This document shows positions 1 through 64,000 of a DNA stretch of 64,000 bases, one piece after another (position 1 is the first letter of the stretch; every line of letters starts with the position of its first letter). The notes beneath the pieces were generated by a model. It saw only the letters and a program-made list of their open reading frames with translations. It was not told the DNA's origin and made no database searches. Source of the stretch: Sphingopyxis macrogoltabida (GTDB taxonomy: Bacteria > Pseudomonadota > Alphaproteobacteria > Sphingomonadales > Sphingomonadaceae); the NCBI RefSeq assembly GCF_001314325.1, contig NZ_CP009429.1, positions 4,650,501 through 4,714,500 on the forward strand. Direction: 5' to 3'. Position numbers and translations under genes: made by a program.

Positions 1-1273
1 GATCGGGGTCGTCGGCGGCGGCGTCGTCCGCCTGCTCGAGGCCAATCGCGACCTGATCGCGCGCCGCGCCGGACGCCCGGTCGAGATCGTCGCGATCTCG
101 GCGCGCGACCGCCACCGCGACCGCGGCATCGACCTCGCCCGCTATCGCTGGGAAGACGACATGGGCGCGCTCGTCGCGGCCGACGATGTCGACGTCGTGG
201 TCGAAATGATCGGCGGCGCCGATGGCGCGGCGCTGACGCTGGCGCGCCAGACGCTCGGCGCGGGCAAGGCGCTTGTCACCGCGAACAAGGCGATGATCGC
301 GCACCACGGCCTCGACCTCGCCCGGTTGGCCGAGGAAAAGGACACGCCGCTGAAATATGAGGCCGCCGTCGCCGGCGGCATCCCGGTGATCAAGGCGATC
401 CGCGAGGGCGCGTCGGCGAACGAGATCGCGCGCGTCTATGGCATCCTCAACGGCACCTGCAATTATATCCTGACGCAGATGGAGCGGAACGGCGCGAGCT
501 TCGCCGAAGCGCTCGCCGCGGCACAGGCCGAGGGCTATGCAGAGGCCGACCCGACCTTCGACGTCGACGGCATCGACGCCGCGCACAAATTGTCGATCCT
601 TGCCGCGCTGTGCTTCGGGACGAAGCTCGACATCGATGCGGTGACCGCCGACGGCATCCGCAATCTGACCGCTGCCGACATCCGCGAAGCCGAAGCCCTC
701 GGGCATCGCGTCCGCCTGATCGGCATGGCCGAGCGCGACAGCGGAGAAAACGGAGGGGGCCTCTACCAGCACGTCCAGCCGTGCCTCGTCCCGTCCGACC
801 ATCCGCTCGCTTATGTTCCGGGCGCGCTCAACGCTGTCGTCGCCGAGGGCAATTTCGTCGGCCGCCTGTTCTTCGAAGGCGCCGGCGCCGGCGCGGGACC
901 GACGGCGTCGGCGATCGTCGCCGACATCATCGACATCGCGCGCGACGAATATGGCCCCGCCTTCGCGATGCCCGTCGATTCGCTCGACCAAGCCCCGGCA
1001 GCCGACGCGGGCGCGCGGATCGGCAAACATTATGTCCGCCTGATCGTCGAGGACCGCATCGGCGTGCTCGCCGAGATCGCCGCGGCGATGCGCGATGCCG
1101 GCGTCTCGATCGAAAGCCTCATCCAGCGCGGCGGCGACGACGAGGACAGCGTCATCATCGTGCTCGTCACCCATGAAGGCCCGGCAAACGCGATCCACGC
1201 CGCGCTCGGCATCCTCGCCGCGTCGGACCATGTCGTCGGCACGCCGATGCACATGCCGATCCTCGCGCTTTAA
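1..1273 (+). CDS. hom: Homoserine dehydrogenase (5'-truncated by window edge)
   Basis: NAD(P)H-dependent reduction of aspartate semialdehyde to homoserine, the branch point to threonine and methionine. The reading frame is open from base 2, so the true start lies before the window. The visible N-terminus already carries the glycine-rich Rossmann turn (IGVVGGGVVRLL). The middle has the family stretch NKAMIAHHG and the catalytic-domain signature AAVAGGIPVIKAIREG followed by GILNGTCNYIL. A C-terminal ACT domain begins near HYVRLIVEDRIGVLAEIA, consistent with feedback control by threonine as known for this family. Only the first few residues are missing. It is followed on the same strand by glpX, with a small minus-strand gene between them whose stop overlaps the hom stop. 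Confidence 0.96.
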   Translation, partial: IGVVGGGVVRLLEANRDLIARRAGRPVEIVAISARDRHRDRGIDLARYRWEDDMGALVAADDVDVVVEMIGGADGAALTLARQTLGAGKALVTANKAMIAHHGLDLARLAEEKDTPLKYEAAVAGGIPVIKAIREGASANEIARVYGILNGTCNYILTQMERNGASFAEALAAAQAEGYAEADPTFDVDGIDAAHKLSILAALCFGTKLDIDAVTADGIRNLTAADIREAEALGHRVRLIGMAERDSGENGGGLYQHVQPCLVPSDHPLAYVPGALNAVVAEGNFVGRLFFEGAGAGAGPTASAIVADIIDIARDEYGPAFAMPVDSLDQAPAADAGARIGKHYVRLIVEDRIGVLAEIAAAMRDAGVSIESLIQRGGDDEDSVIIVLVTHEGPANAIHAALGILAASDHVVGTPMHMPILAL

Positions 1274-1740
1274 GGTTCGGCTTCTTCGGGCACCGGCGTC
1301 CCCGTATCGGGATCGGTCGCACGCTTCGCCATTTCATAGAGCGCATTATATTCGGGCCCGGGCGGATAGCCTTTGCCCAGCGCCACCCAATTATAGGGCA
1401 GGCGGTCGAACATCATCCCCTGCGCCTCGGCGCGCGGCAGTTTAGGCCGGGCGTCGCGACCGACCCCCGCGATCGCACGGAGTTCGGGCGACAGCCGATG
1501 CCGCTCCGTGTCGGTGCCGCACACGGTGATCGACCCATCGTCGGCCGGTTTGCAGCGCCGGATCGGGTCGACCATCTCCTTGGCATTGGCGGCAGCGGTT
1601 TCGGCATCGCGCGGCGGCGCGGGCGGCCCCTGCACCTGCGCGGCCGCCATCCCCGCCATCGTCATCGCGATGACACAGGATGCGGCAAAAGCGGCGCCGA
1701 ATCGGGCGAAGCATCCTCGACAAGCGGTGCGGCCGGCCAT
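1270..1740 (-). CDS. Predicted secreted protein of unknown function
   Basis: A 156-residue product starting MAGRTACRGCF. A hydrophobic stretch (about residues 14-34) ending in AAAQVQ looks like a signal peptide, so the protein is probably periplasmic. The mature part has two cysteines (IRRCKP and ITVCGTD) that could form a disulfide, then a Pro/Glu-rich tail. I recognise no catalytic motif. Short exported proteins of this type (CKP...VCG) are common in sphingomonads. An internal ATG (MTMAGMAAAQ) is an alternative start that would shorten the leader. The gene converges on hom and diverges from glpX, so the 60 bases 1741-1800 must serve two promoters. It is called from coding-like composition and the signal peptide only. 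Confidence 0.6.
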   Translation of the reverse strand: MAGRTACRGCFARFGAAFAASCVIAMTMAGMAAAQVQGPPAPPRDAETAAANAKEMVDPIRRCKPADDGSITVCGTDTERHRLSPELRAIAGVGRDARPKLPRAEAQGMMFDRLPYNWVALGKGYPPGPEYNALYEMAKRATDPDTGTPVPEEAEP

Positions 1741-1800
1741 ATGGCGCGCACCATGCCCGACGGGGGCGGCAAGGCAATAGCAAAGACGGAGAGTAGCGGG

Positions 1801-2769
1801 ATGACGAACAGCAGCAACCTCGACCGGGTCCTCGTGCTCGAAATGGTGCGCGTCACCGAAGCTGCGGCGATCGCGGCGGCGAAGCTGATCGGGCGCGGCG
1901 ACGAGAAAGCCGCCGATGCCGCGGCGGTCGAAGCGATGCGCACCGCGTTCAACACGCTCTATATGGATGGCACCATCGTCATCGGTGAAGGCGAACGCGA
2001 CGAGGCGCCGATGCTCTATATCGGCGAGAAGGTCGGCAACGCGCCCGGCAAGGGGCCGAAGATCGACATCGCGGTCGACCCGCTCGAAGGCACGACGATC
2101 ACCGCCAAGGCGGGCCCCAATGCGCTCGCGGTGCTGGCGATCGCCGAGGAAGGCTGCCTGCTCAACGCCCCCGACGTCTATATGGACAAGCTCGCGGTCG
2201 GCGCCGGCTATTCTCCCAACGTGGTGAATTTCGACAACAGCATCCGCGAGAATGTCGAGGCGGTGGCGCGCGAGAAGGGCTGCGGCCCCGAAGACATCAT
2301 GGTGTGCGTCCTCGACCGTCCGCGCCACGAGGCGATGATCGCCGAACTGCGCGCGCTGGGCTGCGGCGTCGCGCTGATCCCCGATGGCGACGTCGCCGGG
2401 GTGATCGCGACGACCAACCCCGAGACCAACATCGACATCTATATGGGATCGGGCGGCGCGCCAGAGGGCGTGCTCGCCGCGGCGGCGCTGCGCTGCGTCG
2501 GCGGCCAGTTCAAGGGCCGGCTGCTGTTCCGCAACGACGACGAACGCAAGCGCGCCGCCAAATGGGGCGTCGAGGATCTCGACCGCGTCTATGACCTCGA
2601 AGATCTTGCCAAGGGCGACGTGATCTTCGCCGCGACCGGCGTCACCGACGGGTCGCTGCTGCGCGGCGTCAAGCACCGCCGCGACGGCGTGATGACCACC
2701 GAAACGGTGGTCATGCGCGCCTCGTCGGGAACCGTGCGCTGGGTGAAGGGCGAACATCGGGCAGGCTGA
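1801..2769 (+). CDS. glpX: Class II fructose-1,6-bisphosphatase
   Basis: Hydrolyses fructose-1,6-bisphosphate to fructose-6-phosphate in gluconeogenesis. The 322-residue product shows the GlpX metal and substrate motifs in order: IGEGERDEAPML (about residues 61-72), the Asp/Glu metal-binding segment VDPLEGTT (about 92-99), and near the end MTTETVVMRA. The start is ATG 1801, preceded by GGAG eight bases upstream. An upstream extension of the same open frame exists, but it runs antisense to the neighbouring secreted-protein gene and has no homologous content. Location after hom is the usual alphaproteobacterial arrangement. It converges with the CNNM-type gene, with 17 bases between the stops. 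Confidence 0.95.
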   Translation: MTNSSNLDRVLVLEMVRVTEAAAIAAAKLIGRGDEKAADAAAVEAMRTAFNTLYMDGTIVIGEGERDEAPMLYIGEKVGNAPGKGPKIDIAVDPLEGTTITAKAGPNALAVLAIAEEGCLLNAPDVYMDKLAVGAGYSPNVVNFDNSIRENVEAVAREKGCGPEDIMVCVLDRPRHEAMIAELRALGCGVALIPDGDVAGVIATTNPETNIDIYMGSGGAPEGVLAAAALRCVGGQFKGRLLFRNDDERKRAAKWGVEDLDRVYDLEDLAKGDVIFAATGVTDGSLLRGVKHRRDGVMTTETVVMRASSGTVRWVKGEHRAG

Positions 2770-2786
2770 CGCCGGCGCCGGTCTGG

Positions 2787-4112
2787 CTACTCCGCGTCGC
2801 CGTCGTCCTTTGGCCGGCGGATTTCGCTGACGAGCAGCTTGTCGATCTTGCGGCCGTCCATGTCGACGATCTCGAAGCGCCAGCCCTTGTCGCTGAAATG
2901 CTCGCCCTCCTCGGGCAAGCGCTTCAGAATGGCAAGCGCGTGGCCGGCGGCGGTCGCATAGTCGCGGTCGTCCGCCAGTTCGATTCCCAATCGCTCGGCC
3001 ATCTGGTCGGCGGGCATCGATCCCGCGATCAGCAGGCTGCCATCGTCGCGCTCGACGACGAAGGGTTCGCTGCCGATATCCTGGTCCGACGCGAATTCGC
3101 CGGCGATCGCCGCGAGCAGGTCGGCGGGGGTCACCAGCCCTTCGAAATGGCCATATTCGTCATGGACGAACAGCATCGGCACATCGGCGGCGCGCAGGCT
3201 TTCGAGCGCGTCCATCGCGTCGATCTGGTCGTGGATGACCTTGGCCGGGCGGGTCAGCGTTTCGAGGTCGAGCGCCTCGCCCCGAAACAGCGCCGCCGCG
3301 ATATCGCGCGCCTGCACGATGCCGACGATCTCGTCGACCGAACCGCGCGCGACGGGGATGCGCGTGTGCGGGGTTTCGAGCAGCTTGGCGCGCACCATGT
3401 CGGCGTCCGACGCGATGTCGATCCAGTCGACATCCTTGCGCGGCGTCATCACTTCGCGCACCGGACGGTCGGCCAGCCGGACGACGCCCGAGATGATCGC
3501 GCGCTCGCTTTCCTCGATCACCCCCGACTTCGACGCCTCGGCGACGATCAGGTGCAGCTCCTCGGCGGTCACCCGGTCTTCCGATTCGCGGTTGAGGCCG
3601 AGCAGGCGGAACACCAGCGCCGAACTGTTATCGAGCAGCCAGACGAGCGGCGCGGCGATTCGCGACAGCCAGTACATCATCGGCGCGACGATGATCGCGA
3701 TCCGTTCGGGGGCGCGAAGCGCAAATTGCTTGGGCACCAGTTCGCCGGCGATCAGCGAAGCATAGGTGGTGAGTGCGATGACCAGCGCGAAGGCCACCGA
3801 CAAGGCGGTTTCCGCGTCGAAGCCGAACAGCGCCTGCAGGCGCTCGGCCACCGGCTGGCCGAGGCTGGCACCCGAATAGGCACCGGTCAGCACGCCGATC
3901 AGCGTGATGCCGACCTGCACGGTCGAGAGAAAGCGGCCGGGGTCCGATGCGAGCTGGCGCGCGATCTTCGCGCCGCGGCTGCCGCGCTTTTCGGCGGCCT
4001 GCAAGCGCGGGTCGCGCGACGAGACGATCGCGAGTTCGGACATGGCGAAAACGCCGTTGAGGAGGATGAGGATCAGGATGATCACGACATCCGACCAGGG
4101 AAAAGGGGTCAT
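2787..4112 (-). CDS. CNNM/CorC (TlyC-type hemolysin family) membrane protein
   Basis: A 441-residue inner-membrane protein of the CNNM/CorB family. The order is: N-terminal DUF21 transmembrane domain (about residues 1-190, starting with the hydrophobic segment DVVIILILILLNGVFAMSE), a tandem CBS pair (about 205-335, with the conserved MTPRKDVDWI and IVGIVQARDI), and a C-terminal CorC/HlyC transporter-associated domain (about 350-435, with FSDKGWRFEIVDMDGRKIDKL). Characterised relatives act in Mg2+/Co2+ transport; the 'hemolysin' name is historical. Length is normal for the family. It diverges from the OmpA-like lipoprotein gene across 240 bases of intergenic DNA. Confidence 0.9.
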   Translation of the reverse strand: MTPFPWSDVVIILILILLNGVFAMSELAIVSSRDPRLQAAEKRGSRGAKIARQLASDPGRFLSTVQVGITLIGVLTGAYSGASLGQPVAERLQALFGFDAETALSVAFALVIALTTYASLIAGELVPKQFALRAPERIAIIVAPMMYWLSRIAAPLVWLLDNSSALVFRLLGLNRESEDRVTAEELHLIVAEASKSGVIEESERAIISGVVRLADRPVREVMTPRKDVDWIDIASDADMVRAKLLETPHTRIPVARGSVDEIVGIVQARDIAAALFRGEALDLETLTRPAKVIHDQIDAMDALESLRAADVPMLFVHDEYGHFEGLVTPADLLAAIAGEFASDQDIGSEPFVVERDDGSLLIAGSMPADQMAERLGIELADDRDYATAAGHALAILKRLPEEGEHFSDKGWRFEIVDMDGRKIDKLLVSEIRRPKDDGDAE

Positions 4113-4352
4113 TGGGCGGTCGTACGGCGCGTCGGCGCCCGGCCCCTGTCAGCTTCGGTCATGCCTTCCTATAGGCGAAAGCGAAGCCCGTGCACAATGG
4201 GATCGCAGCGATCCGGTTCGGGGAGCATTGCTGCGGCCCGGCTCAGGCGCCGTTCAGCATGATTTTGGAACCAGTTGGCGGGCCATATGTTATCGGCGTA
4301 TCGGGCGGCCATCGCAGGACCGGGTCGGGCCGCCAAGCTAGGGAGCGAAAAG

Positions 4353-5042
4353 ATGAAGACCAATATGATCAAGCTCACCCTCCTCGCGAGCATCGGCGCG
4401 CTGTCGCTGAGTGCCTGCGTCACCGATCCGGTGACCGGCGAGAAGAAGATTTCGAAGGCCGCGATCGGCGGCGTCGGCGGCGCGCTGGGCGGCTATCTGC
4501 TCGGCGACCTGATCGGTGGCAAGAACAGCCGTACCGAGGAAATCGTCGGCGCGGGCATCGGCGCGGTCGCCGGCGCGGGCGTCGGCTATTATATGGACCA
4601 GCAGGAAAAGAAGCTGCGCGAACGCACCGCCGGCACCGGCATCGACGTCGAACGGCAGGGCGACCAGCTCGTGCTCAACATGCCCGGCGACGTCACCTTC
4701 GACTATAACGGCGCGCTGGTGAAATCGCAGTTCCGCAGCGCCCTCGACAATGTCGCATCGACGCTCGCCGAATATCCGAGCACCTATATCGACATTTATG
4801 GCCACACCGATTCGACCGGCAGCGACAGCTATAACCAGGGCCTGTCCGAACGCCGCGCCGCGTCGGTCGCCGACTATCTGGGCGGCCGCGGCATTCAGCG
4901 CGCCCGCATGGCGACGATGGGTTATGGCGAATCGCAGCTCAAATGTTCGCCCGAACGCAGCGAGGCCGATTATCAGTGCAACCGCCGCGTCGAAATCCGC
5001 ATCGCACCGGTGACGCAGGCCGATGTGAACGCCGCACGCTGA
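4353..5042 (+). CDS. OmpA-family peptidoglycan-binding lipoprotein with glycine zipper
   Basis: A 229-residue outer-membrane lipoprotein. The start is ATG 4353 with GGGAG at 4341-4345; a longer in-frame extension upstream has no ribosome site and would bury the signal peptide. The lipobox LSAC places the acylated cysteine at residue 22. Next is a glycine-zipper segment (about 35-85: GGVGGALGGYLLGDLIGG and IVGAGIGAVAGAGVGYY), then a C-terminal OmpA domain (about 115-220) with DIYGHTDSTGSDSYNQ and LSERRAASVADYL, the peptidoglycan-binding signature. The layout matches YiaD-like proteins. A strong terminator follows directly, so it is probably monocistronic. Confidence 0.92.
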   Translation: MKTNMIKLTLLASIGALSLSACVTDPVTGEKKISKAAIGGVGGALGGYLLGDLIGGKNSRTEEIVGAGIGAVAGAGVGYYMDQQEKKLRERTAGTGIDVERQGDQLVLNMPGDVTFDYNGALVKSQFRSALDNVASTLAEYPSTYIDIYGHTDSTGSDSYNQGLSERRAASVADYLGGRGIQRARMATMGYGESQLKCSPERSEADYQCNRRVEIRIAPVTQADVNAAR

Positions 5043-5063
5043 TCTCCACTCCCGTGGACAGGA

Positions 5064-5096
5064 AAGGGCGTCGCCTGCGGGCGGCGCCCTTTTTTC
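5064..5096 (+). terminator. Rho-independent terminator after the OmpA-like lipoprotein gene
   Basis: An 11-bp stem (AGGGCGTCGCC, 5065-5075, paired with GGCGGCGCCCT, 5080-5090, one G-T wobble) with a short TGCG loop is followed by six T residues. It lies 22 bases past the stop codon. It also separates this gene from convergent marC. Confidence 0.88.
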
Positions 5097-5105
5097 ATCC
5101 CTTTT

Positions 5106-5735
5106 CTATGCCAGGCTGGGAAAACTGGCCTTCAGCCCGTCGATCAGGAACTGCACCGCGAGGGCGGCGAGCAGCACGCCGAGCAGCCGGGTGATCAGCG
5201 CCTCGCCCTTGTTGCCGATCAACCGCATCAGCGGCCCCGCAGACAGCAGCGCGGCAAGCGTCAGCAGCAGCACGAGAAGCAACGCCCCGAAGATCACGAA
5301 GGCGCGGTCGAGCCCGTTGTTTTGCGCCACCAGCAGCATCACCGACGCGATCGATCCGGGCCCGGCGATCATCGGCATCGCCATCGGAAAGACCGACACA
5401 TCCTCGATCTCCGGGGTCGCCTTGACCTTTTCGGCCCGCTGCTCGCGCCGTTCGGTGCGCTTTTCGAACACCATGTCGATCGCGATGATGAACAGCATGA
5501 TGCCGCCTGCGATGCGAAAACTGTCGAGGTCGATATGCAGGAAGCTGAGCAGCGCTTCGCCGAACATCGCGAAAAAGACCAGGATGGCGCCCGCGATGAT
5601 CACGGCGCGGATCGCCATCGACCGGCGCTGCTCGGCATTGGCGCCTGTCGTCAGGCTGGCATAGATCGGCGCACAGCCCGGCGGATCGATGATCACGAAC
5701 AGCGTCACGAAGGCCGAGATGAAAAGGTCGAGCAT
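5106..5735 (-). CDS. marC: MarC family integral membrane protein
   Basis: A 209-residue polytopic membrane protein of the MarC/UPF0056 family. About six hydrophobic segments are visible, including FISAFVTLFVIIDPPGCAPIY at the N-terminus (family signature with the IDPPG turn) and the conserved MPMIAGPGSIASVMLL. Family members were once linked to multiple antibiotic resistance, but the function is unresolved. The start ATG shares its A with the stop TGA of the upstream gene (TGATG at 5733-5737), so translation is coupled. It is the last gene of a minus-strand run with folD, yggT and argB. Confidence 0.92.
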   Translation of the reverse strand: MLDLFISAFVTLFVIIDPPGCAPIYASLTTGANAEQRRSMAIRAVIIAGAILVFFAMFGEALLSFLHIDLDSFRIAGGIMLFIIAIDMVFEKRTERREQRAEKVKATPEIEDVSVFPMAMPMIAGPGSIASVMLLVAQNNGLDRAFVIFGALLLVLLLTLAALLSAGPLMRLIGNKGEALITRLLGVLLAALAVQFLIDGLKASFPSLA

Positions 5736-6403
5736 CAGCGGGGCGCCGCCGCGACGCGATCGTCGATCACCGGTTGCATCGCAGCGCCGTCCCACATCCG
5801 CACCGTGACGCGGCGCGATCCGTCGGCGGCGACGCTCGACGTCCAGCTCAAAGTCTGGTCGGGCGAAACGCCAACGACCATATCGCCGCCTTCCTCGCCC
5901 GCATCGACCGCGACCCCGGGACGCGAACCGCATTTCGCCTGCTTCGCTTCGATGAAATCGGGCGCAACGCGCGGCGTCGTCAGCGTGTCGCCATGGTCGA
6001 GCACCCAGCGTATGCGGCCCTTCTTGGGATCGCGCCGCCAGACGGTGGTGAAATAGCCCTGCGCGCCGCCCTTCTGCCACGCGCCGGTGGTGGCGCCGCT
6101 ATGGCCGTCGCAACTGATATAGACGGCGTGCGGCTGCCATTTGACCGCCTCGGCCGGGTCCTTCTGCGATTTGAGCCAGTCCAGCGCGACGACGCGCTGC
6201 GGCACGAACATCACCGCATCGGGCGCCGCGGTTTCGCGGAACGCCGTCCACTGGCCCTTTTCCTGCGCCAGCCGGGCAAAGGCGATTTCGGCGGCGATAT
6301 AGGCGCTGGGGTTCGGGGCCAGCGGCCGGTCGCGCTCGCGCGCTGCTGCGCCGCCGACCGCGATCGCCGACGACAGGAGCGCGGCGATCAGCAGGCGGCG
6401 CAT
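5735..6403 (-). CDS. Exported SnoaL/DUF4440-like protein of unknown function
   Basis: A 222-residue protein starting [20 protein letters not shown], a clear signal peptide, so periplasmic or secreted. The segment about 35-140 (AEIAFARLAQEKGQWTAF...PDAVMFVPQ...YFTTVWRRD) has the pattern of a DUF4440/SnoaL NTF2-like fold. No catalytic residues can be assigned. Both ends are coupled by one-base stop/start overlaps: its ATG shares a base with the folD stop and its stop with the marC start. It is therefore certainly co-translated with folD and marC, although nothing in folate metabolism suggests why. Confidence 0.75.
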   Translation of the reverse strand: MRRLLIAALLSSAIAVGGAAARERDRPLAPNPSAYIAAEIAFARLAQEKGQWTAFRETAAPDAVMFVPQRVVALDWLKSQKDPAEAVKWQPHAVYISCDGHSGATTGAWQKGGAQGYFTTVWRRDPKKGRIRWVLDHGDTLTTPRVAPDFIEAKQAKCGSRPGVAVDAGEEGGDMVVGVSPDQTLSWTSSVAADGSRRVTVRMWDGAAMQPVIDDRVAAAPR

Positions 6404-7299
6404 CAGAAACCCTCCGGATCGGCGAGCCCGGCGCGGCGATGCGCGGCGACGAGCGTGTTGCGCAGCAGGCAGGCGATGGTCATCGGGCCGACGCCGCCGG
6501 GCACCGGGGTGACCGCCGCCGCGACCGTCGCCGTGCTCGCATAGTCGACATCGCCGACCAGCCGGCCTTTCGCGGCGCCCTCGGCGGGCGGCAGGCGGTT
6601 GATGCCGACGTCGATCACCGTCGCTCCGGGCTTGATCCAGTCGGCCTTCACCATCTCCGGCCGCCCGACCGCGGCGACGACGATATCGGCGCGGCGCACC
6701 ACGTCCGCGAGGTCTTTGGTGCGGCTGTGCGCGATGGTAACAGTGCAATTGGCGCCGAGCAGCAGCGCCGCCATCGGCTTGCCGACGAGGATCGAGCGAC
6801 CGATCACCACCGCGTCCTTGCCCGAAAGGTCGCCGAGCCGATCCTGCAACAACAGCAGGCAGCCATAGGGCGTGCACGGCACCATCCCGGCGATGCCGAG
6901 CGCGAGGCGCCCGGCGCTGACCGGGGTCAGCCCGTCGACATCCTTGTCGGGATGGATCGTCGCCACCGCCGCCTGTTCGTCGAGATGGCCGGGGAGCGGC
7001 AATTGCAGCAGGATGCCGTCGACGCTGTCGTCGGCATTGAGCTGGCGCAGCAGCGTTTCGACCTCGTCCTGCGTTGCGGTCGCGGGCAGGCGATGCTCGA
7101 AGCTTGCCATGCCGGCGGCGACCGTCGCCTTGCCCTTCGATCCGACATAGACGGCGCTCGCCGGATCGTCGCCGACGAGGACGACCGCAAGCCCGGGCAC
7201 GCGGCCCGCCGCGGCGGCGAAAGCGGGAACCGCGTCGGCGATCCGCGCGCGCAGGCCGGCGGCGAACGCCTTGCCGTCGATGACCTCAGCGGTGGTCAT
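6403..7299 (-). CDS. folD: Bifunctional methylenetetrahydrofolate dehydrogenase/cyclohydrolase
   Basis: Interconverts 5,10-methylene-THF, 5,10-methenyl-THF and 10-formyl-THF in the cytosol. The 298-residue length is normal. Visible signatures are [17 protein letters not shown] (family motif with the catalytic YxxxK, about residues 51-56), [14 protein letters not shown] (about 94-107), the [11 protein letters not shown] segment, and the dinucleotide-binding [18 protein letters not shown]. The C-terminal [15 protein letters not shown] is diagnostic. The start ATG 7299 lies one base after the yggT stop, and the stop overlaps the next start by one base. Confidence 0.96.
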
Positions 7300-7300
7300 C

Positions 7301-7609
7301 TCAGGCCACTCCGGCGTTCATGCCGAGTTGATAGAGGTAGGAGATCACGGGCCCCTGCAGGATGATGATCAGGATCAGCACGACCATCGGCGTCAGGTCG
7401 AGCCCGCCGAAATCGGGCATGATCCGCCGGAACGGACGATAAAGCGGCTCGGTGATCCGTTCGAGCACATGCCAGAGCTGCGCCACGAAATCATTGTGGG
7501 TGTTGATAACGTTGAAGGCGATCAGCCACGACATCACCGCCTGCACGATGATGATCCACCACAGGACGTTGAGGATGATCGACAGGATTTGCAGCAACAT
7601 TACGTACAT
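7301..7609 (-). CDS. yggT: YggT family membrane protein
   Basis: A 102-residue protein with two hydrophobic segments, [20 protein letters not shown] near the N-terminus and [20 protein letters not shown] near the C-terminus. Between them is the family motif [26 protein letters not shown]. YggT proteins are linked to osmotic tolerance and to SepF-like or cell-wall functions, but the exact role is unsettled. The start was chosen at ATG 7609 because GGAG lies six bases upstream. It is 40 bases downstream of argB and one base upstream of folD. Confidence 0.92.
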
Positions 7610-7649
7610 CAAGGTCTCCGGCCGGGCTGGTGTCGGGTCGTAGCCCCTC

Positions 7650-8558
7650 CTAGCGGTGAATGAGCGTGCCTGCACCCCTGGCGGTGAAAATTTCGAGCAG
7701 CATCGCGTGCGGGATGCGTCCGTCGAGGATGACCGCCGCCTCGACCCCGGCATCGACCGCGGCGACGCAGGTTTCGACCTTCGGGATCATGCCGCCGGTG
7801 ATCGTCCCGTCACCCTTCAGCGCCTCGATCGCCGGGCGGTCGAGGTCGGTGAGCAGCGCCCCCGACTTGTCGAGCACGCCCGATACGTCGGTGAGCAGGA
7901 AAAAGCGCTTCGCGCCCAGCGCGCCGGCGATCGCCCCCGCCATCGTGTCGGCGTTGATGTTATAGGTCGCGCCGTCAGCGCCGAGGGCAACGGGTGCGAT
8001 CACCGGGATGAAATTATCCTTGGTCAGATTGACGAGGATCGTCGGGTCGACCGCCACCGGCTCGCCGACGAAGCCGAGGTCGACATGGCGCTCGATCCCC
8101 GAATTGGGGTCGGGCTCGCTGCGATGGACCTTTTCGGCAAGCACCAGATTGGCGTCCTTGCCCGAAATGCCGACCGCGCGGCCGCCGAGCCCGGCGATCC
8201 AGCCGACGATTTCCTTGTTGATCTTGCCCGCCAGCACCATTTCCGCGACCTCGGCGGTCGCGGCGTCGGTGACGCGCAGCCCGCCGACGAACTGCGATTC
8301 GATGCCGAGCTGTTTCAGCATCGCCCCGATCTGCGGCCCGCCGCCATGGACGACGACCGGATTGATGCCGACCGCTTTCAGCAGCACGACATCCTCGGCA
8401 AAATCGCGCTGCGCTTCGGGGTCGCCCATCGCGTGGCCGCCATATTTGATCACGAAGGTCTCGCCGGCATAGCGCTGCAGATAGGGCAGCGCCTCGACGA
8501 GCGTTTCGGCCTTGGCGAGCAGGTCGGGCATTTTCGAAGGATCAGTCACAGGGGTCAT
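7650..8558 (-). CDS. argB: Acetylglutamate kinase
   Basis: Phosphorylates N-acetylglutamate in arginine biosynthesis. The 302-residue product contains the phosphate-binding [12 protein letters not shown] (about residues 36-47), the HGGGPQIG loop (about 71-78), the substrate-region GLRVTD, and [19 protein letters not shown]. The C-terminal [14 protein letters not shown] is typical. A much longer open frame exists upstream, but the start at 8558 is fixed by homology and by the ATGA overlap with the yhhQ stop. Confidence 0.96.
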
Positions 8559-9202
8559 TCCGCATTCTTTGTATCGAGGCGGCGGCCGATCGCGACCACC
8601 GCCATCACGAGCAGCGGCACCATTACCGCCGACAGCACCACCTTGGCGATCATCTGGCCGAGCATCAGGTCGCCGATCGGCCGCACGCCATAGAAGCTGA
8701 CGGTGATGAAGATCAGCGTATCGATGATCTGGCTCAATGCCGCCGCGACGAATCCGCGCAGCGGCAGGAGCCGCCCGTTGTTCGCGGTCATCCGCGAGAA
8801 GAGCCAGACGTTGAGGCTGACCGAGACGCCATAGGCGAGAATGCCCGCCGCCATCATCCGCCAGCCCTGGCCGACGATGATCGGAAAGGCTTCCTTGGCG
8901 GGCTCGTACATCCCCGCGTCGGTCGGCAGTTGCAGCACGAACACGGTGAGGATGATCGCGAGGATCAGCGGGATGAAACCCAGCCGCACCAGCCGGTCGG
9001 CGACGACGCGCCCGTGAAGTTCGGCGATGCCGCTCGAAATGGCGATCAGGGTCAGGAAGGGAAAGATGCCCGCCTCGACCGCCAGCGGCCCGAGCGCGAC
9101 CTGCTTCGCGCCGAGGAAACCGCCGAGCGGAACCATGCCGCCATAGAGGATCGCAAAGAGCAGCAGGGAGGGCGCGATGACGCGCGGAGAGCCTTGTTCC
9201 AT
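8555..9202 (-). CDS. yhhQ: Queuosine precursor transporter, VUT/YhhQ family
   Basis: A 215-residue membrane protein with about six hydrophobic segments. The family features are the N-terminal [23 protein letters not shown], a central PTDAGMYEP loop, and the C-terminal [18 protein letters not shown]. coli YhhQ imports preQ0/preQ1 for queuosine in tRNA; substrate assignment here is by family only. The stop overlaps the argB start (ATGA), so the two are co-translated. A GluQRS gene, which also acts on queuosine tRNA, lies at 19.7 kb. Confidence 0.85.
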
Positions 9203-9246
9203 CGGCGCCGCTTAATCGGTTTTGCGGGCGCTGGAAAGATGCGCGC

Positions 9247-11223
9247 TCAATCGGACGGATTATCCTTGCCATCGGGCGGATTATATTTTTGCAGGAAGTT
9301 TTCCATTGCCGTCAGCAGCGTCATCCGGTCGGCCTCGCGACTGAAATAATGGTCGGCAAGCGGCACCGAGACGAACTCGACCGCTTTTCCCGCCTTCGTC
9401 ATCGCGGCGTGCATCTTCACCGACTGGACATGATCGACGGTCACGTCCTTCCTGCCGTGGATCAACAGCAGCGGCGCCTTGATCCGGACGATCGCGTTGA
9501 TCGGCGACACGGCGGCAAAATCGGGCGTCATCTTCTCCCACTGGCCGCGATAGAGGCGGCCGCGCGTGCTGCGGGCGAAATCGTTGACCTCGCGCCGCAG
9601 GTTGGCGACGCCGGCGATCGAAATGGCGCAGCGATAGAGATCGGGATCCTTGGCGATGCCCCACATCGCCGCGTAACCGCCATAGGATCCGCCGACGATG
9701 CAGACGCGTTTCGGATCCGCGATCCCTTCCTTCACGGCCCACTCGACACCGTCGCTGACATCGTCCTGCATCGCAAAGCCGAGCTGCCCCTGCCCGGCGC
9801 GTTCGAAAGCCGCCCCGTAACCGGTCGAGCCGCGGAAATTCGGCTGGAGAACGCCATAGCCGCGCTCGGCCAGGAACTGCGCCCAATAATCATAATCCAG
9901 CGCGTCGTGCGCCCAAGGCCCGCCGTGCGGCATGACGATGAAAGGCAGCGCCTTTGCGGTGCGATGGCGGGGCAAGGTGAGCACGCCTTCGATCGCAAGG
10001 CCGTCGCGGGCCTTGTATTGCACCATTTTTGCCCGTGACAGCCGCTTGCTACCGATCGCCTCGTTCATCTCCGCCAGTTTGGCAAGATGGCCCGAGGCGG
10101 TGTCATAATAGAATAAAAGGCCCGGATTTTCGGGCGTACTGACCCTCACGAGCATCTTCGCGAGGTCCTGGCTGTAACTTTCGATCCGGACGACAGCCAT
10201 CGGCGCGCGTCCATCGAGCTCCTGCTGGTGCGCCGCCATGACGGGATCGAGCCAGTGTACCGGCCGCGCCGGGTCGTTCGTATAGACGCCAAGCAGCTTC
10301 GACCCGTCAACGGACAGCGCGAGGCGCTCGATACTGGCGCCTTTGGCGGCATAGACGGTGCGAACATGCCGTCCGGTGACAAGGTCGACTTCGGTTACGA
10401 CTGATCGCCCGTCTTCACCGTCGGTGACGGCGAACCCGTTGTCGCCGCCCGGAACGAACAGGAACGGGACGACCAGTTCCTCCTCGTCACGCAATCGCGC
10501 GCGGTCGACCCACTGGAAGCCGTCGCCCGCGACAGGCCGATAGAGCAGCGCCGCCTTCGTCGTTTCGTCGCGGTAATGGATACCGTAACGGACGTGGCCG
10601 AGATGATCGGCGCCCCAATCGGACACGCCCTCGCGCGCCTTTGTTTCGAGCCGCTTGCGCCCGGTCGTCACGTCGACGCGATAGACCGCGGGCCAGAATT
10701 CCAGCGAGCTGTATATGGAGTCTTGCCCCGCGACGAGGATTTCGGTGCTGCCGTCGGTCGGGATCCAGAGCAGGTCCGCCGCATTTTGCCCGTTCAACTC
10801 CCACAATAGCTTGGTCGCACGGCCCGTCGTGCGGCTGATCGCGACGAGGCGCGAGATATACCATCGATCGCCCGTCACCATCTGCATCGCGGTGACGCCC
10901 GCGATGACATTGTCGTTGCCGACCCAGCGCAGCCAGCGGACCTCGGTCTCCTCGGGGAGCTTGACCATCACCGCGGTGCGGAAATCGCTACCGATCTCAT
11001 GCATGACGATGCGCTGTTCGCCACCGACCGCGAAGAGCCCGGCCAAATGCTTGCCGTCGGGCGACAATTGGGCGCCTTCGACGAACGGCAGCCCGGCGAA
11101 AGCCTGTGTCGGCAGCGGCGCGGTGGCGGCCGGTGCAGGGGCAGGTGGTCCGGGTTCCGCCGCCACTGTCGACATCATGCTCGCCAATAGGCCCGTCAGA
11201 ACCAGCAACCGCCACATCGTCAT
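9247..11223 (-). CDS. Exported S9 family (prolyl oligopeptidase-type) peptidase
   Basis: A 658-residue serine peptidase with an N-terminal signal sequence ([20 protein letters not shown]), so periplasmic. The first roughly 400 residues form a WD/propeller-like region ([30 protein letters not shown]). The C-terminal catalytic domain has GGSYGGY (nucleophile Ser513), HGRKD followed by V (Asp593) and ADHYF (His625), the order expected for S9 acylaminoacyl/dipeptidyl peptidases, plus the MPHGGPWA oxyanion strand. The start is ATG 11223 with GGAGG just upstream. It likely degrades oligopeptides. A divergent nucleoside transporter gene starts 141 bases away. Confidence 0.93.
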
Positions 11224-11364
11224 CCCCCTCCAACAGCCTGTAACTACAAACCAATTCACCGCCCGCCAAGCCTGATCGCGCAACGCGCCCCGCCGCGATT
11301 TCCTTGCCCCGCCGCCAAAGCCCGTTAGACAGGCGGCATCATCTTGGCGGGGACGCAGCGGATT

Positions 11365-12606
11365 ATGGAACGGTTTATCGGATTGCTCGGCATCGTCGCA
11401 CTGCTGGCGATCGCGCTGCTGTTTTCGTCGAATCGCCGCTGGATCCGCCTGCGCGTCGTCGTGCCCGCCTTTCTGCTGCAGGCCGGTTTCGCGCTGCTGG
11501 TGATCGGAACGCCGTGGGGCCGCGCGATCATCCAGGCGATGTCGAGCGGCGTGTCGAACCTGCTCGGCTATGCCAAGGCGGGGACCGATTTCATCTTCGG
11601 GCCGCTCGCGTCGCCCGAAATCGGCGCCAACAGCTTTGCGATCGCGGCGCTGCCCGTCATCATCTTCTTCGCCTCGCTGATCTCGATCCTCTATTATCTC
11701 GGCATCATGCAGCTGGTGATCAAATGGGTCGGCGGCGCGATCCAGAAGATCACCGGCATCACCAAGGTCGAAAGCCTCGGCGCCGCGGCGAATATTTTCG
11801 TCGGCCAGAGCGAAAGCCCGCTCGTCATCCGTCCCTATCTGGCGGGGCTGACGCCGTCGCAACTGTTCACCGTGATGACCGTCGGCATGGCGGGGGTCGC
11901 GGGGACGATCCTCGGCGCTTACGCCAGCATGATCGGCGAGCAATTGCTGCCCTATCTGCTCGCAGCAAGCTTCATGTCGGCACCGGGCGGCATCTTGATG
12001 GCAAAGATCATGATGCCCGACGATCCGAAAGATATCGGCATCGAACCGGTGATCATGCCCGAGGCGAGCCACGACGAGGAGCGCCCGGCGAACATCATCA
12101 TGGCGGCGGCGCAGGGCGCACAGACCGGGGTCAAGCTAGCGGTCGCGGTCGGCGCAATGGTGCTCGCCTTCGTCGCGCTGGTCGCCCTCGCCAACGGGCT
12201 GCTCGCGGGCATCGGCGGCTGGTTCGGCTATCCCGACCTGTCGTTCCAGGCGGTGATCGGCGCGATCTTTCGCCCCGTCATGTGGCTGATGGGGGTCCCA
12301 TGGGATGAAAGCGCCGCGGCGGGCGGGTTGTTCGGGACCAAGGTCGTGCTCAACGAATTCGTCGCCTTCATCGATCTCGGCAAGGTGCAGGGCGATTTGT
12401 CGGCGATCTCGGTCGCGATCGCGACCTTTGCGCTGTGCGGCTTTGCCAATTTCTCGAGCATCGCGATCCAGATGGCGGTCACCGGCGGACTCGCGCCGAA
12501 CCAGCGCCCGATGATCGCGCGGCTGGGACTGAAGGCGCTGCTCGCGGGCAGCCTGTCGAACCTGATGTCCGCGGCGCTGGCAGGACTGATGCTCGGGCTG
12601 ATGTAG
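11365..12606 (+). CDS. Concentrative nucleoside transporter (CNT family)
   Basis: A 413-residue inner-membrane protein of the NupC/CNT family, which imports nucleosides with H+ or Na+. The diagnostic motif GQSESPLVIRPYL (about residues 151-163) is followed by the nucleoside-recognition gate and the C-terminal GTKVVLNEFVAFIDLG and CGFANFSSIAIQ motifs. I chose ATG 11365; an in-frame TTG at 11344 would add seven residues with no membrane content. The product is as long as bacterial CNTs normally are. It stands alone, divergent from the S9 peptidase gene. Confidence 0.93.
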   Translation: MERFIGLLGIVALLAIALLFSSNRRWIRLRVVVPAFLLQAGFALLVIGTPWGRAIIQAMSSGVSNLLGYAKAGTDFIFGPLASPEIGANSFAIAALPVIIFFASLISILYYLGIMQLVIKWVGGAIQKITGITKVESLGAAANIFVGQSESPLVIRPYLAGLTPSQLFTVMTVGMAGVAGTILGAYASMIGEQLLPYLLAASFMSAPGGILMAKIMMPDDPKDIGIEPVIMPEASHDEERPANIIMAAAQGAQTGVKLAVAVGAMVLAFVALVALANGLLAGIGGWFGYPDLSFQAVIGAIFRPVMWLMGVPWDESAAAGGLFGTKVVLNEFVAFIDLGKVQGDLSAISVAIATFALCGFANFSSIAIQMAVTGGLAPNQRPMIARLGLKALLAGSLSNLMSAALAGLMLGLM

Positions 12607-12686
12607 CCGGATTGCAAATCGGGCCGGTGTGACGTAGCCTTGCCCGGGACCAGCAGTGACCTTTGGCAGGGAAAGGTTTTGCGGTG

Positions 12687-13301
12687 ATGCGACTTTCATT
12701 CCCATGGAAAGCGGCGGCAGGAATTGCCCTGATCGCCGGGAGCGGCATGCTGACCACCAGCACGGCGCAGACCCCCGACGAACGGCGGTACCGGCCGCCC
12801 GAAGCCACCATCTATCGCGATGCCGCCTACCGCGGCCCCGCGGTGTTCATCGGCGAGGCGAAGTCCAACCTCGGCCTCGCGTGGCCGGTCAATTCGATCC
12901 GCGTCGCCAGCGGCCGCTGGGAATTATGCGAAAAAACGCGCTATCGCGGTACCTGCCGGACGGTCGAGCGCGACACGCCGATGCTCGGCAACGTCCTGCG
13001 CGGGCTGACCATCCAGTCGATCCGCCCGGTCGGGTCGGGGGGTGGCGGCTGGAACCCGAACCCGCCCGCGAACGATCAGGTCGTGCGCGGCAATTTCGCC
13101 GAATTCCATACCCAGCCCGGCACCGGCGGTTACCGCGTCCTCGCCTGCGCCAACGGGTCGTCGACCGCCAATTGCGCCGCGCGCACCGCCGACACCTGGT
13201 GCCGCTCGGTGGGCTGGAACGGCTCGGCGCGCGAGCATATGGAGACGGTCGCCAACCGCGTTTATCTGGCCGACGTGCTGTGCGTCCGCTCGGGCTATTG
13301 A
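12687..13301 (+). CDS. Secreted beta/gamma-crystallin-like protein
   Basis: A 204-residue exported protein; residues about 1-28 are a signal sequence (AAAGIALIAGSGMLTTSTAQ). Residues about 40-110 resemble one beta/gamma-crystallin domain with two Greek-key motifs: ATIYRDAAYRGPAVFIGE, then SIRVASGRWELCEKTRYRGTC. The second half (FAEFHTQPGTGGYRVLACANG...WCRSVGWNGS) is cysteine-containing and unassigned. Crystallin domains often bind Ca2+; the usual N/D-x-x-S calcium motif is not obvious, so binding is uncertain. ATG 12687 is the start; GTG 12684 is adjacent. The gap to mliC is two bases, so the two form an operon. Confidence 0.75.
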   Translation: MRLSFPWKAAAGIALIAGSGMLTTSTAQTPDERRYRPPEATIYRDAAYRGPAVFIGEAKSNLGLAWPVNSIRVASGRWELCEKTRYRGTCRTVERDTPMLGNVLRGLTIQSIRPVGSGGGGWNPNPPANDQVVRGNFAEFHTQPGTGGYRVLACANGSSTANCAARTADTWCRSVGWNGSAREHMETVANRVYLADVLCVRSGY

Positions 13302-13303
13302 CG

Positions 13304-13621
13304 ATGCGCCGCTCCGCCCCCCTCGCCCTCGCCGCCGCCACGCTCATGCTGGCGGCCTGCGCCTCCACCCCGGCCCGTACCGGAACATCCTATGATTGCG
13401 ACCGCGGAACGCGGCTGGTGGTCAACTATCTGCCCAATGCCGCGATCGTCCGCGTCAACGGACGTCAGACGATGACCCTGCGGTCGACGCCGGCAAATAT
13501 GGGCCAGATCTACGAGAACAAGAGCGGCGCCCGGCTGCACCGCACCGGCAACAGCGTGACATGGAATACCGCGCTGCGCTCGGCGCCCGAAAGCTGCCGC
13601 GTCGCGATGCGTCCGCTCTGA
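13304..13621 (+). CDS. mliC: MliC-family lysozyme inhibitor lipoprotein
   Basis: A 105-residue lipoprotein. The signal ends in the lipobox LAAC (about residues 16-19), followed by the MliC-type beta-barrel: YDCDRGTRLVVNYLPNAA, then VNGRQTMTLRSTPANMGQIY and a conserved C near the C-terminus (ESCRVAM). Family members are membrane-bound inhibitors of C-type lysozyme. It starts two bases after the crystallin-like gene and is followed by a strong hairpin terminator, so the two form a small envelope-protein operon. Confidence 0.82.
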   Translation: MRRSAPLALAAATLMLAACASTPARTGTSYDCDRGTRLVVNYLPNAAIVRVNGRQTMTLRSTPANMGQIYENKSGARLHRTGNSVTWNTALRSAPESCRVAMRPL

Positions 13622-13631
13622 AAAAGGGGGA

Positions 13632-13663
13632 TGGGCCGCCGGTAAAGGCCGGCGGCCCTTTCA
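13632..13663. terminator. Bidirectional hairpin terminator between mliC and epoxide hydrolase genes
   Basis: A perfect 10-bp inverted repeat (GGGCCGCCGG at 13633-13642 and CCGGCGGCCC at 13649-13658) with a six-base loop. TTT follows on the plus strand, and a C5T5 tract follows on the minus strand. It sits between two convergent stops and can serve both. Confidence 0.8.
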
Positions 13664-14803
13664 AAGATCCATCTGTGCAAAGGCTGCGCGGACTTCGGCC
13701 ACGAACAGGTCGGGCTGTTCCCACGCGGCGAAATGGCCGCCGCGAGCCGCTTCGTTCCAATAGACGATGTTGCGGTATCGCCGTTCGGCCCAGCGCCGCG
13801 ACAGGCGCATGATCTCGTTCGGGAACAGGCTGCAACCGGTCGGCACGTCGATCTCGCCCGCCGCGAACCGGCGGAAGCTGTGCCAATAGAGCCGCGCCGA
13901 CGAGGCGGCGCTGGCGGTCAGCCAATAGAGGCTGATCGTGTCGAGCATCGCATCCTTCGACACCGCCTGTTCGGGATGGCCGCCGATCGACTGGCCGCCG
14001 GGCTGATGCCCGCAATCGGTCCAGCCGTGGAATTTCTCGGCGATCCACGCCATCTGCCCGGCCGGGGAATCGGTGAGCGCATAGCCGATCGTCTGCGGCC
14101 GCGTCGCCTGCTGCGTCGAATAGCCATTGTCCTTGGACTGATACCAGCCGAAGCGCGCGAGATAGAGCTTCTCTTCGTCGCTGAGGTCGTTCATCAGATC
14201 GGGCGGCGGCGCGCCGGTGACCATGTTGACGTGGATGCCCGCGCAGTGACCCGCGTGGTGCATGCCGATCGCCGAGGTCACCGCGCTGCCCCAGTCGCCG
14301 CCCTGCGCGAAATAGCGGTCATAGCCGAGCGCCCGCATCAGCGCGTCCCACGCGGCGGCGATATGCTCGACATCCCAGCCCGGCCGCACCGGCTTGCCCG
14401 AGAAGCCGAAGCCGGGAAGCGACGGGATGACGAGATGATAGTCGGCCGACAGCGGTTCGATGACATCGAGAAATTCGAGGACCGACCCCGGCCAGCCATG
14501 CGTCAGCACCAGCGGCCGCGCGGCGGGGTTGTCCGAGCGGATATGGAGGAAATGGATATCGAGCCCGTCGACCGCGGCCAGAAAGTTGGGCCAGGTGTTG
14601 AGCCGAGCCTCGATCCGCCGCCAGTCATATTCGTCGCGCCAGTAGGTGGCGAGTTCGCGGGCATAGGCGAGCGGGATGCCCTGATCCCAGTCGTCGACCG
14701 TTTCCTTCTCGGGCCAGCGGGTGCGCGCCAGCCGGTCGCGAAGATCGTCGAGCGCGTCCTGCGGCACCTCGACGCGGAACGGGCGGATATGTTCGACGTT
14801 CAT
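13661..14803 (-). CDS. Microsomal-type epoxide hydrolase (EHN domain + alpha/beta hydrolase)
   Basis: A 380-residue protein. An N-terminal epoxide-hydrolase (EHN) domain (about residues 5-110: RPFRVEVPQDALDDLRDRLARTRWP, WRRIEARLNTWPNF) precedes an alpha/beta hydrolase core with LTHGWPGSVLEF (HGWP oxyanion motif, about 100-111) and the nucleophile elbow QGGDWGS (Asp nucleophile). Near the end ARGGHFAAWEQP gives the catalytic His. These features match enzymes opening epoxides to diols. ATG 14803 was chosen over GTG 14806 because of the better position after the AAGG-type ribosome site. It follows the small secreted protein gene by 22 bases. Confidence 0.93.
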   Translation of the reverse strand: MNVEHIRPFRVEVPQDALDDLRDRLARTRWPEKETVDDWDQGIPLAYARELATYWRDEYDWRRIEARLNTWPNFLAAVDGLDIHFLHIRSDNPAARPLVLTHGWPGSVLEFLDVIEPLSADYHLVIPSLPGFGFSGKPVRPGWDVEHIAAAWDALMRALGYDRYFAQGGDWGSAVTSAIGMHHAGHCAGIHVNMVTGAPPPDLMNDLSDEEKLYLARFGWYQSKDNGYSTQQATRPQTIGYALTDSPAGQMAWIAEKFHGWTDCGHQPGGQSIGGHPEQAVSKDAMLDTISLYWLTASAASSARLYWHSFRRFAAGEIDVPTGCSLFPNEIMRLSRRWAERRYRNIVYWNEAARGGHFAAWEQPDLFVAEVRAAFAQMDL

Positions 14804-14825
14804 CACCTTCCCCCTTTTGCGGTGT

Positions 14826-15314
14826 TCAGGGCCGCGCCGGCGCCTTGCAGCCGCGCTGCAGGCCGATGCCTTTCAGGAAGCCGCGGCGCACCGTCCCGGC
14901 ATAGACCGCAAAGGCATAGCGGCGGCGTTCGGCATTGGCGCCGGTGACCTCGCCGATCAGCCCGCCGAACGGGATGATCGATCCCGCCACATTGCCCGCG
15001 ACGCGGCCGGCGGTTTCCTCGCGCTTCTTGCCGAGGCTCTTGTCGACCTGCTCGTTGACGTCGGGGCCGAGCACTTCGTTGAGTTCGGTCACTTCGCGGA
15101 TGATCGCGGCGCATTTGCCGAGCCCGGCGAGCGAATAGGGATCGTCCTGGATCGCCAGCAGCTTTTCGGGGACTTCCTTGCCGTCGAAGGGTTCGGTCAC
15201 CGAATCGGCGGTTTTCTTGACCGTCGATTCCTCGGGTGACCCCTGTTGCGCATAAAGCGGCGCGGCGGATGTTACGACAAGCAACGAAAGCGTGAAGGCA
15301 ATTTTGCGGTGCAT
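14826..15314 (-). CDS. Secreted protein of unknown function
   Basis: A 162-residue protein with a typical signal peptide, cleavage likely after PLYA in APLYAQQGS (about residue 22). The mature part is mostly helical, with one cysteine in GKCAAII and one near the C-terminus (RGCKAP). A glycine-rich hydrophobic stretch (GRVAGNVAGSIIPFGGLIGEV) could contact a membrane. I recognise no family. It lies 22 bases upstream of the epoxide hydrolase gene on the same strand, so the two are probably co-transcribed. Confidence 0.75.
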   Translation of the reverse strand: MHRKIAFTLSLLVVTSAAPLYAQQGSPEESTVKKTADSVTEPFDGKEVPEKLLAIQDDPYSLAGLGKCAAIIREVTELNEVLGPDVNEQVDKSLGKKREETAGRVAGNVAGSIIPFGGLIGEVTGANAERRRYAFAVYAGTVRRGFLKGIGLQRGCKAPARP

Positions 15315-15468
15315 GATCGGCTCCCCTTGCGGCGCCGGAGGACGCCTTGTCTTGCAAACGCCCGCCGGCCGTTTCGGCTCCGTTCAATCGCCGACCGCCG
15401 CCACTCTGTGCAATGACACAGTGATCGTCCAGCCATAAATGCCGGGCGGCGCGCGCGCCCGCTTTCCG

Positions 15469-16335
15469 TCACCGCGTCGGCACGGGCTCCGGCCCCGTCC
15501 AGTCGTAGAAGCCGCGCCCGGCCTTTTTGCCGACCCAGCCCGCCTCGACATATTTGACGAGCAGCGGCGCGGGACGGAATTTCGGGTCGCCGGTGCCGCT
15601 GTACAGCACGCGGATGATCTCGAGGCAGGTGTCGAGGCCGATGAAGTCGGCGAGCGTGATCGGCCCCATCGGATGGTTGAGGCCGAGGCGGCAGCCGGTG
15701 TCGATGTCCTGCATCGACGCAACGCCTTCGCCCAAGGCAAAGACCGCCTCGTTGATCAGCGGCATCAGCACGCGGTTGACGATGAAGCCCGGCGCGTCGT
15801 TGGCATGGACGATTTCCTTGCCGAGCCCACGCCCGAACGCCTCGACCGCCACCAGCGTCGCATCGCTGGTGGCGAGGCCGCGGATCAGTTCGATCAGGCC
15901 CATCACCGGGACCGGATTGAAGAAATGAACGCCGATGAAGCGCGCGGGGTCGTGCGCCGCCTGCGCGAGGCGGGTGATCGGAATCGAGCTGGTGTTGGTC
16001 GCGAGGATCGCGGTGGCCGACAGATGCGGACCGACGCTGGCGAAGATCGCGCGCTTGATTTCCTCGCGCTCGGTCGCTGCCTCGATCACGAGGTCGGCGG
16101 GGGCGAAGGCGCTGTGATCGGCGACCGGCGTGATGCGGCCAAGCAGGGCGTCGGCATCGGCCTGCGTCATCTTTTCCTTGGCGACGAGGCGGCCGAGCGC
16201 CTTGGCGATGCCGGCCTTGCCGGCTTCGGCGCGCGACATGTCGATGTCGGACAGCAGCACATCGTGCCCGGCGCCTGCCGAAACCTGCGCGATGCCCGCG
16301 CCCATTTGCCCTGCCCCGATGACGCCGACGATCAT
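15469..16335 (-). CDS. hbdA: 3-hydroxybutyryl-CoA dehydrogenase
   Basis: Oxidises (S)-3-hydroxybutyryl-CoA or reduces acetoacetyl-CoA with NAD(P). The 288-residue single-function enzyme has the N-terminal GAGQMGAGIAQ nucleotide-binding turn (residues 7-17), the ATNTSSIPIT segment, the HFFNPVPVMGLIELI motif carrying the catalytic His (about 137), and the C-terminal dimerisation domain (LNHPMGPITLADFIGLD). It lies 79 bases downstream of egtD on the same strand; whether it belongs to that operon is open. The symbol is by family similarity. Confidence 0.93.
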   Translation of the reverse strand: MIVGVIGAGQMGAGIAQVSAGAGHDVLLSDIDMSRAEAGKAGIAKALGRLVAKEKMTQADADALLGRITPVADHSAFAPADLVIEAATEREEIKRAIFASVGPHLSATAILATNTSSIPITRLAQAAHDPARFIGVHFFNPVPVMGLIELIRGLATSDATLVAVEAFGRGLGKEIVHANDAPGFIVNRVLMPLINEAVFALGEGVASMQDIDTGCRLGLNHPMGPITLADFIGLDTCLEIIRVLYSGTGDPKFRPAPLLVKYVEAGWVGKKAGRGFYDWTGPEPVPTR

Positions 16336-16414
16336 ATGCTGCCCTTTCGCTATATCCTGCCCGTGCCCCTACGGCTTCGGCCAGAAGCGTCAAGTGTCAG
16401 CGTCGAGGGGACCG

Positions 16415-17401
16415 TCAGGGGGCCGAGCGGAACTCGGTCGCGGCCGCAAGGATCAGCGCGAAGGCAGGATCGGCGTCGTCCCATGTCGCCAGCGGGGTCC
16501 AGCCGCCGGCGCGAAGCAGCAGGTTCGCGTCGCGCGGGCCATATTTATGGCTGTTCTCGCTGTGGATCGTCTCCCCCTTCGCCATATGATAGCGCTGGCC
16601 GTCGACGGTGAAATCCATGTCGCACGCGGCGACAAGATGCATTTCGATCCGCGCATGGACATCGTCCCAGATCGCGCGATGCGAGAAATTCTCGACCGGG
16701 ATGGTGCCGCCGAGTTCGCGGTTGATGCGTTCGAGCAGATTGAGGTTGAATGCCGCGGTCACCCCGGCCGGATCGTCATAGGCACGTTCCAACGTGCCGA
16801 TATCCTTGATCCGGTCGATCCCGATCAGCAGCAGCGATTCATCGCCGAGCGCCTCGCGCCAGTTGCGGAGCAGGTCGATCGCGGTGCGCGCAACCATGTT
16901 GCCGATCGTCGAGCCCGGAAAGAAGCCGAGCTTGGGCAGCGGACAAATCTCGCGCGGTAGCGCGACGCGCTGGGTGAAATCGGCCTCGACCGGATAGACC
17001 GGCAGCCCCGGAAAGCGCGCCGCGAGCGCGAGCGCGCTGTCGCGGAGGAAGTCGCCCGAGATATCGACCGGGACATAAGCGGCGGGTTCGATCGCGGCGA
17101 GCAGCAACGGCGTCTTGGTCGAGCTGCCCGACCCGAGCTCGACCACCGCGCGGCCGGGCCCGATCGCCGTCGCCATCGCGGCGGCATGGCGGCGCAGCAG
17201 GCCGGTTTCGCTGCGCGTCGGATAATATTCGGGAAGCGCGGTGATATCCTCGAACAGCGCCGAACCGGTCGCGTCGTAGAACCAGCGCGCCGGGATCGCC
17301 TTTTGCCGCTGCGCGAGGCCCGCGTGGACGTCGGAGCGAAAGGCGATATCGATCCCCGCATTATCGGCGGAAATCTGCCGAAGTTGACGCACAACGCCCA
17401 T
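16415..17401 (-). CDS. egtD: L-histidine N-alpha-methyltransferase (ergothioneine biosynthesis)
   Basis: SAM-dependent enzyme converting histidine to hercynine. The 328-residue product has the family segments KAIPARWFYDATGSALFEDI (about residues 34-53), TALPEYYPTRSE (about 54-65), the SAM-binding ELGSGSSTKT (88-97), and FPGSTIGNM. The C-terminal IHSENSHKYG is also typical. The start is ATG 17401, two bases after the egtB stop; an upstream in-frame extension runs into egtB. Pairing with egtB confirms the pathway. No egtA, egtC or egtE is visible nearby, so the sulfur steps would use other genes or a cysteine-based EgtB. Confidence 0.94.
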   Translation of the reverse strand: MGVVRQLRQISADNAGIDIAFRSDVHAGLAQRQKAIPARWFYDATGSALFEDITALPEYYPTRSETGLLRRHAAAMATAIGPGRAVVELGSGSSTKTPLLLAAIEPAAYVPVDISGDFLRDSALALAARFPGLPVYPVEADFTQRVALPREICPLPKLGFFPGSTIGNMVARTAIDLLRNWREALGDESLLLIGIDRIKDIGTLERAYDDPAGVTAAFNLNLLERINRELGGTIPVENFSHRAIWDDVHARIEMHLVAACDMDFTVDGQRYHMAKGETIHSENSHKYGPRDANLLLRAGGWTPLATWDDADPAFALILAAATEFRSAP

Positions 17402-17403
17402 AG

Positions 17404-18708
17404 CTAAATATCCTTGGCCAAGCGCACGCCGGTGAATTGCCAGCGCTGGTGGGGGTAGAAGAAATTGCGATAGCTGGCACGGCAATGGCCGCGCGGCGTC
17501 GCGCAGCTGCCGCCGCGCAGCACGAACTGCCCGCTCATGAACTTGCCATTATATTCGCCAACTGCGCCGGGCGCGGCGCGAAAGCCGGGATAGGGGCGAT
17601 AGGCGCTGCCGGTCCATTCCCACACGCTGCCGAACATCTGTTGCAGATCGGTGTCGCCGTCGCTCGTACCGCCTGCCGGCTGGACCGGCCCCGCGCGGTC
17701 GAGTTGCTGGCCCGACGCGGGATCGAGCACCGCCGCCGCGGCCTCCCATTCGATCTCGGTCGGCAGCCGCGCGCCCGCCCATGTCGCGAAGGCGTCGGCC
17801 TCGTAAAGGCTGATATGGGTTACCGGCGCGGCGGGATCGATGTCCTGCCACCCCGACAGGGTGAACTGGCGCCCGCCGTCCCAATAGGCGGGCGCGTCGA
17901 TATCTTCGCCCTGCACCCACCCCCAGCCGTCGCTGAGCCACAGCGACGGCGTGTGATAGCCGCCGTCGTCGATGAACTGCTGCCACTCGTCGTTGCTCAC
18001 CGGCCGGCTGGCGAGCGCATGCGGGTTAAGAAGTGCGGAAAACTGCGGAATTTCACAGTCGAACGCAAAATCTTCACCCGCATGGCCGATCTGCACGACG
18101 CCCTCGGCGCCCTTGATCCAGCGCATCGGGCCGGCATCGGCCGAAGCCGCGGAAATCTGCGCAACTTCATTCGCGATTGGGTCTTTTTCCCACACCGCAG
18201 GACCGAGCGGGTTCTGCGCGAAGAGGTGCTTCACATCGGTGAGCAGTAGTTCCTGATGCTGCTGTTCGTGGTGGATGCCGAGCGTGACGAGCCGCTGCGC
18301 GGCAAGTGGCAGGGCAGGGAGCGCGCTTTGCAGCGCTGCGTCGACATGCGCGCGCCAGATGCAGATTTCGTCGAGCGACGGACGGGTCAGCAGGCCGCGC
18401 TGCGGGCGGGCGTGGCGTGGACCTTCGGCCTCGTAATAGCTGTTGAAGAGATAGGGGTAGCGGCTGTCGAACAGGCGGTAGCCGGGAAGGTGATCGCGCA
18501 GCACAAAGGTTTCGAAGAACCACGTGGTGTGCGCGAGATGCCATTTGGCGGGCGACGCATCGGGCATCGACTGCGCGCTGGCGTCAGCATCCGAAAGCGT
18601 CCGCACCAGATCGAGCGACAGGCGCCGCGTCGTAGCGAAGCGGCTGGTCAGCGCCATCATCGCGTCGGTGCCGGTGGTCAGGGGCAAAGCGTCGTTCTGG
18701 CTGGCCAT
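17404..18708 (-). CDS. egtB: Ergothioneine biosynthesis sulfoxide synthase (EgtB-like)
   Basis: Non-haem iron enzyme joining hercynine to cysteine or gamma-glutamylcysteine. The 434-residue product has an N-terminal DinB_2 domain with the metal-binding set KWHLAHTTWFFE (His60) and HEQQHQE (His147, His151, an HX3HXE motif). A C-terminal formylglycine-generating-enzyme-like domain follows (about 200-430; QMFGSVWEWTGSAY, GGSCATPRGHCRASYRNF). There is no fused methyltransferase domain, which argues against OvoA. The start ATG 18708 is supported by conserved content beginning soon after. It couples to egtD (two-base gap). Confidence 0.92.
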   Translation of the reverse strand: MASQNDALPLTTGTDAMMALTSRFATTRRLSLDLVRTLSDADASAQSMPDASPAKWHLAHTTWFFETFVLRDHLPGYRLFDSRYPYLFNSYYEAEGPRHARPQRGLLTRPSLDEICIWRAHVDAALQSALPALPLAAQRLVTLGIHHEQQHQELLLTDVKHLFAQNPLGPAVWEKDPIANEVAQISAASADAGPMRWIKGAEGVVQIGHAGEDFAFDCEIPQFSALLNPHALASRPVSNDEWQQFIDDGGYHTPSLWLSDGWGWVQGEDIDAPAYWDGGRQFTLSGWQDIDPAAPVTHISLYEADAFATWAGARLPTEIEWEAAAAVLDPASGQQLDRAGPVQPAGGTSDGDTDLQQMFGSVWEWTGSAYRPYPGFRAAPGAVGEYNGKFMSGQFVLRGGSCATPRGHCRASYRNFFYPHQRWQFTGVRLAKDI

Positions 18709-18808
18709 ATCGAGACAATCCCCCGAAGCGCGATTCGGTTTCGCGAGGGGAGGAATATGATGGCGCCAGAACAGATTGTCTAGAACATTAAGGGAACATT
18801 CTCGACCT

Positions 18809-18882
18809 CGTCATGCCGGACTTGATCCGGCATCCGTTCTTCCGGCGTTTTAGTGGACCCCGGATCAAGTCCGGGGTGACGA
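18809..18882. repeat. Long inverted repeat, type A (CCGGACTTGATCCGG family)
   Basis: The left arm reads CGTCATGCCGGACTTGATCC and the right arm ends with CCCCGGATCAAGTCCGGGGTGACG (with internal spacing). The two can fold into a hairpin of roughly 20 bp with a loop of about 25 bases. Near-identical copies occur at 55789-55859, and a remodelled one at 38041-38134. It lies between egtB and the adenosyltransferase gene, downstream of neither obvious terminator. It belongs to the class of dispersed intergenic palindromes seen in many proteobacteria. Confidence 0.85.
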
Positions 18883-18892
18883 AGTTTCAGGA

Positions 18893-19474
18893 TCAGCGCG
18901 TTGCGCCGGGTTTCCAGAGGATGTCGCCGCCCGCCGCGGCATTGAGGTGGCGGGTGAGGACGAAAAGATGGTCCGACAGGCGATTGAGATAGGTGAGCGC
19001 GAGCGGGTTGAGGTCGCGCTCTCCGTTCGCGGCGACCGCGGCGCGTTCGGCGCGGCGCGTCACCGCGCGCGCGAGGTGGAGCCGCGCCGCCGCTTCGGTG
19101 CCGCCGGGCAGGATGAAGCTTTTGAGCGCGTCGAGCCCGTCGTTCATGCCGTCGATCTCGTCCTCGAGCCGGGCGATTTGGCTGGGCACGATGCGCAGTG
19201 CCATCTCGTGCGGGCCGAAACCGAACTGGATGTCGGGCGGGGTCGCAAGGTCGGCGCCGAGGTCGAACAGCTCGTTCTGGATGCGCGAGAGCATCGCCGC
19301 CTCGTCGCTCGCGCCGTCGAGCGCGGCGGCGGCGATCCCGATCGCGCTGTTCGCTTCGTCGACGTCGCCGATCGCCGCCATCAGCGGCGCCGACTTGGCG
19401 ATGCGCGAGCCATCGACGAGGCCCGTCGTGCCGTCGTCGCCGGTGCGCGTATAGATCTTGTTGAGCTTGACCAT
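18893..19474 (-). CDS. Cob(I)alamin adenosyltransferase, PduO type
   Basis: Transfers the adenosyl group of ATP to cob(I)alamin, giving the coenzyme for methylmalonyl-CoA mutase and others. The 193-residue product shows the PduO motifs: the N-terminal TRTGDDGTTGL (about residues 9-19, ATP binding), GDVDEANSAIG (about 36-46), and the C-terminal RRAERAAVA...LNRLSDHLFVL. Length and motifs exclude the CobA type. It follows the HIG1-like gene by 26 bases and GluQRS on the same strand. The need for adenosylcobalamin fits propionyl-CoA produced by the valine locus in this window. Confidence 0.94.
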   Translation of the reverse strand: MVKLNKIYTRTGDDGTTGLVDGSRIAKSAPLMAAIGDVDEANSAIGIAAAALDGASDEAAMLSRIQNELFDLGADLATPPDIQFGFGPHEMALRIVPSQIARLEDEIDGMNDGLDALKSFILPGGTEAAARLHLARAVTRRAERAAVAANGERDLNPLALTYLNRLSDHLFVLTRHLNAAAGGDILWKPGATR

Positions 19475-19500
19475 CTTATCTGCCTAGCGGCGGCGAAGCC

Positions 19501-19725
19501 CTAGCTGCCGGCGGCGAAGGCACCGATCAGAATGAGCAGCACGATGGTGATCGCCTGCCACTTCACGCGCGCCATCATCATCTTGTTCTGCATCACCTGA
19601 TTCTCGCGCACCGTGCCGTCGATCTGGGCGCGATGTCCCTGCGAGAAATAGAAGAGACCGCGCGCGAGCGAGAAAAGGACGAAGCCGGCGGCGACCACGA
19701 CGCCAAGGACAAGCAGGAGTTCCAT
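19501..19725 (-). CDS. Twin-transmembrane HIG1-like small protein
   Basis: A 74-residue protein with two hydrophobic segments (LLLVLGVVVAAGFVLFSLARGL and WQAITIVLLILIGAFAAG) joined by a basic loop containing ENQVMQNKMMMARVKWQ. The loop resembles the QNRMMRxRV core of HIG1-domain proteins, which associate with respiratory complexes. In alphaproteobacteria such 'twin transmembrane helix' proteins commonly sit beside the PduO gene. It begins nine bases after the GluQRS stop. The function is inferred from the family only. Confidence 0.82.
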   Translation of the reverse strand: MELLLVLGVVVAAGFVLFSLARGLFYFSQGHRAQIDGTVRENQVMQNKMMMARVKWQAITIVLLILIGAFAAGS

Positions 19726-19734
19726 GCCCCCTAT

Positions 19735-20598
19735 TTAGGGCATTTGCAGCGAATAACCAGTGGGAAGCCGTCCGGCGCGCAAATCGGCGGCGAGCGCCGG
19801 GCCGTCGATGCCCGCATCGCGAAAAGCCGCGAGCGACGCAGCCGCGTCGCGCTTGGCGAGGCGCCGCCCGTCGGGGCCGCAAACAAGCGCGTGGTGGCGA
19901 TAGAGCGGCGTCGGCAGGCCAAGCAGCGCCTGCAGCAGCCGGTGGACGTCGGTCGAGGCAATCAGGTCGGCGCCGCGGATGACGTGCGTCACCCCCATGG
20001 CGGCATCGTCGAGCGTGCTCGCGAGATGATAGCTCGCCGGCGCATCCTTGCGCGCGAGAACGATATCGCCGTGCGCCTGGCTGTCGGCGGCGCGCCTGCC
20101 CTGTCCCGCTTCCTCCCAGTCGAGGTCGCCCGCGAGCGCGGCGGCGGCCGCCATGTCGAGGCGCCAGCAATGCGGCTCCGTGGCCATCCGGCGGTCGCGC
20201 GTCGCCGCGTCGAGGTGACGGCAGGTGCCGGGATAGATCGCACCGGCCGAGCCGTTCGGCGACCCGTGCGGCGCGGCGAGGCTCGCGGCGATGTCGGCGC
20301 GCGTGCAGAAACAGGGATAGACGAGGCCGCGGCTGCCGAGGTCGTCCAGCGCCGCCGCATAGGTGCCGAGCCGTGCCGACTGGCGCACCGCTTCGCCGTC
20401 GTGATCGATCCCGAGCCAGGCGAGATCGGCGAGCGACGCGGCGACATAATCCTCGCGCGAGCGGCTGCCGTCGATATCGTCGATGCGGATGCGGAATTGC
20501 CCGCCGGCGGCGCGTGCGGCGTGGTGCGCAAGCGCCGCGCTATAGGCGTGGCCGAGGTGGAGATCGCCGGTCGGGCTGGGGGCGAAACGCGTCAGCAT
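19735..20598 (-). CDS. gluQ: Glutamyl-Q tRNA(Asp) synthetase
   Basis: A truncated glutamyl-tRNA synthetase paralogue that attaches glutamate to queuosine-34 of tRNA(Asp). The 287-residue product begins LTRFAPSPTGDLHLGHAYSA (class I HIGH motif as HLGH) and keeps the zinc-type YPCFCTRADI. The KMSKS-like loop appears as RLAKRDAAASL. It lacks the anticodon-binding domain of GluRS, as expected for the family. The start is uncertain: ATG 20598 gives the canonical N-terminus, whereas ATG 20649 or GTG 20664 would add 17-22 residues; none has a convincing ribosome site. It is the first gene of the gluQ-HIG1-pduO run. Confidence 0.9.
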   Translation of the reverse strand: MLTRFAPSPTGDLHLGHAYSAALAHHAARAAGGQFRIRIDDIDGSRSREDYVAASLADLAWLGIDHDGEAVRQSARLGTYAAALDDLGSRGLVYPCFCTRADIAASLAAPHGSPNGSAGAIYPGTCRHLDAATRDRRMATEPHCWRLDMAAAAALAGDLDWEEAGQGRRAADSQAHGDIVLARKDAPASYHLASTLDDAAMGVTHVIRGADLIASTDVHRLLQALLGLPTPLYRHHALVCGPDGRRLAKRDAAASLAAFRDAGIDGPALAADLRAGRLPTGYSLQMP

Positions 20599-20767
20599 CG
20601 CCGCGTCATGAATCCATATGCTGTGCCGAGTCAAAGGCAATCGATCCATATCTTGCGGGCACAAGCCCCCTTGACGTCAGAATCTGATGCGGCATGTAAT
20701 GATGGTGTCATGCAGGAACGGCAGTGGCGCGCCATCCCGCGAACATAGGGGGCAGCGTTACCAAGCC

Positions 20768-21334
20768 ATGTTCCATCCCGATCTTGCCCGGCATCCCGAT
20801 AGCTGTCCGGCCCTCGTCCTCAACGCCGATTATACGCCGCTCAGCTACTATCCCCTGAGCCTCTGGCCCTGGCAGACCGCGGTGAAGGCGGTGTTCCTCG
20901 ACCGCGTCACCATCGTCGAAAATTACGAGCGCGAGATCCATTCGCCGACGCGGACGATGGCGATCCCGAGCGTCATTGCGCTGCGCCAATATGTGAAGCC
21001 GTCGGAGCATCCGGCGTTCACGCGCTTCAACCTGTTCCTGCGCGACCGCTTCGCGTGCCAATATTGCGGGTCGGGCAAGGACCTGACTTTCGACCATGTC
21101 GTGCCGCGCCGGCTGGGCGGGCGCACGACGTGGGAAAATGTCACCACCGCCTGCGCGCCGTGCAACCTCAAGAAGGGCGGGCGGACGCCCAAACAGGCGC
21201 ATATGCCGCTCTATCGCCAGCCCTGGCGCCCGACGAGCTGGCAGCTGCAGGACAATGGCCGCGCCTTCCCGCCCAATTATCTGCACACGAGCTGGATCGA
21301 CTGGCTGTACTGGGACGTCGAACTCGAAGGCTGA
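20768..21334 (+). CDS. HNH endonuclease family protein
   Basis: A 188-residue cytoplasmic protein. The N-terminal half (ALVLNADYTPLSYYPLSLW) is the conserved region of a widespread stand-alone HNH family. The C-terminal half carries a zinc-HNH core: CQYCGSGKDLTFDHVVPRRLGG (CxxC then the catalytic DH) and WENVTTACAPCNLKKGGRT (N, CxxC). The start was set at ATG 20768, where the conserved N-terminus begins; an upstream extension is not conserved-looking. It is divergent from gluQ and monocistronic. The biological role of these solitary HNH proteins is unknown. Confidence 0.88.
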   Translation: MFHPDLARHPDSCPALVLNADYTPLSYYPLSLWPWQTAVKAVFLDRVTIVENYEREIHSPTRTMAIPSVIALRQYVKPSEHPAFTRFNLFLRDRFACQYCGSGKDLTFDHVVPRRLGGRTTWENVTTACAPCNLKKGGRTPKQAHMPLYRQPWRPTSWQLQDNGRAFPPNYLHTSWIDWLYWDVELEG

Positions 21335-21546
21335 CGCGTTCCGGCCGAGCAGTCGTGAAGGCTGCGACCGCTTTATGTCCCCTTCTGGCCGAAAGCAGAC
21401 GGGCAGCTTTTCTGCGAGAATCCACGCAAGCCGACATCGACCACCGCCGAGCCGTAAGGACGTGGAATAACGCGACACAGGCTCGCAGCTTTGACCGCGT
21501 GTTCGCCCTCGATGCGCCTGAACCCGAAAAGGGCTTCTGGAAGCGG

Positions 21547-22380
21547 TCAGCCGTTAAACGCCGCGATGTTCATCGCGAAAGTGCCCGCACGGAAGGCCGC
21601 GATATAGCCCAGATCCTCGGCGCCCGCGAAAATGTTGACGTCCGGGCCGAAGCTGCCCAGCAGCCAGCGGATGATCGTCACCGAACTCGCTTCCCAATAG
21701 AGCATGTCTTCGGGGATGCGCGAGGCGATGCGCCACACGGCGTCGCGGTTCCAGTCGCGTTCGTCGTTCGCGCTGTTGCCGCTCGAGAAGAGGCCGTCTT
21801 CCTCGATCATGATCTTCCAGGCGCCCGCCTCGACCATTGCCTCGCACTCGCGGATCATCTTGTCGGCGCTGATCTTGCCGCGGTCGCCGGGGCTCCATCC
21901 GGTGATCTCGGGCTTGGCCTTCATCCCGAGCGCGTTGACCGCCTTCACCAGATTGACCTTGTCCTGCACCGAGATCGAAACGAGCGCCGACGATAGTTCG
22001 ACGATGTCGAAGCCCAGCTCCTTCGACTGTTCGAGATAGCGATGCACCGCGACTTCGCCGAGCGGCAACACCGTTTCGATCAGCCCGCCGGTCGATACCT
22101 CGATCGCATTGGCGTGGAGATAGGCGTTGATTTCCTTGACGGTGTCGCGGCTGAGCAGGCGCTGGGTACCGCAGGTCCATTTGACGCTGTCGATAAAATC
22201 GCCCAGTCCCTCGACGATCCCCGTGAGCTGGGAGAGCGAATAGGCGGGCGAGCGGATTTCGGTGAGCCCGACCGTCCGAGGCTTGGGCTTCGGTTCTATG
22301 ATCGGCACGATGTCGCTGAACGCACGCTCCGTTGCGTCGGTCATGCTTTTCTGCTCCTGAAGCGGGCGCTCGATATTCAT
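21547..22380 (-). CDS. Phosphosulfolactate synthase (ComA) family protein
   Basis: A 277-residue TIM-barrel protein of the ComA family, which in archaea and some bacteria adds sulfite to PEP to form phosphosulfolactate. Family segments visible: PRTVGLTEIRSPAYS (about 34-48), IDSVKWTCGTQRLL, STGGLIETVL, FDIVELSSALVSI, and WKIMIEEDGLF (about 190-200). ATG 22380 overlaps the stop of the MFS gene (ATGA), so it is translated with a TonB receptor, esterase and permease. No ComB or ComC phosphatase/dehydrogenase gene is next to it. Reaction and substrate here are unproven; plant and fungal relatives have unrelated roles. Confidence 0.85.
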   Translation of the reverse strand: MNIERPLQEQKSMTDATERAFSDIVPIIEPKPKPRTVGLTEIRSPAYSLSQLTGIVEGLGDFIDSVKWTCGTQRLLSRDTVKEINAYLHANAIEVSTGGLIETVLPLGEVAVHRYLEQSKELGFDIVELSSALVSISVQDKVNLVKAVNALGMKAKPEITGWSPGDRGKISADKMIRECEAMVEAGAWKIMIEEDGLFSSGNSANDERDWNRDAVWRIASRIPEDMLYWEASSVTIIRWLLGSFGPDVNIFAGAEDLGYIAAFRAGTFAMNIAAFNG

Positions 22381-23771
22381 TGATTTTCTTTCTCAGGCGC
22401 CGCCGACGGCTTCACCGTCGACAGCAGCGCCAGCCCGATGGCCAGCAGGACGATCACCGGCACGAAACCGGCTTGTTGGGATTGGGTGGCTGCGGTCGCC
22501 CAGCCGATCGCGAGCGGCGCGAGCCAGGCGGTGACGGTGCCGGCCATCGCATAGAGGCCGAAATAGGCCCCCGCCTCGCTGGCGGGGCTCAATGATGCGA
22601 GCAGCGCACGGCTCGACGCGGTGGTGCCGGAGGTCAGCCCGGTCATCGTGAGCAGCAACGCGAGGAAGACGATGTCGGTGACCCGCGCGAACACCGGCCC
22701 GTCCCAAGCGAGCGGGCCGCCATCGAGCCGCACGAAGAAGATCGTATCTGGAGATGTGCCGACGATGACGAGCAGCGCGACGATCATGCCGCTGAGCATG
22801 ATCTGCAACGTCCGCTTCGACCCGATGCGCATATCGAGCCGCGCGAGGAAGAAGGCGCCGGTCGCAGCGGCCGCGAGCTGCCCGATGCCGAGCAGCAGCA
22901 GCTCGGTCGCGCTCCACCCCATCACCCCGCCTGCGAGCACCCCGGTGAAGATCGAGATGGCGGTGATACCGTCGGCATAGATCATCCGCGCGAGCAGGAA
23001 TTTCGCCGCATTGGGCCGCGCTTTCAGATGCCGCGCGAGCCCGCCGAGATAGGCGAAAGCGCCGCCAAACGACGCGCTCCAGCTTTTGTTCGTCGGCGGA
23101 TAGTCGCGCGCATAGAGCAGGAGCGGCACGCTGGCCGCGACGAGCAGCAGCGCAGCCATGATGGGGACGATACGCAGATGCTGGAAGCTTTCGGTGTCGA
23201 GCCCGAACAGCGGCGCCTCCGGCCGCACGAGCGCGAGCAGGATGAAGATGAGGAACAGGAAACCGCTCGACGAGCCGATCGTGATCGAGAGGCCCGAGAG
23301 CCGTGCCATCGACCCGCCCGACGCCGCGACGGCGAGAAGCGAATTATGGAGCATCTCGGTATAGGTGTAGAAGAGCTTGCCGAACACCAGCAGCGTCACG
23401 ATCACGGCGATCGGCAGCCCGGCACCGCCCGGCTCGGCGAACCAGAGCGCGGCGACAACCCCGACGAGGATGGCCATGAAGGCGACGATCCACGGCTTGC
23501 GCCGCCCGCGCTGATCGAGCAGCGCGCCGAGCAGGGGCGCCGTGCAGGCGGCGGCAAAGCCCGCATATTTCGCGAAGTTCGCGACCTCGGCCTGCCCCGC
23601 GACCGCGTCACCGACGACCGTCTTGGCGAAATAGGGCATGAAGACGACGCCGAGCATCACGACATAAGGGATACGCCCGCCCTCGAACAGCGCCCAGGCA
23701 AGGCCCGGACGATCGAGCCGCGCGGGTGCGGCGGCGGCGGGCGCGATCTCGGGCACGGTCGTGCTGGCCAT
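22377..23771 (-). CDS. MFS transporter, UMF1-like
   Basis: A 464-residue membrane protein with about 12 hydrophobic segments. The N-terminal part (VMLGVVFMPYFAKTVVGDAV) and the loop GALLDQRGRRKPWI are the MFS A-motif pattern of the UMF1/Atg22-like group. The other segments (LVFGKLFYTYTEMLHNSLL, SGFLFLIFILLAL) agree. ATG 23771 shares a base with the esterase stop (TGATG) and the stop overlaps the next start, so it is the third gene of a four-gene operon. It presumably moves the product of the esterase, or its degradation products, across the inner membrane. Confidence 0.9.
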   Translation of the reverse strand: MASTTVPEIAPAAAAPARLDRPGLAWALFEGGRIPYVVMLGVVFMPYFAKTVVGDAVAGQAEVANFAKYAGFAAACTAPLLGALLDQRGRRKPWIVAFMAILVGVVAALWFAEPGGAGLPIAVIVTLLVFGKLFYTYTEMLHNSLLAVAASGGSMARLSGLSITIGSSSGFLFLIFILLALVRPEAPLFGLDTESFQHLRIVPIMAALLLVAASVPLLLYARDYPPTNKSWSASFGGAFAYLGGLARHLKARPNAAKFLLARMIYADGITAISIFTGVLAGGVMGWSATELLLLGIGQLAAAATGAFFLARLDMRIGSKRTLQIMLSGMIVALLVIVGTSPDTIFFVRLDGGPLAWDGPVFARVTDIVFLALLLTMTGLTSGTTASSRALLASLSPASEAGAYFGLYAMAGTVTAWLAPLAIGWATAATQSQQAGFVPVIVLLAIGLALLSTVKPSAAPEKENQ

Positions 23772-25399
23772 CAGGCGGCTCCCATCGCTTCGCGGTCGTG
23801 GAACGGGTTGTCGACGACGTGCGCCTTCACATCGAGCAGCATGGTCTCGCGCTTTTTCGCGGTATAGGCAGGCCAGCGCGGCAGCAGCGCGTTGTCGGGT
23901 TTGCCGTGGCGCGCGAAACTGGCCCAGGTGCGGCCCATGATCCGGCTCATCTCCGCAACGTGCGGCGAGTCCGCGAACCATGGGGTGCGGCTCATCTCGG
24001 TGAGATTGGCATAATTGCCCATGACGAGCGGGACGTCGGTCGCGTGCCCCGCGCCGCGCGGCCCGTCGGTCGTGCCGCCGGCATAGGTCATCACATAGAC
24101 GAAGGTCGGCGCCGCCTTCGCCGACGCCTTGGCATCGGCGAGCTTGTTCGAAAGATAGCGCCAGCTGCCCGCAGTTTCGACGCGCACCATGAGCGCGCCG
24201 GGCGAAAGGTCGGGCCAGACCTTCCTGTAATGCGCGAGGATCGTGTCGGTGCGGTCGCCGAGCTTGACGAAGGGGCCGTCGGCGAGGCGCGCATGCACCT
24301 CGGCAGCGCTCATCGCTTCTAGCTGCTTCAGGCCCTCGGGCCCCTGATAGCCGGCGATCGGTTCGTCGAGCGTGCTGCCGATCATGACGGGGATCGCCCC
24401 GGACGCGCCCGCCGCGACCGCGGCACCGGGGTGCTGGAGCAGGGTCACGCCGTCGACGAGCGGCTGCGGGCCGCCGCCGCCGCCATAACCGCCCTCAGGG
24501 TCCTGTCCCGCCTTCGACAGCGCCGCGACGGCTTCGAGGATCGGTGCGGCGGGCATGGTCAGAAGTTCGCGTGCACGGGAGTGGTCGAGGCCAAGCTTTG
24601 CAAGCAGACGCTCCGTATAGGCGGTCGCAGCCGGCCGCTCGATCGCGGTCGAGAGCGCGCCGCTCATCACGATGGCGCGGTGGAACAAGCCCTTCGCCGC
24701 AGGCATCGCAAGCAGGTGGCTGATCTTCTTGCCGCCGCCCGAGACGCCATAGATGGTGACGCATCCGGGATCGCCGCCGAACGCCGCGATATTGTCCCGT
24801 ACCCATTGCAGCGCGAGGATCAGGTCGAGATTGCCGGCGTTGCCCACGGCATAGTCGCCGCCGAGGATATCGCCGAGATAGAGATAGCCGAGCGGCCCGA
24901 TGCGGTGGTTGAGCGAGACAACGACGACATCCTCGGTCCGCGCGAGATGCGTGCCGTCGCTCGACGCCCCCGACCCCGATCCGGTGCGGAAGCCGCCGCC
25001 GTGGAGATAGACCATCACCGGGCGCTTCGCGGCGTCGGTGGCCGGGGCCCAGATGTTGAGGACAAGGCAATCCTCGCCGCCGGTGGCGCCGCGCGCGCCG
25101 AGCTGCGGGCAGCCCGGTCCATAATTCGCCGCGTCGATCACTGCGCTGCGTGCCCGATACGGCTTGGGCGGCAGGAAGCGCGCCGCACCGCCAGTCGGCT
25201 CGCCATAGGGGATGCCCTTGAAGATGCGGACGCCGCCGTCGCTGGTGCCGCGCACCTTGCCCGAGGTGGTTTCGACGATGCCGATATCGCTGCCCATTGC
25301 CCCGTTCGCCACCCCGATCGCCGCCATGCCCGCCGCGCCCGCAAGGAAACGGCGGCGGATGAGGGGAAGAACCCATGGCAATGTTGACCTGTCTGTCAT
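23771..25399 (-). CDS. Tat-exported type-B carboxylesterase
   Basis: A 542-residue carboxylesterase/lipase. The N-terminus has a twin-arginine signal (LIRRRFLAGAAGMAAIGVA, about residues 13-31), so it probably folds before export to the periplasm. Type-B features are GIPYGEP near residue 68, GGEDCLVLNIWAPA (about 108-121), the oxyanion strand VYLHGGGF, and a nucleophile elbow GVSGGG in place of the usual GESAGG/A. A candidate acid is in STLDEP and a candidate His is in GAGHATDVP. The start is ATG 25399 with GGAAGGG upstream. It follows the TonB receptor gene by 46 bases. Confidence 0.9.
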   Translation of the reverse strand: MTDRSTLPWVLPLIRRRFLAGAAGMAAIGVANGAMGSDIGIVETTSGKVRGTSDGGVRIFKGIPYGEPTGGAARFLPPKPYRARSAVIDAANYGPGCPQLGARGATGGEDCLVLNIWAPATDAAKRPVMVYLHGGGFRTGSGSGASSDGTHLARTEDVVVVSLNHRIGPLGYLYLGDILGGDYAVGNAGNLDLILALQWVRDNIAAFGGDPGCVTIYGVSGGGKKISHLLAMPAAKGLFHRAIVMSGALSTAIERPAATAYTERLLAKLGLDHSRARELLTMPAAPILEAVAALSKAGQDPEGGYGGGGGPQPLVDGVTLLQHPGAAVAAGASGAIPVMIGSTLDEPIAGYQGPEGLKQLEAMSAAEVHARLADGPFVKLGDRTDTILAHYRKVWPDLSPGALMVRVETAGSWRYLSNKLADAKASAKAAPTFVYVMTYAGGTTDGPRGAGHATDVPLVMGNYANLTEMSRTPWFADSPHVAEMSRIMGRTWASFARHGKPDNALLPRWPAYTAKKRETMLLDVKAHVVDNPFHDREAMGAA

Positions 25400-25445
25400 C
25401 GGCCCTTCCCCTTCGCGGCACCGCCAGGTTGCCGCAACTTGTCCG

Positions 25446-27977
25446 TCAGAATGCGTAATTGAGCTCAAAGTAGAACTGCCGCGGCGGCGAGAACACGTCG
25501 ATGTTGATCCCGTTGGTGCCGCGCAGTTCGTTGCCGCCCACCTTGCCGTTGAAGTCGAACAAATTGGTCACGGCGAAGGCGGCGCTGAGCCCGCTGTCGT
25601 TGATATTCGCCCAGTCGAGCCGGATATCGGCGGTGGTGAAGCCATCGATCTGCCGCTGCGCTTCGACCCCGACATTCGGCTCGCTCGAAGAAAAGCTGCC
25701 GCGATGATAGATATTGCCCGACAGCGAGATGTCGGGGGCGCCATCGATCATCTTGCCGAAATCGATCCGCGGCCGGATGCCCCACAGCCATTTCGAAACA
25801 TTGGCGGGGCGGAAGGTCGTGAGGTCGAACGGAACCGGAAACGCCTCGAACTGCCCGGTGTTCGGATATTCGAGATATTTCGCATCGGTCAGCGTCACGA
25901 AGCCGCCGAGGCTGAACCAGTCGTAATTGACCTTCGCGTCGAGATCGAAGCCCTGGATGCGGATCTTGGCGACGTTGGCGATATAGGCGACCGGATTCCC
26001 ATTGACCGGCTGGGTGACGTTGCGCTGGGCATTGTCGAAATTGTCGCGATAGACGTCGAACGAGACCAGCCCGCGCAGCGGCCCGCTGCGCCAGCTGTAT
26101 TTCGTGCCGATTTCATAATCGGTGACGATTTCCGCGCCATATTCCCCGAACCCCGCCGGTGCATTGGCGCCGTTGAAGCCCCCCGGATTGTAGCCGCGGC
26201 GGGTGGTCGCATAGACCATGAAGTCGGGATTGAGCTGATATTGCGCCGCGAACGACCAGGTGCCCTCGCCGAATTTGAGCGTCTGGAAGGTTTCGCCCGG
26301 GATCGACTTGATGTCGCCGGCGATGAGAAACGGCGCCGCGCCGTTGATCTGCACCATTTGCGTCGGGAGCCCCGAGTTCGCGATCGAGAGCGAAGAGTAG
26401 CTGGCTTGCGCGGCCGAGCGCTTGCTCCATGTGTAGCGATAGCCGGCGGTCAGCGACAGCTTGTCGGTGACGTCGAACGTCGCCTGCGTATAGACGGCGC
26501 GATCGCTCGCCCGGCTCTTGCCGAGCGAAATGCGCGCGCCCGAATAGCAGTAGAAATTTCCGTCGGCGCCGGGCTCCGCCACCGTTCCCGCCAGCGAACA
26601 GGCGACGGCGTTGCTCGCCTGGCCAAGATAGCCGCCATAAAGAAGCACCGCGCTTTGCTGATAATAGGGCGACCAGTTCTTTTCGTAGAAGAAGCCTGCG
26701 GTAATATCGAGGCGGTCGTCGAGCAGGCTTGCCTGCGCCTGGATTTCCTCGGTCAGCGACCGCGCGCCATGCCCCGGGGAGTCGACCAGTTCGAGCATCG
26801 GCAGATACAGGCTGTCGACATTCTGGGCGCTGTTGCCGCGCCGCTTGTTCGACTGGTAACTGAAGATATTCTTGAGGGTCAGGAAATCCACCACCCGGAA
26901 TTCGGTGGTATTGATAAGGCCGATCTGCCGCTGGTTGACGCTGGGGAAAGTGACGTTGTTTTCGTTGACGTCATAGACCGACCGCCCCTTCTGATCGTCG
27001 ACGGCGCCCTGCGCGAGTTCCAGCCAGGTCGGACAGACCCCGCCGGGGCAGGTGATGTTGTTGAGCTTTGCCAGCGCAGGCGCGATCCGCTGCAGATTGC
27101 CGCGCTGGATGGTCCCGAACGGCCCGAGGTTGACGACAGCGCTGAACGGTCGCGCGATGGTCGGGATGCCTGACCGGACCGGATCCTCGATATAGTCGAC
27201 GGCCGCGATCGTCGTGTTCGTGATGCTGTCGGTCGGCGTGAATTCGAGGATGGCGCGGAACGACTGGCCGTCGCGGCCGTCGAGATGTCCACCGTTATAG
27301 CGGTTGGAGGAAAAGCCGTTGCTCTTGAGGAGTTGCCCCGACACGCGCAGCCCCAGAACATTGTCGATCAGCGGGCCACCGACGGCAAATTCGACGTCGC
27401 GGCGACCATATTCGCCGATCTTGAGGTCGACGAAACCCGCGAATTCGTCACCCGGCCTTGTCGGCGAGAAGAGGACGGCGCCGCCCGTCGTGACGCGGCC
27501 GAACAGCGTGCCGACCGGCCCCTTGATGACCTGGACATTGTCGAGGTCGAAGAAATTCGATTCGAGCCCGAAGCTCGGCACCTCGGCGAAATAGGTGACG
27601 ACGCCGGTGCCGCCGCCCTGACCGCGAATGGCGAAACGCGACGTGCGGCGCGACAGGCCCAGTGAGCCCGACGAACCCATTTGCGCGGTCAGCCCCGGGG
27701 TCATTTTGACGAGATCCGGCGCAAAGGTCACATCGTTGCTGCGAAGATCCTCCCCGCTCGCAACACTGACGGCAATCGGCGTTTCCAGAATCGATTCGTC
27801 GCGGCGACGTGCGGTGACGATGATCGCGTCGTCGCTGTCGGCCGACTCGGCAGCAGGCGCCGCCTGCCCATCCTGGGCCCACGCCGCCGCCGGAGACAGC
27901 GCCGCCATGCTGGCCGCTGCCAGCAGCGCGGTGCGCAGCTTCCGCCCCCCGCACGAAAGATGATAAATCCCGGTCAT
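25446..27977 (-). CDS. TonB-dependent outer-membrane receptor
   Basis: An 843-residue receptor. A signal peptide (TALLAAASMAALSPAAAWAQ) is followed by a plug domain containing the TonB-box-like DDAIIVTARRRDESILETPI (about residues 49-68) and VQVIKGPVGTLFGRVTTGGA (about 148-167). A long beta-barrel ends in FYFELNYAF, with the terminal aromatic needed for outer-membrane assembly. There is no siderophore-type neighbour. The adjacent esterase, permease and nearby hydrolases suggest uptake of an organic substrate. The start has GGAGGGAGAGC before ATG 27977, and the promoter region holds a palindrome shared with the three-hydrolase operon. Confidence 0.95.
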   Translation of the reverse strand: MTGIYHLSCGGRKLRTALLAAASMAALSPAAAWAQDGQAAPAAESADSDDAIIVTARRRDESILETPIAVSVASGEDLRSNDVTFAPDLVKMTPGLTAQMGSSGSLGLSRRTSRFAIRGQGGGTGVVTYFAEVPSFGLESNFFDLDNVQVIKGPVGTLFGRVTTGGAVLFSPTRPGDEFAGFVDLKIGEYGRRDVEFAVGGPLIDNVLGLRVSGQLLKSNGFSSNRYNGGHLDGRDGQSFRAILEFTPTDSITNTTIAAVDYIEDPVRSGIPTIARPFSAVVNLGPFGTIQRGNLQRIAPALAKLNNITCPGGVCPTWLELAQGAVDDQKGRSVYDVNENNVTFPSVNQRQIGLINTTEFRVVDFLTLKNIFSYQSNKRRGNSAQNVDSLYLPMLELVDSPGHGARSLTEEIQAQASLLDDRLDITAGFFYEKNWSPYYQQSAVLLYGGYLGQASNAVACSLAGTVAEPGADGNFYCYSGARISLGKSRASDRAVYTQATFDVTDKLSLTAGYRYTWSKRSAAQASYSSLSIANSGLPTQMVQINGAAPFLIAGDIKSIPGETFQTLKFGEGTWSFAAQYQLNPDFMVYATTRRGYNPGGFNGANAPAGFGEYGAEIVTDYEIGTKYSWRSGPLRGLVSFDVYRDNFDNAQRNVTQPVNGNPVAYIANVAKIRIQGFDLDAKVNYDWFSLGGFVTLTDAKYLEYPNTGQFEAFPVPFDLTTFRPANVSKWLWGIRPRIDFGKMIDGAPDISLSGNIYHRGSFSSSEPNVGVEAQRQIDGFTTADIRLDWANINDSGLSAAFAVTNLFDFNGKVGGNELRGTNGINIDVFSPPRQFYFELNYAF

Positions 27978-28039
27978 TGCTCTCCCTCCTCCGCTTTTTT
28001 CGCGAATTGATTATCTGTCAATTTTTGAATTTGCAATTT

Positions 28040-28079
28040 ACTGGCTGGTTGTCAAGCAAGTATTTGCTGGTCAGCCAGT
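28040..28079. promoter_or_regulatory. Candidate TetR operator, copy 1
   Basis: ACTGGCTGG (28040-28048), four bases, then CAAGCAAGT (28053-28061) forms an imperfect palindrome ACTNGCTNG-N4-CNAGCNAGT. A further half-site CAGCCAGT (28072-28079) pairs with ACTGGCTG at 28040 as a wider inverted repeat. The site lies between the divergent TonB receptor and tetR starts. The minus strand reads TTGCTTGACA here, resembling a -35 region, so binding would block the promoter. A second copy is at 33127-33148. Confidence 0.72.
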
Positions 28080-28114
28080 CAGAGGGTTGCGGGGTTCTGG
28101 CGAACGGCATAGGA

Positions 28115-28741
28115 ATGCGCTTTCAGGCCAAGCAATCAGGGGGCGAAGTGCGGCGCACACAGGAAGAACGGCGGCAGGAGTCCGAGAGCCGACTGCTCGC
28201 CGCGGCCGTCAAGCTGATCGCCGAAAAGGGTGCGAACGGCTTTACCCTTGCAGAGGTCGGGCACGAGGCCGGCTATAGCCGCAGCCTGCCGGGCCATTAT
28301 TACGAGACCAAGGAAGCGCTGCTGGCGCGCGTGGTCGAGCATATCACGCGCGACTCGCTCGCGGCGATCACCGATCCCGACGCCGAACCCGGCATCGAAT
28401 CGATGCGCGCGCGCTGGGGCCGCGCGCTGGCGGCCGAAGGCGTCGATTCCTATCGCACGCGCGCCCTCTATGCGCTGTTCCTCGGCGCGATGTTCGACCC
28501 CGAACTCGCGAAGATCATGGCGCGCTACAACCAGGCCACCGTCTCGCGCATCGCCGACAGCCTGCGCGAGGCGATCGCGCGCGGCGACGTGCGCAGCGAC
28601 ATCGACGTCGAGGTCGAGGCGCAGGCGCTGCTGCTGTTCCGTCGCGGCTCGGCGCTGGTCCATTTCACCGATCCCGCGCTCGACCTCGTCAGCATCCTCG
28701 ACGGCTATCTGACGCAGGTCGCCGAACGGTTGAAGCCCTAG
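28115..28741 (+). CDS. TetR family transcriptional regulator
   Basis: A 208-residue regulator. The N-terminal DNA-binding domain is clear: ESRLLAAAVKLIAEKGANGF (helix 1) and FTLAEVGHEAGYSRSLPGHYY (helix-turn-helix; about residues 46-66), followed by a ligand-binding C-terminus (LYALFLGAMFDPELAKIM...). Start choice is uncertain: ATG 28115, or GTG 28148 with a better GGGGG ribosome site, which gives 197 residues. It is divergent from the TonB receptor operon and convergent with the last hydrolase gene, whose stop overlaps its own in CTAG. It probably represses both flanking operons through the shared palindrome and senses a substrate or degradation product. Confidence 0.9.
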   Translation: MRFQAKQSGGEVRRTQEERRQESESRLLAAAVKLIAEKGANGFTLAEVGHEAGYSRSLPGHYYETKEALLARVVEHITRDSLAAITDPDAEPGIESMRARWGRALAAEGVDSYRTRALYALFLGAMFDPELAKIMARYNQATVSRIADSLREAIARGDVRSDIDVEVEAQALLLFRRGSALVHFTDPALDLVSILDGYLTQVAERLKP

Positions 28742-30180
28742 CCCGCCGCGACCGGCCCCTTCTTCGCTTCGGCCAGATACTCCTCGGCACGGTAGGGCAA
28801 GATGAGGTCGCCGAGCAGCGCATCGTCGACCGCGGCGCGGACGGCGTTCGCGTAGGCCTCGTCGTCGGGATAGAGACGGCGCAGCACATCCTCGGGCAGC
28901 GGGGTCCGGCCGCCCCGCGCGGGCGAGCTCTTGGTATCGAACACCGCCGTGGGCGCTTCGACTTCAGGCAGGCGCACGCCGCCCAGCGCATTGCCCTGGA
29001 CGTCGGTGACGATGTCGCGAAGCGTCGCGCCGCGCAGCAGGCGCGGATGCCGCGCGAGCGGTGCGCCGCCTTCCTTCCACCGCACGAGCGCCAACCCCGC
29101 CGCCGCCATCGTCGGCATGAAGCGCACCATTCGCTGGTCTGAGCCGCCGACCGAATCCTTGATCCCGTCGCGCTCCGCCACGCTCGCACGATAGCCGGTG
29201 TCGCACGCCGATCCATGGACGGTGCCCGCCAGCTCCCACAAACGCAGCTTCGCCGCGTCGGGCTGCGGCGGCACACGGTGCATGCGCGCCTCGGTCTCCG
29301 ACAGCATGATCAGCACCGGCACGTCGAGATCGTCGCGGATCGTCGTTTCGACGATCCGCGCGAAGAAGCGCTTGTTGTAGTCGGCCGCGCTTTCGCCCGG
29401 AATGATCTGAGGATTCGTCAGCTCGCTGCCGCCGCCGACAAGCACGCAGGGAATGAAGGCCGCGAAGAAATTCGCGAGCGGATGGACCGCGTTGATATAG
29501 GTCGCGAGCCGCGCCGCCGACTGCGATTCGCCCGTCGCGATCACATGCTTCGCCTTCAGCCCGGCGAGCGGATCGGGACCGCTCCGCCCCTTCGCCGACA
29601 CCAGGGCTTGGGCGACCTGCGTGAAGATATCGTAGGAGAAGGCATCGCCCGGATGGACGAGACTGCCATAGCGGTCGCCGTCCCAATGTTTGAGCCCCGC
29701 GGTCGGCAGCGTGTCGAGCCCGTCGATCCCGACCTTTTGCGCCGAGATCGCGACGTAGACATAGCCGCTCTGCCAGAAGCTCTCGTTCACCGCGTTCGAC
29801 AGGTCGCTGAAGGTCGAGACATTGGTCCATTCAGCCATCACCACGCCATTGAACTTCGCGGGGTCCTTGGGCCGATGGACGATGACGCGAGTCTTGTAAG
29901 GCGCGCGCTGGTCGGCGACTACCTTCCACCGGCCGTCCTTGCCGAGTTCGCCGACCGGCTTGAAGCTCTGCGCCGTGCCCGAAACGAAATATTCCTCCTC
30001 GACATAGCCATGCGCCGCCATGTCGCCATAGAAGGCGCCATAGATATGCCCGCGCTTGCCGCCGGTGACCGGGCCTTCGACCTTCGTCGTATCGGGTGCT
30101 TTCGCCGCGGCGGAGGTGGCGGCGAGCGCGACGGTTCCGGCGGCAGCCGCAGTCATGGCAAATTCCCGGCGTGACAGCAT
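28738..30180 (-). CDS. Tat-exported alpha/beta hydrolase, tandem paralogue C
   Basis: A 480-residue protein of the Abhydrolase_10-like family (PF20091). The N-terminal twin-arginine signal LSRREFAMTAAAAGTVALAAT directs Tat export. Mature segments: EGPVTGGKRGHIYGAFYGDM (about 35-54), VIVHRPKDPAKFNGVVMAEWTNVS (about 99-122), FSYDIFTQVAQAL, the nucleophile elbow GESQSAARL, and a late GTVHGSA His. The reaction is not established for this family; esters or lactones are likely. Closest to copy A in visible sequence. The start is preceded by GGAG; the gene follows copy B by 18 bases and is the last of the operon. Confidence 0.88.
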   Translation of the reverse strand: MLSRREFAMTAAAAGTVALAATSAAAKAPDTTKVEGPVTGGKRGHIYGAFYGDMAAHGYVEEEYFVSGTAQSFKPVGELGKDGRWKVVADQRAPYKTRVIVHRPKDPAKFNGVVMAEWTNVSTFSDLSNAVNESFWQSGYVYVAISAQKVGIDGLDTLPTAGLKHWDGDRYGSLVHPGDAFSYDIFTQVAQALVSAKGRSGPDPLAGLKAKHVIATGESQSAARLATYINAVHPLANFFAAFIPCVLVGGGSELTNPQIIPGESAADYNKRFFARIVETTIRDDLDVPVLIMLSETEARMHRVPPQPDAAKLRLWELAGTVHGSACDTGYRASVAERDGIKDSVGGSDQRMVRFMPTMAAAGLALVRWKEGGAPLARHPRLLRGATLRDIVTDVQGNALGGVRLPEVEAPTAVFDTKSSPARGGRTPLPEDVLRRLYPDDEAYANAVRAAVDDALLGDLILPYRAEEYLAEAKKGPVAAG

Positions 30181-30198
30181 GTCTTCATCTCCGATGGG

Positions 30199-31620
30199 TC
30201 AGTGGGTCGGCGGAATATCGGCGGCGCGCGCCTGCTCGACATAGGCCTCAGCACGCACGGGCAGGATCACGCCCGCCGTGAGCGCGGCTTGCGCAGCAGC
30301 AGCGACGCGATCGACGTAACTCTTGTGATCGGGGTAGAGCCGCTTCAGCTCGTCGGGCGCGAACGGATGCGTCTCGCCGGCGAGGAAATGCTTCGTACCC
30401 TGCCCCTTGTAGCTTGCGATTGGCACCTCGAGCTCGGGGAGGCGCACGCCGCCAAGCGCATTGCCATGGCCGTCGCGCGCGATCGTCTTGCCGTCGGCGT
30501 CGAAGGCGATCGGTGCCTGCGCGGGCGGGGGCGGACCGCCGGCGAGCCAGCGGTGGACGTGATGGATCGCCGCGTCCGAGGTCGGTTGCCACGACACATG
30601 GCTCGCCGCATCGAAGGCGTGCCAGCGGCTGCCGACGCCGTCGCGATCCTCCTTGCCATGGATGATCTTCAAGAGTTCGGCCGGGCCATGCGATGCCCCG
30701 GCAACCTCCCAGCTGCGATAGGATGGCGTGTCGGACTGGCGGTTCGGGCGAAAGAAAGGCGCCTCGAACTCGGTGTTCATCTGCATCGCCGGGATACCGA
30801 GGTCGGCCCGCACCTGCGTGAACAGCGGACGCGCGCCCGCCGCCGCGGCGCCGGGCGCGGCGCCGCCCTCGAACGGCGCCGCGGCACCGGCGCAGAGCAT
30901 CGGCATCAGCGCGTCATAGACGCGCGCCAGCGGCTGCACGCCGTTCGCGTAGGAGAGGATGCGGCTGCCCGATTGCGAGATGCCCGCGCCGATCAGCTTG
31001 CTCACCCTGTAGCCGTGGAGCGGATGACCGCGCGCCGCATTCGCGCGCAGCGCACGCGCCGCCTGGGTGAAGATGTCGTACGACCAGTCGTCGCCGGGAT
31101 GGACGAGCGCGGCATAACGATCGGCATCCCAGTTCTTGAGGCCCTGTGGCTTGTCACCTTCGCCGAACACCCCGCCAAATTGGGACGTAACACCGACATA
31201 GGCGAAGCCGTCATAGAGGCCCGCTCCATCGAGAAAACTCACATCGAAACCGAGGCTGACGTTGAGCCATTCGACGAGGATGGTGCCGTTGAACTTCCCG
31301 GGATCCTTCGGGCGGCGCACGAACAGCCGGGTCGCAAAGGGCCGGCGTTCGCCGGGGGCCAGCGTCCATTTGCCGTCGGGCGTCAGGGCGTCCGCCGCGG
31401 CATAGCGCCCGGCCTCGCCTTCCAGCAGATACTCGCCCTCGACATAACCGAGCGCCGCGAGGTCATCGAGCGTCGTCCCGAAGATCTTGCCGCGTCCCGC
31501 GGCAGGCATCGGGCGGAGCATTGCCCCCGCCCCTTCCGCAGCGTGGGCACCGATCCCCATGGCACCCAGCGTTGCCCCGGCCAGCGCCGTCGCAGCAAAA
31601 CTCCGCCTGCTCATCCGCAT
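30199..31620 (-). CDS. Tat-exported alpha/beta hydrolase, tandem paralogue B
   Basis: A 473-residue member of the same family but more divergent. The start is ATG 31620, with GGAG in the upstream GGAGAGAAGACG. It has a Tat-type N-terminus (RMSRRSFAATALAGATLGAM). Shared segments are GRGKIFGTTLDDLAALGYVEGEY, KFNGTILVEWLNVS and WSYDIFTQAARAL. Its nucleophile elbow is GISQSGSRIL rather than GESQSAARL, and it has a proline/glycine-rich insert (AAAPFEGGAAPGAAAAGARP) missing from copies A and C. The candidate His is in GASHGPAE. It probably has a different substrate preference from its neighbours. Confidence 0.87.
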   Translation of the reverse strand: MRMSRRSFAATALAGATLGAMGIGAHAAEGAGAMLRPMPAAGRGKIFGTTLDDLAALGYVEGEYLLEGEAGRYAAADALTPDGKWTLAPGERRPFATRLFVRRPKDPGKFNGTILVEWLNVSLGFDVSFLDGAGLYDGFAYVGVTSQFGGVFGEGDKPQGLKNWDADRYAALVHPGDDWSYDIFTQAARALRANAARGHPLHGYRVSKLIGAGISQSGSRILSYANGVQPLARVYDALMPMLCAGAAAPFEGGAAPGAAAAGARPLFTQVRADLGIPAMQMNTEFEAPFFRPNRQSDTPSYRSWEVAGASHGPAELLKIIHGKEDRDGVGSRWHAFDAASHVSWQPTSDAAIHHVHRWLAGGPPPPAQAPIAFDADGKTIARDGHGNALGGVRLPELEVPIASYKGQGTKHFLAGETHPFAPDELKRLYPDHKSYVDRVAAAAQAALTAGVILPVRAEAYVEQARAADIPPTH

Positions 31621-31637
31621 CGTCTTCTCTCCGATCG

Positions 31638-33083
31638 TCAATAATAGGGAACCGGCCCCGCGGCCGATTTGGCGATGTAAGCATCGCGATGCCGCGGCAG
31701 GATCAACCCCGCCGCCACCGCCCAGTCGGCGGCCGCCCTGATGCGCGCGGCATAGTCGGCATCGGCCGGATAGATCGCCTTCAGCGTCGCGGCGTCAAAG
31801 GGTTCGAGCCGCCCCGCGGCATCGTTCGTCTGCGTTATATATTTCACCGTCGGGGCGACGATTTCGGGCATGCGGATGCCGCCCTTCGCATTGCCGAACG
31901 CATCGGTCTGGATCGCCGGCTTGTCGCCTGCGACCTCGATCCGGTCGAAGCGCCCGAGTGGTGCACCGCCCGAGAGCCAGCGGTCGAGACCAACGGCGGC
32001 GGCTTCGAGGACCGGAAACAGGTCGACCATCTTCGGCCAGCGCGCCGCCATGTTCGGGATGCCGTCGCGCGCCGAAATGTCGGGCCGCCGCCCTCCGCCG
32101 ATCGCCGAGGCGTGCGTCGATCCGGCGACCTCCCAGAAACGATACCAGTCGCTGTCGGGCTGGCGGCTCGCGACAAAATAGGGCGTCTCGGTCTCGGAAT
32201 TGACGACCAGCACGGGCACCTTCTGGTCGGTGCGCACGCGTGTCTGCACCGTTCGCGAGCGGCGAATATTGTTATTCTCGTCGAGCGACTTGGCGGGATC
32301 ATAGATGAAGTCGTCGAACTCGGTCGAGCGGCCGACCGCGACGACGATCATGTAGGCGTCGAAGACGTTGGCCAGCCGGTGCACGGCATTTACATAAGAG
32401 AGGAGCCGCGCCGCCGACTGCGACTCGCCGAGCGCGAAGAGGCGTTTGACCGGCAAGCCGCCCATCGGGTCGACCCCGCCCCTCGCCCGATCCGGCCCGA
32501 GCGCCCGCGCAACCTGCGAGAAGATGTCGTAAGAAAAGCTGTCGCCGGCGATCTCGAGCGATCCATAACGCTCCGGATCCCACTGCTTGAGCCCGAGCGC
32601 CCGCTCCTTCGTCCCCTCAAGGCCCATGCGCTGCGCCGAAATCGCGGCATAGGCATAACCGTCTTTCCAGAATTGCTGGTTCACCGCCGACGAGATTTCG
32701 AAACCCGCCGACACGTTGGTCCATTCGCAGATGACGGTGCCGTTGAACTTCGCAGCATCCCTTGGCCGCTGAACGATCACGCGCGTCGTGAACGGCGCCT
32801 GTTTTGCCGCCGCGACAGTCCATACACCATCGGGGCCGAGCGTGCCGACGGGCGCATAGGCATCGGCGGTGCCCGCGATGAAATATTCTTCCTCGACATA
32901 GCCGTGCGCGGCGAGATCGTCGGCATGCGCGCCAAAAATCTGTCCCCGCTGCCCTCCGGTCACCGGCCCATCAACGCGAACCGCAGAGGCCAGCGCCTTC
33001 CCCCAGGCTGTACAGGCCCCGCCAGCGGCAATCGTTGCCGTCATCCCCACGATATAACTCCCCAGTTGCCGACGGCCCAACAT
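31638..33083 (-). CDS. Tat-exported alpha/beta hydrolase, tandem paralogue A
   Basis: A 481-residue member, first gene of the three-hydrolase operon. ATG 33083 is preceded by GGAGAGCTTG. An N-terminal LGRRQLGSYIVGMTATIAAGG is a weaker Tat-like signal (a hydrophobic stretch after RR). Shared motifs: VDGPVTGGQRGQIFGAHADDLAAHGYVEEEY, KFNGTVICEWTNVS, FSYDIFSQVARAL, GESQSAARLL and GSTHASA. The upstream 44 bases to the candidate TetR operator (33127-33148) put this promoter under the same control as the TonB receptor operon. The 17-base gap to copy B supports co-transcription. Confidence 0.88.
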   Translation of the reverse strand: MLGRRQLGSYIVGMTATIAAGGACTAWGKALASAVRVDGPVTGGQRGQIFGAHADDLAAHGYVEEEYFIAGTADAYAPVGTLGPDGVWTVAAAKQAPFTTRVIVQRPRDAAKFNGTVICEWTNVSAGFEISSAVNQQFWKDGYAYAAISAQRMGLEGTKERALGLKQWDPERYGSLEIAGDSFSYDIFSQVARALGPDRARGGVDPMGGLPVKRLFALGESQSAARLLSYVNAVHRLANVFDAYMIVVAVGRSTEFDDFIYDPAKSLDENNNIRRSRTVQTRVRTDQKVPVLVVNSETETPYFVASRQPDSDWYRFWEVAGSTHASAIGGGRRPDISARDGIPNMAARWPKMVDLFPVLEAAAVGLDRWLSGGAPLGRFDRIEVAGDKPAIQTDAFGNAKGGIRMPEIVAPTVKYITQTNDAAGRLEPFDAATLKAIYPADADYAARIRAAADWAVAAGLILPRHRDAYIAKSAAGPVPYY

Positions 33084-33579
33084 CAAGCTCTCTCCAGTTT
33101 CCGCGCGCCGGTTCAGCTTAACAAAAACTAGCTGGTGATCAAGCAAGTAAATGAATGCTGACGGAGCGGGGATTTGCCGACGGCGACGAGGAGCAGCGTC
33201 GCGCCCCAGGCTGCGACGTTCGTATAACCGCATGGGCGCAGCAGAAAGCGGGATCGAGAAACCGCGTGGTGCCGCGTCACTGAGTCATGGCCTCAGAGAC
33301 AAAATCGAAGATCCGCCAAATCTAGGTCCGGATACATGAATGGATCGGCCTCGGTCTTATGATCGTCCTAGTTCCCCGGGCATGGGCCGCGACAATGCCT
33401 CGACGCTCTTCCCGATCACTGGACGAAGATACTCGGCGGCAGCCGCAGACACGGTCGTCGGATATATCCGGGGCCTCCTTGAGAAGACGCCGACCGGCCG
33501 TCAGCGGCCTTCCATCTCGCCGTGACCCACGGTACAATCGTCCGCCTCCCGTCAAGAGACCGCTCGAAGGAGAATGAAG
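33084..33579. other. Intergenic region of about 500 bases before the YbaY-like gene
   Basis: No convincing gene is seen on either strand; the short open frames here lack ribosome sites, signal peptides or domains. It contains the promoter side of the three-hydrolase operon with operator copy 2 (33127-33148) and an AAGGAG ribosome site at 33567-33572 for the next gene. The stretch 33200-33560 shows nothing else I can assign. Confidence 0.6.
33127..33148. promoter_or_regulatory. Candidate TetR operator, copy 2
   Basis: ACTAGCTGG, TGAT, CAAGCAAGT. It matches copy 1 (28040-28061) at the symmetric half-sites ACTNGCTNG and CNAGCNAGT; extending to 27 bases the two regions agree at 22 positions. It lies 44 bases upstream of the first hydrolase start. 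A CTTGAT element on the minus strand within it resembles a -35 box. Confidence 0.72.
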
Positions 33580-33996
33580 ATGGTTCGCATGCTCACCCTC
33601 GGGCTTTCCGCGCTCGCGCTTTCGGCGTGTACCACGACCGGCGAGGCCGAGAACCAGCCGTTCACGGTGAGCGGCAGCATCGCCTATCGCGAACGCATCG
33701 CGCTGCCGCCGACGGCGCAGATCGAGGTGCGGCTCGACGACGTCAGTCTTGCCGATGCGCCGTCGCGGACAATCGCACGGCAGGCGTTCGGCGCCGACGG
33801 GCAGCAAGTGCCGATCGACTTCCTGCTCCGTTTCGACCGCCGCGAGATCGACCCGCGGCACAGCTATGCCGTGTCGGCGCGGATTACCGGCGAGGACGGC
33901 AAGTTGATGTTCATCACCGACACCCGCAACAGCGTCGATTTCGAAGGCGTCTCCGAAATCGCGATGGGGACGTTGATGCTGGTGAAGACAAATTAG
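33580..33996 (+). CDS. YbaY-like lipoprotein
   Basis: A 138-residue lipoprotein. ATG 33580 is chosen because AAGGAG (33567-33572) is seven bases upstream; ATG 33574 is too close. The lipobox is LSAC in LSALALSACTTT (cysteine near residue 17). The mature domain (PFTVSGSIAYRERIALPPTAQIEVRLDDVSLADAP) matches the YbaY/YscW-type beta-sandwich (PF09619). It is anchored to the outer membrane by inference; the role in E. coli is obscure. Convergent with the next gene, stops overlapping. Confidence 0.85.
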   Translation: MVRMLTLGLSALALSACTTTGEAENQPFTVSGSIAYRERIALPPTAQIEVRLDDVSLADAPSRTIARQAFGADGQQVPIDFLLRFDRREIDPRHSYAVSARITGEDGKLMFITDTRNSVDFEGVSEIAMGTLMLVKTN

Positions 33997-34550
33997 GCGT
34001 CGCAATTCACTTCTGTTGGCACGCCCATTTCCTTGAGCATCTTCTCGACCGCGTCAAAGTCGAATTGCCATTCCTCGTTGCGGCGAAGATTCCGAAAGGC
34101 CGGGGAAAAATCCACCCCGCCGCAGCAGTAACAAACTGCCAATTCCCCGAGTTGGCGTCCGCTCTTGTCATAGTAGCGGAAGAAATGGTGCGGTATAAAG
34201 CAGGCGGCGGATACGGCATTCGCATATTCTTTGGCCGTCATACGATAGAGTGTTACCGATCTGTCCAACGTGGCGCGTTGAACTGCGTTTAATACCACGC
34301 CTTTGGGATTGGACATCGTGACGCCGGTCCGCGCGCGCTCGTCATAAGATACGTCCTCGACAAACAATCGAACTTCGGTTGCTTCGGGCCATGGACGTAT
34401 TGCAGTGGTTGTCCCGCGGGGACCTGGTTCCTCACCTACCGGAGATTCGAAGTCGGTACGGCCGGACTTCATGGCCGACAACGACAGCGCAATGCCGACC
34501 GCGATCAGCAGCGCCGTCCACACAGCAACCATGGCACTTCGTTGCTTCAT
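33993..34550 (-). CDS. Membrane-anchored protein of unknown function, lower GC than neighbours
   Basis: A 185-residue protein with one N-terminal membrane segment (MVAVWTALLIAVGIALSLS), so anchored with a periplasmic domain. It has a notable CYCCGG cysteine cluster (about residues 137-142) and the segments VRLFVEDVSYDERARTGVTM and SAACFIPHHFFRYYDKSG, which I cannot place in a family. The nucleotide composition is visibly AT-richer than the surrounding genes, a possible sign of transfer. The start ATG 34550 follows GGGAAACGAT. It is divergent from ppc, whose start lies only 28 bases away. Confidence 0.72.
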   Translation of the reverse strand: MKQRSAMVAVWTALLIAVGIALSLSAMKSGRTDFESPVGEEPGPRGTTTAIRPWPEATEVRLFVEDVSYDERARTGVTMSNPKGVVLNAVQRATLDRSVTLYRMTAKEYANAVSAACFIPHHFFRYYDKSGRQLGELAVCYCCGGVDFSPAFRNLRRNEEWQFDFDAVEKMLKEMGVPTEVNCDA

Positions 34551-34578
34551 ATCGTTTCCCTCGGCCCAAGACATTTCA

Positions 34579-37338
34579 ATGGCTTTAACAGACACGCAAC
34601 AAAGGCATAGCTATGCGCCGCTTGACCCGGCGCCTGTTGCAGTGCAGCAAGCTGCGCCCATGGGCCCGCCTATCCAGATCTCGCAAAATCCCGACATCCG
34701 CTATCTCGGGCGGATCCTCGGCGACGTCATCCGCGCCTATGGCGGCGACAAATTGTTCCGCCAGACCGAATATATCCGCTCGTCGAGCGTCGACCGCCAC
34801 CGCGGTATCGCGGGGGCCGAGGCGATCGACCCGGGGCTCGACGCGCTGAGCCTCGACGACACGATCGCCTTCGTGCGCGGTTTCATGCTCTTCTCGATGC
34901 TCGCCAACCTTGCCGAAGACCGGCAGGGGGTCGCCGCCGAGCCCGAAGCGACCGTCGCCGCGGCGCTCGCGAAGCTCAAGGCCGACGGGATCGACGGCGA
35001 TGCGGTCCATGCACTGCTCGGCGCGTCGCTGATCGCCCCCGTCCTCACCGCGCACCCGACCGAGGTGCGCCGCAAGTCGATGCTCGACCACAAGAACCGC
35101 ATCGCCGAGCTGATGCTGCTGCGCGACGCGGGCGCGGTGGAGACGCCGCAGGGCGACGTTGTCGAAGAAGCGATCCGGCGGCAGATCGTCCTCCTCTGGC
35201 AGACGCGGCCGCTGCGCACCGAGAAACTCTTCGTCGCCGACGAGATCGACAATGCGCTCACCTACTTGCGCGACGTCTTCCTGCCGGTGGTGCCCAAACT
35301 CTATGCGCGCTGGGAGGCCGAACTCGGCCAGCGCCCGGCGCCCTTCCTGCGCGTCGGCAGCTGGATCGGCGGCGACCGCGACGGCAATCCCTTCGTCACC
35401 GCCGACACGCTGCAACAGGCGACGGCGCGCAACGCCGCGGCGGTGCTCGGCCATTATGCCGATGCGGTGCATGCGCTCGGCGCCGAGCTGTCGGTGTCGG
35501 CGAGCCTTGCGCCGGTGCCGGGCGCCGTCAGCGCGCTCGCCGAAGCGAGCGGCGACGACGCGCCGAGCCGCCGCGACGAACCCTATCGCCGCGCGCTCTC
35601 GGGTATTTATGCGCGGGTCTGCGCCACTTACGCGGCGATCGCCGGCAAGGCGCCGCCGCGCCCGTCGGCGCTGAAGGGCGAAGCCTATGCCGCGCCGGGC
35701 GATTTCCGCCGCGATCTCGTCACGCTGGCCGACGGGCTGGCGGCGAGCGGCGAGGGGCAGCTCATCGGCATCGGCGCGCTCGGGCGGCTGATCCGCGCGG
35801 TCGAGGTGTTCGGATTTCACCTCGCAACGCTCGACATGCGCCAGAACAGCGCGGTGCACGAACGCGTGCTCGCCGAGCTGCTGGCGGTCGCAGGCGTCTG
35901 CGCCGATTACACGGCGCTGGGCGAGGAGGAGCGTATCGCGCTGCTCACCGCCGAGCTGCAGAGCGACCGCCCGCTCGCCGCGCCGTGGCACAAGTGGAGC
36001 GACGAGACGGCGGGCGAACTCGCGATCGTCCACGCCGCCGCCGATATCCGCGAGCGGCTGGGGCAGGATGCGATCTGCCAGTGGATCATTTCGATGTCGC
36101 AGGAACTCTCCGACCTGCTCGAAGTCCATCTGCTCGCGCGCGAAGCCGGGCTTTGGCGGAGCGGCGCTGCGGCGGGCAAGGCCAATCTGATGGTCGTGCC
36201 CTTGTTCGAGACGATCGCCGACCTCGATCGCGCGCCGGCGATCATGGCGCGCTATTTCGCGATGCCCGAAATCGGCCCGCAGATCGGGGTGCGCGGGCAT
36301 CAGGAAGTGATGATCGGCTATTCGGATTCGAACAAGGACGGCGGCTATCTGACCTCGACCTGGGGATTGCATCAGGCGTCGCAGGCGCTGACCCCGGTGT
36401 TCGAGGAAGCCGACACCGCGATGCAATTGTTCCACGGCCGCGGCGGCGCGGTCGGGCGCGGCGGCGGCAGCGCCTTCGCGGCGATCCGCGCCCAGCCGGC
36501 GGGCACGGTGCAGGGGCGCATCCGCATCACCGAACAGGGCGAAGTGATCGCCGCCAAATATGGCACTGCCGACAGCGCGGCGACGAACCTCGAGGCGATG
36601 GTGTCGGCGAGCCTGCTAGCCAGCCTTGAGCCCGAGGCGGCGAGCGACGCCGATGCCGCGCGCTTTACCGCCGCGATGGATGCGCTGTCGGACAGCGCCT
36701 TCGCCGCCTATCGCGGGCTCGTCTATGACACGCCGGCGTTCAAAGACTTCTTCCGCGCGATGACGCCGATCGCCGAAATCGCGACGCTGAAGATCGGATC
36801 GCGCCCGTCGAGCCGCACCAAAAGCAACGCGATCGAGGATCTGCGCGCCATCCCGTGGGTGTTCAGCTGGGCGCAGTCGCGCGCGATGCTGCCCGGCTGG
36901 TACGGCACCGGCGAGGCCTTTGCCGGATTTGCCGACAAGGCGCTGCTTGCCGATATGGCGCAGGGCTGGCCCTTCTTCGCGGCGCTGCTCGGCAATATGG
37001 AGATGGTGCTCGCGAAATCGGACATGGGGATCGCGGCGCGCTATGCCGAGCTCGCGGGGCATGTCGACGGGCACGCCGCCATCTTCGGGCGCATCCGCGA
37101 TGGCTGGAACCGGGCGCACGACGGGCTGCTCGATATCACCGGCCAGACGCGATTGCTCGAAAAGAACCCGGCGCTCGAGGCGTCGATCCGCCTCCGCCTG
37201 CCCTATATCGAGCCGCTCAACCTGCTTCAGATCGAGCTGATGAAGCGCCACCGCGCCGGCGAGACCGACGAACGGATCGGCGAGGGCATCCAGCTCACGA
37301 TCAACGCGATCGCGACGGCACTCCGGAACAGCGGGTAG
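34579..37338 (+). CDS. ppc: Phosphoenolpyruvate carboxylase
   Basis: Carboxylates PEP to oxaloacetate, an anaplerotic reaction. The 919-residue length is normal. Active-site signatures are in order: LTAHPTEVRRKS (catalytic His159), GSWIGGDRDGNPFV, VMIGYSDSNKDGG (about 577-589) and FHGRGGAVGRGGGS (about 619-632). The C-terminus is ALRNSG in place of the common QNTG. ATG 34579 is the start, but MGPPIQISQNPDIRYLGRIL, about 27 residues further in, is close to the normal family N-terminus and could be the real one. A long inverted repeat ends the transcript region. Confidence 0.95.
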   Translation: MALTDTQQRHSYAPLDPAPVAVQQAAPMGPPIQISQNPDIRYLGRILGDVIRAYGGDKLFRQTEYIRSSSVDRHRGIAGAEAIDPGLDALSLDDTIAFVRGFMLFSMLANLAEDRQGVAAEPEATVAAALAKLKADGIDGDAVHALLGASLIAPVLTAHPTEVRRKSMLDHKNRIAELMLLRDAGAVETPQGDVVEEAIRRQIVLLWQTRPLRTEKLFVADEIDNALTYLRDVFLPVVPKLYARWEAELGQRPAPFLRVGSWIGGDRDGNPFVTADTLQQATARNAAAVLGHYADAVHALGAELSVSASLAPVPGAVSALAEASGDDAPSRRDEPYRRALSGIYARVCATYAAIAGKAPPRPSALKGEAYAAPGDFRRDLVTLADGLAASGEGQLIGIGALGRLIRAVEVFGFHLATLDMRQNSAVHERVLAELLAVAGVCADYTALGEEERIALLTAELQSDRPLAAPWHKWSDETAGELAIVHAAADIRERLGQDAICQWIISMSQELSDLLEVHLLAREAGLWRSGAAAGKANLMVVPLFETIADLDRAPAIMARYFAMPEIGPQIGVRGHQEVMIGYSDSNKDGGYLTSTWGLHQASQALTPVFEEADTAMQLFHGRGGAVGRGGGSAFAAIRAQPAGTVQGRIRITEQGEVIAAKYGTADSAATNLEAMVSASLLASLEPEAASDADAARFTAAMDALSDSAFAAYRGLVYDTPAFKDFFRAMTPIAEIATLKIGSRPSSRTKSNAIEDLRAIPWVFSWAQSRAMLPGWYGTGEAFAGFADKALLADMAQGWPFFAALLGNMEMVLAKSDMGIAARYAELAGHVDGHAAIFGRIRDGWNRAHDGLLDITGQTRLLEKNPALEASIRLRLPYIEPLNLLQIELMKRHRAGETDERIGEGIQLTINAIATALRNSG

Positions 37339-37350
37339 AGCTATCTCCGC

Positions 37351-37434
37351 TCGTGTCGAGCGAAGTCGAGACACCCGTCAGGACAGCGCAAGGCCGAGGG
37401 GCATCTCGACTTCGCTCGATGCGAACGGGTTTTT
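37351..37434. repeat. Long inverted repeat, type B, downstream of ppc
   Basis: Perfect 16-bp arms TCGAGCGAAGTCGAGA (37356-37371) and TCTCGACTTCGCTCGA (37404-37419), extended outward by a few more pairs including wobbles. Five T residues follow after about ten bases, so the element could also act as the ppc terminator. It belongs to the dispersed intergenic palindrome class. Confidence 0.8.
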
Positions 37435-37455
37435 ATGGTGGCGTGCAGCAAAGCC

Positions 37456-37971
37456 CTATTTCGAAACGATCCGCACTTCGCCCTTCGTATTCGCCCCGTC
37501 GGGTGCGAAGTTGATCGTGAAATCGTCGCCGTCCTTGGCGGTCCCCGCGAGCGCGTCGCCCGAGCGGGTGATCTTGACGCCCTGCTTCGCGAACTCGCCC
37601 GCCATCCAGTCGGCCGCCTTCGCCGGGGCCGCGGGGGCGGTGAAGCCGAGCTGGACGGTCGCCTTGCCCGCGCCGTTCGTATCGTTCGCATCGACATTGA
37701 CCGTCGTGACATTGCTGCCGGGATAGAGCTTCACCCCGTCGATATCGAAATCGCCCGAGACGTCGAGGTTGACGAAATCGGGGATCTTCATGTCGATATC
37801 GACGCCTTCGCCGCCGATCTTGAGCTTGCCGCCGCCTTCGCCTGCGGTGATCTGCACGCCGCCGTCGGCGCCGCCGGCGTTGATCTTGATCTCGGGGCCG
37901 TCCTGCTTGTCCTCGCCCTGCCCGCAGGCGGCGAGGAGCATCATCGGCGGAATGAGGAACGCGAAACGCAT
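37456..37971 (-). CDS. Lipoprotein of unknown function
   Basis: A 171-residue lipoprotein. ATG 37971 follows a strong AAGGAGA site. The signal MRFAFLIPPMMLLAACG gives lipobox LAAC (cysteine residue 16). The mature part starts acidic (GEDKQDGPEIKIN) and then has a glycine-rich beta-type segment (GGVQITAGEGGGKLKIGGEGVDIDMKIPDFVNLD). C-terminal repeats of strand-forming sequence follow (TVQLGFTAPA). No domain could be assigned. The leader resembles that of the lipoprotein at 58.8 kb (LLLAACSGGEDKSGPED), but the bodies differ. Confidence 0.78.
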   Translation of the reverse strand: MRFAFLIPPMMLLAACGQGEDKQDGPEIKINAGGADGGVQITAGEGGGKLKIGGEGVDIDMKIPDFVNLDVSGDFDIDGVKLYPGSNVTTVNVDANDTNGAGKATVQLGFTAPAAPAKAADWMAGEFAKQGVKITRSGDALAGTAKDGDDFTINFAPDGANTKGEVRIVSK

Positions 37972-38040
37972 GGCACATCTCCTTGGTGCATTAGTTAAAT
38001 AATACACCTTGGGATTGGACGAGTCAACTTATCCACTATC

Positions 38041-38134
38041 GTCATCCCGGACTTGATCCGGGATCCATTCAACGGCCGTAGTCATGGGCCCCGGATCGAG
38101 TCGAACGAGCCACGTGTCTCGTTCGAGGGTGACG
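38041..38134. repeat. Long inverted repeat, type A/remodelled
   Basis: The left arm GTCATCCCGGACTTGATCCG is like the type A elements, but the right arm reads CCCCGGATCGAG and then contains a nested palindrome TCGAACGAG-N8-CTCGTTCGA (38101-38126) before ending GGGTGACG. It is a mosaic of two repeat types, sitting between the lipoprotein gene and the SDR gene. Confidence 0.8.
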
Positions 38135-38146
38135 ATAATGGAGAAA

Positions 38147-38950
38147 TCAGGCGTCGATGCTCGTCTTCAGGTCGCCGTGCACCAGCCCGCCGTCGACGGT
38201 GATCGTATCGCCGACGACATAGTCGCCCGCCTTCGACGCGAGGAAGATCGCGGCGCCCGCCATATCCTCGGGCACGCCGATGCGCTTGGTCGGGATGCTC
38301 TGCGCCACCGCATCGCCATGATCGCGCGCCGCCTTGTTCATGTCCGACTGGAAAGCGCCGGGCGCGATTGCGGTGACGAGGATATGATCGGTGACCAGCC
38401 GCGCCGCCATGCGCTTGGTGAGGTAGAGAATGGCGGCCTTCGATGCGTGATAGCTGTAGGTTTCCCACGGGTTCAAACGCATGCCGTCGATCGAGCCGAT
38501 GTTGATCACCTTCGCCGGACGGTCGTGCGAACCACCGGCCTTGAGCAGCCCGTGCAGCGCTTGGGTCAGAAAGAAGGGCGATTTGACGTTGATGTCCATC
38601 ACCTTGTCCCAGCCCGCCTCGGGGAAGCCCTCGAAGGGTTCGCCCCATGCCGCGCCGGCGTTGTTGACGAGAATGTCGAGCCGCTCTTCGCGCGCTTCGA
38701 GTTCCTTGGCGAGCGCGCGGCAACCCTCGACGGTCGAAAGATCGACGGGAAGGCCGATGACCTTGCCGGGGTAGCGGGTTCCGAAATCGGCGACGGCTTC
38801 CTCGATCTGCGCACTCTTGCGCGCCGATATATAGACGCGCGCGGCGCCCGCGGCGAGATAGCCCTCGACGATCATCTTGCCGATGCCGCGCGAACCGCCG
38901 GTGACGAGCGCGATGCGGTCGTCGAGGCCGAACATGTCCTGAAGATTCAT
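38147..38950 (-). CDS. Short-chain dehydrogenase/reductase
   Basis: A 267-residue SDR. The NAD(P)-binding TGGSRGIG (about residues 17-24), NNAGAAWG and the catalytic YHASK are visible, with PGAFQSDMN and VDGGLVHGD at the C-terminus. Substrate not inferable. It follows two acyl-CoA dehydrogenase genes on the same strand by 17 bases and is the last gene of that operon, so it likely oxidises or reduces a hydroxyacyl or carbonyl intermediate of the same pathway. Confidence 0.9.
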   Translation of the reverse strand: MNLQDMFGLDDRIALVTGGSRGIGKMIVEGYLAAGAARVYISARKSAQIEEAVADFGTRYPGKVIGLPVDLSTVEGCRALAKELEAREERLDILVNNAGAAWGEPFEGFPEAGWDKVMDINVKSPFFLTQALHGLLKAGGSHDRPAKVINIGSIDGMRLNPWETYSYHASKAAILYLTKRMAARLVTDHILVTAIAPGAFQSDMNKAARDHGDAVAQSIPTKRIGVPEDMAGAAIFLASKAGDYVVGDTITVDGGLVHGDLKTSIDA

Positions 38951-38967
38951 TGTCTTTACTCCCCGGC

Positions 38968-40086
38968 TCAATAGCCGTTCATGCGGGCGACCTGGTCGAT
39001 GTGGTAGTGCACATCGCCCATATATTCGGCGAGCGCGCGGTCGCGTTTCATATAGAGGCCGATGTCATATTCGTCGGTCATGCCGATGCCGCCATGCATC
39101 TGCACGCCTTCGCGCACCGCGAGATTCGCAGCGCGGCCGGCCTTGGCCTTGGCGACCGAGACCATCAGCTTCGCGCCCTCGCTGCCCTCGTCGAGCAATT
39201 GCTGTGCCTTCATCACGGTGGCGCGCGCGACCTCCATTTCGCCATAGAGATGCGCGGCGCGGTGCTGGAGCCCCTGGAACTCGCCGATCAGCTTGCCGAA
39301 CTGCTTGCGTTCCTTGAGGTAGGTGACGGTCATGTCCATCGCGCCCTGCCCGACGCCGACCATTTCGGCGGCAGCGCCGGTGCGGGTGGCGGCGAGCAGC
39401 GCGTCGAGGATCTCGCCGCCGGCATCGACCTCGCCGATCACCGCGTCGGCATCGACCTCGACCCCATCGAGCGTGACATGGCTCGCGAGGCTGGAGTCGA
39501 CGAGGCGGCGCGGATCGGCCGTAACGCCCTTGGCGTCCTTCGGCACCGCGAAGAGCGTGATACCGCCGTCGGTCTTCGCCGCGACGATGCTCATGTCGGC
39601 GACATGGCCGTGGAGGACGAAGCTCTTCTTTCCATCGAGGCGGAAACCGTTGCCCGCGCGCGTCGCGGTGGTCGCGATGCGGTCGGGGCGGTGCTTGGCG
39701 CCCTCGTCGATCGCGAGCGCGATGATCGCTTCACCGCTGGCGATCGCGGGAAGCCAGCGGCCGGCCTGCGTGCCGCCAGCCTTGGCGAGCGCGGCGACCG
39801 CGCCGACGCTGGTTGCGAGGAAAGGCGACGGGGTCAGGTTGCGGCCGATTTCCTCGAGCACGATCCCCGCTTCCATATGCCCCATGCCGAGCCCGCCATG
39901 CGCCTCGGGCACGAGCATACCGGGCAGGCCCATTTCGGTGAACTGCGCCCAGAGGTCGCGCGAAAAGCCGGTGGCATCGGCCTCGTCGCGCAGCTTGCGG
40001 AGGTGCAGGACGGGGGCCTGTTCGGCCACGAAGGGGGCGACGCTGTCCTTGAGCATCGCCTGATCGTCATTGTGATAGAGAGGCAT
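38968..40086 (-). CDS. Acyl-CoA dehydrogenase (partner subunit type)
   Basis: A 372-residue FAD-dependent acyl-CoA dehydrogenase with the three-domain layout: N-terminal helical domain (MPLYHNDDQAMLKDSVAPF...), middle beta domain (weakly kept FAD-binding segments), and a C-terminal helical part (YLKERKQFGKLIGEFQGLQHR, then QMHGGIGMTDEYDIGLYMKRD). It starts three bases after the upstream acyl-CoA dehydrogenase gene. Such paired, dissimilar genes often encode heteromeric FadE enzymes for cyclic or branched acyl-CoA in actinobacteria and sphingomonads; heteromer formation here is inference. Confidence 0.9.
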   Translation of the reverse strand: MPLYHNDDQAMLKDSVAPFVAEQAPVLHLRKLRDEADATGFSRDLWAQFTEMGLPGMLVPEAHGGLGMGHMEAGIVLEEIGRNLTPSPFLATSVGAVAALAKAGGTQAGRWLPAIASGEAIIALAIDEGAKHRPDRIATTATRAGNGFRLDGKKSFVLHGHVADMSIVAAKTDGGITLFAVPKDAKGVTADPRRLVDSSLASHVTLDGVEVDADAVIGEVDAGGEILDALLAATRTGAAAEMVGVGQGAMDMTVTYLKERKQFGKLIGEFQGLQHRAAHLYGEMEVARATVMKAQQLLDEGSEGAKLMVSVAKAKAGRAANLAVREGVQMHGGIGMTDEYDIGLYMKRDRALAEYMGDVHYHIDQVARMNGY

Positions 40087-40089
40087 GGG

Positions 40090-41271
40090 TCAGGCTCCGG
40101 GCAGGTCGAGGATACGCTTGGCGATGACGTTGAGCATGACTTCGCTCGTCCCGCCTTCGATCGAATTGGCCTTGGTGCGCAGCCAGCCGCGCGCGCGCGC
40201 GCCGCCCTTGGTCTCCTCGCTGTCCCATTCGAGCGCTTCGCTGCCGCCGCCCGACATGACGAGTTCGTGGCGGCGCTTGTTCAATTCGGTGCCGACATAT
40301 TTCATCATGTTCGAGCTGGCCGGATGCGCGCGGCCGGTTTTCCACATATCCATGAAACGCTCGCCCATCGCGCGATAGGCGAAGACGTCGACGTCGAACG
40401 CCGCCATTTCGGCGCGCAGGATCGGGTCGTCGAGCTCGCCATGGTCGTTCTTGCCGAGCGACTTCGCAAAGAGCGCACCGATACTGACCATGTCGCCGCC
40501 CGCGCCGCCGCCCGAGATCATCTCGCGTTCGTGGCCGAGCAGATATTTGGCGACGTCCCAGCCGCGGTTGATCTCGCCGATATATTGCGTCTTCGGCACC
40601 TCGACATCGTCGAAGAAGGTTTCGCAGAAGGGCGAATTGCCGCTGATCAGCAGGATCGGCTTGGTGGTGACGCCCTTGCTCGCCATGTCGAAGAGCATGA
40701 AGGTGATGCCCTGATATTTGTTCGCCTTGTCGGTGCGGACGAGGCAGAAGATCCAGTCGGCCTTGTCGGCATAGCTGGTCCAGATCTTCGACCCGTTGAC
40801 GACCCAGTGATCGCCCTTGTCCTCGCCGAAGGTCTGGAGCGAGACGAGGTCGCTGCCCGAGCCGGGTTCCGAATAGCCCTGGCACCAGCGGATTTCGCCG
40901 CGCGCGATCGGGTTCAGATAATGGACCTTCTGCTCCTCGGTGCCGAATTTCAGCAGCGCGGGGCCGAGCATCCAGATGCCGAAGCTGTCGAGCGGCGAGC
41001 GCGCATTGATCCGCTTCATTTCCTGTTTGAGGACCTTGGTCTCTTCGGGCGAGAGGCCGGCGCCGCCATAAGGCTTGGGCCAGTCGGGGACGGTATAGCC
41101 CTTGGCGACACAGGCCTCGAGCCACTGCTTCTGGGCTTCGTTCTTGAATTCCCAGTTGCGGCCGCCCCAGCAGACGTCGCCTTCCTCGCGCACCGGTTCG
41201 CGCATTTCCGGGGGACAATTGGTTTCCAGCCACGCGCGCACTTCGGCGCGGAAGGCGTCCAGATCGCTCAT
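40090..41271 (-). CDS. Acyl-CoA dehydrogenase (first gene of the pair)
   Basis: A 393-residue acyl-CoA dehydrogenase. ATG 41271 is preceded by GAGGAG. Clear motifs are WCQGYSEPGSGSDLVSLQT (FAD-binding loop, about residues 128-146), WVVNGSKIWTSYADKADW (about 155-172), and the C-terminal GGTSEVMLNVIAKRILDLPGA. It matches the large FadE-type subunits. It is the first gene of the operon and faces the SDR/MFS operon across 172 bases of promoter DNA containing two palindromes. Confidence 0.92.
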   Translation of the reverse strand: MSDLDAFRAEVRAWLETNCPPEMREPVREEGDVCWGGRNWEFKNEAQKQWLEACVAKGYTVPDWPKPYGGAGLSPEETKVLKQEMKRINARSPLDSFGIWMLGPALLKFGTEEQKVHYLNPIARGEIRWCQGYSEPGSGSDLVSLQTFGEDKGDHWVVNGSKIWTSYADKADWIFCLVRTDKANKYQGITFMLFDMASKGVTTKPILLISGNSPFCETFFDDVEVPKTQYIGEINRGWDVAKYLLGHEREMISGGGAGGDMVSIGALFAKSLGKNDHGELDDPILRAEMAAFDVDVFAYRAMGERFMDMWKTGRAHPASSNMMKYVGTELNKRRHELVMSGGGSEALEWDSEETKGGARARGWLRTKANSIEGGTSEVMLNVIAKRILDLPGA

Positions 41272-41317
41272 CTCAAGGCTCCTCTTCTCTCCCGCAAATC
41301 TACGTCCGGTTCGCTAC

Positions 41318-41370
41318 TTTACGCAAGCGTCAACTTGGGCGCGGCAACCTGCCGCTACGGCGCCGTAGCG
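41318..41370. promoter_or_regulatory. Divergent promoter region with two palindromes
   Basis: TTTACGCAAGCGTCAA (41318-41333) is a one-mismatch palindrome that matches the pattern of a site at 43838-43853. CGCTACGGCGCCGTAGCG (41353-41370) is an 18-bp perfect palindrome. Both lie between divergent acyl-CoA dehydrogenase and SDR starts. The first is a plausible site for a MerR-type LiuR-like regulator by pattern; neither is proven. Confidence 0.6.
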
Positions 41371-41443
41371 TCCGTTCGACCGCCGTTGACGCGGCTTTTC
41401 GGGCGCCTAAGCTGAGTGGCAAAATAAAACGGGAGCAGAGGAT

Positions 41444-42301
41444 ATGCGATTCGCAGGCAAGGTCGCCGTCGTCACCGGCGCGGCGTCGGGCATCGGCAAA
41501 GCCACGGTGCTGAAACTGGCGGGCGAAGGCGCGCATGTCTTCGCCGCCGACATTGACGAAGCGGGCGGAACCGCGCTCGCCGCCGCATCGAACGGCAAGA
41601 TCGATTTCGTCCGCTGCGACGTCACCGTCCCCGCCGACATCGAGGCGCTGATGAACGCGGCCGCCGAAAAGACGGGCGGCATCGACATCGTCTTCAACAA
41701 CGCCGCCGCGGGCGGCGACCGCGCGCCGATCGACGAGATTTCGCCCGAGGGCTGGGACCGGACGATGGACCTCGTCCTCAAATCGGTCGCGATGGGCATC
41801 CGCTATGCCGCGCCGCACATGAAGGGCCGCAAGGGGGCGAGTATCGTCAACACCGCGAGCGTCGCGGCGCTCGGTGCCGGCTATTCGCCGATCGCCTATG
41901 CGGTCGCGAAGGCGGGCGTACTCCACCTCAGCAAGGTCGCGGCGACCGATCTGGCGCAGTACGGCATCCGCGTGAACGCGATCTGCCCCGGCTTCATCAA
42001 CACCAACATCTTCACCGCCTCGCTCGACGTGCCGGGCGAACTCAAGAATCAGGCCAACGCCGTGATTGCCGAGATGAGCGCGAACGCGCAGCCCGTTGCA
42101 CGCGGCGGCCAGCCCGAGGATATCGCGAACGCCGTCGCCTATCTGGCGAGCGAGGAGTCGAGCTTTATGACAGGCACCCACCTGCTCGTCGACGGCGGGC
42201 TGACGATCGGCCAGCGGCACGCGTGGGACAAGGAAACACCGGGCATGTTCGACGCCCTGCTGGCGATGGAGGAAGCGGCGAAGGCCGGAGCCGCCGCGTG
42301 A
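41444..42301 (+). CDS. Short-chain dehydrogenase/reductase
   Basis: A 285-residue SDR with TGAASGIG (about residues 11-18), NNAAAGGD and YAVAK, ending in VDGGLTIGQ plus a 25-residue C-terminal extension (WDKETPGMFDALLAMEEAAK) that is unusual for the family. The start ATG 41444 follows GGGAG. It overlaps the start of the MFS gene (GTGA), so they form an operon with the permease. It may act on an alcohol or hydroxyacyl group of a substrate imported by that permease. Confidence 0.9.
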   Translation: MRFAGKVAVVTGAASGIGKATVLKLAGEGAHVFAADIDEAGGTALAAASNGKIDFVRCDVTVPADIEALMNAAAEKTGGIDIVFNNAAAGGDRAPIDEISPEGWDRTMDLVLKSVAMGIRYAAPHMKGRKGASIVNTASVAALGAGYSPIAYAVAKAGVLHLSKVAATDLAQYGIRVNAICPGFINTNIFTASLDVPGELKNQANAVIAEMSANAQPVARGGQPEDIANAVAYLASEESSFMTGTHLLVDGGLTIGQRHAWDKETPGMFDALLAMEEAAKAGAAA

Positions 42302-43758
42302 GTGCTGCCGCCACGGCGGTGCCTGCACCCAAACGCCTGCCCCTCTGGCTGAAGGCGACGCACGGGCTCGGCAGCATCGCCTATGGCGTCAAGGACAACG
42401 GCTTTTCGACTTTCCTGCTGCTGTTCTACAATCAGGTGATCGGCCTCGACGCCGGCATCGTCGGCGCCGCGATCATGATCGCGCTGATCGCCGATGCCTT
42501 CGTCGACCCGGTGATCGGCGAGCTGACCGACCGCACGCGGAGCCGCTGGGGCCGCCGCCTGCCCTGGCTTTACGGCGCCCCGATCCCGCTCGCGATCGCG
42601 TGGATGCTGCTGTGGAGCCCGCCCGAAATGAGCGACACGATGACCGTCGCCTGGCTGATCGGGCTCGCGATCGTCGTCCGCTCGCTGGTGTCGATGTGCG
42701 AGGTGCCGTCGGTCGCGATTGTCCCCGAACTGACCGCCGATTACGACGAGCGCACCGCCGTCATGCGCTTTCGCTTCCTGTTCGGCTGGGGCGGCGGCCT
42801 CGTCATCCTGCTGCTGGCCTATGGCGTGTTCTTCGGCGGCGCCAAGGGGCTTGTCGATCCCGACGGTTATTTCCCCTATGCGCTCGCCGGGGCGCTGATG
42901 ATGTCGGGGGCGGTGCTGGTGTCGGCCGCCGGGCAGCACCGGCGGATCGCGGTGTCGAACCTCGCCGACGTCAAGCCTGCCGCGAGCCTTGCCCATATCG
43001 TCCGCGACATGCGCGACACGCTGTCGAACCGTGCCTTCCTGTGGCTCGTGTTCGCGGCGCTGTTCGGATACGTCAATCAGGGCATCACCTTCTCGATGAA
43101 CAATTATCTGCTGAGCTTCTTCTGGCGGTTCACGCAGGGCGAAATGATCGCCTATGTCTTCCTGCTGTTCGGGACGATGATCGCGGCCTTCATCCTCGTC
43201 GCGCCGATGTCCGCCCGGCTCGGCAAGCGCGACGGCGCGATCGTCGCCGGGGCGATCGCGCTGCTCGTCAACAGCGGCATCTATTTCGCGTGGATCCAGG
43301 GCTTTTTCCCTGGCCTGCCCGGCAAGCCGAGCGTCGCGGCGATGTTCGCGCTGGTCTTCGTCTCGAACACCTTCTCGATCATCCTGATGATCCTCTCCTC
43401 CTCGATGATGGCCGACGTCGTCGAAGCCTCGCAGAGCGAAACCGGCCGCCGGTCGGAGGGGCTGTTCTTCGCGGGCTTTTTCTTCATGCAGAAATGCGCG
43501 ACCGGCATCGGTATCTTCGCCGCCGGGCTGATCCTGTCCTTCGCCGCCTTTCCGGCCAACGCCAAACCAGGCGAGGTCGGCGACGCGGTGCTCGGCAATC
43601 TGGCGGCGGGCTATGCGCTCGCGATCCTCGTCATCGGCACGCTGGGGCTGCTCGTGATGCGCAAATTCCCGATCTCGCGCGCCGACCACGAAGCGCGGCT
43701 GGCGCTGCTCGACGATGCAGCGCGCGCCGAGCCCGACGCGACGGGGGCGCATCCGTAA
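42298..43758 (+). CDS. MFS transporter of the GPH/MelB-like (MFS_2) type
   Basis: A 486-residue membrane protein. GTG 42298 overlaps the SDR stop (GTGA) and gives the N-terminus SAAATAVPAPKRLPLWLKATHGLG; this is supported by the coupling. About 12 hydrophobic segments; the loop DPVIGELTDRTRSRWGRRLPW is the glycoside-pentoside-hexuronide (MelB) symporter signature. The family moves sugars or other organic solutes with cations. The catabolic neighbours suggest a degradable substrate rather than a sugar. Ends 111 bases before the next gene. Confidence 0.88.
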   Translation: MSAAATAVPAPKRLPLWLKATHGLGSIAYGVKDNGFSTFLLLFYNQVIGLDAGIVGAAIMIALIADAFVDPVIGELTDRTRSRWGRRLPWLYGAPIPLAIAWMLLWSPPEMSDTMTVAWLIGLAIVVRSLVSMCEVPSVAIVPELTADYDERTAVMRFRFLFGWGGGLVILLLAYGVFFGGAKGLVDPDGYFPYALAGALMMSGAVLVSAAGQHRRIAVSNLADVKPAASLAHIVRDMRDTLSNRAFLWLVFAALFGYVNQGITFSMNNYLLSFFWRFTQGEMIAYVFLLFGTMIAAFILVAPMSARLGKRDGAIVAGAIALLVNSGIYFAWIQGFFPGLPGKPSVAAMFALVFVSNTFSIILMILSSSMMADVVEASQSETGRRSEGLFFAGFFFMQKCATGIGIFAAGLILSFAAFPANAKPGEVGDAVLGNLAAGYALAILVIGTLGLLVMRKFPISRADHEARLALLDDAARAEPDATGAHP

Positions 43759-43837
43759 CGGAAAATGTCGCAGGCCGACCAAATGGGGTAATTTTCGGCC
43801 CGCAGGACTTGGCAAGGCCCGCGAATCGGTCCAAAGG

Positions 43838-43853
43838 TTTACGTGAACGTAAA
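43838..43853. promoter_or_regulatory. Palindromic candidate operator upstream of acyl-CoA dehydrogenase
   Basis: TTTACGTGAACGTAAA, a perfect 16-base inverted repeat (7-bp arms, 2-base spacer), 16 bases before the start codon. It resembles palindromes I recall as proposed LiuR (MerR-family) sites in fatty-acid and branched-chain catabolic operons. A similar sequence occurs at 41318-41333. No regulator gene is present beside it. Confidence 0.6.
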
Positions 43854-43869
43854 GGGAAAGGAAGCGAAG

Positions 43870-45159
43870 ATGGACTTCGATCTCACCGACCGGCAGGTCT
43901 ATTGGCGCGACCGGGTGCGCGATTTCATCGAGCGCAAGATACGCCCCGCGGTGCCGACCTACAAGCAGCAGGACGCCGCCGGCGACCGCTGGAAGGTGAT
44001 CCAGATCGTCGAGGATCTGAAGGCCGAGGCGAAGGAAGCCGGCATCTGGAACCTGTTCATGCCGCCGCGCAGCGGCGCGCACCATCATGTCGACGAGACG
44101 TTCGAGTTCGAGGGCCCCGGCCTTTCCAACCTCGAATATGCGCTGTGCGCCGAGGAAATGGGCCGCGTCGGTTTTGCGAGCGAGGTGTTCAACTGCTCGG
44201 CGCCCGACACCGGCAATATGGAAGTGTTCCACCGTTACGGTACGCGCGCGCAGAAGGAAAAATATCTCGGCCGGCTGATGAACGGCCAGATTCGCTCGGC
44301 CTTTCTGATGACCGAACCGCGCGTCGCCTCGTCCGACGCGACGAACATCGAAACACGCATCGAGCGCGACGGCGACGACTATGTCATCAACGGCACCAAA
44401 TGGTGGTCGTCGGGTGCCGGCGATCCGCGCTGCGAAGTCGCGATCGTGATGGGCAAGACCGATTTCGCCGCCAAGCGTCACGCGCAGCAGTCGATGGTGC
44501 TGATGCCGCTGAACGCGCCGGGCGTGAACATCCTGCGCCACCTGCCCGTCTTCGGTTATGACGACGCGCCGCACGGCCATATGGAAATCGAACTGAAGGA
44601 CGTCCGCGTCAACGCCGAGGAAGCGATGCTGCTCGGCGAAGGCCGCGGCTTCGAGATCGCGCAGGGCCGCCTCGGGCCGGGCCGCATCCACCATTGCATG
44701 CGCACCATCGGCGTCGCGGAAGAAGCGATCGCCAAGATGGCGAAGCGTCTGCAATCGCGCGTCGCCTTCGGTCGCAAGGTCGCCGAATACAGCATCTGGG
44801 AACATCGCCTCGCCCGCGCGCGCATCGATATCGAGATGACGCGCCTGCTCTGCCTGAAGGCGGCGGACATGATGGACAAGGTCGGCAACAAGTCGGCGGC
44901 CGCCGAGATCGCGATGATCAAGGTGCAGGCGCCGAACATGGCGCTGAAGATCATCGACGACGCGATCCAGGCGCATGGCGGCGCCGGCGTCTCCGAGGAC
45001 TTCGGCCTCGCGCAGGCCTATGCGCACCAGCGCACCTTGCGGCTTGCCGACGGACCCGACGAGGTGCACGAACGCGCGATCGCCCGCATCGAATTCGCCA
45101 AGCACAGCGACGCAAGCGAGCCGGGCTTCTCGTCGGGCGACATCGGCGCGACGCGTTAA
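43870..45159 (+). CDS. Acyl-CoA dehydrogenase
   Basis: A 429-residue acyl-CoA dehydrogenase, longer than the usual ~380. ATG 43870 is preceded by AAGGAA and gives [21 protein letters not shown]; upstream in-frame residues are leader-like only. Conserved: [20 protein letters not shown] (FAD loop, residues ~147-166), [19 protein letters not shown], and the C-terminal [36 protein letters not shown], with [13 protein letters not shown] typical of the long FadE/CaiA-like group. It is not coupled to the MFS gene; a separate promoter with the TTTACGT palindrome is likely. Confidence 0.93.
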
Positions 45160-45182
45160 ACGCATCGACCTAAGCCGAATAT

Positions 45183-45278
45183 CGTCATTGCGAGGAGCGA
45201 AGCGACGAAGCAATCTCCAACCATCGGCCTTGCGCCGTGATCCAGGCTGGAGATTGCTTCGCTCCGCTCGCAATGACG
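45183..45278. repeat. Long inverted repeat, type C
   Basis: The left arm CGTCATTGCGAGGAGCGAAG and the right arm GCTCCGCTCGCAATGACG (with internal imperfect pairing around GCAATCTCCA and TGGAGATTGC) form a long hairpin. It is a common class of intergenic palindrome in many bacteria. It separates the acyl-CoA dehydrogenase and alcohol dehydrogenase genes, so the latter probably has its own promoter in the remaining 53 bases or reads through. Confidence 0.82.
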
Positions 45279-45331
45279 GAATTGGATAAGCGGGTTTTGC
45301 CCCGCGAAAATGGGAAAGGTTGCAGTTCCAC

Positions 45332-46423
45332 ATGACCAAGGCCGCGATCCTGATCGAACCCGGCAAGCCGCTCGTCATCGAAGATGTGGTGGTCGCCGAC
45401 TGCGGCCCGCACGAGGTGCGCATCCGCACTGCGGCGTGCGGGCTTTGCCATTCGGACCTGCATTTCATCGACGGCGCCTATCCGCATCCGCTGCCCGCAA
45501 TCCCCGGCCACGAAGCGGCAGGGATCGTCGAGGCGGTCGGCAGCGAAGTGCGCACAGTGAAGGTCGGCGATGTGGTCGTCACCTGCCTTTCGGCCTTCTG
45601 CGGCCACTGCGAATTCTGCGTATCGGGCCGCATGTCGCTGTGCATGGGCGGCGACACGCGGCGGCCGGCGGGGTCGGCGCCGCGCATTACCCGCCCCGAC
45701 GGATCGCCGGTCAACCAGATGCTGAACCTCAGCGCCTTTTCCGAGACGATGCTGGTCCACGAACATGCCTGCGTCGCGATCGATCCCGACATGCCGCTCG
45801 ACCGCGCCGCGGTGATCGGCTGCGCAGTGACGACAGGCGCCGGCACGATCTTCAACGCGTGCAAGGTGACCCCGGGTGAGACGGTCGCGGTCGTCGGCTG
45901 CGGCGGCGTCGGGCTCGCGACGATCAACGCCGCGAAGATCGCCGGCGCGGGACGGATCATCGCCGCCGACCCGGTGCCCGAAAAGCGCGAACTCGCTAAG
46001 AAGCTCGGCGCCACCGACGTGGTCGATGCGCTCGCCGACGATGCCGCGAAGCAGATCGTCGAGCTGACCAGGGGCGGCGTCGACCATGCGATCGAGGCGG
46101 TCGGGCGTCCGGCGTCGGCCAGCCTCGCGGTCGCCTCGCTGCGCCGCGGCGGCACCGCGACGATCCTCGGCATGATGCCGCTAACCGAAAAGGTCGGGCT
46201 CGGCGCGATGGACCTGCTCTCGGGCAAGAAATTGCAGGGCGCGATCATGGGCGGCAACCGCTTCCCCGTCGATATCCCGCGCCTCGTCGATTTCTACCTG
46301 CGCGGGCTGCTCGACCTCGACAGCATCGTTGCCGAGACGATTCCGCTCGAGAAGATCAACGAAGGGTTCGACAAGATGAAGAAGGGCGATGCCGCGCGGT
46401 CGGTGATCGTGTTCGACCAATGA
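45332..46423 (+). CDS. Zinc-dependent alcohol dehydrogenase
   Basis: A 363-residue medium-chain dehydrogenase. It has catalytic-zinc residues CGLCHSDLHF (about residues 36-45) and GHEAAGIVEAVG, the structural-zinc cysteines in CGHCEFCVSGRMSLC (about 89-103), and the NAD-binding VVGCGGVGLA. The start ATG 45332 gives MTKAAILIEPGKP, the usual N-terminus. It is followed with a four-base overlap by the phosphotransferase gene. Substrate: a primary or secondary alcohol of the downstream acyl-CoA pathway, by context only. Confidence 0.9.
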   Translation: MTKAAILIEPGKPLVIEDVVVADCGPHEVRIRTAACGLCHSDLHFIDGAYPHPLPAIPGHEAAGIVEAVGSEVRTVKVGDVVVTCLSAFCGHCEFCVSGRMSLCMGGDTRRPAGSAPRITRPDGSPVNQMLNLSAFSETMLVHEHACVAIDPDMPLDRAAVIGCAVTTGAGTIFNACKVTPGETVAVVGCGGVGLATINAAKIAGAGRIIAADPVPEKRELAKKLGATDVVDALADDAAKQIVELTRGGVDHAIEAVGRPASASLAVASLRRGGTATILGMMPLTEKVGLGAMDLLSGKKLQGAIMGGNRFPVDIPRLVDFYLRGLLDLDSIVAETIPLEKINEGFDKMKKGDAARSVIVFDQ

Positions 46424-47487
46424 CGCTCGACGCGCAAAAAGCCTTCAGCGGCACCGTCGCGCCCGAGGGCGCCGATGTCCTCGACGAGGCGAAGCTCACC
46501 GCGTGGATGGAGGCCCATGTCGAGGGGTTCGAAGGTCCGCTGACGCAGGGCAAGTTCGCCGGCGGCCAGTCGAACCCGACGTACAAGATTTCGGCGCCGT
46601 CGGGCAATTATGTCCTCCGCCGCAAGCCCTTCGGCCCGCTGCTTCCCTCGGCGCATGCGGTCGACCGCGAGTATAAGGTGCAGGCGGGCCTGCATAAGGC
46701 CGGCTTCCCGGTGGCGCGCCAATATGGCCTGTGCACCGACGACGATGTCGTCGGGAGCTGGTTTTACGTCATGGGCATGGTCGACGGCCGGACGATCTGG
46801 GACGGCGCGATGCCGGGGTCGACGCCGGAGAACCGCCATGCGACTTACGACGCGATGATCGATACGCTCGCGGCATTGCACAGCGTCGATATCGAAGCCG
46901 CGGGCCTGTCTGACTTCGGCAAGCCCGGCAATTATTTCGGCCGCCAGGTCGACCGCTGGACGAAACAGTACCGGCTTTCCGAAACCGAAACGATGGACGA
47001 GATGGAGCGGCTGATCGAATGGCTGCCCGCGACGCTGCCCGAACAGACGCGCACCAGCGTCGTCCACGGCGACTATCGCATCGACAATATGATCTTCGCG
47101 CATGACCGGCCCGAAGTGCTCGCGGTGCTCGACTGGGAGCTGTCGACATTGGGCGATCCGCTGGCCGATTTCACCTATGTCGCAATGGCGTGGGTGACCG
47201 AGAATGGCGGTCGGTCGGGCGTCATGGACCTCGACCGCAAGGCGCTCGGCATTCCCGAACTCGACGAGGTGGTCGAACGTTATTGCGCCGCCACCGGCCG
47301 CGACGGCGTGCCCGACATGAACTGGTATTTCGCTTACAACTTCTTCCGCCTCGCCGGGATTATCCAGGGGATCAAGAAGCGCGTGATCGAGGGTACCGCC
47401 TCGTCACAACACGCAAGGGACATGTCCGAACGCGTCCGCCCGCTCGCCGAAAAGGCGTGGGATTTCGCGAAGAAGGCCGGGGCATGA
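46420..47487 (+). CDS. APH/ACAD10-type phosphotransferase
   Basis: A 355-residue kinase-fold protein. The nucleotide loop region is GQSNPTYKISA, the catalytic HGDYRIDNMIF (about residues 214-224) and DWELSTLGDPLADF (about 235-248) follow. These are the aminoglycoside-phosphotransferase/ACAD10 family, whose members phosphorylate 4-hydroxyacyl-CoA in animals and are found with acyl-CoA genes in bacteria. ATG 46420 overlaps the ADH stop. It probably activates a hydroxyacyl-CoA for dehydration; not an antibiotic-resistance gene. Confidence 0.88.
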   Translation: MTLDAQKAFSGTVAPEGADVLDEAKLTAWMEAHVEGFEGPLTQGKFAGGQSNPTYKISAPSGNYVLRRKPFGPLLPSAHAVDREYKVQAGLHKAGFPVARQYGLCTDDDVVGSWFYVMGMVDGRTIWDGAMPGSTPENRHATYDAMIDTLAALHSVDIEAAGLSDFGKPGNYFGRQVDRWTKQYRLSETETMDEMERLIEWLPATLPEQTRTSVVHGDYRIDNMIFAHDRPEVLAVLDWELSTLGDPLADFTYVAMAWVTENGGRSGVMDLDRKALGIPELDEVVERYCAATGRDGVPDMNWYFAYNFFRLAGIIQGIKKRVIEGTASSQHARDMSERVRPLAEKAWDFAKKAGA

Positions 47488-48245
47488 ACCTGTTCGACCT
47501 CGCCGGCAAGGTCGCGATCGTCACCGGCTCGTCGCGCGGTATCGGCCGCGCGATTGCCGAGGAATATGCCGATCACGGCGCGAAGGTGGTGATCACCAGC
47601 CGCAATATCGAACCGTGCGAAGAGGTCGCGGCGGCGATCAACGCCAAACATCCCGGCCATGCAATCGCCGTGTCGTCGAGTCTGTCGTCGAAGGAATCGT
47701 TGCAAGCCATGGTCGATGCCGGGCGCGCGGCGTTCGGCCCGATCGACATCCTCGTCTGCAACGCGGCGTCGAACCCGCATTACGGGCCGATGGAGACGAT
47801 CAGCGACGAGGCGCTGCGCAAGACGCTCGACCATAATATCGTCGCGCAGCACTGGCTGATCACGATGGTCGTGCCCGACATGCGGGCGCGGGCTTCGGGA
47901 TCGATCATCCTCGTCTCGTCGATCGGCGGGCTGCGCGGCACGCCGATCATCGGGACTTATGCGATCACCAAGGCCGCCGACATCCAGATGGTCAAGAATC
48001 TGGCGCGCGAGTTCGGCCCCTCGAACATCCGCATCAATGCGATCGCGCCCGGTCTGGTCAAAACCGATTTCGCCAAGGCGCTGTGGGAAAATCCCGAAAA
48101 TCTGAAGGCCTCGACCGCGAACGCGTGCCTCGGCCGCATCGGCGAGCCGCGCGAGATCGCGGGCGCGGCGGTATTCCTGGGGTCGGGCGCAGCGAGTTTC
48201 ATGACCGGACAGACGGTCGTGGTCGATGGAGGTGTGGTGGTATGA
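47484..48245 (+). CDS. Short-chain dehydrogenase/reductase
   Basis: A 253-residue SDR with TGSSRGIGRA (about residues 15-24), CNAASNPHYG, the catalytic YAITK, and VVDGGVVV at the C-terminus. It belongs to the DHRS4-like group by look. It is coupled at both ends by ATGA overlaps, so made in step with the phosphotransferase and the next SDR. Likely acts on a keto or hydroxy intermediate of the same route. Confidence 0.9.
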   Translation: MNLFDLAGKVAIVTGSSRGIGRAIAEEYADHGAKVVITSRNIEPCEEVAAAINAKHPGHAIAVSSSLSSKESLQAMVDAGRAAFGPIDILVCNAASNPHYGPMETISDEALRKTLDHNIVAQHWLITMVVPDMRARASGSIILVSSIGGLRGTPIIGTYAITKAADIQMVKNLAREFGPSNIRINAIAPGLVKTDFAKALWENPENLKASTANACLGRIGEPREIAGAAVFLGSGAASFMTGQTVVVDGGVVV

Positions 48246-49048
48246 GCGGAGCATTGGACGGCAAGGTCGCGATCATCACCGGCGCCGGTTCGGGAATCGG
48301 CCGCGCGAGCGCGCTGCGCTTCGCCGCCGAGGGTGCGAAGCTCGTTATCGGCGACAAGACGGCGGCGGTGCACGACACCGCAAAGCTGGTGAAGGACGCC
48401 GGCGGCGAGGTCGTCGCGCTGGAGATCGACGCCGGCGTCGAAGCCGATGTCGCCAGCCTCGTCGCGGCGGCGCAGGAAAGCTATGGCGCGCTCGATATCG
48501 CTTTCGCCAATGCCGGAATCATCGGCGACATGGGCGGCATCTTCGATTTCGATCCCGATGCCTGGGCCGAGACGCTGCGCGTCAATCTGATCGGCCCCGC
48601 GCTGATGGTGAAGCATGCCGGCAAGGCGATGGTCGATCAGGGCCGCGGCGGCGCGATCGTGCTGACCGCGAGCGTCGCCGGGATCAATTCGGGCGCCGGC
48701 CCCGGCGCCTATTCGGCGTCGAAAGCGGGGGTGATCAACCTCGCCAAGGTCGCGGCACAGCAGCTTTCGACGAGCGGCGTGCGCGTCAATGCGCTGTGCC
48801 CCGGCCTCACCGAAACGGGGATGACCAAACCGACCTTCGACTATGCCAAGGCCAAGGAAGTCACCCACAAGCTCGGCCAGCTCAACCCGCTGCGCCGCGC
48901 CGCGCAGCCCGAGGAGCTCGCCAATGTCGCGCTCTTCCTCGCGAGCGATCAGGCGAGCTATGTCAACGGACAGGCGATCGCGGTCGACGGTGGCCTCACC
49001 AGTTCGCATCCGGTAACGCGTCAGTTGCTCGGCCAGACCTCGCACTGA
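48242..49048 (+). CDS. Short-chain dehydrogenase/reductase
   Basis: A 268-residue SDR: TGAGSGIG (about residues 13-20), ANAGIIGDMGG, YSASK and VDGGLTSSHPV. It is different in sequence from the preceding SDR, so the two probably act at different steps. The start overlaps the preceding stop (ATGA). The next gene begins 11 bases later. Confidence 0.9.
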   Translation: MSGALDGKVAIITGAGSGIGRASALRFAAEGAKLVIGDKTAAVHDTAKLVKDAGGEVVALEIDAGVEADVASLVAAAQESYGALDIAFANAGIIGDMGGIFDFDPDAWAETLRVNLIGPALMVKHAGKAMVDQGRGGAIVLTASVAGINSGAGPGAYSASKAGVINLAKVAAQQLSTSGVRVNALCPGLTETGMTKPTFDYAKAKEVTHKLGQLNPLRRAAQPEELANVALFLASDQASYVNGQAIAVDGGLTSSHPVTRQLLGQTSH

Positions 49049-49059
49049 GGAGACACGAT

Positions 49060-50007
49060 ATGCAGTACCGGCAGCTTGGCGACAGCGGGATCGAGGTTTC
49101 GGCGATCTGCCTCGGCAGCTGGCTGACCTACGGGGTCGGGGTCGACGACAGCGCCGGACGCGCCTGCGTCGATGCGGCCTTCGATGCCGGGATCAATTTC
49201 ATCGACACGTCGAACGTCTATGGTCGCGGCGCTGCCGAAAGCTTTCTCGGCGATGTGCTGAAGGCGCGGCCGCGCGATAGCTATGTGCTCGCGACGAAGC
49301 TGTTTTTCCCGATGTCGGACAGCGACAGGGGGCTGAGCCGGGCGCAGATCGAAAAGCAGATCGACGCCAGCCTGACGCGGCTTCAAACCGATTATGTCGA
49401 TCTCTATCAATGCCATCGCTACGACCCAGACACCCCGCTCGAAGAGACGATGGCGGCGCTGTCCGACGTCGTGCGCAGCGGCAAGGCGCGCGCGATCGGC
49501 TTTTCCGAATGGTCGCCCGAACAGATCGAGGCGGCGCTCGCGCTTGCGCCGCCGCACGTCAAATTCGTGTCGAGCCAGCCGCAATATAGCCTGATCTATC
49601 GCCGCGCCGAGGCGAAGGTGATCCCGGTCAGCATGGCGAACGGCATTGGCCAGATCGTCTGGTCACCGCTCGCGATGGGCGTGCTCAGCGGCAAATATAC
49701 GCCGGGCGCAACGCCGCCCGCCGGCACCCGCGCGGCAGGCGACGATGCGGCGTTCATGAAGCTCTATATGACCGACCCGGTGCTCGAAGCCGTGCAACGG
49801 CTGCGGCCGGTCGCCGACAAGGCGGACTGCAGCGTGGCGCAGCTCGCGATCGGCTGGGTCCTGGCGCAGCCGGGCATCACCAGCGCAATCGTCGGCGCAA
49901 GCCGCCCCGAGCAGCTCCGCGAGACTGCCGCAGCGGCCGACCTCGATATCGACCCCGCCTTGCTCGCCGAGGCTGCCGCCATCCTCGAAGGAGTTCGCGT
50001 TTCGTGA
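49060..50007 (+). CDS. Aldo/keto reductase
   Basis: A 315-residue (beta/alpha)8 NADPH-dependent oxidoreductase. The catalytic tetrad is present: Asp and Tyr in [11 protein letters not shown] (about residues 47-57), Lys in LATKLFF (about 79), His in [11 protein letters not shown] (about 120). The family features include GFSEWSP and [17 protein letters not shown] 49060 follows GAGGAG. It is of the Kv-beta/YghZ-like type. Its stop overlaps the next gene's GTG start. Confidence 0.92.
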
Positions 50008-51218
50008 GCCGCAAAGTGATACAGGGTTTCGACACCGCGCGGCTGGACCGCATCCCCGCCTTCCTCGCCGCCCGATATGTCGACACCGGACGGCTGCCGC
50101 ACGCGGCGACGCTCGTCTCGCGGCGCGGCGAGATCGCGCATCGCTCGTGCATCGGCGAGGCGCGCCCCGGCGAGGCGCTGAAGGATGATGCGATCTATCG
50201 CATCGCCAGCATGACCAAACCGATCACCAGCGTCGCCTTCATGATGCTGGTCGAGGAGGGCAAGGTCGCGCTGTCGGACCCGCTGGTAAAATATTGCCCC
50301 GAGTTTGCGGACACCGGCGTCTTCGTCGCCGGCGGCGGCAACGTCCCCTTCCTCACCCGCCCGCCGACGCAGCCGATCCGCATGGTCGACCTGCTGCGCC
50401 ACACCGCGGGCCTGACCTATGGCTTCCAGGAGCGCACGCCGGTCGACGCCGCCTACCGCAAGGCGCGGATCGACGATTTCGACGCCGATTACACGATGGA
50501 AAGCTTCATCGCAGGGCTGGCGAAGATCCCGCTGCAATTCGATCCCGGCGCGCACTGGAATTATTCGATGGCGACCGACGTGCTCGGCGCGGTGATCGAG
50601 CGGATCGAAGGCAAGCCGTTCGGCGAGGTGCTGCACGAACGCATCTTCGCCCCGCTCGGCATGGTCGATACCGGCTTCAAGGTGCCCGCCGAGCAGCAGC
50701 ACCGGCTGACCGACGCCTATGCCTTTCATCCCAAGGACAAGATGCAGGGTTTCGACGGCGGCGCGCGCAGCCGCTGGGCGAAGGACCGCAGCTTCGAATC
50801 AGGCGGCGGCGGGCTCGCTTCGACGGTCGACGATTATCACCGCTTCTGCCTGATGCTGCTCGGCGGCGGCAAGCTCGGCGACACGCGGATCATCAGCCGC
50901 AAGACGCTCGATCTGATGACGTCGAACCACCTCGTCGGCGGCGGCGACCTGACGCAGCACAGCGTCGGCATTTTCAGCGAGGACGAAAATGCCGGCGTCG
51001 GCTTCGGCCTCGGCTTCGCGGTCACGCTCGATCCGGCGGCGGCCGGCATCCCGGGTTCGGCCGGCGACTATTATTGGGGCGGCATGTTCTCGACCGGCTT
51101 CTTCGTCGATCCGGTCGAGGAAATCTGCATGGTGTTCATGACCCAGCTCATGCCCTCCTCCACCTATCCCGTGCGGCGCGAGGTCAAGACCCTCGTCCAC
51201 GCCGCGATCGATGACTGA
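50004..51218 (+). CDS. Class C beta-lactamase-like serine hydrolase
   Basis: A 404-residue esterase-like protein. The start is GTG 50004, overlapping the AKR stop. The catalytic SxxK is SMTK (residues 69-72, in [11 protein letters not shown]) and the Tyr lies in [11 protein letters not shown]. The third motif region is [14 protein letters not shown]. No signal peptide is visible, so it is cytoplasmic; this and the catabolic neighbours argue for an esterase or lactonase (LactB/EstB type), not antibiotic resistance. Ends 22 bases before fadJ-like. Confidence 0.9.
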
Positions 51219-51240
51219 CAGCTAAACCAAGGAGTCTCCC

Positions 51241-53274
51241 ATGTCCGAAGAAACCCCCAACAGCGTCACGATGGAAAAGGACGGCGAAGTCGCCGTCGTC
51301 ATCGTCAACAACCCGCCGGTCAACGCGCTGAGCTGGCATGTCCGCGAAGGGCTGGCCAATCATTTCGCCGCGGCGCTGGCCGACGATAGCGTCAAGGCGA
51401 TCGTGCTGCGCTGCGACGGCAGCACCTTCATCGCCGGCGCCGACATCAGCGAGTTCGGCAAGGCGCCGCGCGGTCCCGATTTCAACGCGGTGCTGAACAG
51501 CATCGAAGCCGCGACCAAGCCGGTCGTCGCCGCGATCCACGGGACAGCCCTTGGGGGAGGCCTCGAGACCGCACTCGTCTGCCATTATCGCGTCGCCGTG
51601 CCTTCGGCGAAGCTCGGCGTCCCCGAAGTCAAGCTCGGCCTGCTGCCCGGTGCCGGCGGCACGCAGCGCCTGCCGCGCGTCGTCGGGGTCGAGGCCGCGG
51701 CGACGATGACCTCGCTCGGCGAGCCGATTCCGGCCGCCAAGGCGAAGGACCTCGGCCTTGTCGACGCCCTCGCGGGCGAGGACAGCCTGGCCGCCGATGC
51801 GATCGCCTTTGCCCGCACCAAGATCGCCGACGGCCCGCGCCCGACGCGCGAACGCAAGGTGTTCGGCGACGTCGCGGTGATCGAACAGCTCAAGGCGGCG
51901 AACGCCAAGCGCTGGCGCGGTTTCGACGCGCCTTATGCCAACCTCGCCTGCGTCGAGGCGGCGACCCGGCTGCCGTTCGACGAGGGCCTCGCCTTCGAAC
52001 GCGAGGAATTCACCAAGCTGATGTTCGGCAGCCAGTCGGCGGCACAGCGCCACATCTTCTTCGCCGAGCGTCAGGCGGCAAAGATCGACGGCCTGCCCAA
52101 GGATATCAAGCTGCGCGACATCAAGCGCGTCGGCATCATCGGCGCCGGCACGATGGGCGGCGGCATCATGATGAACTTCCTGCAAAAAGGCATCGCCTGC
52201 ACGATCGTCGAAATGCAGCAGGACGCGCTCGACCGCGGCCTCGGCGTCATTCGCAAGAATTACGACGCGTCGGCCGCCAAGGGCCGCTTCAAGCCCGAAC
52301 AGGTCGACCAGATGATGGGGCTGGTCACCCCCTCGCTCGACCTCAAAGCGCTCGCCGACTGCGATCTGATCATCGAGGCGGTCTATGAGGATATGGGCGT
52401 CAAGAAGGAGATCTTCGGCAAGCTCGACAAGATCGCCAAGCCCGGCGCGATCCTCGCGTCGAACACCAGCTATCTCGACGTCAACGAGATTGCGGCGGCG
52501 ACCAGCCGCCCCGGCGACGTGCTGGGCATGCACTTCTTCTCGCCCGCCAACGTCATGAAGTTGCTCGAGGTCGTGCGCGGCGACAAGACCGCCGACGACG
52601 CCCTCGCCACCGCGATGGCGATCGGCAAGAAGATCGGCAAGGTTGCGGTGGTCGCGGGCGTCTGCCACGGCTTCATCGGCAACCGCATGCTCACGCCGCG
52701 CCAGATCGAAGCCCAGAAACTGCTGCTCGAAGGCGCGACCCCGGCGCAGGTCGACAAGGTCCACACCGATTTCGGTATGCCGATGGGCCCGTTCCAGATG
52801 TCGGACCTCGCCGGCGTCGACATCGGCTGGCACCGCGACCCGAACCGGATCGAAAGCATCCGCGACGCGCTGTGCGCCGAGGGCCGCTGGGGCCAGAAGA
52901 AGCAGGCGGGCTTCTACGACTATGACGACAAGCGCAATCCGTCGGAAAGCGCCCGCGTCGCCGAGATCATCGACGAATTCCGCAAGAAGGCGGGGATCGA
53001 AAAGCGCGAGGTGACCGATCAGGAGATCGTCGAGCGCACGCTCTATCCGATGGTCAACGAAGGCGCGCTGATCCTCGCCGAGGGCAAGGCGCAGCGCGCG
53101 TCGGACATCGATGTCGTGTGGATCTATGGCTATGGCTGGCCGGTCTATCGCGGCGGCCCGATGTTCTGGGCCGGGCTGGAAGGCACCGACAAGATCGCCG
53201 CCGCGCTCGAAAGCCACGGCTTCGAGGTCGCGCCGCTGCTCAAGGAAAAGGCGGCGGCGAAGGCCGGCTTCTGA
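51241..53274 (+). CDS. fadJ: Multifunctional enoyl-CoA hydratase/3-hydroxyacyl-CoA dehydrogenase
   Basis: A 677-residue fused beta-oxidation enzyme. The N-terminal enoyl-CoA hydratase/isomerase domain (about 10-195) has GADISEFG and [14 protein letters not shown] 3-hydroxyacyl-CoA dehydrogenase NAD domain starts with [15 protein letters not shown] (about 296-310) and has the catalytic His in [15 protein letters not shown] (about 430). C-terminal dimer domains follow ([11 protein letters not shown], and [16 protein letters not shown]). ATG 51241 has AAGGAGTCTCCC. It is probably the last gene of the operon; no thiolase is adjacent. Confidence 0.95.
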
Positions 53275-53297
53275 ACCGCCAGCCGATAAGCAAAGCG

Positions 53298-53337
53298 AGG
53301 CCGCCTGTCCCAAGCTGGGGCGGGCGGCCTTTTCTTT
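53298..53337 (+). terminator. Rho-independent terminator after fadJ
   Basis: A long GC stem (AGGCCGCCTGTCCC with GGGGCGGGCGGCCT, two mismatches) is followed by TTTTC and TTTG. It lies 23 bases after the stop and ends the catabolic operon. Confidence 0.85.
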
Positions 53338-53418
53338 GTCAAAGTTCCGCCGTCGGTCCTGCGGAAATATTGCGATTCAGGGTTAAAGGACTGGCAAGAC
53401 CTGTCGTCAGGGCAGAGC

Positions 53419-53655
53419 ATGAACGCCATGCCCGTCACCGCCATCCTGCTCCTCGCCGCGAGCGCCCCGGCCGCCACCCCGGCGCCGCAGCCGCAGGCGA
53501 CCGCAATCGCCGTGGCGCGCGCGCGGATCGTGTCGCCCGCCGAGGTACGGCGGGTGGACGGACGGATCGAGGTCCGCACCGGTGAGAAGAGCGCACCGAC
53601 ACAGGTGCACCGCACGCCACGCCGCGATGGCGGTGAGACGGCGGATTTTTACTGA
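53419..53655 (+). CDS. Small secreted protein of unknown function
   Basis: A 78-residue product. The first half (AMPVTAILLLAASAPAATPAP) is a signal-like hydrophobic segment; the mature part is short and basic (ARIVSPAEVRRVDGRIEVRTGEKSAP). No family recognised. It has the look of the small 'exported, basic' proteins seen in sphingomonads. No good ribosome site is seen before ATG 53419 or 53428, so it is a weak call. Confidence 0.4.
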   Translation: MNAMPVTAILLLAASAPAATPAPQPQATAIAVARARIVSPAEVRRVDGRIEVRTGEKSAPTQVHRTPRRDGGETADFY

Positions 53656-53720
53656 GCGGCTCGGATGCTGACGTGACGGCGAGTTTCGGCCGGTAACCGA
53701 CGGCTCATTCTTTCCTGTTT

Positions 53721-53799
53721 CGTCATCCCCGCGAAAGCGGGGACCCAGGGCGTGCGTCGGCTTACCCCACACTGGGTTCCCGCTTTCGCGGGAATGACA
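53721..53799. repeat. Long inverted repeat, type D
   Basis: The left arm CGTCATCCCCGCGAAAGCGG followed by GGACCCAG, and the right arm CTGGGTTCCCGCTTTCGCGG followed by GAATGAC, pair almost perfectly over about 25 bp with a loop of about 20 bases. It lies between the small gene and mmsB. Confidence 0.85.
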
Positions 53800-53860
53800 A
53801 AGGTTTGGAACCTCCGCTCCCACCCCAATGCCGCTACGCCTTCCTGCGCGCGGGCCGCGA

Positions 53861-54736
53861 TCAGTCCTGCAAGGTTTGGATAATCGCCGAAAAGTCGCGG
53901 CCGTCCTTGTCGGCCTCGACAAAGGCTTCGTAAAGCTCGCGCGCCTTCGATCCCATCGGGACATCGGCGTCGACGCTCGCCGCAGCTTCCATCGCGAGGC
54001 GGAGATCCTTGAGCATCAGCGCCGCGGCAAAGCCGCCCTTGTAACCATTGTCGGCGGGGGTCGCCGGTCCGACGCCGGGCAGCGGCGCATAGCTGGTCAG
54101 CGACCAGCACTGGCCCGAGCTGACCGAGGCGATGTCGAAGAATTTCTGCGGATCGAGCCCGAGCTTCTGCGCGAGCGCGAGCGTCTCGCACGTCGCGACC
54201 ATCGAGGCGCCGAGCAGCATGTTGTTGCAAATCTTCGCGCCCTGTCCCGCGCCCGCGTCGCCGGCGTGGATCACCGCCTTGCCCATCTTGGCGAGGATCG
54301 GTTCGGCGCGCGCGAAGCCTTCATCGGTGCCGCCGACCATGAAGGTCAGCGTCCCCGCATTGGCGGCGGCGATGCCGCCCGAAACCGGCGCATCGACCGC
54401 AACGAGGCCCTTCGCGGTCGCGGCTTCGATGTTCGAACGCGCGGTGGCAACGTCGATCGTCGAGCAGTCGAGCAGCAGCGTGCCCGGAGTGGCGTTGGGG
54501 AAGACGTCGGCTTCGTAGACCGACGCGACATGCTTGCCCGCCGGGAGCATGGTGACGACGGCTTCGGCGCCGGTCACGGCTTCGGCGGCCGACGCGGCGC
54601 GGGTGCAGCCGGCCTCGGCGGCGCGCGCCAGTGCTTCTTCGCTCAGGTCGAAGGCGCGGACGTCATGCCCCGCCTTCGCCAGGTTCGCGGCCATCCCGCC
54701 GCCCATATTGCCTAGTCCGATAAAGGCGATTTTCAT
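53861..54736 (-). CDS. mmsB: 3-hydroxyisobutyrate dehydrogenase
   Basis: NAD-dependent oxidation of 3-hydroxyisobutyrate to methylmalonate semialdehyde in valine degradation. The 291-residue product has FIGLGNMGGGMAANL (residues 5-19), VDAPVSGG (substrate-binding), and the catalytic Lys region GAGQGAKICNNMLLG (about 165-179). C-terminal GFAAALMLKDLRLAME is typical. Its ATG overlaps the stop of the small membrane protein gene (ATGA). Confidence 0.95.
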   Translation of the reverse strand: MKIAFIGLGNMGGGMAANLAKAGHDVRAFDLSEEALARAAEAGCTRAASAAEAVTGAEAVVTMLPAGKHVASVYEADVFPNATPGTLLLDCSTIDVATARSNIEAATAKGLVAVDAPVSGGIAAANAGTLTFMVGGTDEGFARAEPILAKMGKAVIHAGDAGAGQGAKICNNMLLGASMVATCETLALAQKLGLDPQKFFDIASVSSGQCWSLTSYAPLPGVGPATPADNGYKGGFAAALMLKDLRLAMEAAASVDADVPMGSKARELYEAFVEADKDGRDFSAIIQTLQD

Positions 54737-54990
54737 AGCAGTTCCAATTCACCCAGAATGATGGCCACCCCCGCGAGAATGAAGAGAGGTCCAAGAATGA
54801 ACCCGAGGACGGCCTGAAGATATTTGAGAAACCAATCGAGCTTCGTGAGCGGCAGCGGCGCTTCGCCGGTCGGTCGCAGAATGGCCGCCTCCAGAAAATT
54901 GATCGTTTCCTGTTTGCGGTATCGCCAGTGATTCCAGCCGGCCAAAAGGGCGACAGCCCCGATCGCCAGCGAAATCAGGCCGGCGATCAC
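54733..54990 (-). CDS. Small two-helix membrane protein coupled to the valine operon
   Basis: An 85-residue protein with two membrane segments ([21 protein letters not shown] and [22 protein letters not shown]) joined by a cytoplasmic-type loop ([15 protein letters not shown]...). The start is ambiguous: GTG 54990 gives a GTGA overlap with the upstream enoyl-CoA hydratase stop, while GTG 55002 would add four residues. It is followed by mmsB with an ATGA overlap. No family recognised. Its strict translational coupling between two catabolic enzymes suggests a role in this operon. Confidence 0.7.
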
Positions 54991-55769
54991 CGCCCCTTCC
55001 ACACGCCTTCGCGCTTCTCGATGAAGGCGGCCATGCCTTCGGCCTTGTCCTCGGTCGCGGCGAGGATCTGGAACAGGCGGCGTTCGTAGATCAGCCCCTG
55101 GTCGAGGCTGGTTTCAAAGGCGGCGTTGACCATGTCCTTGTTCACCATCGCGGCCATCGGCGGCATCGATGCGATCGTGGTCGCGGTCTTCACCGCTTCA
55201 TCGACGAGGCCCGCATGCTCGACGACACGCGCGACAAGCCCCGAGCGCTCGGCCTCGGCGGCGTCCATCATCCGGCCGGTCAGGCACATTTCCATCGCCT
55301 TCGCCTTGCCGATCGCGCGCGTCAGCCGCTGCGACCCGCCCATGCCGGGGGCGACGCCGAGCTTGATTTCGGGCTGGCCGAATTTCGCCTTGTCGCTGGC
55401 GATGATGAAGTCGGCCATCATCGCGAGCTCGCACCCGCCGCCGAGCGCGAAACCGTTGACCGCCGCGATCCACGGCTTGCGCACCTTCTTCACGAAGTCG
55501 CTCGTCCATTTCGAGAAGAAGTCCTCGAGATAGAAATCGGCGGCCGGCTTGTCGGCCATCTCCTTGATGTCGGCGCCCGCGGCGAACGCCTTGTCGCCCG
55601 ATCCGGTGAGCACGGCGCAGCGCTGGCTGTCGTCGGCTTCGAAGGCGGCGAAGACTGCAATAAGGTCTTCCAGGACACCCGAGTTTAGCGCGTTCAGCGC
55701 CTGCGGACGGTTGAGCGTCACCAAAGTGACAGCGCCGCGCGTTTCGACGAGGAGGGTTTCGTAGGTCAT
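54987..55769 (-). CDS. Enoyl-CoA hydratase
   Basis: A 260-residue crotonase: the oxyanion-hole segments [11 protein letters not shown] (about residues 61-71) and [13 protein letters not shown], and the catalytic Glu in [16 protein letters not shown] (the PEIKLG motif) and RSGLVARVV. Good match to short-chain ECH (PaaF/EchA8). In valine degradation it would hydrate methacrylyl-CoA. ATG 55769. Follows HIBCH on the strand; a repeat lies between. Confidence 0.92.
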
Positions 55770-55788
55770 TCGGCAGTCTCCGGATTTT

Positions 55789-55859
55789 CGTCATGCCGGA
55801 CTTGATCCGGCATCCATTCCGACAGGGCGGGAATGGACCCCGGATCAAGTCCGGGGTGA
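55789..55859. repeat. Long inverted repeat, type A
   Basis: Near-identical in its arms to the element at 18809-18882 (CGTCATGCCGGACTTGATCC left; CCCCGGATCAAGTCCGGGGTG right). It splits the valine operon between HIBCH and ECH, so transcription must pass through a strong hairpin, or the downstream genes have their own promoter. Confidence 0.85.
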
Positions 55860-55878
55860 AGAAGAGTGGGTGGCAAGA

Positions 55879-56937
55879 TCAGCTAAGCGGGGTCCATTTC
55901 TCGTTTTCGGGCAGCGGCGCGAAGATCGCGTCGATCCAGTCGTCGGTGATCGCCTCGGGCGTCGGCGGGTCCCATTTCGGACTGTTGTCCTTGTCGACAA
56001 TCAGCGCCCGCACGCCCTCGATGAAGTCGTGCATCGCGACGACGCGGCTGCCGATCGCATATTCCTGCGTCATCTGCGCGGCGAAATCGTGCATCTCGCC
56101 GCCCTCCTTGAGCTGGCGGAGCGCGACCTTGCACGTCTGCGGGCTCTTGGTGCGCAGCGCATCGAGTTCCTTCGCCGCCCATTCGCCGCCATCGGCTTCG
56201 AGCGCGGCGAGGATGTCCTCATAGGTGTCGCTCGCGAACAACCGGTTGATCTTGTCGATCTGCCCGGTGATCGCGGCGGGCGGCGCGGTGACCGCGAGGT
56301 CGCCGAGGATGCCGCCGATGCGGTCGGGATGCGCGGCGATGCGGTCCTTGGCCTCGGCGAGCTTCTCCGACGGCAGATAATGCGTCGCGAGGCCGAGCGC
56401 GAGGCAATCGGCGCCGTCGAGCCGCGCGCCGGTGAGCGCGAGGAACACGCCGACGCGGCCTTCGAGGCGCGGCAGGTACCAGCCGCCGCCGACGTCGGGG
56501 AACAGACCGATCCCGGTCTCGGGCATCGCGAAGCGCGTATGTTCGGTCGCGACGCGATATTTCGCCGGCTGCGAAATGCCGACGCCGCCGCCCATCGTGA
56601 TGCCGTCCATGAAGGCGACGACGGGTTTGGCATAGGTGAAGAGCAGATGATTGAGGCGATATTCGGTGTGGAAGAAGAAACGCGCCTCCTCGCCGTCCTT
56701 CGCGCCGCTCTCCGCAAGCATGCGGATGTCGCCGCCGGCGCAGAAGCCGCGCCCTTCGCTATGGTCGATGATCACCGCCTCGACGCTATCGTCGCCCTGC
56801 CATTTCAGCAGCGCATCGATCATCGCCTGACACATCGGCAGGTTGAGCGCGTGGATCGCCTTGGGGCGGTTGAGCGACAGGCGGCCGACGCGGCCGTCGG
56901 TCGAGATCAAGACATCGTTTGTAGATTCTGGGGTCAT
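55879..56937 (-). CDS. 3-hydroxyisobutyryl-CoA hydrolase
   Basis: A 352-residue crotonase-fold hydrolase (HIBCH type). Signatures: HSEGRGFCAGGDIRMLAE (about residues 58-75), MDGITMGGGVGISQ, and the catalytic Glu in FAMPETGIGLFPDVGG (about 140-155). The C-terminal KWDPPTPEAI is family-like. Its length (over 340) separates it from ordinary hydratases. The start overlaps the stop of the acyl-CoA dehydrogenase gene (ATGA). Releases 3-hydroxyisobutyrate from its CoA ester in valine degradation. Confidence 0.92.
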   Translation of the reverse strand: MTPESTNDVLISTDGRVGRLSLNRPKAIHALNLPMCQAMIDALLKWQGDDSVEAVIIDHSEGRGFCAGGDIRMLAESGAKDGEEARFFFHTEYRLNHLLFTYAKPVVAFMDGITMGGGVGISQPAKYRVATEHTRFAMPETGIGLFPDVGGGWYLPRLEGRVGVFLALTGARLDGADCLALGLATHYLPSEKLAEAKDRIAAHPDRIGGILGDLAVTAPPAAITGQIDKINRLFASDTYEDILAALEADGGEWAAKELDALRTKSPQTCKVALRQLKEGGEMHDFAAQMTQEYAIGSRVVAMHDFIEGVRALIVDKDNSPKWDPPTPEAITDDWIDAIFAPLPENEKWTPLS

Positions 56938-58079
56938 TGGCGCAGCAGGTCCCTTCCGACAATCATCCGCATCACCTGGTTGGTGCCTTCGAGGATCGAA
57001 TGGACGCGCAGGTCGCGCCAGAAACGCTCGATCGGATAGTCGCGCAGATAGCCGTAACCGCCGAACAGCTGCAGCGCGTCGTTGACGATCTTGCTGCCGT
57101 TATCGGTCGCGAGCCGCTTCGCCATCGCCGAGAAGCGCGACTTGTCGGGGGCGTTCGCGGTGACTTTCGCTGCCGCGAGATAAAGCAGCGCGCGCGAGGC
57201 TTCGAGGTCGGTCGCCATGTCGGCGAGCATGAACTGGGTGTTCTGGAAATCGGCGATCGGCTGCCCAAACTGCTGGCGGTCCTTGCTATAGGCGATCGCC
57301 TCGTCGAGGCAGCGCTGCGCACCGCCGAGCGAGCAGGCGCCGATGTTGAGGCGGCCACCGTCGAGCCCCGCCATCGCGAAACGGAAACCATCGCCCTCGG
57401 CACCGACCAGATTTTCGACCGGCACGCGGCAATCCTCGAAGATCACCTGCGCGGTCGGGGAGGCGTTCCAGCCGAGCTTTTTCTCGGGCGCCCCGAAGCT
57501 CAGACCCGGCGTATCCTTTTCGATGACGAGGCAGGAAATGCCCTTCGATTTTTCCTCGCCGGTGCGGACCATGCAGACGTAGATGTCGTTGTAGCCGGCG
57601 CCCGAGATGAACTGCTTGGTGCCGTTCAGCACATAATGGTCGCCGTCCTTCTTCGCCGTGGTCTTGAGCGCCGCGGCGTCGGACCCCGAGCCCGGTTCGG
57701 TGAGGCAATAGCTCGCGATCTTCTCCATGCTGACGAGTTCGGGCAGGAAGCGCGCCTTGATCTCGGCGCCGCCAAAGCGGTCGATCATCCATGTCGCCAT
57801 ATTGTGGATCGAGACATAGGCGCTGGTCGCGGGGCAGCCATAGGCCATCGCCTCCATGATCAGCGCCGCCTCAAGCCGGCCGAGCCCGATACCACCCGAT
57901 TCCTCGGCGACGTAAATGGCGCCGAAACCGAGCTCGCCCGCCGCCTTCCAGACATCGACGGGATAATGGCCTTTCTCGTCCCACTCGGCCGCGAAGGGCG
58001 TGATGCGGTCGGCAGTGAATTTGCGCGCCATATCCTGGATGGCGAGCTGGTCGTCGGTAAGCTGGAACTGGTCGGTCAT
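56934..58079 (-). CDS. Isobutyryl-CoA dehydrogenase-type acyl-CoA dehydrogenase
   Basis: A 381-residue acyl-CoA dehydrogenase of the ACAD8 (isobutyryl-CoA) kind by its neighbours. Features: YCLTEPGSGSDAAALKTTAKK (FAD loop), YVLNGTKQFISGAGYNDIYVC, and DALQLFGGYGYLRDYPIERFWRDLRVHSILEGTNQVMR. ATG 58079. It lies two bases after RidA and overlaps HIBCH. It would form methacrylyl-CoA from isobutyryl-CoA. Confidence 0.92.
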   Translation of the reverse strand: MTDQFQLTDDQLAIQDMARKFTADRITPFAAEWDEKGHYPVDVWKAAGELGFGAIYVAEESGGIGLGRLEAALIMEAMAYGCPATSAYVSIHNMATWMIDRFGGAEIKARFLPELVSMEKIASYCLTEPGSGSDAAALKTTAKKDGDHYVLNGTKQFISGAGYNDIYVCMVRTGEEKSKGISCLVIEKDTPGLSFGAPEKKLGWNASPTAQVIFEDCRVPVENLVGAEGDGFRFAMAGLDGGRLNIGACSLGGAQRCLDEAIAYSKDRQQFGQPIADFQNTQFMLADMATDLEASRALLYLAAAKVTANAPDKSRFSAMAKRLATDNGSKIVNDALQLFGGYGYLRDYPIERFWRDLRVHSILEGTNQVMRMIVGRDLLRQ

Positions 58080-58081
58080 GG

Positions 58082-58477
58082 TCACTTCTCTAAAATGGCT
58101 TCGGCTTCGATTTCGACTTTCCATTCGGGGCGGATCAGCGCCGGCACAACCAGCATCGTCGATGCCGGTCGGACATTTTTGAATGCCGATCCATGCGCCC
58201 GCCCCACAAGATCGGCATCCGCGGCGTCGGTAATGTACATGCGGGTGCGCACGACGTCGGCGAAACTGCCGCCGAGCGCTTCGAGCGCTTCGCCGATGAT
58301 CGCGATGCAGCGCGCCGCCTGCGCCCCCGCGTCGCCGGGGGTCGACGAACCGTCGGGCTCGATCGGTGCGCAGCCGGCGACGTCGATGCGATTCCCCACC
58401 CGAACCGCCCGGCTGTAGCCGTAGACCGGTTCGAAGGGGGATGCGGAGCTATGATTGCGGCGGCTGTATTCAGCCAC
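58082..58477 (-). CDS. RidA family protein
   Basis: A 131-residue RidA/YjgF-type protein (VGNRIDVAGCAPIEPDG, and the C-terminal FADVVRTRMYITDAADADLVG). The usual arginine of the family is in VRTRMYIT. RidA proteins hydrolyse reactive enamine/imine intermediates of amino-acid metabolism. The start is GTG 58477, overlapping the upstream gene by eight bases. Its place at the head of the valine genes fits quenching of a reactive intermediate. Confidence 0.88.
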   Translation of the reverse strand: MAEYSRRNHSSASPFEPVYGYSRAVRVGNRIDVAGCAPIEPDGSSTPGDAGAQAARCIAIIGEALEALGGSFADVVRTRMYITDAADADLVGRAHGSAFKNVRPASTMLVVPALIRPEWKVEIEAEAILEK

Positions 58478-58772
58478 AGGTGACCTGCGTGATCTTCGAA
58501 GCGTCGTCGTACATCACGTTCACCCGGTCGACGCGATAGTCCATCGTCATCGCCGAGCGCGGCGGGCCCCAGCGCAGCGTGCGCGCACCCGATGCCTTGA
58601 GGATCGCCGCACCGAGGTCGGGGCTGACGCTCTGGCCGACATAGCTTTGCACCGCGTCGGCCTTGCACGTCATTTCGGCTTCGGGCGGCGGCGGGGTCGA
58701 TTCGGGCGGCCGTTCCTGCGTGCAGGCGGCGAGCGGCAGAACGGCGGCGATTGCCATGATGCGAATGTCCAT
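58470..58772 (-). CDS. I78-family peptidase inhibitor lipoprotein
   Basis: A 100-residue lipoprotein. The signal is MDIRIMAIAAVLPLAAC (lipobox LAAC, cysteine residue 17), followed by a proline-rich linker (PPESTPPPPEAE). The domain starting CKADAVQSYVGQSVSPDLGAA and ending DDASKITQVTCG matches the I78 inhibitor family. The start ATG 58772 follows GGGAG. It may protect the envelope from external proteases. It overlaps RidA, so it may be the first gene of the valine operon transcript. Confidence 0.82.
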   Translation of the reverse strand: MDIRIMAIAAVLPLAACTQERPPESTPPPPEAEMTCKADAVQSYVGQSVSPDLGAAILKASGARTLRWGPPRSAMTMDYRVDRVNVMYDDASKITQVTCG

Positions 58773-58795
58773 CGTGAGTCTCCCTTGCAAAGCCG

Positions 58796-59320
58796 TCATC
58801 CGGCACAGCGCGTATAGCGTATCGGCTCGGCCGCGGCACCCTCGCCAGAATCGCGACGAACGAGCGTTTTGCCGCCGTCGGCGAGTTCGAGCTGCATCCG
58901 GCGATCCCATTCCTCGCCCTCGCCGCTGAAGCGGTAGTCGGCGACGATCCGCTCGGCACCGCTCTCGCGAACCCGGGCGAGTTCGCCGTGCGATTCGAAG
59001 AAGCGCAGGTTGGCGGCGTCGATGACCAGCGCGGTGAGATCGGTGCCACGCTTCGCCGCACAATCGGCGGCTTTCAGCGCCCAGCGGCCCCGGATCGCGG
59101 CGGGGATCGACTTGCCGTCGCCAGCGCTTTCGGCCTTTTCTTGCACGGGCGCGGGCTCGGTGGCTTCGGGCAGGTCTTCATCCACCGCCGTTTCGGGCGC
59201 CGGGCGGTCGGCCTTTTGCAACGGCGATATCTCGGCCGTGTCTTCGGGTCCGGACTTGTCCTCGCCGCCGCTGCACGCGGCGAGAAGCAGCACCATCGCG
59301 GGAAGCATGAAGCGGGTCAT
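58796..59320 (-). CDS. Lipoprotein of unknown function with Asp/Glu/Pro-rich linker
   Basis: A 174-residue lipoprotein: signal MTRFMLPAMVLLLAACS (lipobox LAAC, Cys residue 16), then an acidic, proline-rich linker (about 20-75), and a C-terminal globular domain beginning IPAAIRGRWALKAADCAAKRG (about 75-174) with two cysteines (ADCAAK and TRCAG). I recognise the domain only as a sphingomonad type. The ribosome site AAGGAG is inside a hairpin (see feature at 59327). The I78-type gene follows 23 bases later. Confidence 0.75.
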   Translation of the reverse strand: MTRFMLPAMVLLLAACSGGEDKSGPEDTAEISPLQKADRPAPETAVDEDLPEATEPAPVQEKAESAGDGKSIPAAIRGRWALKAADCAAKRGTDLTALVIDAANLRFFESHGELARVRESGAERIVADYRFSGEGEEWDRRMQLELADGGKTLVRRDSGEGAAAEPIRYTRCAG

Positions 59321-59326
59321 TTCTAG

Positions 59327-59343
59327 TCTCCTTCGGAAGGAGA
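59327..59343 (-). promoter_or_regulatory. Hairpin covering the ribosome site of the lipoprotein gene
   Basis: On the minus strand TCTCCTT, CCG, AAGGAGA form a perfect 7-bp stem with a three-base loop. The AAGGAG arm is the ribosome site of the gene starting at 59320. The hairpin would hide it, so translation may depend on unfolding. Confidence 0.55.
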
Positions 59344-59418
59344 AATGCCCGGTGCGGCGCGCGGGTTTCATCGCGCGCCGCTTTCGCCGGACAGGATCGG
59401 ACACCGCCGCAACCGGCG

Positions 59419-60912
59419 TTACCCCATCGTCGGGATGACGAAGGCGTTGCCGCCGTCGGGCGACCCGTCGGGCCAGCGCGCGGTGATCGTCTTGACCTTG
59501 GTCCAGAACTTCACGCCTTCCATACCGTGCTGGTTGGTGTCGCCGAACGCCGAGCGCTTCCAGCCGCCGAAGGTGTGATAGGCGACGGGCACCGGGATCG
59601 GCACGTTGATGCCGACCATGCCGACGTTGACGCGCGCCGCAAATTCGCGCGCGGCGTGGCCGTTGCGGGTGAAGATCGCGACGCCATTGCCATATTGATG
59701 CTTCGACGGCAGTTCGAGCGCGCTTTCGAAATCGGGGGCACGGACGATCTGCAGCACGGGGCCGAAGATTTCTTCCTTGTAGCTTTCCATGTCGGGGGTG
59801 ACATGGTCGAACAGCGTCGGGCCGACGAAGAAGCCCTTTTCATGGCCCTGCAGCGTGAAGCCGCGGCCGTCGATAACCAGTTCGGCGCCTTCTTCGGCGC
59901 ATTTCGCGATCCAGCCTTCGACCTTGTCCTTGTGCGCCTGCGTCACGACGGGGCCGTAATGCGCTTCGTCGTCGGTCGACACGCCGACGCGCAGCGCCTC
60001 GATCGCCGGGACGAGCTTTTCACGGAGGCGGTTCGCGGTGTCCTCGCCGACGGGGACGACCACGGGCAGCGCCATGCAGCGTTCGCCCGCCGAGCCGAAA
60101 GCGGCGCCGGTCAGGTCGTTCACGACTTGGTCGAGATCGGCGTCGGGCATCACGATGCCGTGGTTCTTCGCGCCGCCCATCGCCTGCACGCGCTTGCCGT
60201 TCGCGACGCCGCGATTGTAGACATAATGCGCGATGTCGGACGAGCCGACGAAGCTCACCGCGCCGATATCGGGATGATCGAGGATCGCGTCGACCATTTC
60301 CTTGTCGCCGTGGACGGTCTGAAAAATGCCTTCGGGCATGCCCGCTTCGAGGAAGAGTTCGGCCAGCCGCACCGGCACGCTGGGATCGCGTTCGCTGGGC
60401 TTGAGGATGAAGGCGTTGCCGACGACGGTCGCGATCGCACCCATCCACAGCGGGATCATCGCGGGGAAGTTGAACGGGGTGATGCCGGCGCCGATGCCGA
60501 TCGGCTGGCGCATCGAATAGACGTCGATGCCCGGGCCGGCGCCGACGGTATATTCGCCCTTCAGGATATGCGGCGCGGCGCAGGCGAATTCGACGACGTC
60601 GAGGCCGCGCTGGATATCGCCCTTGGCATCGGCGATCACCTTGCCATGCTCGGCCGACAGGATTTGCGCGAGCTCGTTCATATTGGCTTCGACGAGACGC
60701 TTGAAGTCGAACATCACGCGCGCGCGGCGCTGCGGATTGGTCGTGGCCCAGGCGGGCTGCGCGGCCTTCGCCGCCGCAACGGCGCGGTCGAGGACGGCGC
60801 GGTCGCCGAGCGCGACCTGCGCCTGGACGCCGCCATTGTTCGGGTCGAGCACGTCGGCGAAGCGGCTGCTGCCGCCGGCACCGCCGACGATGTGGTGGTC
60901 AATCTGTCGCAT
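59419..60912 (-). CDS. mmsA: Methylmalonate-semialdehyde dehydrogenase (CoA-acylating)
   Basis: Converts methylmalonate semialdehyde to propionyl-CoA in valine (and inositol) degradation. The 497-residue product is of normal length: ITPFNFPAMIPLWM (about residues 146-159), the glycine motif VSFVGSSDIAHYVYNRG, and the catalytic Cys in GSAGERCMALPV (Cys about 279). The start ATG 60912 has GGGAG in GGGAGATTCGACCC. Divergent from lysR with a 99-base shared promoter containing a palindrome. Separated from the other valine genes by two lipoprotein genes. Confidence 0.96.
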   Translation of the reverse strand: MRQIDHHIVGGAGGSSRFADVLDPNNGGVQAQVALGDRAVLDRAVAAAKAAQPAWATTNPQRRARVMFDFKRLVEANMNELAQILSAEHGKVIADAKGDIQRGLDVVEFACAAPHILKGEYTVGAGPGIDVYSMRQPIGIGAGITPFNFPAMIPLWMGAIATVVGNAFILKPSERDPSVPVRLAELFLEAGMPEGIFQTVHGDKEMVDAILDHPDIGAVSFVGSSDIAHYVYNRGVANGKRVQAMGGAKNHGIVMPDADLDQVVNDLTGAAFGSAGERCMALPVVVPVGEDTANRLREKLVPAIEALRVGVSTDDEAHYGPVVTQAHKDKVEGWIAKCAEEGAELVIDGRGFTLQGHEKGFFVGPTLFDHVTPDMESYKEEIFGPVLQIVRAPDFESALELPSKHQYGNGVAIFTRNGHAAREFAARVNVGMVGINVPIPVPVAYHTFGGWKRSAFGDTNQHGMEGVKFWTKVKTITARWPDGSPDGGNAFVIPTMG

Positions 60913-60982
60913 GGGTCGAATCTCCCGTCTGTGATTGCCCGCTGCAACAGACGAATCGCGCGCTGAAAGCAAGGGATAGACT

Positions 60983-60999
60983 TGCAGTTCAATCCTGCA
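60983..60999. promoter_or_regulatory. Candidate LysR operator between mmsA and lysR
   Basis: TGCAG-N7-CTGCA (60983-60987 and 60995-60999), a 17-base palindrome, with a further GCAGCA at 61005-61010. The geometry fits LysR sites. It lies before lysR (start 61012) and about 70 bases from mmsA. Confidence 0.6.
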
Positions 61000-61011
61000 T
61001 ATTTGCAGCAT

Positions 61012-61899
61012 ATGGATTGGGACAGGCTGCAATATTTCCTGCTCGTCGCGCGGCACGGCACCCTCGCGCGCGCCGGGGCGGCGCTGCATGTCGACGCGAC
61101 GACGGTCAGCCGGCGGGTCAGCGCGCTCGAAGCCGCACTCGGCCAGACGCTCTTCGAACGCGCGCCGACCGGTTTCGTGCTGACCGCGGCGGGACGGGCG
61201 CTGGTCCCGCATGCCGAGGCGATGGCCGCAGCGGCGGCACGCGTCCACATGGCGCCGGGCGGCCGGGCGGGATTGTCGGGGCAGTTGCGGCTCAGCGTGA
61301 CCGAGGGGTTCGGCAACAGCTTCATCGCGCCGCGGCTCGCCACCTTCGTCGCCGCGCACCCCGAGCTCGAGATCGACCTTGTCGCCTCTTCGGGCTTCCT
61401 CAATCCGTCGCGGCGCGAGGCCGATATGGCGGTGCTGCTCGCGCGACCCAGAAAAGGCCCGCTGATCACACGCAAGCTGTCGGACTACAGCCTCGGCCTT
61501 TATGCGCCCGCCAGCCGCCCCGACTGGCAACAGGCGGTCGGGCAGGCGCCGCTGTCGCGCGCCGGAATCCCGGTGATCGGCTATATGCCCGATATTCTTT
61601 ACGCGCCCGAACTCGATTATCTCGACGAGATCGAGCCGGGGCTGCGCGCCAGCGTGCGGTCGTCGTCGATCCTCGCGCAGCGGCGGATGATCGCGGGCGG
61701 CGCCGGGGTCGGCGTGCTTCCCTGCTTTATCGCCGCCGGCGATCCCGGGCTGGTGCGGGCGCGGCCCGAACAGACGATTGCGCGCGCCTTCTGGCTCGCG
61801 CTCCACCGCGACGTCGCCCCGCAGCCGCGCATCCGGGCGTTCATCGACTGGCTCGACGCCGAGGTGCGCGAGAGCCGGGGACTGCTCGTTCCGGCCTAA
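61012..61899 (+). CDS. LysR family transcriptional regulator
   Basis: A 295-residue LTTR. ATG 61012 gives MDWDRLQYFLLVARHGTLARAGAALHVDATTVSRRVSALE, the typical helix-turn-helix (about residues 18-37), then the substrate-binding domain (LRLSVTEGFGNSFIAPRLATF). It is divergent from mmsA, the usual position for a regulator of the mms genes. The ligand is unknown; an acyl-CoA or methylmalonate-semialdehyde-related molecule is a reasonable guess. It converges with the UxuB-like gene, stops overlapping. Confidence 0.93.
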   Translation: MDWDRLQYFLLVARHGTLARAGAALHVDATTVSRRVSALEAALGQTLFERAPTGFVLTAAGRALVPHAEAMAAAAARVHMAPGGRAGLSGQLRLSVTEGFGNSFIAPRLATFVAAHPELEIDLVASSGFLNPSRREADMAVLLARPRKGPLITRKLSDYSLGLYAPASRPDWQQAVGQAPLSRAGIPVIGYMPDILYAPELDYLDEIEPGLRASVRSSSILAQRRMIAGGAGVGVLPCFIAAGDPGLVRARPEQTIARAFWLALHRDVAPQPRIRAFIDWLDAEVRESRGLLVPA

Positions 61900-63212
61900 G
61901 GCCGCCAGTCCGACGCGATCAGCCCGCCCTCCCCGAACAGCCTTGCCATCGCATCCGGCCCGGCTACGGCGGCACGCAACCGGTCGGCGAGCGGGTCGTC
62001 GACGGGCTCGCCGCTGCGCAGGAAAGCGACCCACGCCGCCACCGCCGCCGCGAGCGAAGGGCAATGCACCCCGCGCTGTTGATGCCAGGCCAGCGTTTCG
62101 AGCCAGCGCTGCGGAATCTTCTGGCTGCCATCCATCGCGATCTGGGCGAGGCGGTGGTCGAGCGCCGGATTGGCAAAGCGATCGAGCAACGCGTCGGCAT
62201 AGGCGGACAGGTCCTGACCCGGCGCCGCGGCGATCGTCGGCGCTGCTTCTTCGCGCATCAGCCGTTCGATGACCGGGCGGATGTCGGGATCGGCGATCGC
62301 CTGATGGACGAATATATGCCCCCGCCCGAGCCCGATATAGGCGAGCGCCGAATGGGCGCCGTTGAGCAGCCGCAGCTTTGCGGTTTCATAGGGTGCGACG
62401 TCGGCGACCAGTTCGGCGCCGGCCTTTTCCCAGCGCGGGCGCGCGCCGGCGAAGTCATCCTCGATCACCCACTGGCTGAAACTTTCGGTGACGACCGCGC
62501 CCTCGTCGCGGGCGCCGAGCGCGGTTTCGACGGCGGCGCGGTCGGCGTCGGTCGTGGCGGGAACGATCCGGTCGACCATCGTCGCGGGACAGGTGCATTC
62601 GCCATCGAACCATGACGCGAGGCCGGGATGATAGGCGGCGAGATATTCGCGCATCAACCGGCGCAGCACCGCGCCGTTGCCGGCAAGATTGTCGCAACTG
62701 AGCAGAGTGAGCCCGCCCAGCCCCGCCGCCTTGCGCGCCGCGAGCCCGGCCGCGACAAAGCGATAGAGGCTCGCCGCCCCGACTGCCGCCGCGAGGTCGA
62801 GCGATCCGTCGGGGCGGCGCAAATAGCCTTTCTCGGTCACGGTAAGGCTGACGATATGCGTCGCGGGCGCAGCGATGGCGTCGATCACCGCCTGCGGATG
62901 CTCCGCCGCAACGAGCGGTTTGCGCACCGCACCGATCAGGCGCAGCCGCGTGCCCGCAGCGCCGCGGGCGCTCACCGTATAGAGCCCGTCCTGCGGGCCG
63001 AGCTGCGCCGCGACATCGGGCGCGCGCAGCGACACGCCGATGATGCCCCAGTCGCGGTCGCCCGCATTCATCGCGTCGTCGGTATAGACCGCCTGATGCG
63101 CGCGGTGGAAGGCGCCGATGCCGAGATGGACGATCCCCGTCGCCTGCGCGTGCCGGTCATAGGCCGGGCGCTGCACCGCGGCGGGTAGCGGCGTATCGGG
63201 CGACAGTCTCAC
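61896..63212 (-). CDS. uxuB: Mannitol dehydrogenase family protein (fructuronate reductase-like)
   Basis: A 438-residue long-chain polyol dehydrogenase. IVHLGIGAFHRAHQAVYTDDAM (residues 27-48), the catalytic-type segment TVTEKGYLRR and the metal-independent KLRLLNGAHSALAYIG (about 283-298) match UxuB/mannitol dehydrogenase. Its neighbour UxaC (hexuronate isomerase) points to D-fructuronate reduction to D-mannonate. The start is GTG 63212, with a GTGA overlap with the uxaC stop. Assignment between UxuB and UxaB subtypes is by neighbour. Confidence 0.85.
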   Translation of the reverse strand: MRLSPDTPLPAAVQRPAYDRHAQATGIVHLGIGAFHRAHQAVYTDDAMNAGDRDWGIIGVSLRAPDVAAQLGPQDGLYTVSARGAAGTRLRLIGAVRKPLVAAEHPQAVIDAIAAPATHIVSLTVTEKGYLRRPDGSLDLAAAVGAASLYRFVAAGLAARKAAGLGGLTLLSCDNLAGNGAVLRRLMREYLAAYHPGLASWFDGECTCPATMVDRIVPATTDADRAAVETALGARDEGAVVTESFSQWVIEDDFAGARPRWEKAGAELVADVAPYETAKLRLLNGAHSALAYIGLGRGHIFVHQAIADPDIRPVIERLMREEAAPTIAAAPGQDLSAYADALLDRFANPALDHRLAQIAMDGSQKIPQRWLETLAWHQQRGVHCPSLAAAVAAWVAFLRSGEPVDDPLADRLRAAVAGPDAMARLFGEGGLIASDWRP

Positions 63213-64000
63213 AGCCGATATGCTTTTCTGGCGAGGTTACAGGCAAGGTCGGCCGCGAGTTCGGCGGCCTCCCATTCCTCCATACGATGTTCGGCGACGA
63301 GCCCGGCGAGGAAGCCGCAGTCGATCCGCCGCGCGACGTCGTGGCGCGCGGGGATCGACAGGAAGGCGCGCGTGTCGTCGTTGAAACCGACGGTGTTGTA
63401 GAATCCCGCCGTCTCGGTGACCTGCGCCCGGAAACGGCGCATCCCCTCCGGGCTGTCGTGGAACCACCAGGCCGGGCCGAGCCGCAGCGCCGGATAATGG
63501 CCGGCGAGCGGCGCGAGTTCGCGCGCATAGCTCGTCTCGTCGAGCGTGAAGAGGATGATCGTCAGCCCCGCCTCGTTGCCGTAGCGCGCGAGCAGAGGGC
63601 GCAGCGCATGGACATAGTCGGTGCGCATCGGAATATCGGCGCCCTTGTCGCGGCCATGGCGCACGAACAGCCCGGGGTTGTGGTTGCGGAAACTGCCGGG
63701 GTGGATCTGCATCACCAGCCCGTCGTCGAGGCTCATCCCCGCCATCACCGTCAGCATGTGCGCGCGGAACAGTTCGGCATCGGCGGCGCTGACATGGTCG
63801 CCAGTGACCCGCGCGAACAGCGCTTCGGCCTCGGCGTCCGACAGGTCGGCGGTCGCGGCGGTCGGATGCCCGTGATCGGTCGAGGTCGCGCCCATTTCGG
63901 CAAAAAAGGCGCGGCGGTTCCGGTGCGCGGCGAGATAGCCCGGATAGCTGAAGGCATCCTCGCCCGAGAGTTCGGAGAAGCGCCGGAGATTGTCGCCGAA
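63209..64000 (-). CDS. uxaC: Glucuronate isomerase (5'-truncated by window edge)
   Basis: Isomerises D-glucuronate to D-fructuronate (or galacturonate to tagaturonate). The frame stays open to base 64000; internal ATG 63895 is not the start, as the preceding visible residues (FSYPGYLAAHRNRRAFFAEMGATSTDHGHP) are conserved family sequence. Further signatures: MQIHPGSFRNHNP, AWWFHDSPEGMRRFR and YNTVGFNDDTRAFLSIPARHDV. The stop overlaps the uxuB GTG start. About 264 codons of a roughly 470-residue enzyme are present. Confidence 0.94.
   Translation of the reverse strand, partial: FGDNLRRFSELSGEDAFSYPGYLAAHRNRRAFFAEMGATSTDHGHPTAATADLSDAEAEALFARVTGDHVSAADAELFRAHMLTVMAGMSLDDGLVMQIHPGSFRNHNPGLFVRHGRDKGADIPMRTDYVHALRPLLARYGNEAGLTIILFTLDETSYARELAPLAGHYPALRLGPAWWFHDSPEGMRRFRAQVTETAGFYNTVGFNDDTRAFLSIPARHDVARRIDCGFLAGLVAEHRMEEWEAAELAADLACNLARKAYRL

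Follow-up and report, generated by a model that had tools for sequence, protein, structure and literature searches.

A putative TetR-controlled island for ester uptake and hydrolysis, encoding a ComA-like protein, in Sphingopyxis macrogoltabida

A TonB-dependent receptor, a permease, four hydrolases and a protein related to ComA are encoded around a single tetR gene in Sphingopyxis macrogoltabida, raising the question of whether these genes are one functional unit and, if so, what they do. The locus is part of a window, the whole stretch of 64,000 bp that was analysed, which corresponds to 4650501–4714500 of contig C1 in a genome of 5.75 Mb. Positions given here are those of the window. The eight genes at 21547–33148 are arranged as operon 1 (four genes), tetR and operon 2 (three genes). 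The genes named in the preliminary description (ComA homologue, UMF1, esterase, TonB receptor, tetR and three alpha/beta hydrolases) were all found by domain scans, and its layout of two minus-strand operons around tetR stands; the strand of tetR, left unstated there, is plus. The features are as follows.

21337..33497, no strand: inserted segment of ~12.2 kb; the same site is empty in relatives (alignment with G311, locus L084)
21547..22380, minus: ComA-like protein (PF02679), TIM-barrel, distinct clade; start at 22380 or 22344
22377..23771, minus: UMF1/Atg22-like major facilitator permease; PF11700 93.5 bits, PF07690 51.8 bits
23771..25399, minus: type-B carboxylesterase (PF00135, 312 bits) with RRRFLAG Tat-like signal
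25446..27977, minus: TonB-dependent outer-membrane receptor (PF00593, PF07715)
28040..28061, minus: putative operator 1, upstream of tonB, from the pattern search
28062..28083, plus: weaker operator-like site adjoining operator 1 on the tetR side; 6 mismatches to the pattern
28115..28741, plus: TetR-family regulator, divergent from operon 1; TetR_N 37.6 bits against a cut-off of 24
28738..30180, minus: abh3, Abhydrolase_10 (PF20091, 386 bits), Tat-like signal LSRREF
30199..31620, minus: abh2, Abhydrolase_10 (PF20091, 417 bits), Tat-like signal MSRRSF
31638..33083, minus: abh1, Abhydrolase_10 (PF20091, 412 bits), Tat-like signal LGRRQL
33127..33148, minus: putative operator 2, upstream of abh1, from the pattern search; relatives in L051–L054

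In operon 1, tonB and the esterase gene are 46 bp apart, the esterase and UMF1 genes overlap by 1 bp, and the UMF1 gene overlaps comA by 4 bp, or is separated from it by 32 bp if comA starts at 22344. The spacing in operon 2 is 17 bp (abh1–abh2) and 18 bp (abh2–abh3), and the 3' ends of tetR and abh3 overlap by 4 bp, tail to tail. All eight genes look to be under purifying selection, with dN/dS of 0.02–0.41 in 33 comparisons, and the island genes are therefore not decaying.

The two operons share a 22 bp site, ACTTGCTTGAYMACCAGCYAGT, located before tonB and before abh1. The pattern, which was itself derived from these two sites, has 2 matches in the window and 0 in 100 window shuffles; with as many as 3 mismatches allowed, the genome contains 2 matches, both at the island promoters. 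The shared palindrome reported previously is therefore real, although its symmetry is moderate at 14 of 22 positions, which 1259 of the 63978 22-mers of the window equal or better; orthologous sites reach 18 of 22. At the tonB or umf1 promoter the site is present with 0–1 mismatch in four Sphingopyxis loci (L013, L014, L015 and L017) and in Devosia riboflavina (L016). Against the window pattern, the operon-2 promoter sites of L051, L052, L053 and L054 have 1, 4, 2 and 3 mismatches; against a wider pattern, which was built from the very sites it recovers, they have 0, 0, 0 and 1. At 0–1 mismatch, the wider pattern identifies sites in five Sphingopyxis and Devosia solely before tonB/umf1 and the abh operon. 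Extra sites appear at 3 mismatches, including one more in the same genome (C1:4886999), and the pattern read backwards, as a control, matches at least as often at this level in several genomes; solely sites with 0–1 mismatch were therefore counted.

Independent retention of the operons without the palindrome had been named as evidence that would speak against common control. In Sphingopyxis panaciterrulae (G313, with operon 1 in locus L015) operons 1 and 2 are indeed unlinked, on different contigs, yet both have the operator or a relative of it, the operon-2 site differing from the window pattern at 3 positions and from the wider one at 1. The regulator has a TetR_N domain, and the operator-like site is at both promoters and is kept in four other Sphingopyxis carriers, even on separate contigs. 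By sequence, this indicates that the two operons are one TetR regulon, as was proposed, with an operator-like site confined to the two promoters. TetR is predicted to bind both sites. No sigma-70-like promoter was found near operator 1 or operator 2.

The site of the cluster was compared in 17 genomes chosen from the 79 others of the genus. The HNH gene that ends at 21334 in the window is present in all 17, and it is followed within 1.5 kb by a YscW-like gene (15 genomes) and/or a phosphoenolpyruvate carboxylase gene (15 genomes) in 16 of them, the exception being L093 with neither. In the window these two genes are found past 33574. The match between G311 and the window ends at 21336 and restarts at 33498, the two parts being separated by 185 bp of other sequence; identity is 95% across the 2.07 kb ahead of the insertion and 88–95% past it. 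Four of the 17 genomes (G313, G325, G345 and G366) are carriers that have the cluster at other genomic positions. Because the flanking genes are adjacent without the island in 16 of 17 genomes, and the carriers hold the cluster elsewhere, the segment appears to be a horizontally moving island of 12 kb. No shared end repeats were found at the insertion ends. L013 encodes an integrase-core protein 0.45 kb past its comA.

For the ComA-like protein, 84,980 species genomes were scanned with two peptide patterns, which gives a lower bound; 12 loci were identified, 10 of them in the same clade (59–94% identity). These are in four Sphingopyxis, Devosia riboflavina, an alphaproteobacterial MAG, two Mycobacterium, Kutzneria and Streptomyces avicenniae. 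Abhydrolase_10 genes are within the same 20.8 kb in 7 of the 9 loci with full flanks (L013, L014, L017, L019, L020, L021 and L022), including those of Mycobacterium, Kutzneria and Streptomyces. Of the other two, the L015 genome has two Abhydrolase_10 genes under the operator elsewhere. Devosia riboflavina has TetR, UMF1 and ComA alone under the same operator; no esterase- or receptor-like gene was found in its 20.8-kb locus. The complete cluster is seen in L013, L014 and L017, together with L051–L053. The Abhydrolase_10 triplet, previously listed as part of a conserved set, is thus present here but is not universal, since G313 has two copies and Devosia riboflavina has none genome-wide.

In S. 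avicenniae the genes form an Abhydrolase_10–esterase–ComA row, containing the sole Abhydrolase_10 gene found in 6.5 Mb, less than 2 kb from comA. In the Kutzneria locus, ComA and the hydrolases are separated by two esterase fragments, which have a transposase gene pair between them. IclR genes are present in the mycobacterial and Kutzneria loci. In L018, a contig of 4.6 kb, ComA is with a cyclase, an aldehyde dehydrogenase and an alcohol dehydrogenase, and no Abhydrolase_10 or esterase gene was found there. On the gene content of these loci, a ComA/Abhydrolase_10/esterase core recurs in the Actinobacteria. The ComA-linked Abhydrolase_10 proteins of the actinobacteria have no visible N-terminal signal, with starts taken from a crude gene caller; the open frame of L019 extends only ~4 codons further upstream and that of L022 ~20. 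This suggests that a periplasmic step is not universal.

By motif inspection, all four hydrolases of the island have an N-terminal twin-arginine-like RRx[FL] motif, in agreement with the Tat-like signals noted before, and they look to be Tat-exported and periplasmic. Their catalytic triads also look to be kept. The Abhydrolase_10 proteins score well over the family cut-off (386–417 bits) and retain the catalytic residues, Ser216 and His312 being invariant in 58 sequences and the Glu (285 or 287) nearly invariant, and the esterase has GxSxG at residue 218. The three abh genes are the sole Abhydrolase_10 genes found in their own genome; at 38–48% mutual identity they are old paralogs, not products of a recent triplication. 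The model of abh2 (pLDDT 91) has an alpha/beta hydrolase fold, and abh2 is the closest of the three to the ComA-linked Abhydrolase_10 of L019, L021 and L022 (48–50%). The Kutzneria copies are closest to abh1 and abh2 (tied, 42–44%) and to abh3 (67%). The searches made here yielded no biochemically characterised Abhydrolase_10 (PF20091) member, and no solved structure related to the family by sequence was found. The esterase shares 59% identity with its S. avicenniae counterpart, and 33–43% in aligned pieces with paralogs in its own genome.

The permease scores 93.5 bits against the PF11700 cut-off of 24.1 and is therefore a UMF1 family member. It has 8 close relatives at 72–94% identity in the protein search, with the next at 47%. 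Three of these close relatives are on contigs of the same sizes as those of close ComA relatives (111416, 20333 and 1276946), and the 1276946 contig also carries an abh2 relative (P0129), which indicates that these genes travel together in the proteobacteria.

Taken together, it is reasonably probable that the segment is a self-contained, horizontally moving, TetR-repressed catabolic island for the import and periplasmic de-esterification of a bulky ester or lactone, with a fragment passed to a repurposed ComA-fold enzyme. TetR would bind both operators until the substrate, or a product of its breakdown, releases it. The bulky compound would enter the periplasm through the TonB receptor, and there the Tat-exported esterase and the Abhydrolase_10 enzymes would successively cleave its ester or lactone bonds. 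UMF1 would then carry the freed fragment to the cytoplasm, the inward direction being presumed, and the ComA-like enzyme, presumably a neofunctionalised TIM-barrel with the acidic/lysine core but without the loops conserved in its sister clade, would break or modify it. Since Devosia has TetR, UMF1 and ComA alone under the same operator, UMF1 and ComA may handle the same small fragment, and Devosia would use fragment produced by other organisms. The plan of uptake and ester hydrolysis made in the preliminary description agrees with the gene content, with a receptor, four hydrolases with Tat-like signals and a permease, and an ester or lactone is the expected substrate. The island encodes no further catabolic enzymes, and the host would have to supply the downstream steps. 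The tie between a rare ComA-fold clade and Abhydrolase_10 hydrolases across two phyla opens a way to a function for both of these poorly understood families. The operator offers an experimental handle, since any compound found to release TetR is probably the substrate itself or closely related to it.

A plan of receptor, esterase and permease is of a known kind. The fum fumonisin-degradation cluster of Sphingopyxis sp. MTA144, as described, has a type-B carboxylesterase, a transporter, a permease and regulators together (PMC5408185). The present cluster, in the same genus, likewise has a type-B carboxylesterase, a receptor/transporter and a permease. Unlike fum, it has no FumI-type aminotransferase and no dehydrogenase in 21547–33148, and it has Abhydrolase_10 and ComA-like genes and TetR control. 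The esterase was previously said to be unlike FumD, which is borne out by a score of 175 bits against FumD (8s6d), the 23rd row, compared with 316 bits against 7x8l, the best solved esterase. Since its esterase is nearer to other esterases than to FumD and a FumI-type aminotransferase is missing, the cluster is judged to resemble fum in plan without being a fum member. The enzyme set itself was not found described in the open-access literature: a phosphosulfolactate synthase was not found together with a carboxylesterase and a TonB-dependent receptor, and among the matches listed there was no Sphingopyxis degradation gene cluster with a phosphosulfolactate synthase. The open-access literature on Abhydrolase_10/PF20091 has a lipid-droplet context only, and nothing relevant was found in that on tomatine.

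The island may instead serve detoxification or resistance, destroying a toxic ester or lactone such as the antibiotic of a competitor, with TetR sensing it, UMF1 exporting the product and no gain of carbon. TetR control and a divergent layout are typical of drug-response systems, and both are seen here, with TtgR and CprB among the weak solved-structure matches of TetR. In S. avicenniae the trio lies between an AfsA-HAD-KSIII-ACP-KS-SDR-SDR row of biosynthetic type, which precedes it, and an HTH regulator and MFS pump; the AfsA-type row is compatible with a lactone and also with detoxification. However, the TonB receptor actively imports, the signals of the hydrolases point to the periplasm, past outer-membrane import, and four hydrolases with a probably cytoplasmic TIM-barrel enzyme are more than resistance needs. 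Detoxification is on balance unlikely.

The receptor, periplasmic esterases and permease could also be for uptake and hydrolysis of an ester-type (trilactone) siderophore. Siderophore esterases are alpha/beta hydrolases, and the weak best solved matches of the receptor are CirA-, pesticin-receptor- and FpvA-like. These matches are, however, mostly to the plug and generic, control is by TetR rather than of Fur type, the island has no siderophore biosynthesis, reductase or ABC gene, and the ComA-like enzyme would have no role, making a siderophore system very improbable.

Genuine coenzyme M or sulfonate biosynthesis, in which the ComA-like protein would yield phosphosulfolactate, has in its favour the family and fold, with 161.9 bits to PF02679 (cut-off 25.2), and the bacterial XcbB1, considered here by its description as a phosphosulfolactate synthase (PMC8727900). 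The score to the equivalog model TIGR03849 is just 75.9 bits against a cut-off of 280, although this model is named arch_ComA and a bacterial synthase might likewise fall below 280 bits. No xcbC/D/E- or comB-E-like genes are in the island, and beside comA there are no lyase or other coenzyme M partner genes, the neighbours being the permease, esterase, receptor, tetR and hydrolases. The larger sister clade of bacterial and archaeal proteins annotated "phosphosulfolactate synthase" has ~32–39% identity and core acidic and lysine residues in common with the present clade, but IQFGAGG, SEGITE and DHSQ-type loops are replaced here by WxPGDRG, EEDG[IL]F and GxExLG. Its genes are at or near MmgE/PrpD in 7 of 7 loci (M. 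trichosporium OB3b, Haladaptatus, L073–L075, L104 and L105), not beside esterases. The cluster is accordingly not regarded as one for coenzyme M, and this biosynthetic role is scarcely credible. The earlier name of ComA homologue holds for PF02679 membership and not for a typical ComA.

The ComA-like protein is better seen, on these comparisons, as a rare and distinct clade. The protein search had 337 matches; among the best 120, P0001–P0026 have 58–95% identity, P0027 has 46% and the others at most 39%. Close relatives among the matches listed are at least 8 full-length proteins at 74–95%, plus one fragment. Rhodococcus koreensis, Blastomonas and Novosphingobium also have members of the clade among the matches listed. 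The clade is in 5 of 80 genomes of the genus, and in searches of 298 genomes (its own family) and of 401, 394, 386 and 387 genomes, the last two at E 1e-20, it was found in the seed genome only; distant family members (24–37%) numbered 4, 4 and 2 in the 401-, 394- and 387-genome sets. With few carrier genomes, statements on conservation rest on few lineages. It is conceivable, at slightly less than an even chance, that the clade has a new activity, that of a lyase or addition enzyme whose substrate is a non-phosphorylated acid released by the hydrolases. It would then define an undescribed natural-product degradation pathway on a mobile cassette common to sphingomonads and actinobacteria, the same chemistry being divided between periplasm and cytoplasm in one group and confined to the cytoplasm in the other.

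That two unrelated operons are adjacent by chance is the least credible reading: the operons are apart in S. panaciterrulae and Devosia has part of operon 1 only, but ComA is co-localised with Abhydrolase_10 across phyla and the separated operons both carry the operator, which speaks strongly against it.

The weaker site that adjoins operator 1 is perhaps for autoregulation of tetR. Similar tandem operator-like sites, with 4–6 mismatches, are also present in L015, L016 and L017.

The TonB receptor (window 25446-27977) is 87% identical to its counterpart in S. panaciterrulae, but only 60-63% identical to those in three other Sphingopyxis loci that carry the cluster (L013, L014 and L017). Because tetR identity in these same three loci is 91-98%, and that of the esterase 74-88%, the receptor seems to have been exchanged between clusters that are otherwise alike.

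Beside the inserted island, a run of genes at window 38147-50007 is likely to be a second catabolic region, outside the island. SDR-like N-termini are also present in this run, which includes:
38968-40086, acyl-CoA dehydrogenase
42298-43758, MFS sugar-type transporter

Outside Sphingopyxis, the ComA-like gene is found in Streptomyces avicenniae in a trio of Abhydrolase_10, esterase and ComA genes, immediately upstream of which is the row AfsA-HAD-KSIII-ACP-KS-SDR-SDR (L021:1162-6800). In an alphaproteobacterial MAG (L018:727-4588) it is paired with one gene each for a cyclase-family protein, aldehyde dehydrogenase and alcohol dehydrogenase, a set that looks catabolic; the end of the contig is reached here.

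MmgE/PrpD genes adjoin or stand near the 'phosphosulfolactate synthase' genes of a separate large clade, as seen in one methanotroph, one haloarchaeon and five further genomes (L106, L107, L073-L075, L104 and L105). The annotation of this MmgE/PrpD-associated clade as phosphosulfolactate synthase may be wrong too. In Sphingobium sp. TomMM15, a conjugative plasmid (L083) carries an Abhydrolase_10-like gene near genes for a TonB receptor, arylsulfatase and beta-glucosidase.
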